A stretch of 50,514 bases of DNA from Betaproteobacteria bacterium HGW-Betaproteobacteria-18 (GTDB lineage Bacteria > Pseudomonadota > Gammaproteobacteria > Burkholderiales > Burkholderiaceae_C), in contig PHCO01000003.1 in NCBI GenBank assembly GCA_002842265.1, forward strand, positions 1 to 50,514, in the 5' to 3' direction. The position numbers and the translations under genes are program-made. This document shows, in pieces, positions 1 to 50,514 of the stretch. Numbering within the stretch: the first letter of the stretch is position 1; each line of letters starts with the position of its first letter. The notes below the pieces were generated by a model, which made no database searches, was not told the origin of the DNA, and saw nothing but the letters and a program-made list of their open reading frames with translations.

Positions 1-591
1 GTTTTCCAGCAAGGGGCAGGTGGCACCGAATGAGGTCGGGATGGCACTGATCAGCCAGTCCCCAACCTGGGAAACCGCCACAGTGCGGTTTCTTTTTGCC
101 CGGTCTTCGTGCCGGGTTTTTCTTTGCGTATCCGGGTCATGTGTGCTTGCCAAACCGGTCGCCGTGCTCGGTACGTCCGCAGTCCGATCAGTCGAACTGG
201 AGCTGCCGACCCGTTGCAGTCACTCCCGTCGCGGACTTCGCTGCCGAAAAGCAGTCGCTCCGCGCGTTCAGCTTCGTAGCTGGCACAGGGGCGACGGTTG
301 CGAGAACTGCTCGCCAAAGCAACGACTACGACGGTGCCTCGCAGTCATTTCGGGGTGGCCTCGAGCTGTGTAGTAGTAGCCCCGTCGTCATCCGAGGAGG
401 GCGGCATAGCCTGCGGCTGCCCTAGCGGTGATAAATCTAGCCGGGGCTCAAGATCACTCTTGGGAACTCTTTGGATTCTCCAACAACGTGGCGGCCGTAA
501 AGAAAGTCATCACCCATCCAGCGCTTTTCGCGCGCGATACCCGTCGGCAAATCCGCCCCTACGGTTGCCCGATCTCAGGCAAGCGAGGCGC
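1..591. other. Non-coding left flank
   Basis: No convincing gene was found in this stretch. Frame 1 could carry the last ten codons of an upstream gene ending at the TGA at 31-33, but this is too short to identify. Two terminator hairpins follow at 71-120. The remainder, about 120-590, is GC-rich intergenic sequence with several short open frames in every phase, none with a ribosome-binding site, a recognisable domain or consistent codon bias. Its style resembles the other repeat-rich gaps of this window. Confidence 0.5.
71..120 (+). terminator. Tandem intrinsic terminators
   Basis: GAAACCGC-cacagt-GCGGTTTC followed by TTTTT (71-97) is a perfect 8-bp stem with a T tract. Directly after it CCCGG-N8-CCGGG followed by TTTT (99-120) forms a second, shorter hairpin. 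Both would stop plus-strand transcription entering from the left, so a plus-strand gene probably ends at or before position 33. Confidence 0.75.
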
Positions 592-2583
592 TCACTTGGC
601 CGCCGCGACCTCTTTTCCACTGGTCGCAACGGGCTCGGAATCAAAGACACCTTCCAAGTATTTGGCGTAGTGCTCTTGCAAATGTTTGAGGGAGGCGCCC
701 TTGTCCGCTTGGTATTCGAGCCGCTCTTGGAAGAACTTCATGCGGCTTCTGTTCTCCGCCAACACCTGGCCCCAGGTCTTCACGAAGATGCAGACGTTGT
801 CCTTCTTGTGGATCAAGCCGGACTCGTCGGTCATGCGGAACTTCGCGTGCGGTCCGACATCGTCGCTGATGACCCAGAACACCCATGACACCTTGACGTT
901 GCGAAACCGCTGGTCATCCATGACCGAGGCGGCGTAGCCCTCGATCTGCGAAATCTCGTCGGTGTTGACCTTGACCTTCGGCGCCTTCAACTCGACCACC
1001 AAGTGAGTGATCGAATCCGTGTTGTGCCGCCGCGTGGACCGGGACAGCATCAAGTCAACGATTCCGCGCTCCTGCGAAACATGCTTGACCGGGGCGTCGA
1101 TGACGATGTCTTCCCCGAGAATTTTCTTGTGCGAGCGCAGAACCTCGGTCAGCGATTGGTCATCGACCGACAGCATGAAGTCCTCGCCGAACATCCAGCA
1201 GTTCTGGGCGACGATGCGATGCAACTGGCTGCGCTCTTTGAGCCGCTTCTTGGGCTCGGGATCGAACAGCACCGCCTCAATGCCGGTCAGGAACTTCAAT
1301 CGATCCGCCACGATCTTGGCGGAGCTGATGATCGACGACAGCGACACGTCGCGCAGCAGCTCGGCGAGCTCCTCCTGCTGGCGCTTTGGCAGCCGCAGCA
1401 CTTCGTTCAAGATGACCTGCAGCTCCTCGGGGCTCTTCTCGATCGCCTGCCGGAGCATCCGAAGCTGGAAAGACTTGTTCTGCGGGGCGGAGCTGCCGAA
1501 CTCGGGCAGATTCTTCGCGACGCTGACGGCCACGATCTCAAACACTTGCCGCTCGACCTCTTCCACGCGCGTGGTCGGATCGCCGTCGAAGGGATACACC
1601 TTCTCCGTCTTCCATTCCTCGACGTAGCTGCGCGCCTCCATGGCGGAGCGCTGCCGGAAGTAGTCCTTGATCGTCTTCTGGGCCTCGTCAATGGCCGCCA
1701 CGACCGGCGTCTGCATCTCCGCGAGGTCAACGGTCCCCTCCTTCTGCGCGACCGTCAGATAGGAGGATTCGAGATAGGCCGTGAACTGGAAGTCGCCGAT
1801 GTGAAATCGACGATCAACCTGCACCAGCGGGAAGCGCTTCTCGTTGCAGAGAAACAGAGCCCGGTTGGACAGCCCCTTCCACTCAACGATCTCGAGCCGG
1901 ACGGGATGCGTCTTTCCACCGGCTTCGATGTCGGCCAGGTTGATGGCCTTCCGGCTGGCGATCATTTGGGCCGGATCAATGCGCTTGCCGCCAATGGTCA
2001 CATTGACATCGGGATAGTCGGCCAAATAAAGGGCGAAGACTTCGGCCAATACGTGAATGCCGGCGTCGCTCACAAACGAGCGGAAATCCTTGTGGGGATC
2101 GGAAATCGTCAGGGTGACGCCAGTATCAGTCGGCTTTGAGACTTCAACCTCATCGGAGATATTCACATGGCGAATGTCGTTGGCCGACATCGTGATCGAA
2201 TACTTCCAAAGCTTCTCGTCGCGCTTGTATGTGACAGCCCATTCAGCGCGGGTTCCAATGGCGAACGCCTTGAACCGCCCGCGCCCCTCTTGGCCGTGCA
2301 AGAACCTTCCGGTTTCGGTGGAGCCTCCCGGCTTCTTCCATGACCCGCCGAGGCGCCGAAAGAACTCTGGTGCCCTTGCCTTGGGAATTCCGTTGCCATC
2401 GTCTCGGATGATGACTTCCGAGAGGGTATCCATCTCGTTGTGCCCAAACGAGACAGAAACTCGGCCGGCATCCGCGTCCAGGCCGTTCCAAATAAGTTCA
2501 GCCAAGGCCTGCACTGGCTTCGCGCGAGTGATTTTTTCTAAGAAGTCCGACTGGACCTCGACCGGATACTGCTGCTGGGCCAT
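592..2583 (-). CDS. GHKL ATPase fused to PD-(D/E)XK nuclease-like domain
   Basis: The 663-residue product has an Hsp90/GyrB/MutL-type ATP-binding domain at its N terminus. The N-box (ALAELIWNGLDAD, E29 and N33), the G1 box DDGNGI (61-66) and a G2-like GQEGRGR loop (97-103) are all visible. The C terminus has a segment resembling the Shedu DUF4263 nuclease: an LHRIVAQNCWMFGEDF-like start, then D510, then E531-L-K533, then Q546-x3-Y, a complete PD-(D/E)XK layout. The start was moved from 2736 to the ATG at 2583 because AAGGGAG lies just upstream and the GHKL domain begins there. The gene stands alone, with no methylase or helicase beside it. By analogy with single-gene nuclease defences it may be a nucleotide-gated nuclease acting on invading DNA; this role is inferred. 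The family match to DUF4263 is by eye. Confidence 0.72.
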   Translation of the reverse strand: MAQQQYPVEVQSDFLEKITRAKPVQALAELIWNGLDADAGRVSVSFGHNEMDTLSEVIIRDDGNGIPKARAPEFFRRLGGSWKKPGGSTETGRFLHGQEGRGRFKAFAIGTRAEWAVTYKRDEKLWKYSITMSANDIRHVNISDEVEVSKPTDTGVTLTISDPHKDFRSFVSDAGIHVLAEVFALYLADYPDVNVTIGGKRIDPAQMIASRKAINLADIEAGGKTHPVRLEIVEWKGLSNRALFLCNEKRFPLVQVDRRFHIGDFQFTAYLESSYLTVAQKEGTVDLAEMQTPVVAAIDEAQKTIKDYFRQRSAMEARSYVEEWKTEKVYPFDGDPTTRVEEVERQVFEIVAVSVAKNLPEFGSSAPQNKSFQLRMLRQAIEKSPEELQVILNEVLRLPKRQQEELAELLRDVSLSSIISSAKIVADRLKFLTGIEAVLFDPEPKKRLKERSQLHRIVAQNCWMFGEDFMLSVDDQSLTEVLRSHKKILGEDIVIDAPVKHVSQERGIVDLMLSRSTRRHNTDSITHLVVELKAPKVKVNTDEISQIEGYAASVMDDQRFRNVKVSWVFWVISDDVGPHAKFRMTDESGLIHKKDNVCIFVKTWGQVLAENRSRMKFFQERLEYQADKGASLKHLQEHYAKYLEGVFDSEPVATSGKEVAAAK

Positions 2584-2939
2584 GGCGAATCTCCCTTTTT
2601 GCCCATATTCTCGCTCGGATACGGTCTGCCATGGGTCAGGCGACGGCTGAGAGGCTGCTTCCAGGCAACTCATTCGATCCTGCGAAAGACGATTCAGGGG
2701 CGGAAGTTCCAGTTCACCCGAGCCGCGACCGGTCATTCGCAGCCCGGCGGCAGGCGCCGGCCGGCGAGTCCCCGGTCTCGAGGCTCAAGCGGTCGTAGCC
2801 AGCGGCCTGCATCGAATGACAGGTGATGGCTGCAGCGAACGTTCAGGCGGCCATGGGCGAATGACTCTGACCAGCCTTCAACCGACCTTGAGCAGCCAGA
2901 TCCCAGCGGCTGTTCGTGGCCGATCGCCGTCGCTGCATC
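2584..2939. other. Intergenic, no gene seen
   Basis: This is a GC-rich spacer between the KTSC gene and the GHKL gene. Apart from the ribosome-binding site next to 2583, no promoter, hairpin or coding frame stands out. Its texture (gcggtcgtagccagcggcc and similar) resembles the dispersed repeat DNA at 13.2 and 24.0 kb, but I could not establish a clear alignment. Confidence 0.4.
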
Positions 2940-3287
2940 TCATAGCCTATATTTTTTGGGGATGGGGTGTGTTCGGCAATCAAATGGGCCGTCAGATCCG
3001 CTTCCGCGAATGCGGGTCTGAAAGAATTGGCGCTTTGAACTGGCCTGAAGAAGGCCCTGGACAGTTGCTGCATCAATTTCGCAATAGTGGTAGTGCGTGG
3101 CCTTGAGCTGAATGACCATGTATCGCTCGGATTTGTCGTAACAAATTCGCGAAACGTCACTGCTCTCTCTGACGTCCGAACAGACGAAAGCGTCCAGCGA
3201 CACTTCACCGTGATATTTGACTTGGACGGTTTCCGCTGCAGCAGCCTGGCAGAGCAAAACGATCGCAGATAGAACAATGAATTTCAA
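2940..3287 (-). CDS. Secreted KTSC-domain protein
   Basis: A 115-residue product opens with a signal peptide (LKFIVLSAIVLLCQAAAAE). It then carries a KTSC-like pattern: SRICYD, a short beta strand, HYHYCEID, LLQASSKRQFF and TRIRG. KTSC domains are small modules of unknown function, often found in lysyl-tRNA-synthetase-like or phage and plasmid proteins. I prefer the TTG start at 3287 because GAGG sits five bases upstream and the signal peptide begins there; the ATG at 3320 would add an unneeded hydrophilic leader. The protein is probably periplasmic. It is a single gene, 350 bp upstream of the GHKL gene in the same orientation, with no obvious operon partner. Confidence 0.62.
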   Translation of the reverse strand: MKFIVLSAIVLLCQAAAAETVQVKYHGEVSLDAFVCSDVRESSDVSRICYDKSERYMVIQLKATHYHYCEIDAATVQGLLQASSKRQFFQTRIRGSGSDGPFDCRTHPIPKKYRL

Positions 3288-3555
3288 AACGACCTCACAG
3301 ACATCACTCAATTCGAGCACACCGCATCGTAAGCGTTTTTCCTGGTGTCAGTCATCTTCGCGGGGTCCATCGCCACGAGGAAGTGAAGCTGGGGTAACAC
3401 GGCCAAGGCTCGGTTTACGCCACACGATTGCATCCAGAGGCCGTCGAAACACCCTCTATAGTTGACCTTCACTACGTGGGAACGCCCTGTTGTAGATGAC
3501 CGCATCGTGGAGAGGACCGTCGGCCCATCACGCCGCCCTCAAGGCCGGCACCCGG

Positions 3556-3895
3556 TGCCTATGCCGAGATCGCAACTATGTTGAATTCTTGGTCCGGCCG
3601 TTCGTACTGTCGAGGGGACGAGTGAACGACAAGCCCGGCGCTCCTCCACATAGTTTTCGTTCGCCGCCCATTGGCCTCAGCGGATGCAATGAGCTCCAAT
3701 GGGAACTGGACGACTGGTACCCCTGATACATGCACTCTGCAACGATGCAGTGACTGCGGGCCACACTGGTTCACCGCCTCATGGCGGAGACCACCTGAAC
3801 CGTGCCCCTGTCGCGGAACTATGCGCAGGTTATTGAGCTGCCTTGCGACGAAGGGTGTCATCAAACTTGTCATAGTTGCGATCTCGGCATAGGCA
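3556..3895. mobile_element. MITE-like element with 25-bp inverted ends
   Basis: TGCCTATGCCGAGATCGCAACTATG at 3556-3580 is matched by its exact reverse complement at 3871-3895, enclosing about 290 bp with no transposase. The size and perfect ends fit a miniature inverted-repeat element. I see no clear target-site duplication, so its status as a mobile element is inferred. Confidence 0.5.
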
Positions 3896-3924
3896 GCGTT
3901 ATGGAGATCTCTCCATAACGCTGC
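3893..3924. repeat. 32-bp palindrome
   Basis: GCAGCGTTATGGAGA, then tc, then TCTCCATAACGCTGC: two perfect 15-bp arms around a 2-bp centre. It abuts the right end of the MITE-like element. Each arm contains GCGTTATGG or CCATAACGC, the sort of core triplet seen in integron recombination sites, but the surrounding attC layout is absent. Confidence 0.7.
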
Positions 3925-4602
3925 ACAACTGCCCTTCGTGTCCCTATGTCGGATCCAGGCTGGTTGCTGCCGCTGACTTTGCTCGCCTGAATATCGGCAG
4001 CCGAGGTCACCTGTCATTCAAGGATGGAAGGGTCGAACGACCGCTGCACATCCGTCACCGGCCTCCCAACTGAGATAGCTTGGTCGCGCTTCGAGAGCGA
4101 AGCCTCGCGCCTGAGGTGAGCGGCTGGGCCCGACGCAGAGGATCATGTGGCGGTTTTGTGGGAGAACGACCGGTCGACTTTGGAACTTGACCTTCGCCGA
4201 AACCGTAGAGAAGATTAGCGTTGGCGAATGCCGACGTTGGCGCCTGCCGCTCGACCGCCGGGACAAATTCGTAACCGAACGACTGCGTCCAAAAGTCGCG
4301 ATCTCGTGAAGCTGTGCCCGACGGTGAACACGGTGACGAACCTGGCAAGTCTTTGCACATGGTCAGAAAGAACTCCAAACCAAAGAGAGAACGCCGGTAG
4401 TCGTAGCCGGTCAGCATGTGGCTGGCGCTCTGCCCCACGTACTCAGATAGCTACCGCCGAAGAGCGCGCGGCAATCCAAGCAACAGGGCTTACAGCAGAA
4501 AAACGGCACGAGTGCTTCGCGACAGCGAGCAGATTCTATGTGGGCATCCAGGGCACGGGGCTCGACGTGGGAGATGAAAATGCGCGCACTTCCAACTCGC
4601 GA

Positions 4603-5850
4603 TCAGCCGATCACGCCCTCAAAAAAGATCTTCCATTCGCCCCGCTCCCGTGCCCAATATTGGCGCTTCACTGGCCCGCGGATGTCGCCTTGCCGCAGTT
4701 CGGCGAACGTCATCAGGGTGACCTCGCTTTCTCGTTTCCACGCCAGGATCGACAGGTCCTTCAAGATCAAAAAGCGCCTACCCGCTGTCGCCAGTTCTCG
4801 CGCTTTGGCCTGGCCCCATTGCCGGAAATCGGTGCTTCCGCTGCGGAACTGTGGCGAATAAAACGCCATCACGGTCTTCAGGTCGGCTTGGGCACGCGCC
4901 CTGCTCCAGCGCTGAAGCAGTTCCCGGAATTCGTTGCGCCGGTTGGCCAGCGTCTGCGGCTGAACCCAATGGATTTCTTCCGCAATGATCACCGGTGTGC
5001 GTCGCGGCTCCAGGATGCTCAGCAAGGCACCCATGTCGTCGTTGGCGAGCGCGACGCAGCCCTCGGTGGCGTAGGGGCTGCGCGAATACGACGCCCTAGG
5101 TACACCGTGCAGCCAGATCCCACTACCGGTTTTGCCCAGACGGCGGTCATGCTCGTTGGGGTAGTTCAAGGGTAGCGCGCCCACTCCGTACAGCTCGTCG
5201 AGCTGGCTGTCGTCCAGTCGGCTGGTGATGTAGTACACCCCGAGCGGGGTCCGTAGATCGCCTTCAGTGCTTTTACCGAACCCAGCACGCCCGATGGAGG
5301 CGTAATGGCTGCGCAAGAGGTGCAACTGCCCATCGCGATGCTCGAACACATACACCCGCGAATGACTGGCATCCACCGCGACCACATGCCTCGTGTTGAG
5401 CGCGAGTTCCAGCACCTGCTGTGGCACGGCGCCAGGCGGTGGAAGCTCTCGCAGCGCGGCCAGGCGGCGTCGGGCCTCCTCGCGCAAGTCCCCCATCTCT
5501 GCACCCGATGCATCCAACCCTCTGGGAATTGCGCCAAACCCGTGTCGCGGCCCCGCGCTGGCCAGCAGCAGATCACCGTAGACGAGCTGCCCAAGCTGAA
5601 AATTGGGCACGCTGCGGGTCAGGGCCTCGGCCAAAGCCAGCGCGCGTCTGCGGTTGCCTCGGCCGATCGCGCGGTACACCTCAATCAAACGCGCCTCTGG
5701 CGATGCGGGCGACATGCCGGTGAGCGCAGAAACAGCAGCGCTGTAGCCGCCGAGCTGAGCCGTGGAGCTGGTTGGCCATACGGTGGTCGATGCCGAGGCA
5801 AGCATGCCCGCCACGAGCTGTCGGCGTTCAGGAGAAAATGAAAACTTCAC
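4603..5850 (-). CDS. L,D-transpeptidase, YkuD family, with C-terminal NTF2-like domain
   Basis: This 415-residue periplasmic enzyme of the ErfK/YbiS/YcfS/YnhG type would make 3-3 peptidoglycan cross-links or attach proteins to the wall. An N-terminal arginine-containing signal region (residues 1-30) is followed by a helical linker. The YkuD domain (about 153-285) carries the catalytic motif with H248 and C265 (HGVP...TEGCVAL). After residue 290 comes a segment ending in QYWARERGEWKIFFEGVIG, typical of the SnoaL/NTF2-like tail attached to many proteobacterial L,D-transpeptidases. It lies at the downstream end of the minus-strand metal/redox run, 59 bp after ynfA, and may be read from the same transcript. 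The ATG at 5850 fits the signal sequence. Confidence 0.88.
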   Translation of the reverse strand: MKFSFSPERRQLVAGMLASASTTVWPTSSTAQLGGYSAAVSALTGMSPASPEARLIEVYRAIGRGNRRRALALAEALTRSVPNFQLGQLVYGDLLLASAGPRHGFGAIPRGLDASGAEMGDLREEARRRLAALRELPPPGAVPQQVLELALNTRHVVAVDASHSRVYVFEHRDGQLHLLRSHYASIGRAGFGKSTEGDLRTPLGVYYITSRLDDSQLDELYGVGALPLNYPNEHDRRLGKTGSGIWLHGVPRASYSRSPYATEGCVALANDDMGALLSILEPRRTPVIIAEEIHWVQPQTLANRRNEFRELLQRWSRARAQADLKTVMAFYSPQFRSGSTDFRQWGQAKARELATAGRRFLILKDLSILAWKRESEVTLMTFAELRQGDIRGPVKRQYWARERGEWKIFFEGVIG

Positions 5851-5909
5851 GGTTCAATCAATAGAGGATCGGGCGCAAAACGCGCGACGTGCGACGCAAA
5901 GCTGCTGCC

Positions 5910-6227
5910 TCAACGCGGCTGGAAAACGATGATGCCCATGCCGACCAGCGCCACACCGGCACCTGCCAGATCCCAGATGGACGGACGGATGCCGTCCACC
6001 GCCCACAGCCAGAGGATGGCGGCACCGATGTAGACCCCGCCATAGGCCGCGTACACGCGCCCGGACGCGGCTTCGTGCAGCGTCAGCAACCAGGCAAACG
6101 CGGCCAGGCTCAAGGCCGACGGCAACAGCCACCACACCGACCCCTGCTGCTTGGCCCACAGCCAAGCCCAATAGCAGCCGGCGATTTCGGCCAGTGCGGT
6201 GATCGCGTACAAAAGCAAAGTCTTCAT
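5910..6227 (-). CDS. ynfA: YnfA/UPF0060 family small membrane transporter-like protein
   Basis: The 105-residue protein has four predicted membrane helices, starting [20 protein letters not shown]. The conserved family stretch ([19 protein letters not shown]) and the end [10 protein letters not shown] match the YnfA family, which is SMR-like and linked to small-molecule efflux. Its length equals the family norm. YnfA genes are often carried on mercury, cadmium and cobalt-zinc islands; here it follows the SCO1-like gene by 26 bp in the same direction, so it is likely part of the same operon. The substrate is not known from the sequence. Confidence 0.9.
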
Positions 6228-6253
6228 GGGAACCCGGTTCGATGAGCTCTGCT

Positions 6254-6904
6254 TCAGCGGCTCTTGAGCAGCGTTTCGATGTCCGCAGCGATCACGCTGG
6301 CCTCCGTGCCGTAGTTGGAGTACAGCCGCGCGCTCCCTGTCGTGTCAAAGATGTATTTACCGGCCGAGTGGTCCATGGTGTAAGAAGTTGGCGTCTTGCC
6401 GTCCACCTTCTTGAAATACACCTTGAAGTCGGCGGCCACGGTCTTGAGTTCGGCGGGTTCGGGGCGCAGTGCCAGGAAGCTCGGATCAAAGGCCGCCATG
6501 TAGTCCTTCAGCAAAGGCAGCGTGTCGCGCTCCGGGTCCACCGTGATGAACAGCACCTGCAACAAATCGCCCCGCTCACCGAGCAAGCGCTTGACCTCGG
6601 CCATGGTGGTCATGGAGGTGGGGCACACGTCCGGGCACTGTGTGAAGCCAAAGAAGATCACCACGATCTTTCCCTTGAAGTCCCCCAGGGTACGGGTCTG
6701 ACCCAGGTGATCGGTGAGCCGCAGGTTCTTGGCGAAATTGGCACCGGTGATGTCGACACTCTGGAAGCTCGCCGCCTCGGGTGAACACGCCGCAAGGGTC
6801 AGGACCGTGGCGGCCGCAGCCGCCGTCACAAAACCACGGCGCGACAGGGGGTGGTTGCTCGGTTGAATGCGCAGCGTTGGCATGGCATCGGGTCCTGCAC
6901 TCAT
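6254..6904 (-). CDS. SCO1/SenC family copper-binding lipoprotein
   Basis: This 216-residue thioredoxin-fold protein carries the copper site of the SCO family: C90-PDV-C94 followed by a distal histidine in YTMDHSAG. It has a TAT-like SRRGF signal and a lipobox LAAC at C40, so it is probably an outer-face lipoprotein of the inner membrane. SCO proteins deliver copper to cytochrome oxidase or act as thiol reductants. The start at 6904 overlaps the stop of the upstream DsbA-like gene as ATGA, so translation is probably coupled; the internal ATG at 6883 is an alternative. Its place beside DsbA-like and DsbB-like proteins suggests a thiol-redox relay within the metal island. Confidence 0.9.
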
Positions 6905-7557
6905 TTCTTGACCTTGGCCACTTCTTCGGCGACCAGGGTCGCGAGCTGCTCAGGTCCAAAGCTCGGGAGGCCACGGCCGTTGACAAAGAAGGTCGGGGTC
7001 TTGGTCACTTCCAGCGCGGTCAGGTCTTCCAGATCTTGCTGGAGCACGGCGTCCACTTCGGGCTTGGCCGCGTCTGCGCGCGCCTGCTGCAGATCCAGGC
7101 CCGCATCTTCTGCCGCTTTGAACGCCAGATCGATGTTGGGTTGCCCATGGCTGGCCCATGCGGGCTGAGCGGCCAGCACCGCTTCGAGCACCTGCGGGTA
7201 TTTGCCCTGGCGTTTGGCGGCCTCCAGCAGGGCCACCACATGGTCCGATCCCGCATGGAACGGCGCGTAGCGCAGGACCAGCCGGACATCGTTCGGGTAC
7301 TGCTTCATCAGGTCCTTGACGATGGGGTAGAACGCACGGCAGGTCTCGCAGGCGGGGTCAAAGAATTCGACGATGGTCACGGGAGCGCTCTGCGGACCAA
7401 AGACCGGTGAATGCATGCGGACCAGACGGCTGTCTTGCGTGCTGACCTTCTCCATTTGCGAGTTCTGCACCCGCCGCTGGTAGTTGTACATGCCGAAGGC
7501 AAAGGCCGCGACAACGATGCCCAGCAGGATCGAGACGGTGAGTTTTTTGGAGGTCAT
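6901..7557 (-). CDS. DsbA-like periplasmic thiol oxidoreductase
   Basis: A 218-residue thioredoxin-fold protein has an N-terminal membrane anchor (residues 6-23) and the active site C70-ETC-73 inside FDPACETCRAFYP. The cis-proline loop is TKTPTFFVNG near residue 185. The insertion and overall layout match the DsbA/BdbD group of disulfide oxidoreductases. The start ATG at 7557 overlaps the stop of the DsbB-like gene (ATGA), so the two are translationally coupled and most likely work as a pair. The long ORF upstream (to 7872) is a frame overlap with dsbB and was discarded. Confidence 0.9.
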   Translation of the reverse strand: MTSKKLTVSILLGIVVAAFAFGMYNYQRRVQNSQMEKVSTQDSRLVRMHSPVFGPQSAPVTIVEFFDPACETCRAFYPIVKDLMKQYPNDVRLVLRYAPFHAGSDHVVALLEAAKRQGKYPQVLEAVLAAQPAWASHGQPNIDLAFKAAEDAGLDLQQARADAAKPEVDAVLQQDLEDLTALEVTKTPTFFVNGRGLPSFGPEQLATLVAEEVAKVKK

Positions 7558-7970
7558 TTGGGGGTCCTTCTCAGAAAGAGCGTGAGCAAGAGGGTGATGG
7601 TGAAAAAAGCCACCAGGGACAGCCAGGGAATCTGAATGCCGTTGAGGATTTCCAGCTTCTGGTCGGCACACGAGACGCCGGCGCTGCAGGGAATCCAGGA
7701 CTTGGGAATGAGGCCAGCGACCAACAGGGTGTGGTAGGCCGCCATGAGCAGGCCGCCGACCGCCAGAGGCAGGGCGTAGACCGCGCCGCGCCGGTCGTCG
7801 CTGAAGCAGGCCATGCCCAGCACGATGGCCAGCGGGAACATGAAGATGCGCTGATACCAGCAGAGCTGGCACGGCACCATCAGCATCACTTCACCGATGA
7901 ACAAGGCACTGGCCGTGGCCATGGTGGCGACCAGCCAGGCCGCCAGAAGCATCAACCAGTTGAGTTTCAT
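7554..7970 (-). CDS. DsbB/BdbC-like disulfide bond formation protein
   Basis: The 138-residue, four-helix membrane protein has the two cysteine pairs of the family: C34-QL-C37 after the first helix and C94/C101 in the second periplasmic loop (WIPCSAGVSCAD). The WYQRIFMFPLA segment is typical. It would reoxidise the neighbouring DsbA-like protein using quinone. It is coupled by 4-bp overlaps both to the DsbA-like gene downstream and to lspA upstream, so the four genes form one tight operon. Confidence 0.9.
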   Translation of the reverse strand: MKLNWLMLLAAWLVATMATASALFIGEVMLMVPCQLCWYQRIFMFPLAIVLGMACFSDDRRGAVYALPLAVGGLLMAAYHTLLVAGLIPKSWIPCSAGVSCADQKLEILNGIQIPWLSLVAFFTITLLLTLFLRRTPK

Positions 7971-8491
7971 TCGGCGCCTTTCGGGGTGGATGCGTCAGCG
8001 GTGGGGCGCCTGGCGGGTCGTAGCGACAACAGCGCCCAGGCCAGGACAGCGCTCACGACGAAGACGTCGGCCAGGTTGAAAGCGGGCCAGTGCAGGGCGC
8101 GCCAGTGAAGGTCCAGAAAATCCACCACCGCGCCGTTCTGGATGCGGTCAATCAGGTTGCCGCTGCCACCGGCCACGACCAAGGCACCGATCCACCGTTC
8201 CATGGGTTCGGCGTGGCGGGTCAAACAGACAAAGCTCACCGGCACGACCACCAACACACCCAATGCGATGAAGAAGTACCGCTGCCAACCGCCGGCGTCG
8301 GCGAGCAGGGAGAACGCGGCCCCGGTGTTGAGCACATGCACCAGATTCAGCCAGCTGGTGAACTCGATGCCCGTGCCCAGCGGGATGGTGGCGGCGAACC
8401 AGGCCTTGCTGCCCTGATCGGCCAACACCAGCAAAAGAACGAATGCCAGCCACGCCCATCGGGGGTGGCGGCCTAACCAACTTGAATACAT
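7967..8491 (-). CDS. lspA: Lipoprotein signal peptidase II
   Basis: A 174-residue membrane protease of the LspA family. It shows the first box LADQGSKAWF, the second box LNTGAAFSLL, and the catalytic aspartates in GNLIDRIQNGAVVDFLD and PAFNLADVFVV. It cleaves prolipoproteins in the inner membrane. The ATG at 8491 is preferred over the GTG at 8497 because GGGGTG precedes it. LspA copies are common passengers of CadR/CadA and CDF metal islands and are probably additional to a housekeeping gene elsewhere; that last point is inferred. Two nearby products here have lipoboxes (the SCO1-like protein and the 14983 gene). Confidence 0.92.
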   Translation of the reverse strand: MYSSWLGRHPRWAWLAFVLLLVLADQGSKAWFAATIPLGTGIEFTSWLNLVHVLNTGAAFSLLADAGGWQRYFFIALGVLVVVPVSFVCLTRHAEPMERWIGALVVAGGSGNLIDRIQNGAVVDFLDLHWRALHWPAFNLADVFVVSAVLAWALLSLRPARRPTADASTPKGAE

Positions 8492-8622
8492 AAGCACCCC
8501 GGAGTGGGTTAGATGACCTGTACCAGCTCGGTGGGCTGGCGCCTTGTTGCAAAGGGATCAGGTGGGGATCACCGGGACGCAGCGCACGACAGCGAGGCCG
8601 TCGCGGGGAATCGCCGCCCTGA

Positions 8623-8976
8623 TCAGCTCAGGGCACGCCACTGCGGGCGTTCGGGCACATCGAAGGGGGCCGATCTCGGTTGGGCGGAGCGGCCCAAGTC
8701 CCATGACGCCGAAGCCATTGCCCCCACACCGGCTTGAGCGTCTGGTGCTGCGATGGAGCAACTCGCATGGCAGGTGCCGCAATCGGCATCGGCCACGCTC
8801 GCCGCCGTCTGGCTGGTCGCGGCATCGGCATCGCTCTGGCCGCGGTGCTCATGGGCGTGGTGCCCGGCGTGGGATGCTTCCGATCCACGTTCGTGCTGGC
8901 AGAACGCCCCCATCGCAGCCCAGGAGAACTGCAAAGGCATCAACACCAGCAAAAGGACCACGAGCCACGAACGCAT
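8623..8976 (-). CDS. CzcI-like His/Cys-rich metal-resistance protein
   Basis: A 117-residue exported protein opens MRSWLVVLLLVLMPLQFSWAA, a signal sequence that is highly characteristic of CzcI and related proteins of cobalt-zinc-cadmium operons. The mature part is rich in histidine and cysteine (HAGHHAHEHRG, DCGTCHASC), fitting periplasmic metal binding. The start at 8976 was chosen over 9015 because the signal peptide begins there. It sits between DUF3703 and lspA on the same strand. The exact role of CzcI-type proteins is poorly defined; regulation or metal buffering has been proposed. Confidence 0.72.
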   Translation of the reverse strand: MRSWLVVLLLVLMPLQFSWAAMGAFCQHERGSEASHAGHHAHEHRGQSDADAATSQTAASVADADCGTCHASCSIAAPDAQAGVGAMASASWDLGRSAQPRSAPFDVPERPQWRALS

Positions 8977-9011
8977 GGAGGGATTGTAAAAGCGGACAGC
9001 CTGCAACGGAG

Positions 9012-9404
9012 TCATCGCGTCCCGTCCACGGCCTGGGCCACCTGCTCAATCAGCGCAGCGATGTCCTCGCGGATCGGCATGGTCTGGAACGCGCTGATGT
9101 TGGAACGCCCGGCGTTGCCGAGCGGCAACCGGCCCGTCAGATGACCCAAGGGCACCAGCAAAAGTCGGAGCAGCTGACCCAGGACCTCTCGCCCGTCGCG
9201 GGTTTCCCAACCCAGGGCCAGCATCTGGGCATGCGTAACCAGGTGCGGCCTCAGTCGGGTTTGTCCCAGCACATGGGCCGCCTCCAGCAGCAGCCAGCGC
9301 TGGGGGAGATCCGCAAGCGGCGCGACCCGCTCCCGCTGCATCAGTTGCATGAACAAGCGGGCGTCAAAAGCGGGCGCTGATGTGGCGTCAGTGCGAGTGG
9401 CCAT
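9012..9404 (-). CDS. DUF3703 family protein
   Basis: About 130 residues. The core (FDARLFMQLMQRERVAPLAD, then WLLLEAAHVLGQ, THAQMLALGW, GNAGRSNISAF and the end MPIREDIAALI) matches the DUF3703 family, which is repeatedly found between CDF exporters and other genes in proteobacterial metal islands. No enzymatic motif is visible. The start is placed at the ATG at 9404, which overlaps the end of the CDF gene by 17 bp; an ATG further downstream would also keep the domain. Soluble, cytoplasmic, function unknown. Confidence 0.78.
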   Translation of the reverse strand: MATRTDATSAPAFDARLFMQLMQRERVAPLADLPQRWLLLEAAHVLGQTRLRPHLVTHAQMLALGWETRDGREVLGQLLRLLLVPLGHLTGRLPLGNAGRSNISAFQTMPIREDIAALIEQVAQAVDGTR

Positions 9405-10050
9405 GACCATGCTCATGAACGTGGCCATCGTTGGCGCCCAGCTCGCCCTGCGCCTGGAGCCAGACTTGCCAGCCTCCCCGCACGGCCAGAATGGCCATGA
9501 GGGTGGCCACCAGCAGGTCGGGCCAGGCCGTGCCGGTGCCGAACACACCCAGCGCCGCACCCATCACGGCAATGTTGCCGATGGCGTCGTTGCGGGTGCA
9601 GAGCCACACGCTTCGCATGTTGGCATCGCCCTCCCGGTAGGCGTAAAGCATCCAGGCCACGGCCAAGTTGGCACTAAGCGCGAGCACGCCGACGGCCCCC
9701 ATGGTCATCGCGTCGGGCACCTGGCCGCTCCAGAGACTCCAGAGCGCCCGGCCCAGGACAAACAGACCAAACGCCACCATGCTGACCGCCTTGAGCATGG
9801 CGGCGCGAGCGCGCCAGGCCAGCGCCGCCGACAACACCGCCAGCGACACCCCGTAGTTCAGCGCGTCACCACCAAAATCGATCGCATCGGCCAGCAGCGA
9901 AACCGAGCCCGAGCGGTAGCCGGCGGCCAGTTCCACCATCAACATGGCGGCGTTGACCAGCATCGCGATCCAGAGGATGCGGCGGTAGCGCGGCAGGTTG
10001 ATCAGCGCCGCAGGTTTCGGGGTTTCGTGTTCACAACAATGGGCAGACAT
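9388..10050 (-). CDS. CDF family divalent cation exporter
   Basis: A 220-residue cation diffusion facilitator of the short type has six predicted helices. The conserved helix-2 metal site is LLADAIDFGGDALNYG, and a matching helix-5 site lies in TRNDAIGNIAVMG. There is a cysteine/histidine N terminus (HCCEHE) and a histidine-rich tail (HVHEHGHGHSH). It would export Zn, Cd or Co in exchange for protons. It is the first gene of the minus-strand operon, directly behind the MerR-type promoter at 10075-10105, with AAAGGAAA upstream of the ATG. The short form lacking a large cytoplasmic domain is typical of the CadR-linked group. Confidence 0.9.
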   Translation of the reverse strand: MSAHCCEHETPKPAALINLPRYRRILWIAMLVNAAMLMVELAAGYRSGSVSLLADAIDFGGDALNYGVSLAVLSAALAWRARAAMLKAVSMVAFGLFVLGRALWSLWSGQVPDAMTMGAVGVLALSANLAVAWMLYAYREGDANMRSVWLCTRNDAIGNIAVMGAALGVFGTGTAWPDLLVATLMAILAVRGGWQVWLQAQGELGANDGHVHEHGHGHSH

Positions 10051-10074
10051 GGGGATTTCCTTTCGAGTGATTTG

Positions 10075-10105
10075 ATTGGAAACCCTGTAGCAGCTACAGT
10101 GTCAA
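10075..10105 (-). promoter_or_regulatory. CadR-type promoter/operator for the CDF operon
   Basis: Read on the minus strand: TTGACA (10105-10100), a 19-bp spacer CTGTAGCTGCTACAGGGTT, then TCCAAT (10080-10075). The over-long 19-bp spacer with a CTGTAGC/GCTACAG dyad is the signature of MerR-family activated promoters. The start of the CDF gene lies about 25 bp downstream of the -10 element. Confidence 0.85.
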
Positions 10106-10132
10106 CACCTTCATCACGACACAGGTATCCCC

Positions 10133-10570
10133 ATGCGCATCAAGGAACTGAGCCAGGCCACAGGCGTGGATGTGGAGACGATCCGCTTCTACGAAAAAGA
10201 ACACCTGCTGCCCGCGCCCGCTCGCTCGGACAATGGCTACCGCGACTACGACGCCCTACACCTGGAGCGGCTGTCCTTCATCCGCCACTGCAGGGCGCTG
10301 GACATGCCCTTGTCGGACGTCAAGCGCCTGCTGGCGCTCGTGGACGACCCGGCGCGGCACGGCCTCGACGTGGACCATCTGGTGGACGAACAGCTCAGCC
10401 GTGTGCGGGCGCGGCTCAAGAGCATGCGCGCGCTGGAGCGGCAGCTGATGCAGCTGCGCTCGCGCTGCAAGGGCGAACACGAAGGCGGCGAGTGCGGCAT
10501 CCTGCAAGAGCTGGTGGCCGCAGCGCACGGCGAGTCATGTGCATGCCATCCTTTTTCAGCACAACCTTGA
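10133..10570 (+). CDS. cadR: Cd(II)/Pb(II)-responsive MerR regulator
   Basis: A 145-residue MerR-family regulator opens MRIKELSQATGVDVETIRFY with a winged helix-turn-helix, then a long dimerisation helix (about 80-115). Its effector region has cysteines placed as in CadR/PbrR: C77-like within FIRHCRAL, a CKGEHEGGECG loop, and a C-terminal CACH tail. Such proteins repress and then, on binding Cd or Pb, twist a 19-bp-spaced promoter into an active form. It is transcribed away from the CDF operon, with the operator in the shared 82-bp gap, and very probably also acts on the second, similar promoter in front of the P-type ATPase gene. Confidence 0.92.
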   Translation: MRIKELSQATGVDVETIRFYEKEHLLPAPARSDNGYRDYDALHLERLSFIRHCRALDMPLSDVKRLLALVDDPARHGLDVDHLVDEQLSRVRARLKSMRALERQLMQLRSRCKGEHEGGECGILQELVAAAHGESCACHPFSAQP

Positions 10571-10842
10571 TGAAACTTACTACAGACCGAAGTCAGTCTG
10601 GCCCTGATGCGTCGATGGCAGGCAAGGCAGTAAGCAAGCCCAGGACCCAAGCCTACGGTTGCAGCATTCACTACGGTGTGGTGGATGCCGTGAAGAACTT
10701 GTTCAAGCCTGCTGGTTAGTCTCGCAAGCTCAGGGGCTAGGCTTTTGTCAGGTGGGTATTCACACGTGGTCCTCAGCAAGCTCAAGCTGGTGCCAGCGCT
10801 GCCACTTGACATTGAGGTCACTACAGGGTTTCCAATGGGGCC
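10571..10842. other. cadR-cadA intergenic region
   Basis: This spacer of about 270 bp carries no gene with a convincing start. A short frame around 10650-10720 (tacggttgcagcattcactacgg) looks protein-like but has no context and may be a remnant. The functional element is the MerR-type promoter at its right end (10806-10836). Confidence 0.5.
10806..10836 (+). promoter_or_regulatory. CadR-type promoter/operator for the P-type ATPase
   Basis: TTGACA (10806-10811), a 19-bp spacer TTGAGGTCACTACAGGGTT, and TCCAAT (10831-10836). The right half CTACAGGGTTTCCAAT is identical to the promoter of the CDF operon, while the left half of the dyad is degenerate. The annotated ATG begins only 7 bp after the -10 element, so the transcript would have almost no leader. 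Confidence 0.82.
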
Positions 10843-13110
10843 ATGAAACAAGAAGCCACCACCTCTCCAGGCGTTGACACCTGCTGCTCCGCTGGCTGCT
10901 CCAGCCCTGCCACACCAGCAAATACCGTAGCCAGCAACAGGGAGCCGGGCAAACTTTTTCGAATTGCGACGATGGACTGCAGCGCCGAGGAAGCCGAGAT
11001 CCGCCGGGCGCTGGAACCTCTGGATGGAATCCGCTCATTGGGCTTCCAGCTGGGCGCGCGTACCCTCAGCATCGATGCAACAGAGCGCGCGTATCCCTTG
11101 GCGCTGGCTGCTATTCGCAAAGCGGGCTTCGACCCGCAGCCCGTGGCCGCAACGATCGGTACCCAAGGGGGGGAGGCAAGCGAGCATGCCGAAGGCGACG
11201 ACCATGGACATGGGTTTGCTGGCGGCATGTCTCGACTGGTGGTCGCGCTTGTACTTGCCACGGGAGCGGAATTGCTCTCATTCTTTGCACCCGATCAGAT
11301 AGCTTGGAAGATTGCCGGCATGGCCGTCGCCGGGCTGGCCATCTGGCTGGCTGGGATCGACACTTACAAAAAGGGCTTCACGGCGTTGCTGCGCGGCAAA
11401 CTCAACATCAATGCACTGATGTCGGTGGCCGTCACAGGTGCGTTCCTCATCGGCCAGTGGCCTGAGGCCGCCATGGTGATGGCCCTCTACGCCATTGCCG
11501 AGCTGATCGAGGCCAAGGCCGTGGACCGAGCCCGCAACGCGATCAAGGGTTTGCTGGAACTGGCGCCAGAAGATGCCCTGGTGCTCGGCTCCAGCGGAGC
11601 TTGGACCACAACGCCGGTCGCTGCTGTGGCCATTGGCGCGACCGTGCGCATCAAACCCGGTGAGCGCGTCCCACTCGACGGCACGGTGACCAAGGGGAAC
11701 GGGGCCATCAACCAGGCCCCGGTGACTGGCGAAAGCATTCCCGTGGACAAAGCTCCCGGGGATCAGGTTTTCGCTGGCACCATCAATGAGACCGGTGAAC
11801 TGGAGTTCCAGGTCACCGCCTTGTCGAGCAACACCACCCTGGCAAGGATCATTCAAGCTGTTGAGCAGGCGCAAGGCACGCGCGCACCGACGCAGCGCTT
11901 TGTCGATCGGTTCGCCGCCATCTACACGCCTGCAGTCTTCGCCATTGCCGTAGCGGTGGCGTTTCTCACACCGTTTCTGATGGGTCTGACCTGGCTGGAG
12001 GCAGTGTACAAGGCGCTCGTGCTGCTGGTGATCGCCTGCCCTTGCGCGTTGGTCATCTCCACACCTGTCACGGTGGTCAGCGGACTGGCAACCGGCGCTC
12101 GCCGCGGAATCCTGATCAAGGGCGGAACCTACCTGGAGGACGCCCGGCTCCTGAAGGCCGTTGCGCTGGACAAAACAGGCACCATTACCGAGGGCAAACC
12201 CAAGCTGGTGCAGTGGCGAGTCTGGGATGGGTGGGATGAAGCAGTGGCTCAGCAGTTGGCCGCAAGCTTGGCCGGCCGTTCCGATCACCCGGTCTCCAAG
12301 GCGATTGACCAGGGCCTTGAAGTCCAGGGCCCGGAGGCCCAGAACTTCAAGGCTTTGCCTGGGCGCGGTGTCGAAGCCGTGATCGATGGTGTGCGCCTGG
12401 TGCTGGGGAATCACCGACTGATCCATGAGCAGGGACTGTGCACCCCTGAACTGGAGGCGGAACTGGCCATCCACGAAAAGCAAGGCCGCACGGTGACCCT
12501 CCTGGCTGACGACTCCCGCGTTCTCGCTCTGTTTGCTGTCGCTGACACCATCCGGGAGACATCCAGACAGGCCATCGTCGATCTCAAGGCAATGGGGGTG
12601 ACCTTGGTCATGCTGACCGGCGACAACACCGCTACTGCCAAGGCCATCGCTGCACAAGCCGGCATCGAAGATGCACGCGGCGACTTGCTGCCCGAAGCCA
12701 AGCTCGATGCCATCAAGCAAATGCAAGAGCGCTATGGCGCCACCGGCATGACCGGCGATGGCATCAACGATGCACCGGCATTGGCTCAGGCCGACATCGG
12801 CTTCGCCATGGGTGGTGCAGGTACCGACACGGCCATGGAAGCGGCCGACGTGGTCATCATGAACGACAACCTACAGCGAGTGGCCGAGACGGTACGACTG
12901 TCCAGGCGCACCCACGCTGTGCTATGGCAGAACATCACTTTGGCGCTGGGAATCAAGAGCGTGTTTCTGGTGCTGGCGGTGTTCGGCACCGCGACCATGT
13001 GGATGGCGGTTTTTGCGGACATGGGCGCGAGCTTGTTGGTGGTCGCCAACGGCCTGCGGTTGCTTCGTGGAACAGAAGTGGAGCCAACTTCCAAGCCAAA
13101 CCGCTCGTAA
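10843..13110 (+). CDS. cadA: Heavy-metal P1B-type ATPase (Cd/Zn/Pb exporter)
   Basis: A 755-residue transporting ATPase. The N terminus has a CCSAGC metal-binding motif (14-19), an HMA-like fold with only one cysteine (TMDCSAEE, about 43-50), and a short HG-rich run near 125. Membrane helix 6 has the CPC motif of Zn/Cd/Pb pumps (IACPCALVIS, near 397-406). The phosphorylation site is D443 in DKTGTITEG, and the hinge motif GDGINDAPA is at 638-646. It pumps Cd, Zn or Pb out of the cytoplasm using ATP. The ATG at 10843 has no ribosome-binding site and lies at the expected transcription start, suggesting leaderless translation. A 24-bp hairpin-like sequence follows the stop (CAACAGCT...AGCTGTT) without a T tract. 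Confidence 0.93.
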   Translation: MKQEATTSPGVDTCCSAGCSSPATPANTVASNREPGKLFRIATMDCSAEEAEIRRALEPLDGIRSLGFQLGARTLSIDATERAYPLALAAIRKAGFDPQPVAATIGTQGGEASEHAEGDDHGHGFAGGMSRLVVALVLATGAELLSFFAPDQIAWKIAGMAVAGLAIWLAGIDTYKKGFTALLRGKLNINALMSVAVTGAFLIGQWPEAAMVMALYAIAELIEAKAVDRARNAIKGLLELAPEDALVLGSSGAWTTTPVAAVAIGATVRIKPGERVPLDGTVTKGNGAINQAPVTGESIPVDKAPGDQVFAGTINETGELEFQVTALSSNTTLARIIQAVEQAQGTRAPTQRFVDRFAAIYTPAVFAIAVAVAFLTPFLMGLTWLEAVYKALVLLVIACPCALVISTPVTVVSGLATGARRGILIKGGTYLEDARLLKAVALDKTGTITEGKPKLVQWRVWDGWDEAVAQQLAASLAGRSDHPVSKAIDQGLEVQGPEAQNFKALPGRGVEAVIDGVRLVLGNHRLIHEQGLCTPELEAELAIHEKQGRTVTLLADDSRVLALFAVADTIRETSRQAIVDLKAMGVTLVMLTGDNTATAKAIAAQAGIEDARGDLLPEAKLDAIKQMQERYGATGMTGDGINDAPALAQADIGFAMGGAGTDTAMEAADVVIMNDNLQRVAETVRLSRRTHAVLWQNITLALGIKSVFLVLAVFGTATMWMAVFADMGASLLVVANGLRLLRGTEVEPTSKPNRS

Positions 13111-13239
13111 CCAAGGCAGCACGCCCATTCCAACAGCTAGACATCCAGCTGTTCAGGCAGATCGAGTGCATCGTTGACCTGCCCCCCCAGTCATACCAGC
13201 CTAAAGGTAGTGAGGTCCGTCAACCGCCAGTCCGAATGA

Positions 13240-13430
13240 TGGGGTAGCGGTCGGTGGTACGGCGCTAACCGGGTCGCGGAAGCTCCATGTCCGCATCACC
13301 ACTTACAGCCGCCATTCGGGCCAGCGCTGGTCGCTATACCCAACAGCCGCTTCGTGGCAGACAGCGTGAGTACGCTTGGCAACAGCCACCGCCAGCCACC
13401 GCCAGCCACCGCCAGCAACCGCTGCACACT
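13240..13430 (+). repeat. Dispersed intergenic repeat, copy A
   Basis: Aligns with 23965-24135 in the same orientation. The best-conserved part reads acagccgccattcgggccag, then caacagccgcttc and ggcag-cagcgtgag. Identity is roughly three quarters by eye. The short ORFs inside it are shadows of the repeat. The two copies bracket the lower-GC gene patchwork. Confidence 0.65.
13385..13414 (+). repeat. Short tandem repeat, three 10-bp units
   Basis: GCCACCGCCA is present three times head to tail and is followed by a partial GCAACCGC. It lies inside copy A of the dispersed repeat and is absent from copy B, so it looks like a local slippage expansion. Confidence 0.75.
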
Positions 13431-13867
13431 TGCCCGTCGCTGGTCAGGACCCGCTTGAGGCTGGTTGCTGTCCCACAGTTTCGACGGCTGAGTGCATTCT
13501 CCGAACCGCAACCCGTCGTTCACCGAGCAGGATCTCAAACGACCGCTCGACCTCCTACACCGGTCGCTCGGCAGGGGCGACAGGTTTTATGTTCGGGAAT
13601 GGCGGCTCACGCTGTGGGCGAACTGATGCTCTCGGCGGGCTTTGCGGCAGGGGTGATGTTGTTCTATGAGTGAGAATATTGGGCGGGGGAAGGGGGAGCA
13701 AAAAGAGCAAAGCCTTCAAACTCCTTTGCTGAACCAAGCTGACTAGCGTCACGTGGTCTTCAGATTGAAGTTGTTGATATTGTCTGGATGGGTTCCTTTG
13801 CATATGCGAACTTTACTGGATTGCAGGTGTTGCACTTCAGGTTTGAATAGCACCTTAAGAGAGGTGA

Positions 13868-14167
13868 AATCAAGCTAAACTACTCTCACTTGGGGATGTT
13901 GACCTAAATTCGAGTGCTGGAAAAGCGCTAGTAAGCGTTCTTGCCGCCGCTGCCGAGTTGGAACATGACCTCCAGATTGAAAGAGCACAAACAGGTCATC
14001 AGAGAGCGAAAGTCGATGGTAAAGACGTTGGTCGTACCCCGAACGGCAATGAGGAACAGAAACTCCAAATCGTGGTGCTTTTGAATGCATGTTTATCTGT
14101 TTCATCTACCGAACGCCAATTTAATGTGAGCCGAGCGTCCATAGTCGCACACAGGACAGAAGCATAA
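13868..14167 (+). pseudogene. Serine recombinase (resolvase/invertase) C-terminal remnant
   Basis: An open frame with no start codon runs from a TGA at 13865 to the TAA at 14165. It reads like the second half of a Tn3-type resolvase or DNA invertase: LLSLGDVDLNSSAGKAL, LAAAAELEHDLQIER, GHQRAKVDGKDVGRTP, and a final helix-turn-helix (ERQFNVSRASIVAH). The catalytic N-terminal domain is missing, and upstream sequence holds only scraps in other frames. It is therefore a dead remnant of a mobile element next to the imported genes. ORF 13958-14167 in the track is part of this frame. Confidence 0.72.
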
Positions 14168-14239
14168 TAAATGCAGTGAGTTATCTATATGCATGCTCAA
14201 TCAGTTACCCATCGGAACCGCCGTTACGAACTTTAAACA

Positions 14240-14986
14240 ATGCGGCCTATATTGCTATTATCTATAGTGCTAGCTTTGACTAGCGCTGCACAAGCCCAGA
14301 ACTTATTGCGAGTATCTGAGGATGCGTGGACACAGCTACTGCCTGATGAAAGAACTGACATCCAAGAGCGGTTCCTAGTTGAACCAGTTTCGTCTAGTCT
14401 TTTTGGGAAAATTATAGACAACCAAGGCCTAGACAGATCCATTCAGGGAAACAATGCAGGGAGCGCATTAGGGGGATCAATTGCTAGTGCTGCTTATATC
14501 GATAACGCATTTCGACCAAATGGCAACTTCTCCGCGAAAGAACACTTGGCAGCCGTGATCGTTGGCGGCGTATTGGGTTCAGCGCTAAACCGAGCGCCAG
14601 TTAGTCAGTTTCAATTTCGCTATGCAGTTCAAGACGGTCGGGGTGGAGTAAGTTATCATGACGTGATCTCACAAGATCCATTCCGTCATCCGGTTGGCAT
14701 TTGTGTAAACCTCCCTGCCGTAACCCTCGCTCAAAACCAAGAGCTGTGCAGCCAAACAGCTGAAATATTGAGATCGACCTATCTTCCGGGCTATACATCC
14801 AGACCTCTAGTCAGCCACTCCAGCTCGGCCAAACATTCTGTGCGAGCGTCTCCTCAAGTGGCTGTCCAAGAAGATGCAAGTAGGAATGAGTCGAGTTCTA
14901 AAGTGCTCTGCAAAATTGGAACTCTGTCACCAGTGACTGCAAGTCGAGAAAAGTGTGAATCTATCAATGGAAATATCATAGAATGA
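14240..14986 (+). CDS. Hypothetical exported protein
   Basis: A 248-residue product of unknown family. A clear signal peptide (MRPILLLSIVLALTSAAQAQ) is followed by a mature part with a glycine/alanine-rich stretch near residues 72-110 (NNAGSALGGSIASAAY, AAVIVGGVLGSAL), resembling glycine-zipper surface proteins. There are two cysteine pairs in the later half, and the C terminus (VLCKIGTLSPV...) is polar. The codon use is AT-richer than the metal island. Its last four bases overlap the next gene (ATGA), so the two form an operon. No function can be assigned; envelope location is inferred. Confidence 0.6.
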   Translation: MRPILLLSIVLALTSAAQAQNLLRVSEDAWTQLLPDERTDIQERFLVEPVSSSLFGKIIDNQGLDRSIQGNNAGSALGGSIASAAYIDNAFRPNGNFSAKEHLAAVIVGGVLGSALNRAPVSQFQFRYAVQDGRGGVSYHDVISQDPFRHPVGICVNLPAVTLAQNQELCSQTAEILRSTYLPGYTSRPLVSHSSSAKHSVRASPQVAVQEDASRNESSSKVLCKIGTLSPVTASREKCESINGNIIE

Positions 14987-15573
14987 AATACAAAATCTTA
15001 ATATCAATTGCCACCTTGTTTCTCGCTGGCTGTGGTACAAACTTCATCTATAACATAGGCAACAAGACCTACGATGATCCTGATGACTTCATTAAAGCGG
15101 GAGAGGCGAATAATCTCGCAGTAAAGCGTGCAATCCTTCCACTTCAGAAGAAACTCACAGATAAAAAGCTAATTATTGTTTTCGCAAGCAGAGATGCGAT
15201 TGTGTCTAATAGTACGGCACAGGCTGAGGCTCGGGTGAAGAAGAAGCTGAATGAAGACTTTATCGAAAATCATGAGACGATGGCAACATATACTGTCAAC
15301 GGGGTGAAGAATATGTACGAGGCTGCTAGCGTAAAAGGTATATATTCTCACGTCGTTTACAGAGAAACCAATACGCTGGCGAACTCATTAGCACCCGCCG
15401 CTGATTATGATACGCTAGCTTGGTATCAGGAAGCTGGCGGCGTTGGCCAGTGGTTCTATTCCAGTGCGAAATATGGAAAACAATTATTTGTCTTTGATCA
15501 AACTTCAAATGAAGCTAGCGTAAAGACTGAAGCTTTCCTCTCTGCCCTTCAAGCACTTGCAATTCGTGACTAG
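14983..15573 (+). CDS. Hypothetical lipoprotein
   Basis: The 196-residue product has a lipobox LAGC after a short hydrophobic signal (MKYKILISIATLFLAGCGTN), so it is probably anchored in the outer membrane. The mature protein is a mixed alpha/beta sequence containing KKLIIVFASRDAIVSN and a long middle region with aromatic residues; no known domain was recognised. It is coupled to the preceding exported protein through an ATGA overlap and is followed by a strong terminator, so the pair is a self-contained two-gene unit. Possibly a surface complex; the role is unknown. Confidence 0.65.
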   Translation: MKYKILISIATLFLAGCGTNFIYNIGNKTYDDPDDFIKAGEANNLAVKRAILPLQKKLTDKKLIIVFASRDAIVSNSTAQAEARVKKKLNEDFIENHETMATYTVNGVKNMYEAASVKGIYSHVVYRETNTLANSLAPAADYDTLAWYQEAGGVGQWFYSSAKYGKQLFVFDQTSNEASVKTEAFLSALQALAIRD

Positions 15574-15601
15574 TTATTGGTTGTTAGTTATATATCAAGC
15601 G

Positions 15602-15635
15602 GAAGCCTCTCGAAGTAATTCGCGAGGCTTTTTCT
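15602..15635 (+). terminator. Intrinsic terminator
   Basis: AGCCTCTCGAA-gtaa-TTCGCGAGGCT followed by TTTTTCTT forms an 11-bp stem with one mismatch and a tetraloop. It ends the 14240-15573 operon, 30 bp after its last stop. Confidence 0.85.
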
Positions 15636-15638
15636 TGA

Positions 15639-15872
15639 TTATTTATATTTTCCAGAGGGCATGCTATCGACCAGTTGCAGCCATGCCATCGAAGGAAAAA
15701 TCGCACCCAATGCGAGTAAGACTTTTCGGAACTGAGGACCGCCACGTCGGACGACTGTAACCTCCTCGACAACGGTCATTGATGCCACCGCGCTGCCGGG
15801 TGAGCCGATGACCTCGTCGTACCAAGTACCGAAGTCCCAACTCGCCGCAGCGACTAACGGCACTCGCTGCAC
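15639..15872 (-). CDS. Doubtful small membrane protein or fragment
   Basis: A 77-codon frame reads like protein in its middle (DFGTWYDEVIGSPGSAVAS, then TVVEEVTVVRRGG) and ends with a hydrophobic helix (VLLALGAIFPSMAWL). There is no good ribosome-binding site at the listed start, and no family was recognised. It may be the C-terminal part of a gene cut by the repeat DNA at 15.9 kb, or chance coding. Confidence 0.25.
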   Translation of the reverse strand: MQRVPLVAAASWDFGTWYDEVIGSPGSAVASMTVVEEVTVVRRGGPQFRKVLLALGAIFPSMAWLQLVDSMPSGKYK

Positions 15873-16262
15873 AGCCGAACTTGTAAAATCGAAGGTCGCT
15901 TGAGGCTGGTTGCGGCCGGTCAGGTGTTCAGGGCCCGATCACAGCCGCCGCTCGAAACGGCCATTCCTCGTCTGCCTGGCGACCGACCGTTGCACCTCCA
16001 GCAGCGGCCACTCAACAGCGTTGGGCCAGACGAGATGCCGAGCGACTCCTGCCCGCCAAGACGACCGGCTCTTCACGACCCGTACCGGTCATTCAAGGAG
16101 CCAACGCGAAGCGGTCACTGTGTGATAAGGGATGCCGGGTTTCGTGCTTTACTTGTACAAAAATCAGATCGGCGTGCGCAACACGTCCTGAATATCCGCC
16201 CAGTTTATTCCGCAGGCTCTGCGGAAGGCATCGCATAAACGTGCAAGAAGAACGGTTCCGCA

Positions 16263-16649
16263 GTGGCGAATTACTTCAAAAGAAGCGAGCGAAAGCTCTT
16301 TGTGACCTGTCTCGTCGCAACGGTTGCTGCGGGAGCTGCGTCCGTTCTGGCTATTGGTTTATCGCATGGGCTGGCCGGGAAGTTGACTGCAACCTCCGGA
16401 CTTTTGGCGACTCTGACTGGCGTCGTTCAGCTCGAGGTCAGTGGTCTTTTCACGAAGATCATGGAGATCTACGGGGACGACACAAAGTATCCGTACGGCC
16501 CACCGTCATACATCACGCGAGAAGTCATCGATGACCCCGATGCTCCTGTTCTCAGCTGGATTCGGACCTATGCGTTTTTCTCGCCTGCTACTGGCTTCTG
16601 GCTTATCGTCCTGGGCACGCTCATTCAGGTTCTCGCGGTATGGCTATAG
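16263..16649 (+). CDS. Small integral membrane protein, unknown
   Basis: A 128-residue product starts at GTG 16263 (no better start is available). Three hydrophobic helices are apparent: about 11-32, 40-62 (AGKLTATSGLLATLTGVVQLEVSGL) and 108-127 (GFWLIVLGTLIQVLAVWL). A polar loop lies between them (MEIYGDDTKYPYGPPSYIT). No family was recognised. It lies within a unit ending in the attC site at 16669-16737, only 19 bp after its stop codon. That is the normal position for an integron cassette gene, so a cassette-borne membrane protein is the best description. Confidence 0.6.
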   Translation: MANYFKRSERKLFVTCLVATVAAGAASVLAIGLSHGLAGKLTATSGLLATLTGVVQLEVSGLFTKIMEIYGDDTKYPYGPPSYITREVIDDPDAPVLSWIRTYAFFSPATGFWLIVLGTLIQVLAVWL

Positions 16650-16668
16650 CAAGCAAAGCGCGCACGAC

Positions 16669-16737
16669 ACCCAACCCTGCATTGCAGCCGACCCTGGCCA
16701 GTTGCGCTGGCCGGTCGGCAGAATTCAAGCGTTATGA
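16669..16737 (+). other. Integron attC recombination site
   Basis: R'' ACCCAAC (16669-16675), L'' GCCGACC, a central GGCCAG-TTGCG-CTGGCC stem, L' GGTCGGC, then AATTCAAGC and the core GTTATGA (16731-16737). Folding the two halves gives the usual attC hairpin with a few unpaired bases. The last 20 bases closely resemble the ends of well-known class 1 cassette sites. The length of 69 bp is normal. Orientation is plus, so cassettes would read left to right. Confidence 0.8.
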
Positions 16738-17678
16738 GTCGCGCATCTAGACCCCCAGTTCCCGCCGCTGTTCGGCGCGCCATCCTAGTTGAGGCCGGAC
16801 ACAAGTGCGCCATTCCGCGGTGTGGGCATGGAGACGTGGATATCCACCACATCGTTCCGTGGGAGACCTGCGGTAAGCATGAATACGCGAACTTGATATC
16901 TCTTTGCCCAAACTGTCATCGCCGTGCACATAAAGGTGAGATCGACCGTAAGTCACTTCATCTCTACAAGGCTGCTTTGGTGGCCTCATTCCAAGTCGCC
17001 GGTGAAGCGCTGTTCTCGGCTCCAGCAGTGGAGATCAAGCGACGCATCTACGAGGTGGATTCGGCGAGCGCGGAATGCAGTTTCAGCTTCGAGTACCCCG
17101 ACTTTGTCAATCCAATGGCTCGAATAGTTTCCAAAAACATTGAGGCCTGGGGGCTCGAACTCTTGGCGACGTTTCGTCAGTCACAGGATGCGGAACACCG
17201 TCTACACCCAAACAAACCAGATTACCCGATCTGGTGGCTTACTGGCTCCTACCAAGTCTCCCGACGAGATACGCAAGTTATCAGCGTTCGATATGACATT
17301 GAGCAAATGGCCTTTGGAGCTGCCCATCGGTCGTACGAGACAAGAGTGCAAAACTTCTTCGTCGACCCATTTTCGCCAATGCTGCTTGAGGAACTTCTCG
17401 CTTCCCCTCGGGCGATTGAACCTTTGGCAGAAGCAGTCAGACGAAAGCTGCTATCAGGTGGAGACTTAGACCCAACTCACGTCGAGATTGGTACGGCGCC
17501 GGACCCGGATCTTTTCTCGAGGTTCGTAGTCGATCAGTACGGCCTTACCTTCATGTTCGATCCGTATGAGGTTGCGTGCTACGCCCAAGGACCGCAGCAC
17601 GTAAGTCTCTCATTTGAGGAGTTGGCTAAGCTATTCAAACGAGAGCAACTTTACGTCCTTACTCCACCAGACTCATAA
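16734..17678 (+). CDS. HNH endonuclease-domain protein
   Basis: A 314-residue product has an N-terminal HNH nuclease (about 20-70): cysteine pair C-x4-C (KCAIPRCGHG), the HNH signature VDIHHIVPW, then NLISLCPNCHRRAHKG. The C-terminal 240 residues are not recognised and may sense or bind a partner. The ATG lies within the core GTTATGA of the preceding attC site, and the stop TAA lies within CTCATAAC, the exact complement of GTTATGAG. The gene therefore fills the whole cassette, which is common in integron cassettes. No methylase partner is adjacent. A restriction or defence role is possible but inferred. Confidence 0.82.
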   Translation: MSRASRPPVPAAVRRAILVEAGHKCAIPRCGHGDVDIHHIVPWETCGKHEYANLISLCPNCHRRAHKGEIDRKSLHLYKAALVASFQVAGEALFSAPAVEIKRRIYEVDSASAECSFSFEYPDFVNPMARIVSKNIEAWGLELLATFRQSQDAEHRLHPNKPDYPIWWLTGSYQVSRRDTQVISVRYDIEQMAFGAAHRSYETRVQNFFVDPFSPMLLEELLASPRAIEPLAEAVRRKLLSGGDLDPTHVEIGTAPDPDLFSRFVVDQYGLTFMFDPYEVACYAQGPQHVSLSFEELAKLFKREQLYVLTPPDS

Positions 17679-17722
17679 CAGCAAAGGCGTGCCCTGGGAC
17701 GTTTTCTACAACCTCGTTAACG
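17672..17722 (+). other. Degenerate attC-like site
   Basis: CTCATAAC at 17672-17679 is the perfect complement of the GTTATGAG that begins the HNH unit, as expected of R''. A core-like GTTAACG lies at 17716, itself complementary to GGTTAAC at 18348. The inner arms do not pair well and the length (51 bp) is short, so this is a decayed or atypical site. Confidence 0.4.
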
Positions 17723-17744
17723 GCGGCTTTTGCGCATGCACAAA

Positions 17745-17831
17745 GACCGCTCCTGGCCGGGACTGCCAGTTCGCGGTCAAGTCCGGCAGCGGTCCTTGGT
17801 CATGCACCGGATCGAAAGATCGGTGTCGACG
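17745..17831 (+). repeat. Palindromic intergenic repeat, copy 1
   Basis: GACCGCTCCTGGCCGGGACT, then a 15-nt loop, then AGTCCGGCAGCGGTC: an imperfect hairpin, followed by a tail ending GTGTCGACG. Related copies lie at 18497-18583 and 21325-21376. Confidence 0.7.
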
Positions 17832-17891
17832 GCCAGGAACATAGCGAGCCGACCCTGATCAGGCACCCGAACCTCACCTAGAACGATCCAC

Positions 17892-18353
17892 ATGTACGCG
17901 GAACAGATTAGGCGCTATTTAGATGCATATGACGGCAAACCTCCACGGGTTCGCCTGACCTATGTCGATCTCACAATTGGAGAAACGACGGGTGTCTATT
18001 TCGCTGAAGGCCCGAGAGGTCTCTTTCCGTCTATCTATGAGTTCGCTGCCGAAGCGCTCATTTCTATTGAGCATCACATGACCGGCGAAGAAACCGCCAC
18101 CTACCCCCAATCCGCATGGTCGGAATTAGAAGCTTTCTCCTGCGATGCTCTACCTTGGATGAACTTCTACAACCAGATAGTGCGGCCGGGAGAAATGCTG
18201 TGCTTTCCGACCGAACAAGTACTTGGCTTCAAGCCCCCGATGAATCTTGAGCGCAAGCTGTACTTGACTCCACACTTCAGCGGCACGGAAGAGTGCTTTG
18301 CCACTCAAAACATTGATGTGTTCGCTCTTCTGTATTGGCATACAACCGGTTAA
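17892..18353 (+). CDS. Hypothetical protein in cassette-like unit
   Basis: A 153-residue soluble product (MYAEQIRRYLDAYDGKPPRV...). It is acidic with many aromatic residues and has no signal peptide, membrane helix or metal motif. No family was recognised. Its stop codon falls within GGTTAAC, complementary to the core-like GTTAACG at 17716, again the arrangement of a cassette gene ending inside its own recombination site. Start ATG 17892 is accepted because the protein-like sequence begins there; a weak GAACGATCC precedes it. Confidence 0.55.
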   Translation: MYAEQIRRYLDAYDGKPPRVRLTYVDLTIGETTGVYFAEGPRGLFPSIYEFAAEALISIEHHMTGEETATYPQSAWSELEAFSCDALPWMNFYNQIVRPGEMLCFPTEQVLGFKPPMNLERKLYLTPHFSGTEECFATQNIDVFALLYWHTTG

Positions 18354-18742
18354 CAAAAAATATCCAAACATCCTGCAAGGCCCTGCTGCCAAACTGATTG
18401 GTCAACCGGACGCCAGCCAGCTAGCTCCACTTTTTTGGTACCTCACTCCGGGCCAGTTACCGCGCGCGTTGAAGGTCTGCTTCACGCATGAGCAGCGACT
18501 GCTGTTGGCCGGGACTACCAGTTCGCGGTCAAGCCCGGGAGCGGTCCTTGATCATTCATCGGATCGAGGGCCTGGTGTCGACGACCATTGACCTGCCCCC
18601 CGCCAGCCGAGGTGCAGGTAGAGGAGAACATAGAGCGATAGCGGCCGTGGGTTAGTCGGCATACCATCTGTTACAGTGGCTGAAATTGACCATCAAAGTG
18701 TTGGTATGTGTGACTATTCCAAACTACGTAAACGAGGGTGCT
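18354..18742. other. Intergenic repeat DNA
   Basis: No gene is supported. The stretch contains a possible core site GCGTTGAAGG at 18467, copy 2 of the palindromic repeat, and the insertion-sequence-like ttgacctgcccccc motif at 18588. The last 100 bp before 18743 are AT-richer and probably contain the promoter of the next operon; no strong box was identified. Confidence 0.45.
18497..18583 (+). repeat. Palindromic intergenic repeat, copy 2
   Basis: GACTGCTGTTGGCCGGGACT, loop ACCAGTTCGCGGTCA, AGCCCGGGAGCGGTC, then a tail ending GTGTCGACG as in copy 1. The outer stem GACTGCT/AGCGGTC keeps pairing with one T-G wobble. Confidence 0.7.
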
Positions 18743-19300
18743 ATGGGTTCATTTGGTTTTCTCCATGTAATATTTCTAATCGCCGGCGGGGCTGTTGCTT
18801 ACTATTTCTTGTTTAGACCAGATGTTCATCTAATCATGCCGAATGAGCTTAAAGATATTGAGAAAAATGTTAAAGACTTAATCGAAGCTGATCCAATGGA
18901 TTACAATCTCATTGCGGAAACAAAGGAAAAACTAAGAGGGGAATTTGTGCAGTGTGCACATATGTTTAATCGAAATCCGCCTGGTTTTTCAAAGGAAGAA
19001 GCTACATCACTCAGGGCGATGGTGGATGAAAGCAAACAAACCTTGAGGAGTGTTTGTAAGCTTATGGAAGAAGTCAAGGGTCCGCTAGAGAAGGTATTGA
19101 GAGCCGCCGAAGTCGCGGCAGAAAAAATCAGAGCGGCAATTGAACTGAGAAAGAAGGATTCTTCTGGTGACAATGATGAGCTCGAGGATGAATTGGATGA
19201 TTTTGAAGCCATGCTGGAATCTATGATTGCTGATGTGCTAAAGCATACAGAGTCAAAGAAAAAACTCGAATATTCGTTGGCAAAGTACGGCTCCCTGTGA
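18743..19300 (+). CDS. Membrane-anchored coiled-coil protein, unknown
   Basis: A 185-residue product has one N-terminal membrane helix (GFLHVIFLIAGGAVAYYFLF) followed by a charged helical region rich in lysine and glutamate (about 35-185) that looks like a coiled coil, ending in an acidic run (DDELEDELDDFEAM-like). The ATG at 18743 is chosen because GAGGGTG lies just upstream; the TTG at 18686 would place 19 unlikely residues before the membrane helix. It is AT-rich compared with the window. The next gene starts 7 bp after its stop, so the two form an operon. No family was recognised. Confidence 0.6.
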   Translation: MGSFGFLHVIFLIAGGAVAYYFLFRPDVHLIMPNELKDIEKNVKDLIEADPMDYNLIAETKEKLRGEFVQCAHMFNRNPPGFSKEEATSLRAMVDESKQTLRSVCKLMEEVKGPLEKVLRAAEVAAEKIRAAIELRKKDSSGDNDELEDELDDFEAMLESMIADVLKHTESKKKLEYSLAKYGSL

Positions 19301-19307
19301 GGTGAAA

Positions 19308-20168
19308 ATGGCTTTTCCTGATGGGGCTTTGTTTGTCAAAAGCGGTGATATTCCGTCCGGAATATATGGTGTAGCGGATACCTTAATATCGAAAGATGAA
19401 CTTACCATTTGGCTGAAGGATCTACAACAGTGCACAATCGTTTCGGATCGGCACGAGTCATATCAAACGGGTACAGGTCGAATCGCTGGAGGAATACTTG
19501 GCGCAGTACTACTTGGACCTATTGGTGCGGCTGGTGGGTTGCTAGCTGGAGGAAAGAGGCGAATTGATCAAACAATAATACTTTGCCGCCTGTTTGATGG
19601 CAGATCGTTTACGGCAGAGTGCTCGCAAACTACTGCGGCAAAACTAACGCAAGTTGCGGTATTAAATCAATCACCTAGACAGGCTGCCTCATCGGCGCCG
19701 ATGTACGAATCATCAAGACCAGTCGCCGTTACTCATGAAAAGGACTCTGATTCAATAGATTGCCCGATGTGCGCAGAACGCATAAAAGAGAAAGCAAAAA
19801 TTTGTCGGTTCTGTGGGTGCAAAGTTCAAGAAGAAAAAAGCAAGAAAGTTGACTCTTTAAAACTGCAGGATGATGTGGATGAAGTGCATCAATTTGACGA
19901 GCTATATCAAAAGTATGTCTCGAACTCAGATGACGCCGAAGTGTTCGATCGAGAATCTGCTTTAGAGGTAATGACTTTGTTTTCTCGGCTTCAAAAGCAA
20001 CACCCCGACCTGTCGTATAGAGACTTGGCGGATAGGGTAAGGGATGAGTTTGGTGGTAACACTAAACAGCCGCTTTATGACCTGATCAAGAATGGGTTTA
20101 AGTTTCTTAGATCGAACAGGAGGTTTGATATCGTTGAAGATCGTTATGTTGTTGTAAAAAAGGCTTGA
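19308..20168 (+). CDS. Glycine-zipper and zinc-ribbon protein, unknown
   Basis: A 286-residue product. Residues about 55-85 form a glycine-rich hydrophobic segment (GRIAGGILGAVLLGPIGAAG), possibly a membrane-inserting hairpin. Residues about 150-172 form a zinc ribbon of the UPF0547 type (CPMCAERIKEKAKICRFCGC). The last 100 residues are helical. The ATG at 19308 follows TGAGGTG, a clear ribosome-binding site, and was preferred over the GTG at 19302. It is translationally close-coupled to the upstream coiled-coil membrane protein. The combination suggests a membrane-associated sensor or effector pair, but no function can be named. Confidence 0.6.
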   Translation: MAFPDGALFVKSGDIPSGIYGVADTLISKDELTIWLKDLQQCTIVSDRHESYQTGTGRIAGGILGAVLLGPIGAAGGLLAGGKRRIDQTIILCRLFDGRSFTAECSQTTAAKLTQVAVLNQSPRQAASSAPMYESSRPVAVTHEKDSDSIDCPMCAERIKEKAKICRFCGCKVQEEKSKKVDSLKLQDDVDEVHQFDELYQKYVSNSDDAEVFDRESALEVMTLFSRLQKQHPDLSYRDLADRVRDEFGGNTKQPLYDLIKNGFKFLRSNRRFDIVEDRYVVVKKA

Positions 20169-20493
20169 TAAGAATCTTGTCATGGTTGTCTGTGGCGTTT
20201 GATAATTGGTTTGCTGGCAAGAATCATGTTTCACGCTGAGTTATCTTTACCACTTTGTTTTCGGGGTTGCACGTTGGCCGAACATAGTCAGTAGTTTATC
20301 GGCCAACGCCATCAGAAACTGATTTATCCGCGAAGGGCGGAAATTGCTGCACAATGTTCAGCAGCTTTTATTTCCGACCGACTGTATCGGGTGGAAAATT
20401 CTAGTTCATACCCGAGCGAAATCTGCACCAAGCCAGAGGAGTGGCTCGACGACTGCCAGGCTTTTCCTAACCTATAGATTTTTTGGAAATTTC
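20169..20493. other. Intergenic with inverted repeat
   Basis: CGTTGGCCGA (20272-20281) and TCGGCCAACG (20299-20308) form a perfect 10-bp stem with a 17-nt loop. There is no T tract, so it may be a protein site or a recombination-site remnant rather than a terminator. The rest, up to the HNH gene start, shows no gene; the upstream part of ORF 20344-20886 before 20494 does not look like protein. Confidence 0.45.
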
Positions 20494-20886
20494 ATGACCG
20501 AGGCCTCGAAGCAACCAAGAAGTACCTACTACCAAGCTTTCGTCAGAGACAAATTTCGCTGTGTGTATTGCGAAAAGGACATCCTTGAGTCCTTCGACTC
20601 CTTTGCAGCCTCGCACCTCGATCACCTCAAGCCGGAAAGTGCGCGAGGACCATGTGAGGATGTATGGAACCGAGTCACTGCCTGTGGTGTTTGCAATTCC
20701 CTCAAGGGTGCCTATGACCCTGTACCCGGCGAGCATGTGACCGAAGAGAATTTCGCTACGGCGGTAGCCAACGCCAAGGACTACATTCAAAAGAAGCGCC
20801 ACGGAGAAGCCAACACCAGTTACTTCCGAGACTACCAGTATTGGCTCGAAGAATCAGCCAAGATAAAGGCTCAGTCCAAACGGTAA
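20494..20886 (+). CDS. Small HNH endonuclease
   Basis: A 130-residue protein consists almost entirely of an HNH nuclease domain: CVYCEKDI (first zinc knuckle), SHLDHLKP (HNH core), then ACGVCNSLKG with the second knuckle and the conserved asparagine. It resembles the 5-methylcytosine-type and McrA-type stand-alone HNH proteins. The start at 20494 was selected because the family begins shortly before the first CxxC and the upstream 50 codons look non-coding. It is a lone gene flanked by repeat DNA. It is the second HNH protein within 4 kb; the sequence similarity between the two is limited to the motif. Confidence 0.82.
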   Translation: MTEASKQPRSTYYQAFVRDKFRCVYCEKDILESFDSFAASHLDHLKPESARGPCEDVWNRVTACGVCNSLKGAYDPVPGEHVTEENFATAVANAKDYIQKKRHGEANTSYFRDYQYWLEESAKIKAQSKR

Positions 20887-20893
20887 CCATCTA

Positions 20894-20917
20894 CAGGCCG
20901 GTGAGTAGACCGGCCTG
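20894..20917 (+). terminator. Hairpin after HNH gene
   Basis: CAGGCCGGT-gagtag-ACCGGCCTG is a perfect 9-bp stem 8 bp after the stop codon. The following tract (cggtacttctctc) is pyrimidine-rich but not a T run, so it is a weak or factor-assisted terminator. Confidence 0.5.
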
Positions 20918-21324
20918 CGGTACTTCTCTCGTTGCTGCGAAGCTGTCAGACAGCCAACCAAGTTGAAGGCCCGCTCATGGCCGAAAGCCCCTGGTCGACC
21001 ATTGCATTCACTCAACCCCAAGCAACAATCCCCTGCCATCGCTCTCGCATCAAAATTAATTTGATTTTTCGCGTTCAATATAGTCGGGACATTTACGAGG
21101 CAAGGGGGTAGTTCTGTTCTTCGCAGCCTCGCTAGTCTGCACGGTGGCCGCTTGGGCACTCCGCGCAGAATTTGTCAGTGGTCCGTAGATGTTGGTGCAG
21201 CACGGCTTCACAAAAGGGAGGCCGAAGAAGCAAGTGCAAACGGCCAACTAAACCAAACAGAGGCTTCCTGTTCGTTGCGTATCGCGAACTCTGTCATTCA
21301 ACGTCTGCTTCACCACATCAACAG

Positions 21325-21376
21325 CGACGGCTCCTGGCCGGGACTACCAGCTCGCGGCCGTACCAAGGAGCCGTCG
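21325..21376 (+). repeat. Palindromic intergenic repeat, copy 3
   Basis: CGACGGCTCCTGGCCGGGACTACCAG...CCAAGGAGCCGTCG. The loop side matches copies 1 and 2, while the outer stem has changed on both sides (CGACGGCTCC with GGAGCCGTCG) and still pairs, which is compensatory change. Confidence 0.65.
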
Positions 21377-21794
21377 TACGTGATAGAAACGGCAAGAAGG
21401 ACTGCTTGCTCAGATCACTGCCGGCCGGGGATCTTGAGCGGACTTTCGTGTAGTTTCAGCATAGCAGTCTGTCAAGCCTTCAATGTTGCTGGATATTGCA
21501 GTCCTTTGCCGCTCCCAACAAAAGCGCCATGTTCCAGTAGACGCAGACCTTGTCGGTCTGTAAGCTATCATGCAAATCGGGAACGAGTGCGCATACCCGA
21601 TTTAGATGCTCGGCGGACCTGGGAGGGACCCAATGGGGTTTCTCGGATCTGTTAAACCTGTTCATAGTGATGTGTTACAGCTTTGATTTCAAATACATTT
21701 TCGGAATGCTATGCGCCTTTATTTGGCAATCGTGATTGTGGGTATCCTGCGTTATGCCGTTTGAATCAAAGGTGTACCTCATCGGAGGGCATAA

Positions 21795-22703
21795 ATGACT
21801 AGTGCCAGCAATGCATTCGTAGCAGCGGCTACCGCCGTGACGATGGCCGCCGCTGTCGGATATGGCCTTTATTGGCTCACGGCCCCAAAGGGGCCGCCAG
21901 TGAATGCGGGACAGTTGGGGCGTAAGTGGTTTGCTTGGACCGCAATGATCTTGACGACTTCTACGTTGCCTCGCTTTTTTCTATCCTACAGTACAGTCTC
22001 ATTTGTGAATTGGGTAATTGGTCTGGTCTTTTTTGGAGGCCTAGCCTTGATATTCGGGTGGGCGTATGGTCGCTTTTCCAGGTTCAAGCCGCCTAGACCT
22101 GATGAGCAGCCAAATGCTCAAGGTGCATACGAGTCACATATGAAGGCTTCACCGAAACACGTAGGCTCGATCCGAACTCACTATACCAATCCACATATTA
22201 CTGAGCACGCCAGCGACGAAGTCATAAAAGGGGGTACAGAGGATGATCCTGATATACCCAAAGACCCAAGCACTGAAATTCCTACGATTGCCACTTCTGG
22301 TCGTGTTCCGCTAACCGCTGCCGAGGCATCCGAAGTGTTATGGGAGAAGGCGGCCCATGAATTGAAGACAAATCGCCGCGAGGGCTTGTGGGCGCGCTGC
22401 TTCGCCGAGAGCGACGGCAATGAAAATCGAGCTTTGGCTCGCTACTTGCGCTTTCGGGTTGGTGAACTACAGGTAGAGCAGAACTCGTCGCCCCAGCAGC
22501 ATGTCGTAAGTCATTGTTCTGCAGATGTAGTTCTCCCAGATCTAGTCTCCGATGAGACGCCAATTTCAGGCGATGAGCCTGTTAAGTGCCCGCGTTGTTC
22601 TCATATCGTCACAGTTGGCTCGACAATTTGTCCAAATTGTTTAGCTATGTTCGGCCCGCAGTCAATCTGGAAATTGGTGCGGAATAAGACTTCCGGTTCG
22701 TGA
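21795..22703 (+). CDS. Membrane protein with helical domain and C-terminal zinc ribbon
   Basis: A 302-residue product. Three membrane helices occupy the first 95 residues (AAAVGYGLYWLT, WTAMILTTSTLPRFFL, VNWVIGLVFFGGLALIFGWAYG). A polar linker follows, then a helical domain at about 180-220 (LWEKAAHELKTNRREGLWAR...ALARYLRFRV). The C terminus is a zinc ribbon (CPRCSHIVTVGSTICPNCLA). The middle domain closely resembles residues 22-70 of the minus-strand gene at 23124-23630. AGGGCAT precedes the ATG at 21795. It probably acts at the inner membrane; the function is unknown. Confidence 0.62.
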   Translation: MTSASNAFVAAATAVTMAAAVGYGLYWLTAPKGPPVNAGQLGRKWFAWTAMILTTSTLPRFFLSYSTVSFVNWVIGLVFFGGLALIFGWAYGRFSRFKPPRPDEQPNAQGAYESHMKASPKHVGSIRTHYTNPHITEHASDEVIKGGTEDDPDIPKDPSTEIPTIATSGRVPLTAAEASEVLWEKAAHELKTNRREGLWARCFAESDGNENRALARYLRFRVGELQVEQNSSPQQHVVSHCSADVVLPDLVSDETPISGDEPVKCPRCSHIVTVGSTICPNCLAMFGPQSIWKLVRNKTSGS

Positions 22704-23123
22704 TCTGTCAGTCGTACACGCGACTATGCATTAACTCAGATGGCAAACATCCTGATTACGTTCGGGGGTGGGCAATCTAGCGGCGTTGCTCAACCGGGCG
22801 CTGGCACTGGGAGATGAAACACCGAAGCCTGAGGTAGAAAAGAACGGCACACGCAAGCAGGTCAATCGTTCGAGTGGGGCTGCTGTTCTTGCGCTGGATC
22901 AGCCCGGCGCTACTGCTGGCCATGTCAGAGTGTGTGAAAGCCTGGGTGAAGACCTACTTGCCCGGCCGCTCCCGCCCTCGAAATCACACCCACAGCAAGC
23001 CTCATCACTCTCAGGCGTACATGCGGGCGACCTAAGTGTTGTGAATTTGGAGACATGCGGGCGGCGGTGATACCAGCTCCGACCATTTAAAGGTGAGGCA
23101 TCTTGATGCAGATTGATTGGACT
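22704..23123. other. Intergenic, no supported gene
   Basis: This lies between two facing genes. A 100-codon plus frame (22768-23070) has no ribosome-binding site and no recognisable domain. I see no terminator with a T tract. Sequence near 22728-22760 could be the decayed end of a cassette (see the 20887-21794 entry). Confidence 0.4.
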
Positions 23124-23630
23124 TCAATCTTTTGAAAAGCCTGGCAGTTCCCAAAGGAAGTGAACACCGTTCGCTCCCAAACGGTCTTCGATGAGAAGTT
23201 CAATCGTATCGTTGTCAAAACCGATCGATCGAAGCTTTTCAATTAATAATGATGCCTGCTGATATTGATCCTCAGAATCTATTACATCTGCAAGCATGTC
23301 AACAAGCTCACCTGGATCTACGGGAAGTGGGGAAGGCAAAACTTCAACAAGAGCAGTTTTTTCTGGTGGTCTTTCTGAACTTGCTGAGTTGTCGACGAAT
23401 GATTTCTGTCTCTCAGCCTTCAGAACTTCGATTTCGTCTTTGATGGACTGAACCCTGTAGCGAATATACAGTGCCCTGGCTTTTTGCTCATCCCCTTGGC
23501 AATCACTTAGCGCTTTTGCCCAGAGCCCAAGTCGCTTCTCACCTTCGGCAAGTTCAAGTACAACTTGCTCATAAAGAACTTCGTCAGCAATTCGCGATGC
23601 GGCGGCTGCACGCCGAAGATTTTCAAACAT
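23124..23630 (-). CDS. Hypothetical helical protein
   Basis: A 168-residue soluble protein (MFENLRRAAAASRIADEVLY...). Residues about 15-65 repeat the domain found in the 21795 product: YEQVVLELAEGEKRLGLWAK, then DEQKARALYIRYRV. The second half has an acidic, proline-containing linker and an ending that looks like a short addiction-type or J-like module (IEKLRSIGFDNDTIELLIED). The ATG at 23630 was chosen over the TTG at 23642. No family name was recognised. It is probably co-transcribed with the fragment at 23705-23869. Confidence 0.58.
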   Translation of the reverse strand: MFENLRRAAAASRIADEVLYEQVVLELAEGEKRLGLWAKALSDCQGDEQKARALYIRYRVQSIKDEIEVLKAERQKSFVDNSASSERPPEKTALVEVLPSPLPVDPGELVDMLADVIDSEDQYQQASLLIEKLRSIGFDNDTIELLIEDRLGANGVHFLWELPGFSKD

Positions 23631-23704
23631 GCTGCGTTCCAAAAATTTGGCGAGAACTATGCATCTCGCTCCATAGTGAGCTGCGATAACATCTTAACAT
23701 TTGA

Positions 23705-23869
23705 TTACCTTGGTTTGGGTCGTTCAAACTTGACTATTTCTCCCTCGTTGGCAATGCAAACGACATGTTCGATAACCCTCTGCGACCCATCACCATCCTC
23801 TGGGGTCATGTAGATCAATTCCATTTGCCATCCAAGTGTAAGCGCGCTGCCATCCCAACTTGACCGCAT
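23705..23869 (-). pseudogene. Probable 5'-truncated small gene
   Basis: The last 40 codons (LIYMTPEDGDGSQRVIEHVV...) read like genuine protein of the same AT-rich style as the downstream gene. The frame runs into the large inverted repeat at 23838-23902 and then into dispersed repeat copy B, where it loses protein character. The ATG at 23869 lies inside the hairpin loop, so either the gene starts there or it was cut by insertion of the repeat. No family. Confidence 0.35.
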
Positions 23870-23902
23870 GGTGAGGTCAAGTTGGGATGGCGGCGCGCTT
23901 AC
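23838..23902. repeat. 28-bp near-perfect inverted repeat
   Basis: GTAAGCGCGCTGCCATCCCAACTTGACC and GGTCAAGTTGGGATGGCGGCGCGCTTAC are complementary except for one position, around a 9-nt loop. There is no T tract. It marks the sharp border between the AT-richer gene pair and dispersed repeat copy B. Confidence 0.85.
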
Positions 23903-24195
23903 GAGTGACCGGTTTCCGGAATGTGTTCGACCGTCATCAACGGGTCGATACCGTCGTCCAGGTGAGGGTGAAGCGGTCGATGGCTCGGCGCCGGCCGGTC
24001 GCGAAGCCCTATGACCGCAGCACCTCACACAGCCGCCATTCGGGCCAGCGCCGGTCGCCGTGCACAACAGCCGCTTCATGGCAGTCAGCGTGAGCGCGCC
24101 TGGCAGCACTCACCGTCACCTGCCGCTGCACTGCCGCCGTCCAAGTCAAGAGTTTGAACGGCAACAACGTCGTGACCTGTCAGTTCGGATTCGAT
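23870..24195. other. Repeat-rich intergenic DNA
   Basis: The right arm of the large inverted repeat, then copy B of the dispersed repeat, then about 60 bp before the end of the SprT-like gene. No coding frame is supported. Confidence 0.5.
23965..24135 (+). repeat. Dispersed intergenic repeat, copy B
   Basis: Same orientation as copy A at 13240-13430; shares cagccgccattcgggccagc, caacagccgcttc and gcgtgag blocks with a common left part (agcggtcgatggctcggcgc versus agcggtcggtggtacggcgc). Confidence 0.65.
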
Positions 24196-24957
24196 TTAGA
24201 GCACGATACCCAGCGGTTTAAAGGTGGTATTGCATTCCATGCACATCACTCGCAAGGATGGCTTTCCCCAGACGCTTTGAGCACAGTCACAAGAGAACTT
24301 CATCCGATTGGACTTGTTCACGACCGCCGGTGTGGCCACAGCCGGTCGTACCACCAGGCTGGCCTGGACGTGCAGGGCCTGAGCCGGTGTCGAGCCACCG
24401 CCAACAGCCGCACTCAAATGCATGCCTTCGGTGAGCTGGCCAGCAGCGACCAGCTCGGGCGCAGGAAACCTGTCGTACCAGCTCAGTCGGAAAGCCCGGG
24501 TGATCAGATCTGCACAGGCGATCAGGAACTGTCCGCCCTCTATGGCGAAGTCCGCCATACAGTCACCGGTCCGTTTCCCACCCGGCTTGCCGGTGGAGGA
24601 GGGCATAAGGCCGATGGCCTCCATTTTGTCGGCCCACTCACCGTTGTGATACCGGCCCCGGCCGGGCGTGCCGAAGTGGGACTGCCAGAGGTGGGTCATC
24701 TCGTGGACCAGGGTCTGCATGGTCTCCACCAGAGGTACCACCGCGAAGTAGGCCGGGTTGAGCGCGATTTCATCGGTGGTGCGGCCGTCTAGATCCGCGA
24801 ATCGCTGGTGGGAGAAGTAGCCACAAGTGCGCTTTTCCCGCTGCAGGGTGATCAGGCACGACGGCAGCATGCCCGCGAACAGTGCCTGGTTGAAGTGGTC
24901 GTAGGCTGTCTGCAGTTCGGCGTAGTTCTGGGCGGTTGGGTTGGTGAACGCGGTCAT
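24196..24957 (-). CDS. SprT-like zinc metalloprotein
   Basis: A 253-residue product of the SprT-like family. The zincin site H85-E-x2-H89 (LVHEMTHLW) is preceded by the usual ALFAGMLPSCLITL strand and by DEIALNPAYF. The C terminus holds a zinc-ribbon-like pair (FSCDC...VMCMEC). SprT-like proteins are putative metallopeptidases; eukaryotic Spartan cleaves DNA-protein crosslinks, while many bacterial copies sit on plasmids and ICEs with unknown targets. The ATG at 24957 is preferred over the upstream TTG. It is divergent from vapBC, with an 18-bp palindrome in the shared 79-bp gap just in front of its start, so it may be repressed by the VapB-containing complex. Confidence 0.85.
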   Translation of the reverse strand: MTAFTNPTAQNYAELQTAYDHFNQALFAGMLPSCLITLQREKRTCGYFSHQRFADLDGRTTDEIALNPAYFAVVPLVETMQTLVHEMTHLWQSHFGTPGRGRYHNGEWADKMEAIGLMPSSTGKPGGKRTGDCMADFAIEGGQFLIACADLITRAFRLSWYDRFPAPELVAAGQLTEGMHLSAAVGGGSTPAQALHVQASLVVRPAVATPAVVNKSNRMKFSCDCAQSVWGKPSLRVMCMECNTTFKPLGIVL

Positions 24958-24966
24958 GACCAATTA

Positions 24967-24984
24967 TTGTATTGCGCAATACAA
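24967..24984. promoter_or_regulatory. 18-bp perfect palindrome, probable VapB operator
   Basis: TTGTATTGC-GCAATACAA is perfectly symmetric and lies between the SprT-like gene and vapB. A TATACT box occurs at 25006-25011. Position and symmetry fit autoregulation by the antitoxin; not proven. Confidence 0.7.
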
Positions 24985-25036
24985 ACGCAAAACACGAGAA
25001 AAAGATATACTTCGGTACATACCACCGGAGCTGCCC

Positions 25037-25297
25037 ATGGGACAAACCGCCAAAATCTTCATGACCGGCCGCAGTCAGGCCGTTCGCCTGCCACTGGCTT
25101 ACCGCTTTGACACGTCATCGGTGTTCATTCGCAAGGACCTGCGCACGGGCGACGTCATTCTCTCCCAGCGTCCAGATACCTGGGACGGGTTCCTGCAGGC
25201 ATTGTCGGCGACCGAGGTGCCGGCAGACTTCCTCGGCCATGAGGAACGCCAGCAGGGGGAACAGACGCGTGACCCGCTGCAGGGCTTGACTGAATGA
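25037..25297 (+). CDS. vapB: VapB-type antitoxin (AbrB/VagC fold)
   Basis: The 86-residue product opens with a swapped-hairpin AbrB/MazE DNA-binding domain: MGQTAKIFMTGRSQAVRLPLAYRF, then the strand VFIRKDLRTGDVILSQRP. This is the VagC/VapB pattern. The C terminus is the disordered toxin-binding tail. The track ORF starting at 24941 was cut back to the ATG at 25037, which has CCGGAG at the right distance. The stop overlaps the toxin start (ATGA), the standard coupling of such pairs. It neutralises VapC and probably represses its own promoter. Confidence 0.92.
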   Translation: MGQTAKIFMTGRSQAVRLPLAYRFDTSSVFIRKDLRTGDVILSQRPDTWDGFLQALSATEVPADFLGHEERQQGEQTRDPLQGLTE

Positions 25298-25695
25298 CCC
25301 TCAAGTTCATGCTTGACACCAACATGGTGAGCCAATTGCTCCGCGGTCACTCGAAGGTCCTGCAGCAGGTGACAAGTGCACCGATGGAGTCGCTGTGCAT
25401 TTCGGCGGTGACCGAGGGCGAGCTGGCCTTTGGGTTGGCCAAGCGTCCTGGTGCCACCAGGCTGGCCAACACGGTCGGGGAGTTTCTTCGGAGAATTGAG
25501 ATCTGCGCATGGGACAGCGACGTGGCACAAGCCTACGGCGTTCTGCGCGCGGACATTGAAAAAACAGGGTTGAGCCTGGCGCCGCTGGACATGATGATCG
25601 CCGCGCACGCGCAATGCGTAGGGGCAACGCTGGTGACCAACGATGCGGCATTCAAACGGATACACGCGCTGACGGTCGTGGACTGGACGAAGTAG
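25294..25695 (+). CDS. vapC: VapC toxin, PIN-domain ribonuclease
   Basis: A 133-residue PIN-domain protein with the acidic active site complete: D8 (MLDTN), E41/E43 (TEGEL), D99 (PLDMMIAAHA) and the TND motif ending at D117. Type II VapC toxins are Mg-dependent endoribonucleases that cut tRNA or rRNA. The start overlaps vapB by 4 bp. The pair most likely stabilises the surrounding mobile DNA. All catalytic residues are present, so it appears functional. Confidence 0.94.
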   Translation: MTLKFMLDTNMVSQLLRGHSKVLQQVTSAPMESLCISAVTEGELAFGLAKRPGATRLANTVGEFLRRIEICAWDSDVAQAYGVLRADIEKTGLSLAPLDMMIAAHAQCVGATLVTNDAAFKRIHALTVVDWTK

Positions 25696-25708
25696 AAAAG
25701 GCGGCAAC

Positions 25709-25921
25709 ATGACACATACGAGCAGCCAGGACGAGCCGTGCACGGACCTGGCACCCACGCCATGGGAAGAAGCTGGCATGGCATGGTGGAATGCACTGAC
25801 GGAAGCAGATCGGCGATATTGGTGCTTTGCCGCGACGACTGCAGTACCGGCAGAGACTTGGCGGTATTTCAAGAGCGTCACGCGCGACGACGCGAAGAGT
25901 AAAGTCGTTTGTATGACATGA
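25709..25921 (+). CDS. Small hypothetical protein
   Basis: A 70-residue product (MTHTSSQDEPCTDL...) with a tryptophan-rich core: TPWEEAGMAWWNALTEADRRYW then TWRYFKSV. It is soluble and not recognised. AAAGGCGGCAAC precedes the ATG 13 bp after the vapC stop, so it may be the third gene of that operon. The WWNALTEADRRYW pattern is seen in small plasmid- and phage-encoded proteins, but I cannot name a family. Confidence 0.5.
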   Translation: MTHTSSQDEPCTDLAPTPWEEAGMAWWNALTEADRRYWCFAATTAVPAETWRYFKSVTRDDAKSKVVCMT

Positions 25922-25944
25922 TCTGCGATAGGGAAGGAACAACG

Positions 25945-26172
25945 ATGAACATCCTGAAATTCACTTTCAAGCTGCTCAAGCACGGCGGCATCTTCCTGCT
26001 GCGGGCGTTTGGGATATTGGCACCTATAGCTGGATCGTTTGCTCCCTCTGCGGGAGCAGGTGGTCGATCAATGGCTGACTTCCGCCATGCATCCCTCACT
26101 GGGCACTTCTCCGATGGAACTCCCGAAAGGTGGGAGTACAAAAACATCTATGTGGAAGACGATGAGAAATAG
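25945..26172 (+). CDS. Small hypothetical protein, possibly exported
   Basis: A 75-residue product starts at the ATG at 25945 with GGAAGGA upstream (the track start at 25909 lacks one). The first 40 residues are hydrophobic and basic (MNILKFTFKLLKHGGIFLLR, ILAPIAGSFAPSAGAGG), resembling a membrane anchor or signal. The end is acidic (YKNIYVEDDEK). It faces the last ICE gene tail to tail with 4 bp between the stops. No family was recognised. Confidence 0.5.
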   Translation: MNILKFTFKLLKHGGIFLLRAFGILAPIAGSFAPSAGAGGRSMADFRHASLTGHFSDGTPERWEYKNIYVEDDEK

Positions 26173-26176
26173 CCGT

Positions 26177-27760
26177 TTATCGGCCAGTTGATTTCCTGCC
26201 CGCATCGTTTGCGTGCCTCTCGCTCTCACCTGCGAGTTTTGCCAAATTTGAGCCGATAGATATCCCTATCCATCCCATCATCACAGTCCACAAAGCCGGC
26301 AGGCCAATGAACATGGTCATCATGAGCATGGCCATTAGGGTCAGCTTGTAGTCGTTGCCGGTGGAGCGCACCAGCTCGGTGAGCTTGAAGGTGCCCTCGG
26401 GGTACATCGCGTCGACCAGGTGAGCGTCCATCCACAGGGTGATGCTCCACAGGATGGCCCAGAACTTCACCGTGAAAACCCCCACTGCGCCGTACAGCAT
26501 CACCTTCAGGTTGTAGCCCGAGAGGAAAGTGATCAGCGGCAGGAACATGTACATGCCCATCAGGATGATGGCCTGCATCATGAGCAAGCCGTTCATCAAC
26601 GGGTTGATGGTCACGTAGGAGAACAACTGCGTCAGAAACACCCCGATGGTGGAGACGGCGCCGCCCACATTCTGGGCCAGGGAGTTGTCCACCCCGAGCG
26701 CTCGGGTCGTGTCCACGAAAGCCGGGTTGGCCAAGCTCTCGGCCAGCATGGCAAGCTGGTCCTTGGCCTTGTCCGAGTCGGTGAAAACCAGGGCGAGCTT
26801 GTCCGACAGGTTCTTCCAGCGGTCGCTTTGCTTGATCATGGCCTCGCGCACGCCAGCGGCATCTTCCCACCACTCCTTGCAGGTCGGGCGACCCCAGTCG
26901 GGGTTCACGTAGCCTTCATAGGGTGGTGGTGCGCTGGCGGACGGGTTGAAGTAGTCCCCGTCGCGCGCGAAGTTGACCGGGAAACCCGGCACGGGGTTGG
27001 CAGCACGCATGTCGGCGTAGAACCCGGGTTCCGTGCGGAACAACTGACTGCCCATCCACCCCACGTCGTTAGGACCGTAGTCTTTGTTGGTCGACGCAAT
27101 GATGGCCTGACCCGACGCGGAGATCTCGCTCTTGACGGTGTTGATGTATTTGCTCTGGGCGGGCTTGAAGCACTCGCTGTAGAAGCGCTGCACCGAGAGC
27201 AGCAGGGCCGGGTCTTCGATCGTGGCGATCCTGGCCAGCTCCTCGATGGCGCGGATCTCGCTCTCGCTGCTGTTGATGCCAGCGCGCAAGGCGGTGTTCG
27301 CGCCGGCCGAGATCGACATGACGGTGAACCACCAGGCAGGCACGTTGGACAACGATCCCCCCGCACCGCTCATGCTGCCGTCGATGGCGTCCACCATGGC
27401 GGTGTCGAAGGTGGACCCGGTGCCGGAGTCCCGGGTCACCGGTGCCGGGTTCGGATTGGTGGCCGTCGGTCGCGGCTGGTACGACAAGTTGATCGAGTGC
27501 AGCGACGTGACCGGCAGGGTGGCAAAACAGACCGAGAACACAAACAGCGCCACGATGAGCTGGGTGCCGATGCGGTCAATGACACCAAAGACCCCAACGG
27601 TTTCTGCGCCTTGCTCTTTGGCCTCACGCCAGGCATTGAAGACGATCAGCATGAATGGGATCACCACTAGGCCGGTGCCAGTGATGATTTCGCCGAAGAT
27701 GTTGGCAAAGGCCCAGCCGTACATCGTCGTGAAGATTTCCAGGTAGCTGTCGAGCTGCAT
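26177..27760 (-). CDS. traG: TraG N-terminal domain conjugation protein
   Basis: This 527-residue inner-membrane protein has helices at about 15-40, 65-85, and a cluster from 370 to 515. The pattern matches the TraG_N domain of F-type and ICE systems: TTMYGWAFANIFGEIITGTG at the start, NPLMNGLLMMQAIILMGMYM, and FWAILWSITLWMDAHL. It takes part in mating-pair stabilisation and pilus assembly. In PFGI-1/ICEclc-type elements this gene ends the conjugation operon, as here. GGAG precedes the ATG at 27760. The large periplasmic loop (about 95-365) is family-typical. Confidence 0.88.
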   Translation of the reverse strand: MQLDSYLEIFTTMYGWAFANIFGEIITGTGLVVIPFMLIVFNAWREAKEQGAETVGVFGVIDRIGTQLIVALFVFSVCFATLPVTSLHSINLSYQPRPTATNPNPAPVTRDSGTGSTFDTAMVDAIDGSMSGAGGSLSNVPAWWFTVMSISAGANTALRAGINSSESEIRAIEELARIATIEDPALLLSVQRFYSECFKPAQSKYINTVKSEISASGQAIIASTNKDYGPNDVGWMGSQLFRTEPGFYADMRAANPVPGFPVNFARDGDYFNPSASAPPPYEGYVNPDWGRPTCKEWWEDAAGVREAMIKQSDRWKNLSDKLALVFTDSDKAKDQLAMLAESLANPAFVDTTRALGVDNSLAQNVGGAVSTIGVFLTQLFSYVTINPLMNGLLMMQAIILMGMYMFLPLITFLSGYNLKVMLYGAVGVFTVKFWAILWSITLWMDAHLVDAMYPEGTFKLTELVRSTGNDYKLTLMAMLMMTMFIGLPALWTVMMGWIGISIGSNLAKLAGESERHANDAGRKSTGR

Positions 27761-27806
27761 ATGTGGCTCCGGGAGCGCGAGAGGTTGGGGTGCGTGGGGT
27801 CAGTGC

Positions 27807-28238
27807 TCAGCCCAGGCCCAGGCCCAGGAGCCTGAACAGCGTCTGCGGACCAATCGGGATGAGCACCAGGTAGGCGCACAGGAAGGCCATGGCCTTGGGG
27901 CGCAGCGCGATCACGCGATCAAACTCATGGGGTTGCACGATGCCGCGCCGTTGCCCCCAGCTCACCAGCGCGCGCCAGCGCAGGCCGACCAGGGCCACGA
28001 TCAAAATCTGCAGCAAGACACCGAACAGCCGCAACCTGGAGACGGCCGATTGCAGCTTGAAGATGTCCACCCCACCGGTGACCAAGGCGACCACACCCAG
28101 GACCATCAACGCCAAGGCGACGACCCCCAACATTCCGGTCATCAGCACGCGATGCCATGAACGACGCGACCGAGTGGCCACGGTGGTGGCGGCGTCCGGC
28201 AACGGGGCCAACGAAGGTTCATCCGGGGGAGCCATCAT
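27807..28238 (-). CDS. ICE conjugation-region membrane protein, unknown
   Basis: A 143-residue product has two or three membrane helices (about 32-56, 70-88 and 112-138) and a basic cytoplasmic N terminus. It lies between the PFL_4711-family and TraG genes, and its ATG overlaps the previous stop. A small membrane protein is common at this position in PFGI-1-type elements. No name is known to me; a role in the transfer apparatus is inferred only from position. Confidence 0.65.
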   Translation of the reverse strand: MMAPPDEPSLAPLPDAATTVATRSRRSWHRVLMTGMLGVVALALMVLGVVALVTGGVDIFKLQSAVSRLRLFGVLLQILIVALVGLRWRALVSWGQRRGIVQPHEFDRVIALRPKAMAFLCAYLVLIPIGPQTLFRLLGLGLG

Positions 28239-29617
28239 GGCTTGACCCGTCCGTCTTCCACGGGCGCTGTCTCGCCACGCTGCGTCCGGGGCAGGCGAGC
28301 GGCCTGACTGTCGCGCATGGTGGCGTCCTCCATGATGTTGAGGGCGGTGTTGGAGGTCATGTCCTTGCGGATGCGGTGCTCGAACATCAAGTCTTCGATG
28401 TACTGGGTCAAACGTTCAACCTTGACCTGCATGTCCTTGGAGACGTTGCCCGCTGCGGATACCTCGGGCAAGCTCAAGCCGGTGAGCAGCACGTTGCGCG
28501 CCACAAGGGCCTTGTCGATCACCCGTTGCATGGCCAGTTCGTGGGCGAGGCGCCCTGCGGCCAGTGCCTGGCTGTCCGCAGGCATGGAGCGCAGCGCCTG
28601 CAGGAGCTGAGGCGTGATCGCAATGCCAGGTGCTGCGATCTCGTTCAGGGCCACGGCGTTGTTGGCGCCGCTGCCGGCGATCAGGGTGGCCAGTTTGGGC
28701 CGGATGATCTCCAGCTCGGCGTCCAGGCGAGGGCCAAGGCCGGAGGCGGTCGACGTAGACGTCGCGGCTGGGCAATTGACAATGCCCTCGCACAAGTAGA
28801 TCTGCTGGTCACCCAGCACCTTGGTGGTCCACTCAGCCAGGGCCTCGGGCGTGGCAAAAGCGTTGGTCACGCGTGCGCCGGCAGGGCCACCGGCTCCAGC
28901 GCCCGATGTCGTGGGCCGGTTCAGCGTGACGTTGTAGCCCGCCACCGACAAGTCGCGGATCGGGCGTAGTGGCTGTGTGCCTACGCCGCCGGCTTTGAGC
29001 CCGCCAAAAATCCATGAGACCCCGTTCCTCTGGGCTTCCTCGTCCTTGTTGATGGCGGTTTTGGCCTCGATCACATCCCCCTGGAGCGAAGCCCGGACGC
29101 GCCAGGTCTCCCCCTTGGCGGTGTTCACCCAATCCTCATAGGGATTGCCACCGGCCTTGATCTGCGCCTCCATTTCTTCGCAGGTCTTCAGGGAGGCTGC
29201 GATCATGGCGTCGGCCTTGGCCGAGTAGGTCTGAAAGAGCTGGTACAGACCGGGCTGGGCGCGCTGGAATATGTACATTGGCAGCGCGGCAATGCCCGCC
29301 TTGAGGGCGTTGGACATCGTCTGACCCAGGTTGCTGATGTTGTTCATCAGCGTGGTCCAGGACAGACCGAGGTCGAACTTGCCGCAGGAGTAGTTCAGGC
29401 GCAGGTCGGCCGCCAGGCCGATCTGGATAGGGATCGTGGACTTGTAGTTGCCCAGCCCGCCTGGCGAGCTGCCACCCATCTGGTAGTACAGGGCGGAGCT
29501 GCGGGTTTGCGCCTGCACCGTCTGGGATGTGGCCAGCAAGCTGGCCAGGACCAGCACAACCGCGATGGCGGTGGCTTTCAGGGCAGGAGGGGAGGGGGCG
29601 CGATGAGGGTGCTTCAT
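28235..29617 (-). CDS. ICE protein, PFL_4711 family (TraH-like)
   Basis: A 460-residue exported protein. A signal peptide (ATAIAVVLVLASLLATSQTVQAQ) is followed by the family opening SSALYYQMGGSSPGGLGNYKS. The middle holds cysteines (YSCGKFDLGLSWTTLMNNIS, LKTCEEM, YLCEGIVNCP). In F-like systems the comparable TraH protein works in the periplasm in pilus assembly and mating-pair stabilisation. The start at 29617 (ATG before KHPHRAP) places the signal properly. It is separated from the TraU-like gene by 14 bp and overlaps the next membrane gene. Confidence 0.85.
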   Translation of the reverse strand: MKHPHRAPSPPALKATAIAVVLVLASLLATSQTVQAQTRSSALYYQMGGSSPGGLGNYKSTIPIQIGLAADLRLNYSCGKFDLGLSWTTLMNNISNLGQTMSNALKAGIAALPMYIFQRAQPGLYQLFQTYSAKADAMIAASLKTCEEMEAQIKAGGNPYEDWVNTAKGETWRVRASLQGDVIEAKTAINKDEEAQRNGVSWIFGGLKAGGVGTQPLRPIRDLSVAGYNVTLNRPTTSGAGAGGPAGARVTNAFATPEALAEWTTKVLGDQQIYLCEGIVNCPAATSTSTASGLGPRLDAELEIIRPKLATLIAGSGANNAVALNEIAAPGIAITPQLLQALRSMPADSQALAAGRLAHELAMQRVIDKALVARNVLLTGLSLPEVSAAGNVSKDMQVKVERLTQYIEDLMFEHRIRKDMTSNTALNIMEDATMRDSQAARLPRTQRGETAPVEDGRVKP

Positions 29618-29631
29618 GGGTGGCTTCACGT

Positions 29632-30918
29632 TCAGGGAACGGCGAACAGGAAGATTTCGGTTTTGCGCTTGCAGCATTCGTAGCGGGTCCAGAGGTTCCA
29701 GACGTGCCCGTTGGTGGTGGTCGTTCGGCCATCGCCGTAGGAGATCAGGCTCACACTGTCGTTTTCACCGAAAGTCGTGCACCCCGAAGGCATCGGGTAG
29801 ACCATGGAAAACTTCGGGTCGGCCACCTGGGCGAACCACACATAGGAGTGCGGGCTCTTGCCCTTCAGTCGCGAGTAAATGTGTGGCTGGGCCGCGTTGA
29901 GGATGATGGTGGAGACGCGCTTGGCAAACACTGCCGAGGCCTTCACCGGATGCTGCTGGACCAGCTGACCCTGGCGGGGATAGATGCTGCCCCAGGTGCT
30001 GAGAATGGGCGTCTGGGACACCTCTTTGTAGCCAGGCAGCCAGGAGCCCACGTACAGCAGATCCAGCGGGATCATGCTGCGCCAGAAATAGCTGTCCGCA
30101 TCACTCTGGAAGTACACCCCGAAGGCGTCCGCCGAACTCGGGCACAGCATGTCGTTGCCGCCGGCCGCGCTGGCCGCGCCGGACAGCATGGTCTTGAAGT
30201 CCTGCAGCTGCCCCTGGAACGAGGACTGGTTGCCGGTACTGCTCGCCGTGGCCGCCATCGAGCCGATGTCGGGCATCATGCCGCCGACCAGGTTGCTCGC
30301 GCCGGTGACGGTGTTGAGCAAATTGCTCGGATTGGTCATCCACCCCACCACGTCGCTGGGCACATTGGTGATCAGGGACGCGGGTGCGGTGGCCCACTCG
30401 GCCATGATCTGCGGCAGTGTCGAAGGGAAGTTCATCAACTCGGTAACGCCCGGCACCACCAGGTTGGTGCCGACGTTGTTCACCAGCACCACCGGATTGC
30501 CGATGGCATCGGCGCTCTTGTTGGTGGTGGGCTCGGCCGTGGACTGCTTGGCCTCACCCGTGTTGCCCGAGGCATCGAGCGGCGTGCTGAGCAGCGAACT
30601 GCCCACCTTGTCCCCGATGTTCGAGACGGCCCCGCCCACATCCTTCCACGGATGGATGTACTGGTCGTTGAAGCTGCTGAGCACCACATCGGGCATGTAG
30701 TGGCTCACGCGAATGCTGGTCTCCACGCTGCAGCCAAACGGCGTGCAGCGCAGGAAGAAACACACGCCGGTCACCTTGTAGGAGATGCAGCTCGGCGCGG
30801 AGGCTAGTGTTGCCGAAACCACGCCCATGGTGTTGGTCTGGGCGCTGGCCAGGCCCATGGTCCCCGTCAGCACGAAAGCGGCACAGAACCTGGCCAGGCG
30901 GCGGGCTCCCCTGGTCAT
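29632..30918 (-). CDS. ICE protein, PFL_4710 family (TraU-like)
   Basis: A 428-residue exported, cysteine-rich protein. After the signal (FVLTGTMGLASAQ) comes SCISYKVTGVCFFLRCTPFGC, the hallmark of TraU-type periplasmic proteins, then VSHYMPDVVLSSFN. Near the C terminus are WTRYECCKRK and other cysteines that probably form disulfides. TraU proteins are needed for DNA transfer rather than pilus growth. The true start is the ATG at 30918, which overlaps the upstream stop as ATGA; the longer track ORF is a frame shadow. Confidence 0.87.
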   Translation of the reverse strand: MTRGARRLARFCAAFVLTGTMGLASAQTNTMGVVSATLASAPSCISYKVTGVCFFLRCTPFGCSVETSIRVSHYMPDVVLSSFNDQYIHPWKDVGGAVSNIGDKVGSSLLSTPLDASGNTGEAKQSTAEPTTNKSADAIGNPVVLVNNVGTNLVVPGVTELMNFPSTLPQIMAEWATAPASLITNVPSDVVGWMTNPSNLLNTVTGASNLVGGMMPDIGSMAATASSTGNQSSFQGQLQDFKTMLSGAASAAGGNDMLCPSSADAFGVYFQSDADSYFWRSMIPLDLLYVGSWLPGYKEVSQTPILSTWGSIYPRQGQLVQQHPVKASAVFAKRVSTIILNAAQPHIYSRLKGKSPHSYVWFAQVADPKFSMVYPMPSGCTTFGENDSVSLISYGDGRTTTTNGHVWNLWTRYECCKRKTEIFLFAVP

Positions 30919-31364
30919 TTCCGCGCGCCCCTGTGCGTCTGCACCATCGCTATGGCCTGATCGACGTTGGTCACCCCGTAGATCACGGCCGAGCCGTCGA
31001 CCACGATGGCCGGAATGCGATCGAGCTTGTAGTGCCGCGCCAGCGCGATGCCGTTGGCGCCGTTGATCACGGCCGGCGTGATCTGCTTCTTGATGTCGGC
31101 CTGGTGCTTCTGGAAATAGGCGCGCGCCGCGGCCTCGGTCTTGGGGATGTTCTGGTTGATGGCCGTCTCGACGTTCTTGAGGGCGTCCAGGCGGTAGATC
31201 ACAAGCTGGTAGCGGTCGGCCTGGATCGGCGTGATCACCATGGCAGAGTTCGCAAACACCTCCACCTTGGTGATGCCGTGGTACAGATCCTGGGCCAGGG
31301 CCGGCAGCGCAACGGTGAGCAGGCCCAGCAGCAGGCAACGCCTGTGAAATGACGAAGTGATCAT
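30915..31364 (-). CDS. ICE protein, PFL_4709 family (TrbC-like)
   Basis: A 149-residue exported protein of the TIGR03757 family. A signal (MITSSFHRRCLLLGLLTVAL...ALAQ) is followed by VEVFANSAMVIT, LDALKNVETAINQNIP and the end region RIPAIVVDGSAVIYGVTNVD, a thioredoxin-like strand with no cysteine pair. It is similar in layout to TrbC/TraW partners. The start at 31364 is preferred, with 31376 as an alternative. It is translationally coupled to the TraU-like gene. Confidence 0.85.
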   Translation of the reverse strand: MITSSFHRRCLLLGLLTVALPALAQDLYHGITKVEVFANSAMVITPIQADRYQLVIYRLDALKNVETAINQNIPKTEAAARAYFQKHQADIKKQITPAVINGANGIALARHYKLDRIPAIVVDGSAVIYGVTNVDQAIAMVQTHRGARK

Positions 31365-31383
31365 GGGAAGCACCATTCGCTTG

Positions 31384-31692
31384 TTACTGGTCACCGCAGC
31401 CCACCGGGCAACAAGCCCGGTCCAGGCCATGCGAGCAATACCCACCGTCGGCCAGTTCCTGCTGCACCTTGGCGCGCCCCTCGGCGCTGAGGTAGTCCCA
31501 CCGTTCTGCCCGTGCGATGGCCCGGGCACGGATGTCTGCCGGCAACCCGCCGACTTTCAAGTCGACGAGTTCGCTGAACATCTGGACGTAAAGGTCGTAT
31601 GACTGGGCGCAACGGCGGGTCGCCTCAGCGGCCATGGAGACGCACATGTCCCCCCAGCGGCTTTCCTGGAATCCCTCATGCTCGACGTTCAT
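31384..31692 (-). CDS. Conserved small ICE protein, unknown
   Basis: A 102-residue soluble protein starts at the ATG at 31692 and overlaps the end of the TraC ATPase gene (ATGA). It is helical (CAQSYDLYVQMFSELVDLKV, ARAIARAERWDYLSAEGRAK) and ends in a cysteine cluster (CCPVGCGDQ). Its position between the TraC-type ATPase and the PFL_4709 gene is shared with other elements of this class as far as I recall, but no function is known. It may bind metal or be a chaperone for a neighbour; both are speculation. Confidence 0.65.
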   Translation of the reverse strand: MNVEHEGFQESRWGDMCVSMAAEATRRCAQSYDLYVQMFSELVDLKVGGLPADIRARAIARAERWDYLSAEGRAKVQQELADGGYCSHGLDRACCPVGCGDQ

Positions 31693-34655
31693 CGCGCCGA
31701 CTCCTTTTTCTCGTTCTTCCTGGAGCGGCTGGCATTGAGCTCGTTGGCCACCAACTGCGCGGCCTGCATTTCGGTGCAGCCGTGCTGGTCCATTAGGCGA
31801 CGGCGGTGGGCCTTCTCGTGGCCCTCGGTCATGGCCAGGGCAATGGGCAGCGCCGGCGGAACGTTGCGAAACAGCATCTGGTCGGACGCGGAAATCAGCA
31901 CGCCCTCGGTGTACTGGCCGGGGGACTTGCGGGCCGACTCCATCATGGAGCGCTGCTCGGGCGTGAGACTCCGAAAACGCGCCACCTCCTCGATCTCGGA
32001 GCGGTCCATGGTCAGCAGCATCCAGTACTCGCACATGGACAGCACGCGGCTCATGGAGTCCGGGAAGTCCTTCAGGTTCTGCGTGGCCAGCCAGAACCAG
32101 ATGTTGAGCTTGCGCCACATCTTGGTGCCCTTGGCGATCTTGGGACCCAGCAGCTCGTTGGTGGTGATCAAGTGCCCTTCGTCGGTCAGCATGATCAGGG
32201 GCCTGTCCTCTGCCTGGAAGCGTTCGCCGCGCGACCGCACCGAGTCGATCAGGCTGGTGTAGGCGACGGCCAGCGCATCGCCGTAGCCATCCTGCGTCAG
32301 CGTGCCCATCTCCACCAGGGTCACGTCGGCATCGGGCCAGTCCACGCCCTCGCGGTTGAACAGCTTGCCGCGCATGCCCTGGCAGAAAGTCATCATCGAC
32401 TGCCCCATCTCTTCGGCCCGTGCCTGGCGGGCAGGGGAGAGCGTGCCTTCGCTGTGCATGCCCATCAGCTCGATGGCCACGTCGTGGGTCAGTGGGTGCT
32501 TGCGGCCCTCGGCCATGGACTTGGTGGCCGCGCGGATGATGGCGTTGGTGACCAGGTAGCGGTCGGCACGAGACATGCGCTGCACTTCCTGATCCTCACC
32601 GCCCGTGATCATCATGACGGCCGCAATCAACATTTCACCCAGCAGGTCGCGCTTGTCGGTGCTGTCCTCATCATCCAACTCCGCGCCATCGATCGGCGTG
32701 CCGTCGGCGCCGGGCTGGCGGGCACGGTCAGTGGCGGCCTCGCCACCGAGCAAGGCATCCAGACTGCTGTCCTCGGGCAAGCCCGCATTCAGCCGGGCCT
32801 GCCGTTCGGCCGCGCGGTAGGAGGACATCACGTCCTCGTCCTGCAGCAGCCGGTGGGCATGAAAAAACGGAGGCAGCGACACGTCGGCTTCGGCGGTCAG
32901 CGTCACGCTGTACGTGCTCAGGCCCATGGTCTTGAAGAAGTCCAGCAGCAGCGCAAACGAGCGCCCCGCATCGGCGATCACCAGGCGCGGCTTGTGAACC
33001 GCCATCGAGAGGAGGGCGATGTAGTTCAGGGTGGCGCTCTTGCCCGCTCCCGTGGGGCCGAGCACCAGCATGTGGGCGTTCTTCTTGCGGTCGTCCTTGT
33101 TCAGCGGATCAAGCCACATCGGTTCGCCGCCTCGGTTCCAGAACCACATGCCCGGGTTGGGGGTGCCACGCGAGCGCCCGTAGGTGGGCAGCAGCGCGGC
33201 AATCTGGGAGGCGAAGGTCAGGCGGCTGCGCCGCAGTCTCTTGGCGTCAAAGGCCGGATCGAAGTTGAACGGCAGACCACGCATGAACGCGTCCAGGGGC
33301 ACCAGATCCTGACGAGGGTCGATGAAGCGCAGGCCCGAGGGGACCAGCAGGGCATTGACCTGGGAAATCGACGCATTCAGCTCTTCCCGGTTCGGCGCGG
33401 TGACATACAAGGTCATCAGCATCGGGTAGAGCTTGTCGTTGTTCAACATGCGCTTGAGCACCATGTCGCACTCGTTGAACGTTTCGCGGGCTGCCGGCGT
33501 GCGCGCCCGCGAAGCATCACGGATGCGCGTGATGTGGTTCTCCAGCTTGTACTGGGACTCCACCGTCATGGTGATGGACAGCATGCAGCCCGCGGGCAGG
33601 CGGTCGAACCGGGCGAACGATTCCTTGCCGCTGGTGCGCTCGGCCGAGAAGTGGCCGATGTTGGGCTGGGTACGCAGGCTCTGCAGGGTCAGCGCCTTGA
33701 CCGGCACACCGTCGAACTCGAACAGGCCGGCCTCGACGTCGGAGACGGGCGGCGTCACGTTGAGCATCTCCGACATGTCCCAGCCGAACAGCGGCGCGCA
33801 GTCGCGCCCATCGGCATCCCGCAGGGGTGATGTGTCCCCCGGGTAGGGCATCTGGTCCAGCAGATCGCCCGAGTGCTTGCTGGCCCAGGGCACGGCGCGA
33901 TTGAAGAAGGGCAGCATCCACTCGTAGAACTCGACCGACGTGCAGCGCTTGGCGCTGACCCCTGCCTCGTTGAAGGTGGCCATGAGGGTGATGGCCACGG
34001 CCTCGATCTGGTCGCGCGCGGGCGCCGAGTTGTCGGCCAGTCCTGCGAATCGCTTGTAGATGGCGCAGCGCACGCGGCGCTGCTGGCCGCGCCACTCCTG
34101 ACCGCTGACCAGCGTGTCCACGAACAGTCCTTCCGGGCGGGACACGAGGGCCAGGTGTTCCTCGAACTGCTTGAGCACCGCCTGGGTGTAGGGCGAATTC
34201 AGGATGGCGTCCCGGCGCTCAGGGTATTTCGCGTGTTGTTTGGCGATGTAGTCCGCCAGGTAGCCGTTGAGGCTGCTGATGTCCCGGTCGTCGGACAGAA
34301 AGAACTGCACGATCCAAGGGGAACCTTCGGATTCGGGGATCGCCTGCAGGGCCTCCTGCACCTTGCTGGCCCGCTCGACCAGGTAGGCGGGCGCCTGTGC
34401 CTCGGTGGGCACGGGACCGAGTTCAAACAGGGCGCCCAGCATGCTCCCGTCCTTGAGCACGAACACCTTGTCCTCCGGCGCGTAGGCCACATAAGGCAGC
34501 ATGTCCGTGAACGAGGGCGGGCGCTGCGCCATGCGCTGGCGCTCGCCCACGGTCTGGCCACCCTTCTTGCCCGATTTGGCCGGGCCGCCAGCGCCATCGG
34601 GCGCCAGACCCAGCTTTTCGCTCAGAAAGCCCAAGCCCAGTTTGTTCATCCACAT
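31689..34655 (-). CDS. traC: Conjugative transfer ATPase, PFL_4706 family (TraC/VirB4)
   Basis: A 988-residue cytoplasmic ATPase that powers the type IV secretion channel. Walker A (LGPTGAGKSATLN) is near residues 532-544, and Walker B (PLIMLTDEGH) near 815-824, followed by the F-type NELLGPKIAKGTKMWRK and WLATQNLKDFP segments. The N-terminal half is the TraC/VirB4 substrate domain. The true start is the ATG at 34655 (MWMNKLGLGF), since the 68 codons before it belong to the lipoprotein gene in another frame. It is a full-length family member with no visible lesion. Confidence 0.93.
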   Translation of the reverse strand: MWMNKLGLGFLSEKLGLAPDGAGGPAKSGKKGGQTVGERQRMAQRPPSFTDMLPYVAYAPEDKVFVLKDGSMLGALFELGPVPTEAQAPAYLVERASKVQEALQAIPESEGSPWIVQFFLSDDRDISSLNGYLADYIAKQHAKYPERRDAILNSPYTQAVLKQFEEHLALVSRPEGLFVDTLVSGQEWRGQQRRVRCAIYKRFAGLADNSAPARDQIEAVAITLMATFNEAGVSAKRCTSVEFYEWMLPFFNRAVPWASKHSGDLLDQMPYPGDTSPLRDADGRDCAPLFGWDMSEMLNVTPPVSDVEAGLFEFDGVPVKALTLQSLRTQPNIGHFSAERTSGKESFARFDRLPAGCMLSITMTVESQYKLENHITRIRDASRARTPAARETFNECDMVLKRMLNNDKLYPMLMTLYVTAPNREELNASISQVNALLVPSGLRFIDPRQDLVPLDAFMRGLPFNFDPAFDAKRLRRSRLTFASQIAALLPTYGRSRGTPNPGMWFWNRGGEPMWLDPLNKDDRKKNAHMLVLGPTGAGKSATLNYIALLSMAVHKPRLVIADAGRSFALLLDFFKTMGLSTYSVTLTAEADVSLPPFFHAHRLLQDEDVMSSYRAAERQARLNAGLPEDSSLDALLGGEAATDRARQPGADGTPIDGAELDDEDSTDKRDLLGEMLIAAVMMITGGEDQEVQRMSRADRYLVTNAIIRAATKSMAEGRKHPLTHDVAIELMGMHSEGTLSPARQARAEEMGQSMMTFCQGMRGKLFNREGVDWPDADVTLVEMGTLTQDGYGDALAVAYTSLIDSVRSRGERFQAEDRPLIMLTDEGHLITTNELLGPKIAKGTKMWRKLNIWFWLATQNLKDFPDSMSRVLSMCEYWMLLTMDRSEIEEVARFRSLTPEQRSMMESARKSPGQYTEGVLISASDQMLFRNVPPALPIALAMTEGHEKAHRRRLMDQHGCTEMQAAQLVANELNASRSRKNEKKESAR

Positions 34656-34704
34656 GGTGTGATCTCTTGCTCTGCGTCGTTGGAGGTGTTGAGGGGGTGG
34701 ACGG

Positions 34705-35214
34705 TCAGCGTGTGGTCGTCTTGTCCGGCGGTGCGGACATGTAGCGCTCGCGCGCTTCGCCGTCTTCCTGCTCCACCTCTCCGGGCAGGGCGTACTGGGT
34801 TTGCTCGTACATGGGAAACACCGTCGCATAGCCCGGCACCGGGTACTTACCCTTTGCAAGGTGGGGGTAGACCACCATCACCAGGTCCGGGTTGGGGACA
34901 CGGGCAAAGCGCTGCTGCATGGGTTGCAGCGGGGTCCAATATGGGCTTTGCTGCGCATCGAGTTGCCCCACTGGACGCGCGCGGCCGCTGGTGTTGAACC
35001 GCTCCTTGGCCGGGTTGTTGTCGGTCCGTGCGGCGTCGGTGCCGCGAAAGACTTCCGACACCGTGGGACTGCCTGCCGTGACCTCGTTGAGCGGGGACTC
35101 GCGCGGACCGCTCACCGAACACGCCGAGAGCAACGCCAGCGAGGCGACCAGCAGCGCACTGCGGGTTAGGACGGTCGGGTGCCGGGGACGGTTGTGCGGG
35201 TTATTCAAGGCCAT
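34705..35214 (-). CDS. ICE lipoprotein, TIGR03751 family
   Basis: The 169-residue product has a lipobox LLSAC (residues near 28-32) after a basic start, so it is probably an outer-membrane lipoprotein of the transfer channel (TraV/VirB7-like role). The mature part is proline-rich: SPYWTPLQPMQQRFARVPNP, VMVVYPHLAKGKYPVPGY, which is family-typical. The ATG at 35214 overlaps the end of the TraB-like gene and has GGAG upstream; the GTG at 35226 is unlikely. Confidence 0.85.
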   Translation of the reverse strand: MALNNPHNRPRHPTVLTRSALLVASLALLSACSVSGPRESPLNEVTAGSPTVSEVFRGTDAARTDNNPAKERFNTSGRARPVGQLDAQQSPYWTPLQPMQQRFARVPNPDLVMVVYPHLAKGKYPVPGYATVFPMYEQTQYALPGEVEQEDGEARERYMSAPPDKTTTR

Positions 35215-36646
35215 AGAGTGCTCCACGGGTAGACGTTTGAGAGGCTTGCTGACGGTGGGTCAATTTGCGGGCGTTGGCCAGCTTGTCAAGGCGCAGCTCC
35301 TGATCCAGGTGCACGACCAGCTCGTGGCCCGATGGCGTGACCACGGCGTCGAAGCTGTTCTTCAGGCGGCTGAGCAGCCAGGTCGTGAACTCGTCGCTGG
35401 CGCCCGATACGGCCTGGCCCAGGACGTATTTGTTGGTGTCGGTGATCTGGGTGGTGGTGGAGCCCGTGGTGCTGTTCTGCGTGACCAGCTTGGCCGCGTC
35501 GGCAAAGGCGGAGGCGGCCACGCCCAGGGTCTTGGCGCCAACGATGTCGGAGAGGTAGGCCGGGGCGTTGGTCACGAACTTGCCGGCGATGCAGGGGTTG
35601 CCGTGCGGGTCGCTGATGAAGCCCAAGTCCCCTGAGATACCGGCACCACCACCCGCGCCGGCTCTGGCACGCGAGGACACGGTGCGGATCGTGCCGTCGT
35701 TGAAGACAAAGGTGGCCGAGCGGACCTTGCCCTCCGAACAGGACAACGCCATGTCGCCGATGGCCACGCCGGTAACGATCATGCCGGCCAGGTCGTCGGG
35801 CAGTTCCCAGCCGTTGGCGGCGAGGTTCTCGCGGCCAATCACGGCCTTGAACTGCATCGGATCGGTGACGCGCCCATCAATGGGCACCCGTCCGATGATG
35901 CTGGTCATGGCCTTGACGCCCACCAGGGTGGCGTTCTCGGGGATGGTGAAGTACGCCTCGTCCACCGGGCCGCTGGCACTCTTCTGCGCAGCCGAGCGGC
36001 CTGGCCCGGCCTGAGCCGAGCCACCCACTGAGCCAACCGCGGAGGCCGTCGTGCGAACGTATTGGGTCTGAACCGGTCCCTGACTGCGGTTTCGGGTGTC
36101 CTCGAAGGCCGCGAAGCCCAACGGGATCTTCTTCTGGTAGGCGACAGCGCCGGGTAGGCCCTCGCTGGGATCAAGTGCCATGTCGCCCACGATGGGCGCG
36201 GCGTTGACCACCCTGCCGACCTGGGAGTCCGGCAGGTTCCTTGAGGTGGGGGATGAGATGGTCGGCAGGCCGTTGAGCAAGGTATCGGCGGCACGCCCTG
36301 CGGCATCGAGCGTGGAGCCTCCCGTGCCGGGTTCTGCAACGACCTGGGCGGGCTGCTGCCCGGTACCGATACGCCCCTTCTCCAGCTCTTCGTTGCGCTT
36401 GAGAACCTCCTGAACCTGCTTGCGCAGGGCCTCGTTGCTGGCCACCACCGACTTGAGGGTTTCGGTGGGGTTGTCACCATCGGCACCGGTCTCTGCGGGC
36501 AAAGGCTCGGGCCTGGGAACCCGCGTGATCGGGTCACCCGGCTTCACCGAGCCGTCAGAGGTGAACTGCTGGTACAGGATCGTGCCCACGATCACCAGAC
36601 CCAGGACGCCAAGCACCGGAAGCAACGTGTTTTGTTTGACCGCCAT
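35201..36646 (-). CDS. ICE protein, PFL_4705 family (TraB/VirB10-like)
   Basis: A 481-residue protein with one N-terminal membrane helix (VLGVLGLVIVGTILYQQF), a coiled-coil segment (VVASNEALRKQVQEVLKRNEEL), a flexible Gly/Ser region, and a C-terminal beta domain (about 210-440, e.g. IPENATLVGVKAMTSIIGRV) corresponding to the TrbI/TraB outer-membrane channel part. It bridges the inner and outer membranes in the secretion channel. AGGAG precedes the ATG. It is 11 bp downstream of the VirB9-like gene, as expected for a core-complex operon. Confidence 0.9.
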   Translation of the reverse strand: MAVKQNTLLPVLGVLGLVIVGTILYQQFTSDGSVKPGDPITRVPRPEPLPAETGADGDNPTETLKSVVASNEALRKQVQEVLKRNEELEKGRIGTGQQPAQVVAEPGTGGSTLDAAGRAADTLLNGLPTISSPTSRNLPDSQVGRVVNAAPIVGDMALDPSEGLPGAVAYQKKIPLGFAAFEDTRNRSQGPVQTQYVRTTASAVGSVGGSAQAGPGRSAAQKSASGPVDEAYFTIPENATLVGVKAMTSIIGRVPIDGRVTDPMQFKAVIGRENLAANGWELPDDLAGMIVTGVAIGDMALSCSEGKVRSATFVFNDGTIRTVSSRARAGAGGGAGISGDLGFISDPHGNPCIAGKFVTNAPAYLSDIVGAKTLGVAASAFADAAKLVTQNSTTGSTTTQITDTNKYVLGQAVSGASDEFTTWLLSRLKNSFDAVVTPSGHELVVHLDQELRLDKLANARKLTHRQQASQTSTRGALYGLE

Positions 36647-36657
36647 GTGTGTGCTCC

Positions 36658-37779
36658 TCAGAGGCAGGCGTCAAACGCCCGGTCGCAGATCAGGTAGAGC
36701 GCGCTGGTGTCGGCCTCGCTGCCGGCCGCACCCAGGCGCCCTTGCTGGGCCGTAACGGCGAGCCACTTGCCGCGCAGGTTGTCCAGCGGGATGTCCAAGG
36801 GCTGGCTGGACTTGTTCGTGATCCGGACGGCTGTGACATACAGACCCGCTGAGCGCCACTGCCCCATCGGAACGGTCTCCACCAGCGCGCCGCGCACCAG
36901 GCCCAGGACGGGACGGTGGCTCACCTGCACCTGGCTGATACCGGGTTGCCCCACCGCGAGGCGGCGGGGAGCGTACAGCATGCGCGAGGCAAACCGGGTC
37001 AGCTCCACCATGTCGGCCGCAGGCGCTTCGTCGGCGGCCGACGACGCCTGGGAGGCGGCCTGTGCGCCTCGACCGCGCTCGATAAACACCTCCAGTTCCT
37101 GGCTGGCGGCGGCGGTCTGGGTGTTGGCCACCAGGTCCAGCGGGATCTGCTGCCCGCCTTCAATCAGTTCGGCCACGATGCGGATCGGCGCGAATGGAAC
37201 CAGGGCCGTGACGTAGATCGTCCGGTCGATGGCCTCCACGCGGGCCACGGCCTCGATGTCGCTGGGCACGTGCAGCACGGCCGGGGAGGGCAGGGTGATC
37301 AAACGCTCGCGCTTGACTGGCAGGCCCACCCGCACCGGCAGGCGAGCGAACACCGCCCGTTCGACGCCTTCGCGGTGGGCGGGCATGGCATGGTCTGCGG
37401 CATTCTTGCGGGTTGAGGGTACGGCGCCCTCTAGGGCGGCCTCACGTGCGGCCTTCTGGGCAACTCCCAGGACGGTTGCTGAGGCCGCCTGCCCGGCAGC
37501 GGCCTCATCCATGTCCTGCCCAAGGTCGACATCGCCCACCATGGGCGCGGCCTTGACCGCAGCAGGCGCCACGACGGGTGTAGCCACGGGACTGTTCTCC
37601 GGGCCTGTTGCCGCGGTCGCTGGCGCCGCTCCCAGCAACTCGGGCGCGGCGCCGACGCCGGTGAGTTCCTGAACCTGGGCGAACGCGGAGAGGGAGTAGC
37701 CCGTTGCCAGGCAGGCCATCAGGCCCAAAGCAGGCATGAGCGGGCGCAAGATCGGCCGCAGGGGAAGAGGGTGGGACAT
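36658..37779 (-). CDS. ICE protein, PFL_4704 family (TraK/VirB9-like)
   Basis: A 373-residue exported protein with a signal sequence (LMPALGLMACLATGYSLSAFAQ), an alanine-rich linker (about 50-130), then a beta-rich C-terminal half with FARLPVRVGLPVKRERLITL and RFASRMLYAPRRL, matching the TIGR03749 family. It would form the outer ring of the core complex with the TraB-like and lipoprotein partners. It is separated from the VirB8-like gene by 15 bp. The length is normal for the family. Confidence 0.87.
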   Translation of the reverse strand: MSHPLPLRPILRPLMPALGLMACLATGYSLSAFAQVQELTGVGAAPELLGAAPATAATGPENSPVATPVVAPAAVKAAPMVGDVDLGQDMDEAAAGQAASATVLGVAQKAAREAALEGAVPSTRKNAADHAMPAHREGVERAVFARLPVRVGLPVKRERLITLPSPAVLHVPSDIEAVARVEAIDRTIYVTALVPFAPIRIVAELIEGGQQIPLDLVANTQTAAASQELEVFIERGRGAQAASQASSAADEAPAADMVELTRFASRMLYAPRRLAVGQPGISQVQVSHRPVLGLVRGALVETVPMGQWRSAGLYVTAVRITNKSSQPLDIPLDNLRGKWLAVTAQQGRLGAAGSEADTSALYLICDRAFDACL

Positions 37780-37794
37780 GTTCGGATTCCTTGA

Positions 37795-38589
37795 TCAGGG
37801 TTTCAAGGCTGCATCAGCGATTGGCGACGCAACGGGCACGGCCGGCGCTTCGGAGCGCTGCGGCACCAGGGCCGAGGCGGGCTGATCGCTCAGGCCTGGC
37901 AAGGCCGCTGGAGCGACGCCGGCAGCGGTCGCACCGTTGACGGCGCTGTCCTTCACGTCGATGCGGGCCGGTTTGTTGCTGCCAAAGCAATCCACCGCCA
38001 GGCGGAATGGGTTGCGCTCGCGGTCCACATCGAAGCGGACCACACGAATGGGGTAACGGACGTAGGTGTCCTTGACGGCCTGGCCCCGGAACGTCTCCAT
38101 CACTTGCATGTCCAGCAGCACGTTCCACGCGGCCGGGCCTTCGCCAAGCACGCGGTTGTCCTGAAAACCCAGACCCGGGATTTCCGTGATCTGGCGCGTG
38201 CGCAGACGCAGCTCGCCACTGCGGCTGCGTGCCTCCATGTCGCCCTGCAGCTGGGCCTGGCAACGCGGTGTCAGGTAGGACTGGAAGTTGTAGATCTGGG
38301 TACCGTAGTCGGCGCCGCCATCGGCCTGCCAGCGGTTGATCTGCTGCCACACGTAGTAGGCGAAGCTGTACACGTTGGGGTTGGGCACGGGTGCCGTGCC
38401 GTTGGCTACGGTCACCTGGTCACCGGCGCGCAGATCCGGATTGATGTGCAGGTCGATCTGCTTGGGTTTGGCCCACAGGAGCGCCATGCCGACCACGGAA
38501 ACAATGGTCAGACCCAGAAACAAGCGCCGGGTGTTGGCGTGGCTTGCGCGCTCGTTGGCGAGGGCGTCCAGGGAGGATTGGGTGCTCAT
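37795..38589 (-). CDS. ICE protein, PFL_4703 family (TraE/VirB8-like)
   Basis: A 264-residue protein with one membrane helix near residues 23-41 (LFLGLTIVSVVGMALLWA) and a periplasmic NTF2-like domain after it (VYSFAYYVWQQINRWQADGG, NPFRLAVDCFGSNKPARIDV). This is the TIGR03746 pattern, an assembly factor of the secretion complex. Its start overlaps the TIGR03750 gene by 4 bp. Confidence 0.88.
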   Translation of the reverse strand: MSTQSSLDALANERASHANTRRLFLGLTIVSVVGMALLWAKPKQIDLHINPDLRAGDQVTVANGTAPVPNPNVYSFAYYVWQQINRWQADGGADYGTQIYNFQSYLTPRCQAQLQGDMEARSRSGELRLRTRQITEIPGLGFQDNRVLGEGPAAWNVLLDMQVMETFRGQAVKDTYVRYPIRVVRFDVDRERNPFRLAVDCFGSNKPARIDVKDSAVNGATAAGVAPAALPGLSDQPASALVPQRSEAPAVPVASPIADAALKP

Positions 38590-39068
38590 GGTGTCTTGCG
38601 TTGGGGGAGGGGTTGTGCCTTGGCGGCCTTCTCTTTCAGCTCATATGGGTGAGCGAGGTTGAGGTCCAAGGAGCGTCCGAGGTCCCACTGACCGTGGTGG
38701 GACAGAAACTTGTTGGCGACCAGTCCGCGCCGAGCCAGCCAGAGGTGGATGGCTTGCGTGTAGTAGCCGTCGGGTCTACCGCGTTTGACCTTCTGCAGGT
38801 ACGCCGAGGCGTACCACAGGGCGATCAGCGGTCCTGCGACGCCGAGGACCAGGATGAACTGCCAGAAGCCGGTGATCAGCAGCAAGATGCCCCCCAGCAG
38901 GAGGAACATCGGAACGGTCACCAAGGAGATGACCTTGGCCTCGGTCACGGTCATGCCGCGAATGATCGCGGGCTCGACGTTCACGCGGTCGGTCACCGGT
39001 GCGCGAAAGCGCGTGGAGTCCGCCTCTGGCTGAGCGTTGCGCCCTGAGGATTCAGCTTCTGCGTTCAT
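38586..39068 (-). CDS. ICE membrane protein, TIGR03750 family (TraL-like)
   Basis: A 160-residue protein with a polar N terminus, two membrane helices (about 48-90: VISLVTVPMFLLLGGILLLI, FWQFILVLGVAGPLIALWYA), then a basic cytoplasmic tail (HLWLARRGL...SHHGQWDLGRSLDL). The RVNVEPAIIRGMT segment before the helices is typical. It probably acts like TraL/VirB3 in positioning the pilus-assembly complex. Overlap with the next gene indicates coupling. Confidence 0.85.
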   Translation of the reverse strand: MNAEAESSGRNAQPEADSTRFRAPVTDRVNVEPAIIRGMTVTEAKVISLVTVPMFLLLGGILLLITGFWQFILVLGVAGPLIALWYASAYLQKVKRGRPDGYYTQAIHLWLARRGLVANKFLSHHGQWDLGRSLDLNLAHPYELKEKAAKAQPLPQRKTP

Positions 39069-39090
39069 GCTGGTGCTCGCTCAGTGAGGA

Positions 39091-39492
39091 TCAGGTCTCA
39101 CCGATCACCTGGAACGCATAGGTCACCATCAGGATGGCGAAGCCAACGATGATGATGCCCATGATCAGGTACTCCTTCAGGTCAGCGATGTCCGCTCGTC
39201 CCTTGGTGTACTCGCCCCATTTGGTCACGGCGCCGCCAACGACCTTGAAGAACATGAAGGCGAGGATGACCAGACCCAGAATCGCCAGGCCGGCCTTGAA
39301 CCAGGCGCTCATGGAGCCCATCCAGTCGCCGGCCGCGACGGCATTGCCTTTCATGTCGGTGCCGGGGGTCGGCATGGTGGGCAGCGCCGCGAAAACCGGG
39401 TTGCTCATGAGGACAACGCCCGGGACAAGCGCCCAATGGCTGAGCTTGCTGCGCGCGGCACGCACCTTGTTGATGAGAGGGCGAGGTGACAT
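39091..39492 (-). CDS. ICE membrane protein, PFL_4702 family (pilin-like)
   Basis: A 133-residue protein has a long signal-like start (SHWALVPGVVLMSNPVFAALP) and two hydrophobic helices (AGLAILGLVILAFMFFKVVGG, YLIMGIIIVGFAILMVTYAF) separated by a polar loop (KWGEYTKGRADIADLKE). The layout is that of a conjugative pilin or VirB2-like subunit, and the family is TIGR03745. The ATG at 39492 is preceded by AGGAGAA; the longer track ORF is extended out of frame context. Confidence 0.86.
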   Translation of the reverse strand: MSPRPLINKVRAARSKLSHWALVPGVVLMSNPVFAALPTMPTPGTDMKGNAVAAGDWMGSMSAWFKAGLAILGLVILAFMFFKVVGGAVTKWGEYTKGRADIADLKEYLIMGIIIVGFAILMVTYAFQVIGET

Positions 39493-39563
39493 GGACTTTT
39501 CTCCTGGTTGAAAAACAAAAAATGCGAGTTGTGGAACAGATGCGAAGAGATGGCGACCTCTCG

Positions 39564-39797
39564 TCACCAGAAGACCACCGTGACCAACAAGCACAAAATC
39601 ACGGTGGCCTTGAGGGAACTGGTTACCGCCTCGGACACCGTGGCCCGGTTGCTCTGGTAGGCGGCGAATATCTGCACCATGACCCAGGCGAACACGATCA
39701 GCACCACGCCCGTGGCGAGGAGTTGGATCGTGACTTTCAGCAAGCTGGGGTCCACCCCCGAGCCCGCTTCAAAAGCCGCGGCCATGCTCGAATTCAT
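39564..39797 (-). CDS. ICE small membrane protein, PFL_4701 family
   Basis: A 77-residue protein with two membrane helices (LLATGVVLIVFAWVMVQIFA and TVILCLLVTVVFW) matching the TIGR03758 family. The location between RAQPRD and the pilin-like gene is the canonical order. It probably supports pilin processing or channel assembly; the exact role is unknown. Confidence 0.85.
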   Translation of the reverse strand: MNSSMAAAFEAGSGVDPSLLKVTIQLLATGVVLIVFAWVMVQIFAAYQSNRATVSEAVTSSLKATVILCLLVTVVFW

Positions 39798-39817
39798 TGC
39801 GTGATCTCCGGCGTGCG

Positions 39818-40183
39818 TTACTGGCGGTAGTCACCACGCAGGAGCGGCACCGGACGCGGCTGGCGCGGCGCGTCAACGTGATCGGCCACGCCTTTGCGCA
39901 GCAGCTGCAGGTCCTGCAGCAACCAGTCGTAGCGGAACTTCACGCGCTGGCCGCTCGGTGCGCGCTCGGCGGCTTCCTTGACCATCACCTGAACCCGCTC
40001 CAGCTCGGCGTCGATGCGCGCCAGGTTCTCGCGTTCGGTGTCTGCGTCGCCTCCTGCGGCCTGCGCCATCTGGGACGCGCTCGCGCATGCGATGAGCATG
40101 GCAATCAGCCAGGCGCGGTGCGCCTTGGGCTGCTTGGTGGCCTGCGCCACCTGCGGCTCGGCCTGGACTTGCTTGTGTGACAT
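39818..40183 (-). CDS. ICE protein, RAQPRD family
   Basis: A 121-residue exported protein. It is named for the RAQPRD family because the C terminus reads APRQPRPVPLLRGDYRQ, a close variant of the defining motif. The N terminus is a signal (LIAMLIACASASQMAQA), and the mature part is a helical hairpin (LARIDAELERVQVMVKEAAE). The ATG at 40183 precedes the signal and is 28 bp after the PFL_4697 gene. It is periplasmic with unknown biochemical function. Confidence 0.84.
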   Translation of the reverse strand: MSHKQVQAEPQVAQATKQPKAHRAWLIAMLIACASASQMAQAAGGDADTERENLARIDAELERVQVMVKEAAERAPSGQRVKFRYDWLLQDLQLLRKGVADHVDAPRQPRPVPLLRGDYRQ

Positions 40184-40211
40184 AGAGGCTCCAGAGGGTT
40201 GGTGGGTGGGG

Positions 40212-40973
40212 TCAGACATACTTCTTGAAGGCGGCGACGGCGGTGGACATCGTGAAAGCCACCAGCATCGTGAAAACGAACACCATGTAGGCCGGGTTGA
40301 AACCACCGAAGGGCCAGGCGAGGTACAGGCCGAAACCGCCCGTCAAAGCCCAGTGCGTGTAGCGTTTGGCGTGGTGGTAGACGAAGGAGCTTTCGCGGCC
40401 ACCACCCCAGCGCCGCAGATCGCGGCGCACCAGGCCATCGACAATGCCGACCATGCAGGCCAGCACGAACGCGGGCAGGGCGAATGCGGCCACGCTCAGG
40501 CGCAGCAACACGTCTTGCCCCACGTACATGGACATCAGCACCCAGCTGCTCAGGGTGTGCTGCATGGATGCGTTGGCCTTGCCCACGCGCTGGCTCAGGA
40601 TCGATTGCTGCGCGGTCGGCTGGGTGCGCTGCTCACCCTCACCATGCAGACGGGCATACCAGCGCTTGAGGCCCACGCGCTCGTAGGGTAGTTCGACCCA
40701 ACCCACCACACGGTTGGACCATTCCACCGTGTCGCGCACCAGCAGGCTGCGCGGTGCCATGGCGATGTATTCCAGATCCTGTGCCACGATCTCCTGCGAG
40801 TGGAACTCGCCCTTGTCGCGCCAGAGCGTGTACGAACCCACGATCTCGATCAGCACACCGACGAACCAGGCGAAGAGGGTGACGAACAGCAAGCCGAAGG
40901 TCACTTCCAAACCCAGCTCCACCGGCCCCCGTGTGCGGGCGCGCGCAGGCCCTTTGCTCGGCGCCGCGTTCAC
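40212..40973 (-). CDS. ICE membrane protein, PFL_4697 family
   Basis: A 253-residue protein with four membrane helices: near 25-48 (VTFGLLFVTLFAWFVGVLIE), about 145-180, and two in the last 50 residues (YMVFVFTMLVAFTMSTAVAA). The motif SFVYHHAKRYTH is typical of the TIGR03747 family. It follows the coupling-protein gene with a 4-bp overlap and is likely to be a membrane partner of TraD. Confidence 0.86.
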   Translation of the reverse strand: MNAAPSKGPARARTRGPVELGLEVTFGLLFVTLFAWFVGVLIEIVGSYTLWRDKGEFHSQEIVAQDLEYIAMAPRSLLVRDTVEWSNRVVGWVELPYERVGLKRWYARLHGEGEQRTQPTAQQSILSQRVGKANASMQHTLSSWVLMSMYVGQDVLLRLSVAAFALPAFVLACMVGIVDGLVRRDLRRWGGGRESSFVYHHAKRYTHWALTGGFGLYLAWPFGGFNPAYMVFVFTMLVAFTMSTAVAAFKKYV

Positions 40974-43267
40974 CCCAGACCCCCGGCCATCTCGGTGAAG
41001 GAGGTATTGGACTCAACAGCCTGCGAGGCATTGGGTGTGCCAGCACCGGCCTGTGCAGCCTCACTGTCGGCGTCCGTTGCGGCATCGTCATCCGCGAAAG
41101 CCAGGGTGGTGTCGATCACGCCTGCGACGTTGGCTCCCAGCGGCTGGTTGCCCAGCCAATCGGTTTCCCGCGCCCACTGCTCAGAAGTCCGGTAGCGCGC
41201 CTTCATGTCCGTCGCGACCTTCTTGAGCGACTCGGGCACGAACGGATCGTTGGCGGTGTCGGCCAATGGAATGCGCAGCTTGAAACGGCGGTTGCCCTCC
41301 AGCAACGCGAACGCCTGGCCCTGGGGCAGCTCCAGCACGTCGGCCGCTTCGATCATGGCCACCTTGGTGGTGGTCACGATGTCGTTGTTGCGGCTGGTGA
41401 AGTCCACCCCGGTCCCCTCGGCCGCGGTATCGCTCACGCCGCTCATGGGAGTCAGGTGCACCACGTCCACCTGGGGCACCTGCTCGGCCAGCAGGTTGGC
41501 GGTGGTAACCGAGCGCACCCGCAGCATCACCAGGTGGTTGAAGTTGTCCAGAATCTGGCCAGCCTTGGCCTTGTCGCCGACTTTGGCCTCGATGTCGAAC
41601 ATCGACTGGGTGTAGGCCGTGATCCGAAACCCGGAGCCGCCCAGCTTGTTGACCATGGGCACGAACTCGGGGCCGCAGATTTCGTTCACCTCGTCGAAAT
41701 GGCAGCACACCGTCGGCAAGATGACCTTGCCCTCGGGGTGGTGCGGATCGAGCCCGGACTTGTAGAGCTTGCCGCCCACGGACACCAGGTCGGCCAGCAT
41801 GCTGTTGCCCACCGCAGAGGACACCACCGCATCGGACAGGGCATCGAGTCCGGCGAGCACAATGCCGCCTTGCCGGATAACCGTCATCCAGTCGAAGATC
41901 GGTCGCTTGTCGTTGGGATCGAAGTAGTCGGGCGAAATGAGCTTGCCCGCAGCGCCAGAGGTCAGCTTCTCCAGGAACGGGCCCAGGCTGGCGATGATCT
42001 TCTCGTAGAAGCTGCGCTCATAGCTGAATGCTGCGGCCAGGCCCGTCAACACCTTGTCGACGATCCGGGATTCCTTGATGAGCAGGAACATGGCGACCGG
42101 CTCGACGGGGCGGTCGGCCAGGCTGCGCGGGACGGGCGCTTTTTTCTTCTCAATCAGGCCGGCGAGTTGCTCCAGCCGGTCCTGGAAGTCGGTGAACTGG
42201 CCCTCCGCGGCCTTGGCCCTGAAAACCATCATGGCGTAGTCCATGAACAGGGGGTCGATGCCCGTCACGTCTGCCAGCAGCGTCTCATAGGTGGGCACCC
42301 GGCCGAGCGCGACCTGGGCCTGCGCCACGATGTTCGTGAAGCGCCAGGAGAACTCCTTGAAAGCGGCGCTGTTGCCCGACGAGGGCAGGGCGTTGGTGGC
42401 GCGGCCGGCCACCTCGGTGATCCGGCTGAAGTTGCCGATGCCGTTGTAGCGCGCAGAGATGTCCGGGTAGCCCAGGTGGAACAGGTAGAACTGATCACCT
42501 CGACCGGCGCGCTGCGCCTCGGCGTACAGACGCAGCATCAGGTCGGCGTCCCCCTTGGGGTCGATGACGATGGTCACATGCCCGGCGTGGATGTCCTGCG
42601 TGGCCAGCATCTCCAGCATGCGCGTCTTGCCCACCCGCGTGGTGCCCAGCACGATCATGTGTCCGTTGCGCGAGGACTGACGCATGGTGATGGGTTTCTC
42701 GGCCAGTGCGCCCACGCCATGCAGGATGGGCGAGCCGCCCAGGTCGGCGTGGGCCTGGAACGGATTGATCCAGCTGTCGTAGTTCGCGATCACGCCCGCA
42801 ACCTGCTTCACCGACCGCAGCTTCGAAGGAAGCCCAGGTTCTGAGCTGGACCACTCTCGAAGCTTCACCCCCATCTTGCGCAAGGCCAACTCGCGCGGCT
42901 GTGGCTTCACATAAGGTTCCGCATCCGTGCGGGTCGCGTCGCGCTTGCGCTGCGTGTGCTGCTGGGTCCACTCGAACCCCTGACCCAGGTAGTACTCGCC
43001 CGCGTCCACGGGAATCTTGTGGGGGGCCACCTTGGTGACCTTGTAGTACTTCATCCCGTGCTGGTAGCGCAGGATCTCGATGGCCTGTCGGCAACGGACC
43101 CAACCGAAGTAGCCCGCCAGAATGGCAATGGCCCAGCCCAGCATGGGCGGCATCATCAAGGCCCATGGCGCGGCGATGGCCACCAGGGCCACACCCCATG
43201 TCATGGCCGTGCTCCACAGCTCGACCGGGGGGCGCAAGAGCGCTTCGAGGGCGTTGTCGCTCTTCAT
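40970..43267 (-). CDS. traD: Type IV coupling protein TraD, PFGI-1 class
   Basis: A 765-residue DNA pump. Two N-terminal membrane helices (about 20-58) precede the ATPase, with Walker A GTTRVGKT at 208-215 and the following IDPKGDADLM segment of the TraG/TraD family. The region HFDEVNEICGPEFV carries the Walker B-like acidic pair. The C terminus is acidic (FADDDAATDADSE), as often seen in coupling proteins that bind relaxosomes. It hands the TraI-bound strand to the secretion channel. Both ends overlap neighbouring genes by 4 bp. Confidence 0.93.
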   Translation of the reverse strand: MKSDNALEALLRPPVELWSTAMTWGVALVAIAAPWALMMPPMLGWAIAILAGYFGWVRCRQAIEILRYQHGMKYYKVTKVAPHKIPVDAGEYYLGQGFEWTQQHTQRKRDATRTDAEPYVKPQPRELALRKMGVKLREWSSSEPGLPSKLRSVKQVAGVIANYDSWINPFQAHADLGGSPILHGVGALAEKPITMRQSSRNGHMIVLGTTRVGKTRMLEMLATQDIHAGHVTIVIDPKGDADLMLRLYAEAQRAGRGDQFYLFHLGYPDISARYNGIGNFSRITEVAGRATNALPSSGNSAAFKEFSWRFTNIVAQAQVALGRVPTYETLLADVTGIDPLFMDYAMMVFRAKAAEGQFTDFQDRLEQLAGLIEKKKAPVPRSLADRPVEPVAMFLLIKESRIVDKVLTGLAAAFSYERSFYEKIIASLGPFLEKLTSGAAGKLISPDYFDPNDKRPIFDWMTVIRQGGIVLAGLDALSDAVVSSAVGNSMLADLVSVGGKLYKSGLDPHHPEGKVILPTVCCHFDEVNEICGPEFVPMVNKLGGSGFRITAYTQSMFDIEAKVGDKAKAGQILDNFNHLVMLRVRSVTTANLLAEQVPQVDVVHLTPMSGVSDTAAEGTGVDFTSRNNDIVTTTKVAMIEAADVLELPQGQAFALLEGNRRFKLRIPLADTANDPFVPESLKKVATDMKARYRTSEQWARETDWLGNQPLGANVAGVIDTTLAFADDDAATDADSEAAQAGAGTPNASQAVESNTSFTEMAGGLG

Positions 43268-43809
43268 CGCACACCCTTCGTGGTCGGGCTCTCAGGGGAC
43301 TCGGTGATGCGGCCGTCGGACATGACAACCAGCGGGTAGGTGGAGATGCCAGCGGACAGGAGCTTTTGCTCCAGCCAATCACCGCGCACCGGTGCCAGCG
43401 ACAAGCCACCGGCAAACGCCTGCAGGTCCTTGAAGACGTACTCTGTGCTGGCCGCGATCACCAGACCGGAGGCTCCGAGCTCGGTCAGCGTCTGGCGGTG
43501 CAACTGCAGCCACTGAAAACTCCCAGGATCGGTGCCCAGCACAAAGATCGGATGCGCCAGCCAGTGGGCGTCAAACAGGCCCTGTCCCAGCTGGGAATCC
43601 ATCAGACGGCCTGGCTTGAGCCGGGAAGCCAGAGGAAACGTCGTGCCGGGCAGCACGCCGGGCTGGTCCACCCCGGCGACCAGGTGGCCGTAGTAGGTGC
43701 CCAGCGGCACGCTGCCCGCGCCGTCATGGATCACGACCAGATCGGCACACCGAGCAGCCAAGGGCAGGGCGGCCAGCGTGATGGTCGACAGCAAGTGCAG
43801 GGAGTTCAT
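43264..43809 (-). CDS. ICE protein, PFL_4695 family
   Basis: A 181-residue exported protein of the TIGR03765 family. A signal (LLSTITLAALPLAARCA) is followed by DLVVIHDGAGSVPLGTYYGH, FVLGTDPGSFQWLQLHRQTL and the end SAGISTYPLVVMSDGRI. The fold looks thioredoxin-like without the cysteine pair. It lies between the transglycosylase and TraD with 4-bp overlaps. The role in transfer is unknown. Confidence 0.86.
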   Translation of the reverse strand: MNSLHLLSTITLAALPLAARCADLVVIHDGAGSVPLGTYYGHLVAGVDQPGVLPGTTFPLASRLKPGRLMDSQLGQGLFDAHWLAHPIFVLGTDPGSFQWLQLHRQTLTELGASGLVIAASTEYVFKDLQAFAGGLSLAPVRGDWLEQKLLSAGISTYPLVVMSDGRITESPESPTTKGVR

Positions 43810-44603
43810 GAACGCAACTCCTGCAATGTCTGGCGCTGCCGGTAGCTGCGGGCCAGCGCCATCACACGCTGGACGTAGGCCCTCGTCTCGGCGAACGGCG
43901 GCACCTTGTTACCCGCCTTGATCACGGCGCCCGGGCCGGCGTTGTAGGCGGCGATGGCCAGCTCGACATTGCCGCCGAAACGCGCCAGCTGCTCGGCCAG
44001 GTATTTGGTACCCACCGCGATGCTCACGCGCGGATCGGTCAACAGCTGCTCAACCGTTGCTGTGGGTTGCGCCGACAAGCCCAGATCGCGCGCCGTACCC
44101 GGCAACACCTGCATCAGACCGATGGCGTTCTTGGGACTGCGGGCACGCGGGTTGAAGGCTGACTCAGCGTGAATCACCGCCTTGATCAGATAGGCATCGA
44201 CCTGGAACCGCTCAGCGGCTTGAGCCAGGGTCTTGAGCATCAATGGGGTGGCCCTGGCCGGACCGGTGCCGGCCTCCCGCCTCGCAATGGGCAAAGCCTC
44301 GAAAGCCTCAGGCAGCAAGCTGCGGGCGACCGTGGCTGTTTCGCTCTCACTCAGTGCCTTGGGCCAGATGACCTTGGTGTCGGCACCCGCTTCGGAAACA
44401 GCTGCCATCACCGGTGTGGGGGTGTGACGCGCCGTGCCGGCCGCAGCGGGGTAGATGGTCTTGGTGAGCTGGCCCGGATCTATCCAGGCAGAACCACCCT
44501 CCTGGGCATGAACCGCACCAGCGAACAGCGCGACCAACGTGCAGGCTATCTGCCGCAGGCGCTGCGACCGGCAGTGTTCTGAAGCGTGCGGCTGGCGCGT
44601 CAT
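43806..44603 (-). CDS. Lytic transglycosylase of the transfer apparatus
   Basis: A 265-residue exported enzyme with a C-terminal SLT domain (about 125-250). Catalytic E147 lies in KAVIHAESAFNP, followed by GLMQVLPGTARDLG and AIAAYNAGPGAVI, the three goose-lysozyme-like boxes. It opens the peptidoglycan for the secretion channel. The start at 44603 gives a normal signal sequence (CTLVALFAGAVHAQ) and replaces the long track ORF that runs into the previous gene. Confidence 0.92.
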   Translation of the reverse strand: MTRQPHASEHCRSQRLRQIACTLVALFAGAVHAQEGGSAWIDPGQLTKTIYPAAAGTARHTPTPVMAAVSEAGADTKVIWPKALSESETATVARSLLPEAFEALPIARREAGTGPARATPLMLKTLAQAAERFQVDAYLIKAVIHAESAFNPRARSPKNAIGLMQVLPGTARDLGLSAQPTATVEQLLTDPRVSIAVGTKYLAEQLARFGGNVELAIAAYNAGPGAVIKAGNKVPPFAETRAYVQRVMALARSYRQRQTLQELRS

Positions 44604-44610
44604 GACTGGA

Positions 44611-45183
44611 TCAGCGCTTTTTGGCGTTCGCTGAGCGGCGGGCGGACGGTGCGGGGTCTTGCACCAGCGTGCGCGGCACCCCCAGCATGTCGGCAGTGGC
44701 GGTCGGCACGGCCACGGGAGCCTGCCCCGAGTAGTCCACCACCACCTGGTTCGGGAACAGGCGTGCCTGAACCTCTTGAAACGTTCGGCTCCATGCCAGG
44801 CTGCGTTCCACATCGGCCTGCAGGGCGCGCGCGAACATCTCCGCGTACTTCACGCGCTCCTTCTCGTCGCGCGCATGGATGCCCAGCGCCTCGACAGGGG
44901 AAAGGTTCTCGACGGAAAACGATGCCCGCGGCCCTTTGAGCAGCACCTTGGCCCGAACCATTTCCTCGTTGCTCATACCCCAGATTTGCGCCACCAACAG
45001 ATCGTTGGTATCCAGTTGGGAGTGGATACGGGCCACACGTTGCTGTGTCGATTCCCCCGTTTGCGTCTGTTGCTCCCGCGTCTGATTGATCACGCGCGAC
45101 TGCGCGAGCACGCCACTGCTCAGCGCTACGCTGAGCAGGCTGATCGCCACGGCCCTGGACATGCGAAGGTTCTGGATGAACAT
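44611..45183 (-). CDS. ICE protein, PFL_4693 family
   Basis: A 190-residue exported protein of the TIGR03759 family. A signal (AVAISLLSVALSSGVLAQ) precedes DLLVAQIWGMSNEEMVRAKV, the family core, then PVEALGIHARDEKERVKYAE. It is soluble and probably periplasmic. The start at 45183 follows GAG nine bases upstream; the ATG at 45204 would overlap the previous gene by 14 bp and is possible. No biochemical function is known. Confidence 0.86.
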   Translation of the reverse strand: MFIQNLRMSRAVAISLLSVALSSGVLAQSRVINQTREQQTQTGESTQQRVARIHSQLDTNDLLVAQIWGMSNEEMVRAKVLLKGPRASFSVENLSPVEALGIHARDEKERVKYAEMFARALQADVERSLAWSRTFQEVQARLFPNQVVVDYSGQAPVAVPTATADMLGVPRTLVQDPAPSARRSANAKKR

Positions 45184-45190
45184 GGCCAGC

Positions 45191-46102
45191 TCAGTTGGAA
45201 ACATTCAAAGAAATGGAACGCGCACCATCGGTGAAGGTCGCGCGCTGCCCGGCCACATCCACCGAGTTCAGGGTGATGCCGTTGAAGCTGTCGCCCTGCT
45301 GGAGAACCTTGACCTGCGGGTTCTCCTGGTCACCATTGCCCACCACCACCGAAGGGCGGCCATCCCACATGTCCACCGACAACAGTTGCTGCCGCGTGAC
45401 CGCAGGCGCCTTGACCACCGGTGCCTTCGGTGCGGGTCGGCGCACGGGCGCAGGTCGTGCAGGGACCGGTGGCGTGACCTGGTGCGGTGCAAATGCCGTG
45501 GGGAGCAACGGCTCACCATTCGCTCCGGCTTCCCCGATGATGTAGCCCTGCGCGCGCAGTCCTTCGATCACCTGGTTCAACCGGGTTTCCATGTGATCCA
45601 GCCGAGCATTGAGCTCGATCTGCTCGGAGGTGGGTCCTGCAGGCGGCTCAGGCACCACGGGCTGGATGGGCGCCACCGCAGGCAACGGCAGCGGGGACGA
45701 GCCGAGCACCGCAGGCAGAGCAGGCGCGGCTTGCGATGCCACCTCCATCGCGCCCGTGGTCTGCGCAGCCGCTTCGCGCTTCTGCCACATCCGGTAGCCC
45801 TGGTAGCCCAGCGCACCGAGCACCAGCAAGGCAACGACCCACAGTAGGCCCATGCTGCGCTTCTTGTCCGCTGGCCGTTGCGGCGCAGGGTCCCGGAAAA
45901 CGGGTGCACCGTCCACGCGATCACGCGCTTCGTCACGGACGTCTTCTTGTACTGGCGTTGATTTCATGGCGGGGGGTGCTTCGTCGAAGAAGGTAGAAAG
46001 GTCGCGCGAACGTCCGTTCTTCGGGCGTGCGGCATCTCGTTGCTTTTCGTCCCAGAACTCGTCTTCTTCCTGGCGACGTTGGTGTTCCAGCAGGTCATCC
46101 AT
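45191..46102 (-). CDS. Single-pass ICE conjugation protein with PilP-like tail
   Basis: A 303-residue protein with an acidic cytoplasmic N terminus (about 1-80), one membrane helix (GLLWVVALLVLGALGYQGYR), a proline-rich linker, a coiled-coil segment (QIELNARLDHMETRLNQVIE) and a C-terminal beta domain (VLQQGDSFNGITLNSVDVAG) that recalls PilP/TonB-like ends. It sits between PilL-N and PFL_4693 as in other PFGI-1-type elements. A bridging function across the periplasm is inferred. Confidence 0.68.
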   Translation of the reverse strand: MDDLLEHQRRQEEDEFWDEKQRDAARPKNGRSRDLSTFFDEAPPAMKSTPVQEDVRDEARDRVDGAPVFRDPAPQRPADKKRSMGLLWVVALLVLGALGYQGYRMWQKREAAAQTTGAMEVASQAAPALPAVLGSSPLPLPAVAPIQPVVPEPPAGPTSEQIELNARLDHMETRLNQVIEGLRAQGYIIGEAGANGEPLLPTAFAPHQVTPPVPARPAPVRRPAPKAPVVKAPAVTRQQLLSVDMWDGRPSVVVGNGDQENPQVKVLQQGDSFNGITLNSVDVAGQRATFTDGARSISLNVSN

Positions 46103-46116
46103 CGGGGTGCTTCAGC

Positions 46117-46665
46117 TCAGTTCGCAGGCATGGCTTGCGCATCGCTGTTCGCCACGGATTGCTGAGGAACCACCGGTTGCGCAGGCTGGACCGTCTGCTC
46201 GGGAATCGGAGCAACTGGTGATGCATTCGCGCTGTCCGAGCCTTCCAGCTCAAACCACACCTGTCGGCTGATCGGGTCCGACCTGAGGGTCCATGCATTG
46301 CCCAGCAACACCTGCAGGAGGGTCTTGACCGAATACGGCCCCATGCGTCGTTGAGACTCCGGCAGCGGCAGGCTGAGGAAGCTGCGCGCCTGGTCGCTCA
46401 GGGCTTCGGGGTCCACCATTCGGTATCCCGTGCGAATCAGCGTGTAGTCCAGGGCCTGGCCGACGGTGGCAACGGTCTGCCGTGGGAAATTGAGCTGCGC
46501 GTAGACGGACAATGGCTCGGCCAGTTCGGCGGCGGGCTGTGCCGACTGGGTGGTGTATCGACCGACCTGCACTTGATCCCCTCCCGCCACCAGGCGTGTC
46601 TGCGCCCAGGCTGTCGGCACCATCAGCATCACGGCGATCAAGCCGAAGAAGAAGCCCTGTTTCAT
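46117..46665 (-). CDS. pilL: PilL N-terminal-type ICE protein
   Basis: A 182-residue exported protein similar to the N-terminal domain of PilL in ICE conjugation regions (TIGR03748). A signal (FFFGLIAVMLMVPTAWAQ) precedes VGRYTTQSAQPA, SVYAQLNFPRQTVATVGQAL and SVKTLLQVLLGNAWTLRSDP. The C terminus is proline/glutamine-rich. It is the first gene of the minus-strand conjugation operon, directly after the repeat-rich gap at 46666-47211, with AAGGTG upstream of the ATG at 46665. Confidence 0.84.
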   Translation of the reverse strand: MKQGFFFGLIAVMLMVPTAWAQTRLVAGGDQVQVGRYTTQSAQPAAELAEPLSVYAQLNFPRQTVATVGQALDYTLIRTGYRMVDPEALSDQARSFLSLPLPESQRRMGPYSVKTLLQVLLGNAWTLRSDPISRQVWFELEGSDSANASPVAPIPEQTVQPAQPVVPQQSVANSDAQAMPAN

Positions 46666-46791
46666 CGAGACACCTTGCATAAAAAACGCCCTGGGCTTCG
46701 TCTTGGCCGACGAGGTTTAGGGCAAAAGTGACGCCTCCAGAGATGCGCCGCCAGTGCATGCAGTGTCAGATTCGGGCTTGCAGAACTCCAC

Positions 46792-46823
46792 CCGAAACCT
46801 GCCATTTCTCAGGCAGGTTTCGG
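46792..46823. repeat. Perfect 12-bp inverted repeat
   Basis: CCGAAACCTGCC-atttctca-GGCAGGTTTCGG. Part of the motif (GAAACCTGCCTGA) recurs as a direct match at 47124-47136, so three copies of GAAACCTGCC are present in the gap. Confidence 0.85.
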
Positions 46824-46917
46824 CTTGACGGTGTAATTGAAATGGTGTACTTGGCAGAAATATGCACGGTCTGTCAGAAACATTCCTACTCAGTTCCTTG
46901 CTGCCGCGGAGGAGGGG

Positions 46918-46939
46918 GTTGCCCGGGGGGCCGGGCAAC
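46918..46939. repeat. Perfect 9-bp inverted repeat
   Basis: GTTGCCCGG-gggg-CCGGGCAAC; a GC-rich hairpin with a four-base loop, no T tract after it. Confidence 0.85.
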
Positions 46940-47052
46940 GACGGGGAAACGGCTTTCTACTGGGTAATGGCCTTATCCAAAGGGCGCCCCCTCCAAGGTT
47001 CCGGGGGCAAAGGGCCTACTGGAACGGGCCATTCGGGAGATACGGGTAGGGG

Positions 47053-47088
47053 GCGGGAGCCCCAATGTCGGGGCATTGGGTCTCCCGC
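47053..47088. repeat. 15-bp inverted repeat with one mismatch
   Basis: GCGGGAG-c-CCCAATG, loop tcgggg (approximately), CATTGGG-t-CTCCCGC. It is the largest hairpin in the gap and lies about 125 bp before the 47212 gene. Confidence 0.85.
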
Positions 47089-47137
47089 AAGGCGCTAGCA
47101 AATCAGCAAAGTGGCGTCAAGCAGAAACCTGCCTGAT

Positions 47138-47153
47138 CGAAAACCGGTTTTCG
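47138..47153. repeat. 16-bp perfect palindrome
   Basis: CGAAAACCGGTTTTCG, without a loop, 58 bp upstream of the start of the 47212 gene. The position and symmetry fit an operator for a dimeric repressor. Confidence 0.75.
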
Positions 47154-47211
47154 GTTGTGTGAAAGGGTGCGCCTGCCTAGAGTCGCGAGGCTCAACACAC
47201 CAGGGAGACCC

Positions 47212-47733
47212 ATGTCACATCCGTATCCACCACGGGATCTCCTGCCATCAAGCCTGGAGCTGGCGTATGGCAGGCACATCCTGGACCAGCAGCACGGGCC
47301 GTACCTGGTGGCCACCTATTTGGAGCAGCTTGGGCTGGCCGACTGGACTTGTCGCGTGATGGGCTACCTGCGCATGTATGACGGTATCGACTCATGGCTC
47401 GAACCTGGCGACATCGAGGCCGTTGATTTCGTTCGGCAACTGCTGTTCAAAGAGGTCCAGCGCAATCCCAAGGATGATGTCAGCGCTCTGCGCTTTCGAC
47501 TGGCGGTGTCCATGGCCAATGCACCGGTCGCCAGCTATGGCGCGGCCTTCAAAATCCAGCGCAATCTGGAAGACCCGATGAAGTCGATCTGGTGGAACCC
47601 GCTGGAGCAGTCCTGGCTGGCCTTTCTTGCGCAGCGCGAGTCGCTGCCGGACTACACGCGCCTGTACCTTTCCGGGCCATGCGAATACCGCGCCCCCGCG
47701 CAGAGCTTGATCGAATACCTGATGGAGCGCTGA
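47212..47733 (+). CDS. Hypothetical protein upstream of traI
   Basis: A 173-residue soluble product (MSHPYPPRDLLPSSLELAYG...), with the ATG at 47212 preceded by AGGGAGA. It is aromatic-rich (LADWTCRVMGYLRMYDGIDS, SIWWNPLEQSWLAFL) and predicted helical. No domain was recognised. It ends 7 bp before traI and is surely co-transcribed with it, which suggests an accessory relaxosome role or regulation of traI translation; that is inference from position only. Confidence 0.65.
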   Translation: MSHPYPPRDLLPSSLELAYGRHILDQQHGPYLVATYLEQLGLADWTCRVMGYLRMYDGIDSWLEPGDIEAVDFVRQLLFKEVQRNPKDDVSALRFRLAVSMANAPVASYGAAFKIQRNLEDPMKSIWWNPLEQSWLAFLAQRESLPDYTRLYLSGPCEYRAPAQSLIEYLMER

Positions 47734-47740
47734 GACACCC

Positions 47741-50260
47741 ATGTTCCGCCAGTGCATTCGATGGATCAAACGATGGGATCCCAGATCGCCCCGGCCTGCC
47801 CCGCAAGCGGCGCCGACAAGTCCTGCGGCTGTGGCGAATGCGATCGGCTCGCTGGAAGGCGTCAGCAGGAAGCCTGTCGACTTTCGTGGGCATGCCGACG
47901 GCTGGTTGCGCATCTTGCGCGCAGGAGAGCTGTTGGAGCTGGTGCAGAGCGCCAGGGCGACGGAAGCGATGTGGCGTCAGTCGCGCCTGTCCTCACTGGT
48001 CTGGCGGCGCGATCTGCTGCCGGCATTGCATCGCTACGCTGAATACGTGCAACTCATGCCTGCCTCAGAAAGCCATCACCACGCCCACGTGGGCGGACTG
48101 CTGGCTCACACGATGGAGATGACGCTCGCGGCCATGACCTGGCGCAACGGTCATTTCTTTCCCGAGGGTGCGGCAGTGGAGGAGATGGACGCGCAGCGCG
48201 ACGAATGGACCTATGTGGTCTTCTTCGCGGCCCTGCTACACGACGTTGGCAAGATCATGACCGATCTGCGGGTGTCCTGGTCCTGCTTTGACATGGATGC
48301 ACCGCTGCGGTGGGTGCCCATGTCGGGTCCACTGACCGAGATGGCTCAGCAACGGCCTGGCGGTGAATACCTGGTGGAGTTCACCCCAAAGTCAGCGCGC
48401 GAGTATCAGGCGCACTCCAAGCTGTCCATGATCCTGCTGCAGCAGATTGCACCGCCTTCTGCCCTGAGTTTCCTGGCACGCCGCCCTCAGGCATTTGAAT
48501 CGCTGGCGCAGTACCTGTCCGGCGGGGACAAGTCCAGCCTCTTGGCCACCATCATCCGCAAGGCGGATCAGACCTCGACCCAGCAGGCCCTGACCAGTGG
48601 AAGCCGTGCACGATTCGCAACATCCACCAGCGTGCCATTGATCGACTTGCTGATGCAGTCCATCAAGGACATGCTCAGAAGCGGCACGGCGCTTCCTTTG
48701 AACCGCAGCGGCGCAGCGGGCTGGGTATTCGACAGCGCCATCTGGTTCGTGGCCAAGCGACTGGCCGATGGCGTGCGGCAACACATCAAGCAACACCATC
48801 CTGAAGAGGCCATTCCCGGTGAGAACAAGAACGACCGCCTGTTTGACACCTGGCAGGAAAACGGCTGTATCCAGCTCAACCCGCAAACCGGCCAGGCGGT
48901 GTGGTACGTGCAGGTGCACGGAGGCGAGTCCACATCTGGCGCAGCTTCTGTTCCTCTGCAGGAACACGACCAGCCTGATCCGGAGAGGCTGGAGGAGGGT
49001 GGGGCAACCTACTCCCACACGCTCACCATGCTGCGGTTTCCGTTGGACAAGCTCTTTGGCGACCCGGCGCAGTATCCACCCTCTATGGTCGGACGGATCG
49101 AGGTCCAGCAAAAGCGTGTCGCAACCTCAGCCGAACCGACTGTTGGCGCAAATCAGCATGCGCAGACGAACGATGGCGCCGGTGCGGCCACCCCGTCCAC
49201 GCGCGACTGCGATGACAGCGATGACAGCAAACCAACAGCGGAGCCTCTCCCCAGCGATCCTAGCGCTGCCGCAGCGCCCACTTCAACTGCGGGCACAAGC
49301 AAGAGCTTTCGGGAGAAAGCTGCCCCAGCACTTCGGGCTCCCAACTTCAGTCGACCCAGGTCTGCACCATCCACGCCGGTAAAGGCCGCCAAGGTGACCG
49401 GTGACAAGAATCTGCCGGACAAGCCCACGGTTGCACCAACCGATTCATCAAAACCTGCTGCCTCAGATGTGGAACCTTTGCAGGTGGGTGGACCCGATGG
49501 CTTCGGCAAGTGGCTGGACTTCGAGGATGACGCTGCGCTGTTCGAGGCGCCTCCCAAGGCGGTTCAACGACCCGTGGACCAGCCCGCGAGCAAGACCCAT
49601 GCATCCGCTCAAACACCTGCGCCAGTTGCGGCAAAGGCACCCAAAACTGCGACAAAACCATCCCCGGCACCGAGTGCGCCTGCGGATCGCGCGCGAGTCG
49701 AACTGCCCGCCATCCCCGAGACACCCGAACGCCGTCCGCTGCTGGTACGAGCAAGACATCCATCCATGGCGGCCAGGAGCGAACCGGCACACACACCGCG
49801 CATGCAACATGCGCCAGTGGTTCTCACACCGTTTTTGCCCGAACTCCCTCATGAAACGGCGGGCAAACAGGTTGAACCCACTTTCATGGCCATGGCGTTC
49901 TTGACCTGGCTGCAGCAGGGTCTGGCCAGCCGTTCCCTGAAGTACAACGAGACTGGCGCCATGATCCACTTCACGGCCGAAGGTATGGCGCTGGTGTCAC
50001 CGCTGGTGTTCAAGGCCTATGTGGCTGATGAGGAGTCGGTGAACGACGCCGAGTCCGAAGCACAAGCGCTTCAGGTACAACGCGAAGTCATCAAGGCGGG
50101 CTGGCACCTCATGGGCCCAGGCAAGACCAACATCCTCAGGTACCAGGTGCTCGGACGCGGTGGCGTGCCGGTCGGAAAGCTCAGCGCCGTCGTCCTGATC
50201 CGGCCGGAGCGCTGGGTGATGCCGGTGCCCCCCAGCAACCCGGTTCTCCAGATTGCATGA
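47741..50260 (+). CDS. traI: MobH-type relaxase TraI, PFGI-1 class
   Basis: An 839-residue relaxase. The N-terminal TraI_2 domain carries an HD-hydrolase-like metal site: H112-H-H-A-H-V-GG-LLAHT and H167-D-V-G-K171, the signature of MobH relaxases of the R391, ICEclc and PFGI-1 type. A long low-complexity region rich in alanine, proline, serine and threonine (about 450-680) links it to a C-terminal winged-helix-like TraI_2_C domain (FLTWLQQGLASRSLKYNETG to the end). It nicks oriT and is carried into the recipient on the transferred strand. The start at 47741 has only a weak ribosome-binding site, so coupling to the upstream gene is likely. Confidence 0.92.
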   Translation: MFRQCIRWIKRWDPRSPRPAPQAAPTSPAAVANAIGSLEGVSRKPVDFRGHADGWLRILRAGELLELVQSARATEAMWRQSRLSSLVWRRDLLPALHRYAEYVQLMPASESHHHAHVGGLLAHTMEMTLAAMTWRNGHFFPEGAAVEEMDAQRDEWTYVVFFAALLHDVGKIMTDLRVSWSCFDMDAPLRWVPMSGPLTEMAQQRPGGEYLVEFTPKSAREYQAHSKLSMILLQQIAPPSALSFLARRPQAFESLAQYLSGGDKSSLLATIIRKADQTSTQQALTSGSRARFATSTSVPLIDLLMQSIKDMLRSGTALPLNRSGAAGWVFDSAIWFVAKRLADGVRQHIKQHHPEEAIPGENKNDRLFDTWQENGCIQLNPQTGQAVWYVQVHGGESTSGAASVPLQEHDQPDPERLEEGGATYSHTLTMLRFPLDKLFGDPAQYPPSMVGRIEVQQKRVATSAEPTVGANQHAQTNDGAGAATPSTRDCDDSDDSKPTAEPLPSDPSAAAAPTSTAGTSKSFREKAAPALRAPNFSRPRSAPSTPVKAAKVTGDKNLPDKPTVAPTDSSKPAASDVEPLQVGGPDGFGKWLDFEDDAALFEAPPKAVQRPVDQPASKTHASAQTPAPVAAKAPKTATKPSPAPSAPADRARVELPAIPETPERRPLLVRARHPSMAARSEPAHTPRMQHAPVVLTPFLPELPHETAGKQVEPTFMAMAFLTWLQQGLASRSLKYNETGAMIHFTAEGMALVSPLVFKAYVADEESVNDAESEAQALQVQREVIKAGWHLMGPGKTNILRYQVLGRGGVPVGKLSAVVLIRPERWVMPVPPSNPVLQIA

Positions 50261-50285
50261 CTTGACAGGTGAAGCGCATCGAAGT

Positions 50286-50314
50286 TTGACAGTTGACAAC
50301 AGTATGGGTACATT
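50286..50314 (+). promoter_or_regulatory. Sigma-70 type promoter
   Basis: TTGACA (50286-50291), 17-bp spacer, TACATT (50309-50314). A second TTGACA overlaps the spacer at 50293. The predicted transcript starts near 50321, after the traI stop. Confidence 0.6.
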
Positions 50315-50320
50315 GAAACC

Positions 50321-50402
50321 GTGCATCAGGCGGGATCGGCATCGGTTGACGGCTTTTAGGTATCTCGTGGAAAGTTCTAGCAGGCTCATGGCCTGCTTTT
50401 TT
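50321..50402 (+). ncRNA. Candidate small RNA
   Basis: A transcript of about 80 nt would run from the promoter above to the intrinsic terminator GCAGGC-tcatg-GCCTGC-TTTTTT (50380-50402). No start codon with a ribosome-binding site is present. It could be a regulatory or antisense RNA of the ICE, or a short unused leader. Confidence 0.35.
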
Positions 50403-50424
50403 AGAACTTAGTGACATTCCACGA
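50365..50424 (+). terminator. Terminator within a nested three-stem palindrome
   Basis: From outside in: TCGTGGAA / TTCCACGA, AGTTCTA / TAGAACT, GCAGGC / GCCTGC with loop tcatg, and a T6 run after the inner stem. The inner hairpin is a terminator for traI or the small RNA; the outer stems are unusual for a simple terminator. Confidence 0.7.
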
Positions 50425-50439
50425 TGTATATTATTGAAT

Positions 50440-50470
50440 TACTTTTAATGATGATTAATCATAAAAAGTA
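50440..50470. repeat. AT-rich inverted repeat
   Basis: TACTTTTAATGAT-gatta-ATCATAAAAAGTA, 13-bp arms with one mismatch. The local composition falls sharply after 50400, indicating a change of DNA origin or a control region beyond the conjugation module. Confidence 0.6.
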
Positions 50471-50514
50471 GTTACCTAAGTATGCATTTTTTGAGGGTGG
50501 CAACTGACTAGTGC

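Follow-up and report, generated by a model that had tools for sequence, protein, structure and literature searches.

The window analysed here, a 50,514-nt stretch of a Betaproteobacteria bacterium HGW-Betaproteobacteria-18 contig, carries at 592..2583 on the minus strand a paraMORC3-type gene that encodes a GHKL ATPase fused to a PD-(D/E)XK nuclease (663 aa). The active sites of both domains are conserved together, the gene stands alone at most loci of its family, it has recently been transferred by itself, and its relatives are carried on plasmids and in phages. We consider it likely that the gene encodes a horizontally mobile, single-gene nuclease of the paraMORC3 or GHKL-"Shedu-like" kind, which would be gated by ATP and act against phages and other invading DNA. 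This architecture has been known since 2008 under the name paraMORC3 (PMC2292703); the window gene is thus a further, poorly annotated example of it and not a new type of candidate.

Domain architecture

The open reading frame starts with an ATG at 2583 and its stop codon ends at 592; an alternative in-frame start further upstream would give a protein of 714 aa, and homologues favour the 663-aa start. Residues 1–235 (1879..2583, minus strand) form a GHKL ATPase domain that continues into an S5-like domain, as indicated by Pfam (HATPase_c_3, 5.8e-13, over the cut-off) and Foldseek. In a full-length AlphaFold model based on a 63-sequence alignment (mean pLDDT 87.9, pTM 0.57), the S5-like domain follows the GHKL domain as an alpha/beta segment at about residues 205–273, modelled with moderate confidence, and the N-terminal half resembles TRAP1, MutL and MORC (E 1e-12 to 1e-9), with Foldseek alignments to the three spanning 320–440 columns. 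The pTM of 0.57 makes the relative placement of the domains uncertain. The ATPase had been called Hsp90-type, but by sequence it is closer to MutL and MORC than to Hsp90. Residues 274–440 (1264..1764, minus strand) are modelled as a long helical middle region, a candidate clamp or dimer arm.

The nuclease domain comprises residues 442–622 (718..1260, minus strand). When modelled separately (pLDDT 87, pTM 0.84), it matches the modification-dependent enzyme MspJI (Foldseek E 7.7e-5) and McrC (E 0.008), with AspBHI likewise weaker than MspJI, so that the model places it in the restriction-type PD-(D/E)XK fold. Its best Pfam match is HSDR_N_2 over residues 476–552 (5e-5), which at 23.8 bits lies slightly under the cut-off of 25. 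A search of the PDB with the sequence profile of this domain gave zero matches, so its nuclease relatives were found by fold comparison only. The fusion of a GHKL ATPase to a restriction-type nuclease, read from the sequence in the first-pass annotation, is therefore borne out by Pfam, conservation and Foldseek alike, the latter including the match of the separately modelled C terminus.

Co-conservation of the two active sites

Both catalytic centres were found as they had been described from the sequence. On the ATPase side, ELIWNGLDAD (residues 29–38) begins with the N-box ELIWN (2485..2499), which holds the putative catalytic E29 and the Mg/ATP-binding N33 and is invariant in 99 homologues. 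It is followed by DDGNGI around D61–G65 with the invariant G1 box D61-x-G63-x-G65 (2389..2403), and by the glycine-rich lid GQEGRGR (residues 97–103, 2275..2295), in which G97, G100, G102 and R103 do not vary. On the nuclease side, E450 (1234..1236) precedes the D510-x20-E531-L-K533 layout (D510 at 1054..1056, E531-L-K533 at 985..993) and the Q546-xxx-Y550 motif (934..948); all of these positions are on the minus strand.

Among 99 non-redundant relatives, E29, N33, D61, G65, G100 and R103 of the ATPase and E450, D510, E531 and K533 of the nuclease are 100% conserved, and Q546 reaches 99%. Alignments of homologues show P535, Y550, W463 and W604 to be likewise invariant; conservation was read from alignments of 17, 63 and 116 sequences. 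The ATPase N-box served as the pattern for the homologue search, and the conservation of E29 and N33 is thus partly selected, whereas that of the nuclease residues is not. The nuclease motifs, including the ExK that had been singled out for a conservation check, are therefore not a chance match. The E-to-K spacing is 504 in the window protein and ranges from 496 to 519 across its clade.

Mobility and distribution

The gene is shared between genomes with flanks of about 290 bp on its upstream and about 50 bp on its downstream side, as a unit spanning 536..2878 at whose ends nucleotide identity stops. This unit shows 98.6% nucleotide identity to a locus in Comamonadaceae bacterium SURF_20, 95.3% to one in Paracidovorax oryzae and 88.5% to one in Ottowia thiooxydans; a further, partial copy (L055) is 98.4% identical. 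No other window DNA is common to these Comamonadaceae loci within up to 8 kb on each side, which indicates that the mobile unit is the gene with these flanks (~2.3 kb) and that the gene has recently been transferred alone between Comamonadaceae. Its occurrence is patchy: any match at all is found in only 4 of 101 related genomes, and besides the genome of origin just one has a strong full-length match. A search for an empty insertion site in 60 relatives revealed no homologous counterpart of the 2.9–4.6 kb flank except for short repeat-like matches, and no tRNA attachment site was found within the window.

The family comprises 527 loci recovered with a single search pattern. Relatives are found on 47 plasmids, 16 of them conjugative, on 55 IMG/VR contigs and in two Pasteurella phages, where they are inserted among tail genes. 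In the family tree, phyla are mixed and viral contigs interleaved. The accessory setting suggested earlier for the window gene is supported.

The contig that carries the gene also encodes TraC, TraG_N, TraU, TraI_2 and DUF3438 proteins of an integrative conjugative element (ICE), and probably belongs to a cargo-bearing ICE. The conjugation genes lie in 24000–50514, among them TraC_F_IV at 31692–34859, with a TraC 64% identical to that of a Comamonas aquatica plasmid. The contig begins only 591 bases from the gene, which itself may or may not belong to the cargo. The region 4606–13107 looks like cargo and is similar in content to a lead/cadmium resistance module; it encodes an L,D-transpeptidase, SCO1/SenC, a DsbA-like thioredoxin, a heavy-metal P-type ATPase and signal peptidase II (lspA). 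Several low-GC3 genes (0.38–0.6) are found in 14240–23642, some without a Pfam match and one encoding an HNH/DUF3298 protein, and this block contrasts with the high-GC3 genes around it. The MITE-like element noticed in the first-pass annotation is present at 3553–3898, with 28-nt inverted arms that are 96% complementary and 290 bp apart; it occurs once in its own genome, and short similar ends are found in one related genome (G005).

Gene neighbourhoods of the family

In line with the single-gene organisation assumed at first, at 47 of 76 genomic loci the family member is flanked on neither side by a same-strand gene within 100 bp. Defence genes were repeatedly observed close to family members: DRT2 and a LlaMI-type restriction-modification (R-M) system on pP62BP1, an adjoining HsdR, an abortive-infection family protein, toxin-antitoxin genes and, in one genome (G131), a canonical Shedu (SduA_C 1.2e-27) that converges on the family member. 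On Phaeobacter plasmids (L036:1076-7989), a type ISP R-M gene and the start of the family member share 4 bp, which hints at an operon and, for that branch, at a gene product that might act as functional partner. A PADLOC scan matched 376 families among 139 first neighbours compared to 162 among 141 farther genes, counts that are inflated by redundant R-M models. Near and far genes thus do differ, as an enrichment near defence genes would have it, but any single defence type is common to only 3–4 of the 139 first neighbours, and we regard the enrichment as modest and as weak support for a defence role.

Proposed function and alternatives

By analogy with MutL, MORC and Hsp90, the GHKL-S5 module would bind ATP and probably dimerise via its N termini, and the dimer together with the helical middle region may close as a clamp around DNA. 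A feature of invading DNA would then trigger ATP binding or hydrolysis, and this would license cleavage of that DNA by the PD-(D/E)XK domain (E450/D510/E531/K533). The defence role, and DNA as the target, are suggested by VcSduA, a tested protein of the same architecture that needs both active sites (PMC12137116); the anti-phage role put forward in the first-pass annotation thus appears likely by analogy.

A narrower version of this proposal concerns the clade defined by an HSDR_N_2-like nuclease and an E-to-K spacing of 496–519. This clade might be a restriction system of its own, separate from Shedu as well as from BbrUII-type enzymes: GHKL-gated and partner-free, it would use an ATP-driven DNA clamp to sense a structural feature of invading DNA, would have no self-protection by methylation, and would escape current defence-finding models. 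We put this forward tentatively and find it rather doubtful.

Alternatively, the protein could be a BbrUII/HgiDII-like type II restriction enzyme that cuts a specific site protected by a cognate DNA methyltransferase. These enzymes (NCBIfam NF050001) likewise combine a GHKL ATPase with a nuclease at similar length, and their model matches the ATPase part of the window protein at 6.6e-10; however, the window protein scores 38.2 bits, far below the full-length cut-off of 550. PADLOC REase_II models give weak matches in 11–14 of 17 members, and a few clade members adjoin type I or ISP R-M genes. A sister clade (L193:1195-3171 on the minus strand, H44, H45, H54 and H59) points in the same direction: the genes of its GHKL-nuclease proteins, which have a sub-threshold SduA_C match, repeatedly overlap or adjoin those of DNA cytosine methyltransferases, also on haloarchaeal plasmids. 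In the window, on the other hand, no methyltransferase is adjacent to the gene, the copy common to several genera travels without one, and the predominance of solo loci also speaks against a cognate partner, so that we consider such an enzyme unlikely here. The L193 branch is the likelier neighbour of BbrUII-type enzymes, and perhaps also of VcSduA.

A nuclease that serves mobile elements and not anti-phage defence of the host proper, by competition between elements, exclusion of plasmids or ICEs, or superinfection exclusion by prophages, would also fit the presence of family members on plasmids and in phages and the conjugative-element genes on the window contig. We rate this as improbable, given the many chromosomal copies, the defence-gene neighbours and the protection against phages by the tested analogue VcSduA (PMC12137116), but such a role and a host anti-phage role overlap and are not exclusive. 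A MutL-analogous GHKL nuclease in DNA or mismatch repair, to which the MutL-like ATPase and the solo genes could point and which has been raised as an alternative for standalone paraMORC3 (PMC2292703), is highly improbable, since a gene so unevenly distributed, recently transferred between lineages and carried on mobile elements is unlike housekeeping repair.

Under the favoured reading, a mobile anti-phage nuclease, the family offers a simple one-protein case in which to study the gating of a nuclease by a GHKL clamp of the MutL/MORC/Hsp90 type. Although the family is large and mobile, most of its genes bear only the annotation "ATP-binding protein". The PADLOC (2023) and NCBIfam (2026) libraries contain no specific model that the window protein matches convincingly, so the family is probably undercounted in defence inventories. 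In the DefensePredictor paper (PMC13092281), the HATPase domain appears only in the abbreviation list.

Comparison with known systems

Canonical Shedu (SduA, PF14082) is likewise a single-gene PD-(D/E)XK nuclease, but its N-terminal domain is unrelated to that of the window protein, and the window nuclease has MspJI and McrC as its top Foldseek matches instead. The Shedu types are reportedly defined by Gu et al. 2025. SduA_C does not match the window protein up to E 10 nor any of 17 aligned relatives, and a scan of the proteins of its own genome, along with 229 genomes of the class, did not pick up the gene; the PADLOC SduA model matches one of 17 members, at 0.02. By hhalign, the catalytic D and ExK of the nuclease profile do line up with those of eight Shedu-type sequences (probability 87%, E 4e-6). 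Because SduA_C fails and only profile-profile comparison aligns these residues, the domain appears to be at most a remote Shedu relative without a recognisable DUF4263. Thus, the earlier label "Shedu-like" may hold in the sense of a distant kinship, but DUF4263 does not match and HSDR_N_2 and MspJI/McrC fit better; the resemblance to DUF4263 is real, yet Pfam and PADLOC models are not sensitive enough to call it.

The closest published description is that of paraMORC3, defined by Iyer, Abhiman and Aravind in 2008 as GHKL and S5 domains followed by a C-terminal RE-fold domain with an E-D-ExK signature (PMC2292703). The window protein has the same GHKL, S5 and restriction-fold layout, in which E-D-ExK corresponds to E450-D510-E531xK533, and we found no clear difference, the two being likened through the published description rather than a list of sequences. 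ParaMORC3 genes are sporadic, laterally mobile and prevalent in proteobacteria, and for the subset that stands alone Iyer et al. allowed a role in DNA repair (PMC2292703).

VcSduA of V. cholerae (GHKL-Shedu, type I-D) shares with the window protein the single gene, the GHKL N terminus and the PD-(D/E)XK C terminus, and its mobile island and widespread homologues (about 1.2% of genomes, PMC12137116) parallel the window family. Its nuclease is assigned to DUF4263, whereas the window nuclease fails that model, and its E-to-K spacing is 530 compared to 504 here. Since 530 falls outside the 496–519 of the window clade, VcSduA is probably a different branch, judged by spacing and not by sequence. 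None of 177 genomes of Vibrio, the genus with L091, contained a protein identifiable as VcSduA, and no L193 relatives were found in viral contigs by a VcSduA-like search; L193 itself scores 24.5 bits with SduA_C compared to a cut-off of 27. Adams et al. (2025) equate the architecture of VcSduA with both paraMORC3 and Shedu type I-D, and showed that this single GHKL-PD-(D/E)XK gene confers phage protection on E. coli and V. cholerae (PMC12137116). Protection was lost upon mutation of the GHKL glutamate (E27A) or the nuclease lysine (K557A), and growth curves revealed protection at all MOIs, which suggests direct restriction (PMC12137116).

Follow-up and report, generated by a model that had tools for sequence, protein, structure and literature searches.

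A 50,514-nucleotide stretch of bacterial DNA (hereafter 'the window', which corresponds to contig C436 of a draft genome comprising 3.58 Mb in 521 contigs) contains a run of three small genes that a sequence-only reading had interpreted as a CALIN-type cluster of three integron gene cassettes, with an attC site at the first junction and no integrase in view. This raises the question of how much of that run is integron-derived, and of how such DNA came to lie where it now does. The features that bear most directly on that question are as follows:

16263-16649, + strand: coding sequence for a small membrane protein of 128 aa, with plasmid homologues
16669-16737, + strand: attC site of 69 nt (R'' box ACCCAAC, R' box GTTATGA), with covariance-model matches and a bottom-strand fold
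16731-17679, + strand: body of the HNH gene cassette, with G^TTATGAGTC at its left and the R'' box GACTCATAAC at its right, the remainder of the attC missing
16734-17678, + strand: coding sequence for a protein of 314 aa with an HNH endonuclease domain (Pfam, 1.3e-8) and a DUF3298 domain (Pfam, 1.9e-9)
17671-17722, + strand: proposed right-hand attC, rejected (R'' box only)

The attC site and the unit to its left

Two covariance models were used in the search for attC sites. The first (R1) was trained on 14 aligned sites, the sources of which were the genome's own integron (L009), Desulfoluna (L014) and a cassette array in Pseudorhodoferax soli (hereafter P. soli; L013), and the second (R2) on 21; both sets came mostly from Burkholderiales, so that a diverged attC could be missed, and neither contained any sequence from the window. 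When R1 was applied to a locus outside its training (L022, in genome G011), seven regularly spaced sites were found. The paired positions of the R2 alignment, which had itself been fitted to the structure, contained 40 double-changed cells, as compared to 17.5 in shuffles. A hand-made attC scorer was dropped as too permissive, and attC-like sequences picked out by eye around HNH homologues at two further loci (L015 and L016) received no support from the models.

With all filters off, R1 matched positions 16669-16737 of the 50-kb window on the forward strand with a score of 23.4 bits and an E-value of 0.0037 (the next-best match having an E-value of 2.8), and R2 matched the same positions with 23.4 bits and an E-value of 0.0035; these E-values, of about 0.004 per window, are rough because the calibration was shortened, and the match was the only significant one in the window for R1 and R2 alike. 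Across the 3.58-Mb genome, two attC matches were found at E-values of 1 or below, this one and a site beside the integron integrase gene (intI). The same stretch forms an imperfect palindrome with a bottom-strand hairpin, for which the DNA fold displayed a z-score of -3.83 and was equalled by none of 200 shuffles, and it carries core boxes of the RYYYAAC and GTTRRRY type (ACCCAAC and GTTATGA), including the AAC and GTT that are invariant in the attC model. The R' box departs from RRRY, exactly like that of the P. soli attC that precedes the orthologous HNH gene. While its score is modest when compared to those of array sites (29-64 bits), 16669-16737 is a genuine attC by both sequence model and folding, and it represents the 3' end of a left-hand cassette together with its junction to the HNH cassette. 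The attC originally claimed at this position, for which the lack of a covariance-model match had been named as grounds for rejection, was thus recovered at its exact coordinates by two models trained without the window sequence.

The membrane-protein gene ends with a stop codon that lies 20 nt ahead of the attC, and it therefore probably belongs to the cassette that ends at that site. Upstream of that gene, neither the covariance models nor end complementarity revealed an attC or a 5' cassette boundary. The left-hand unit had been proposed to run from GTTGGGC (16020) to ACCCAAC (16675); the contiguous complementarity of these ends is 6 nt, which is at chance level, and with no attC at the outer end that boundary was not sustained. 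Homologues of the membrane protein, which are 37-43% identical to it, occur on Pseudomonas and Bradyrhizobium plasmids, where no attC was detected around them by the models; the protein displayed no match in viral contigs. The idea that the HNH protein is encoded by the gene following the membrane protein on those plasmids was checked, and proved not to be so.

The HNH gene and the right end of its unit

The HNH unit starts with GTTATGAGTC (16731) and ends with GACTCATAAC (extending to 17679), which are complementary over 10 nt, an extent reached by chance at only 0.3% of the GTTs in the window; the end-to-start complementarity previously described for this unit consequently stands. The encoded protein is 71%, 49% and 47% identical to proteins at loci L013, L014 and L015, respectively. 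The orthologue from P. soli (71%) sits within an array of ten attC sites with regular spacing; those ten are training sites whose covariance-model scores follow by construction, and their status as attC rests on their core boxes, their spacing and an end complementarity of 7-13 nt. The P. soli HNH cassette (L013, 5998-6943) starts with GTTATGAGTC, with the start codon inside that R' box, and ends with GACTCATAAC, with the stop codon inside that R'' box, and the ends of the window copy are exactly the same. What sets the two apart is that in P. soli a complete attC follows the cassette, which forms part of an array, whereas neither applies to the window copy.

Related HNH genes were also found at L022, where the gene is flanked by two attC sites from outside the training set, and in Desulfoluna, where one attC follows the gene; P. 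soli, Desulfoluna and G011 all encode integron integrases that score over the curated cut-off. The gene thus occurs as a cassette in independent arrays (L013, L014 and L022). Of 301 family genomes, only the window's own gave a full-length match to the HNH protein. These cassette-borne relatives, and the restriction of the full-length match to a single genome, identify the HNH gene as cassette-borne rather than as a conserved chromosomal gene. Conservation of the gene order in relatives, as ordinary chromosomal genes, had been put forward as an outcome that would overturn the cassette reading, and the order was found not to be conserved.

At the right end of the unit, neither R1 nor R2 matched 17671-17722, and the fold of that stretch (z +1.5) was equalled or bettered by 194 of 200 shuffles; the attC proposed at this position was rejected on these two grounds. 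At the corresponding point, the P. soli HNH cassette carries an attC of 69 nt. Where a cassette comprises a G^TT start and its own complete 3' attC, the HNH unit retains the start and an R'' box only: it is a truncated cassette.

The third unit and the dispersed repeats

To the right of the HNH gene, the locus contains a third open reading frame and a family of dispersed repeats:

17715-17840, + strand: dispersed repeat copy A, 126 nt, 82% identical to copy B over 103 nt
17892-18353, + strand: coding sequence for an unknown protein of 153 aa, between repeat copies A and B, with no Pfam or PADLOC family
18467-18592, + strand: dispersed repeat copy B, in the cargo island described below
21295-21403, + strand: dispersed repeat copy C, in the same island

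The third unit had been delimited by GTTAACG (17716) and GGTTAAC (18354), the contiguous complementarity of which is again 6 nt; matches of that length, at 300-1100 nt downstream, are found for about 20% of all GTTs in the window. No attC lies at the outer end of the unit, which has no flanking attC sites, and its proposed boundaries are accordingly at chance level. Two real cassettes at L022 display an end complementarity of as little as 5 nt, and a short end match does not exclude a cassette, but merely fails to support one. The GTTAACG that had been read as a cassette start sits at the left edge of repeat A; the repeat alignment is weakest at that edge, and the point is supporting rather than decisive. 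From the repeat edge and the 6-nt ends, the 153-aa reading frame is best regarded as a gene between two repeat copies and not as a cassette. No relatives of its protein were found in 300 genomes of the family or in plasmids. Relatives of the repeat occur in G118 and G109, two further genomes of the family, and no comparable copy was found elsewhere in the genome outside the island. Copies A to C are imperfectly palindromic, and are not attC by the models. The tight fit of genes within their units, which had also been advanced as a cassette feature, holds for the HNH gene and fails for the other two reading frames, which are preceded by about 240 and 175 nt of non-coding sequence.

Integrases, host element and origin of the cassette pair

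As noted before, intI is absent from the window; a check of the rest of the genome, which had been recommended, uncovered an intact copy (336 aa; contig C460, 5263-6273, at L009) beside ftsZ, scoring 438 bits against TIGR02249 and encoding a protein 59% identical to IntI1. It is followed by attI-side cassettes, at least one of which is complete, that run off the end of the contig, and it constitutes a chromosomal integron of this genome. A truncated second intI (contig C290, 3539-3964, at L010), which covers profile positions 49-190 with 169 bits, is apparently the remnant of a broken integron.

A CALIN, or cluster of attC sites lacking integron-integrase, is reported by IntegronFinder 2 when at least two attC sites are present (PMC9024848), and a single attC without an integrase is termed a SALIN (PMC12690207). 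Because it displays one attC match, rather than at least two within reach, and no neighbouring integrase, the locus is a SALIN by published usage. It differs from that class in that an intact intI is present on another contig of its genome, and in that its attC forms the junction of two units, of which one has kept its R'' box; it resembles a CALIN in that a mobile element holds its cassette DNA, apart from an integrase. Of the CALIN-type cluster of three cassettes that was first proposed, the presence of integron-derived DNA without an adjacent integrase and the identity of the HNH gene as a cassette gene were upheld, but the CALIN designation was not, since no more than one attC could be detected. 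Mobile elements with attC sites but no intI have already been described, phages among them (PMC9892861), and the integron remnant therefore represents a known kind of system.

The surroundings of the remnant comprise two large features (with no strand assigned):

13200-24000: low-GC cargo island that holds the cassette remnant (GC 0.45-0.57, versus about 0.60 around it)
26177-50260: ICE transfer module, with TraD, a MobH/PFGI-1-class relaxase and TIGR03749/03750/03752/03755, all NCBIfam matches over cut-off

By this gene content, the host element is a MobH-type ICE (integrative and conjugative element). It shares with MobH / PFGI-1-class ICEs the TraD, relaxase and TIGR0375x transfer proteins, but its cargo island is absent from the related loci examined (six loci that carry the gene located at 24.45-24.93 kb).

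The explanation that best accounts for these observations, with a probability of roughly 0.8, is that a fragment of a cassette array, in which a single attC links two cassettes, became part of the ICE's cargo island and was subsequently stripped of its outer recombination sites. A true three-cassette CALIN, in which the attC sites at 17.67 kb and 18.35 kb would have diverged, appears improbable: while the HNH cassette possesses an intact R'' box with a GTTRRR-like motif 37 nt further on, and while the reading frames are small, unrelated and on one strand, the stretch at 17671-17722 displays neither a model match nor a fold, the 6-nt end matches are at chance level, and GTTAACG is found at the margin of a repeat that is also present where no cassette has been claimed. 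An intact intI in the same genome might instead have permitted its integrase to insert a cassette directly into a non-attC secondary site of the ICE. This is quite improbable, as a lone cassette acquired in that manner would have its attC at its right end, whereas here the HNH gene has an attC to its left and none to its right; in addition, the window site scores 23.4 bits versus 40.2 bits for the attC of the host array (the latter being a training site). That the palindrome arose by chance upstream of an ordinary HNH gene, with no integron history, is highly improbable. The covariance-model score is modest, and about 0.27 such matches would be expected in a genome of this size, but the attC lies right at the start codon of the HNH gene, the orthologue of which is borne on a cassette with identical 10-nt ends.

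According to the array-fragment explanation, then, the piece of integron array that the island took up would since have shed its outer attC sites, with the loss of the HNH cassette's own attC probably occurring after it had left the array. For a cassette to be excised, two recombination sites must be present (one attC plus another attC or attI). There is a site to the left of the HNH cassette but none to its right, while for the membrane-protein cassette there is a site to the right and none was found to the left, so that both would be essentially immobile for IntI, and the pair would now spread only with the ICE. The locus may thereby represent a cassette that left integron arrays, was taken up as cargo by a conjugative element and ceased to be excisable; it also indicates that short end complementarity is weak evidence for a cassette, a 6-nt match being found at about one GTT in five.

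Integrons of distant lineages repeatedly carry members of the HNH-DUF3298 family, which has no catalogued function. That the protein targets DNA or acts in defence is a guess, and the broader proposal, that it belongs to an uncatalogued integron-borne family of DNA-targeting (possibly anti-phage) proteins that moves between distant proteobacteria as a cassette and was captured here by an ICE, is tentative and rather doubtful. PADLOC matches of the gene were set aside as evidence for defence, as they span the HNH motif only. Structure prediction of the HNH protein, with four distinct sequences, was poor (mean pLDDT 53), and no paper joining the HNH and DUF3298 domains was found in the literature library searched.

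Elsewhere in the island, a second and unrelated small HNH gene (20494-20883) displays weak PtuB-like matches, and a nearly perfect inverted repeat of 31 nt with a 3-nt loop is found at 23838-23902. Direct repeats of 124 nt (81%) occur at both edges of the island, at 13279-13402 and 24003-24126.
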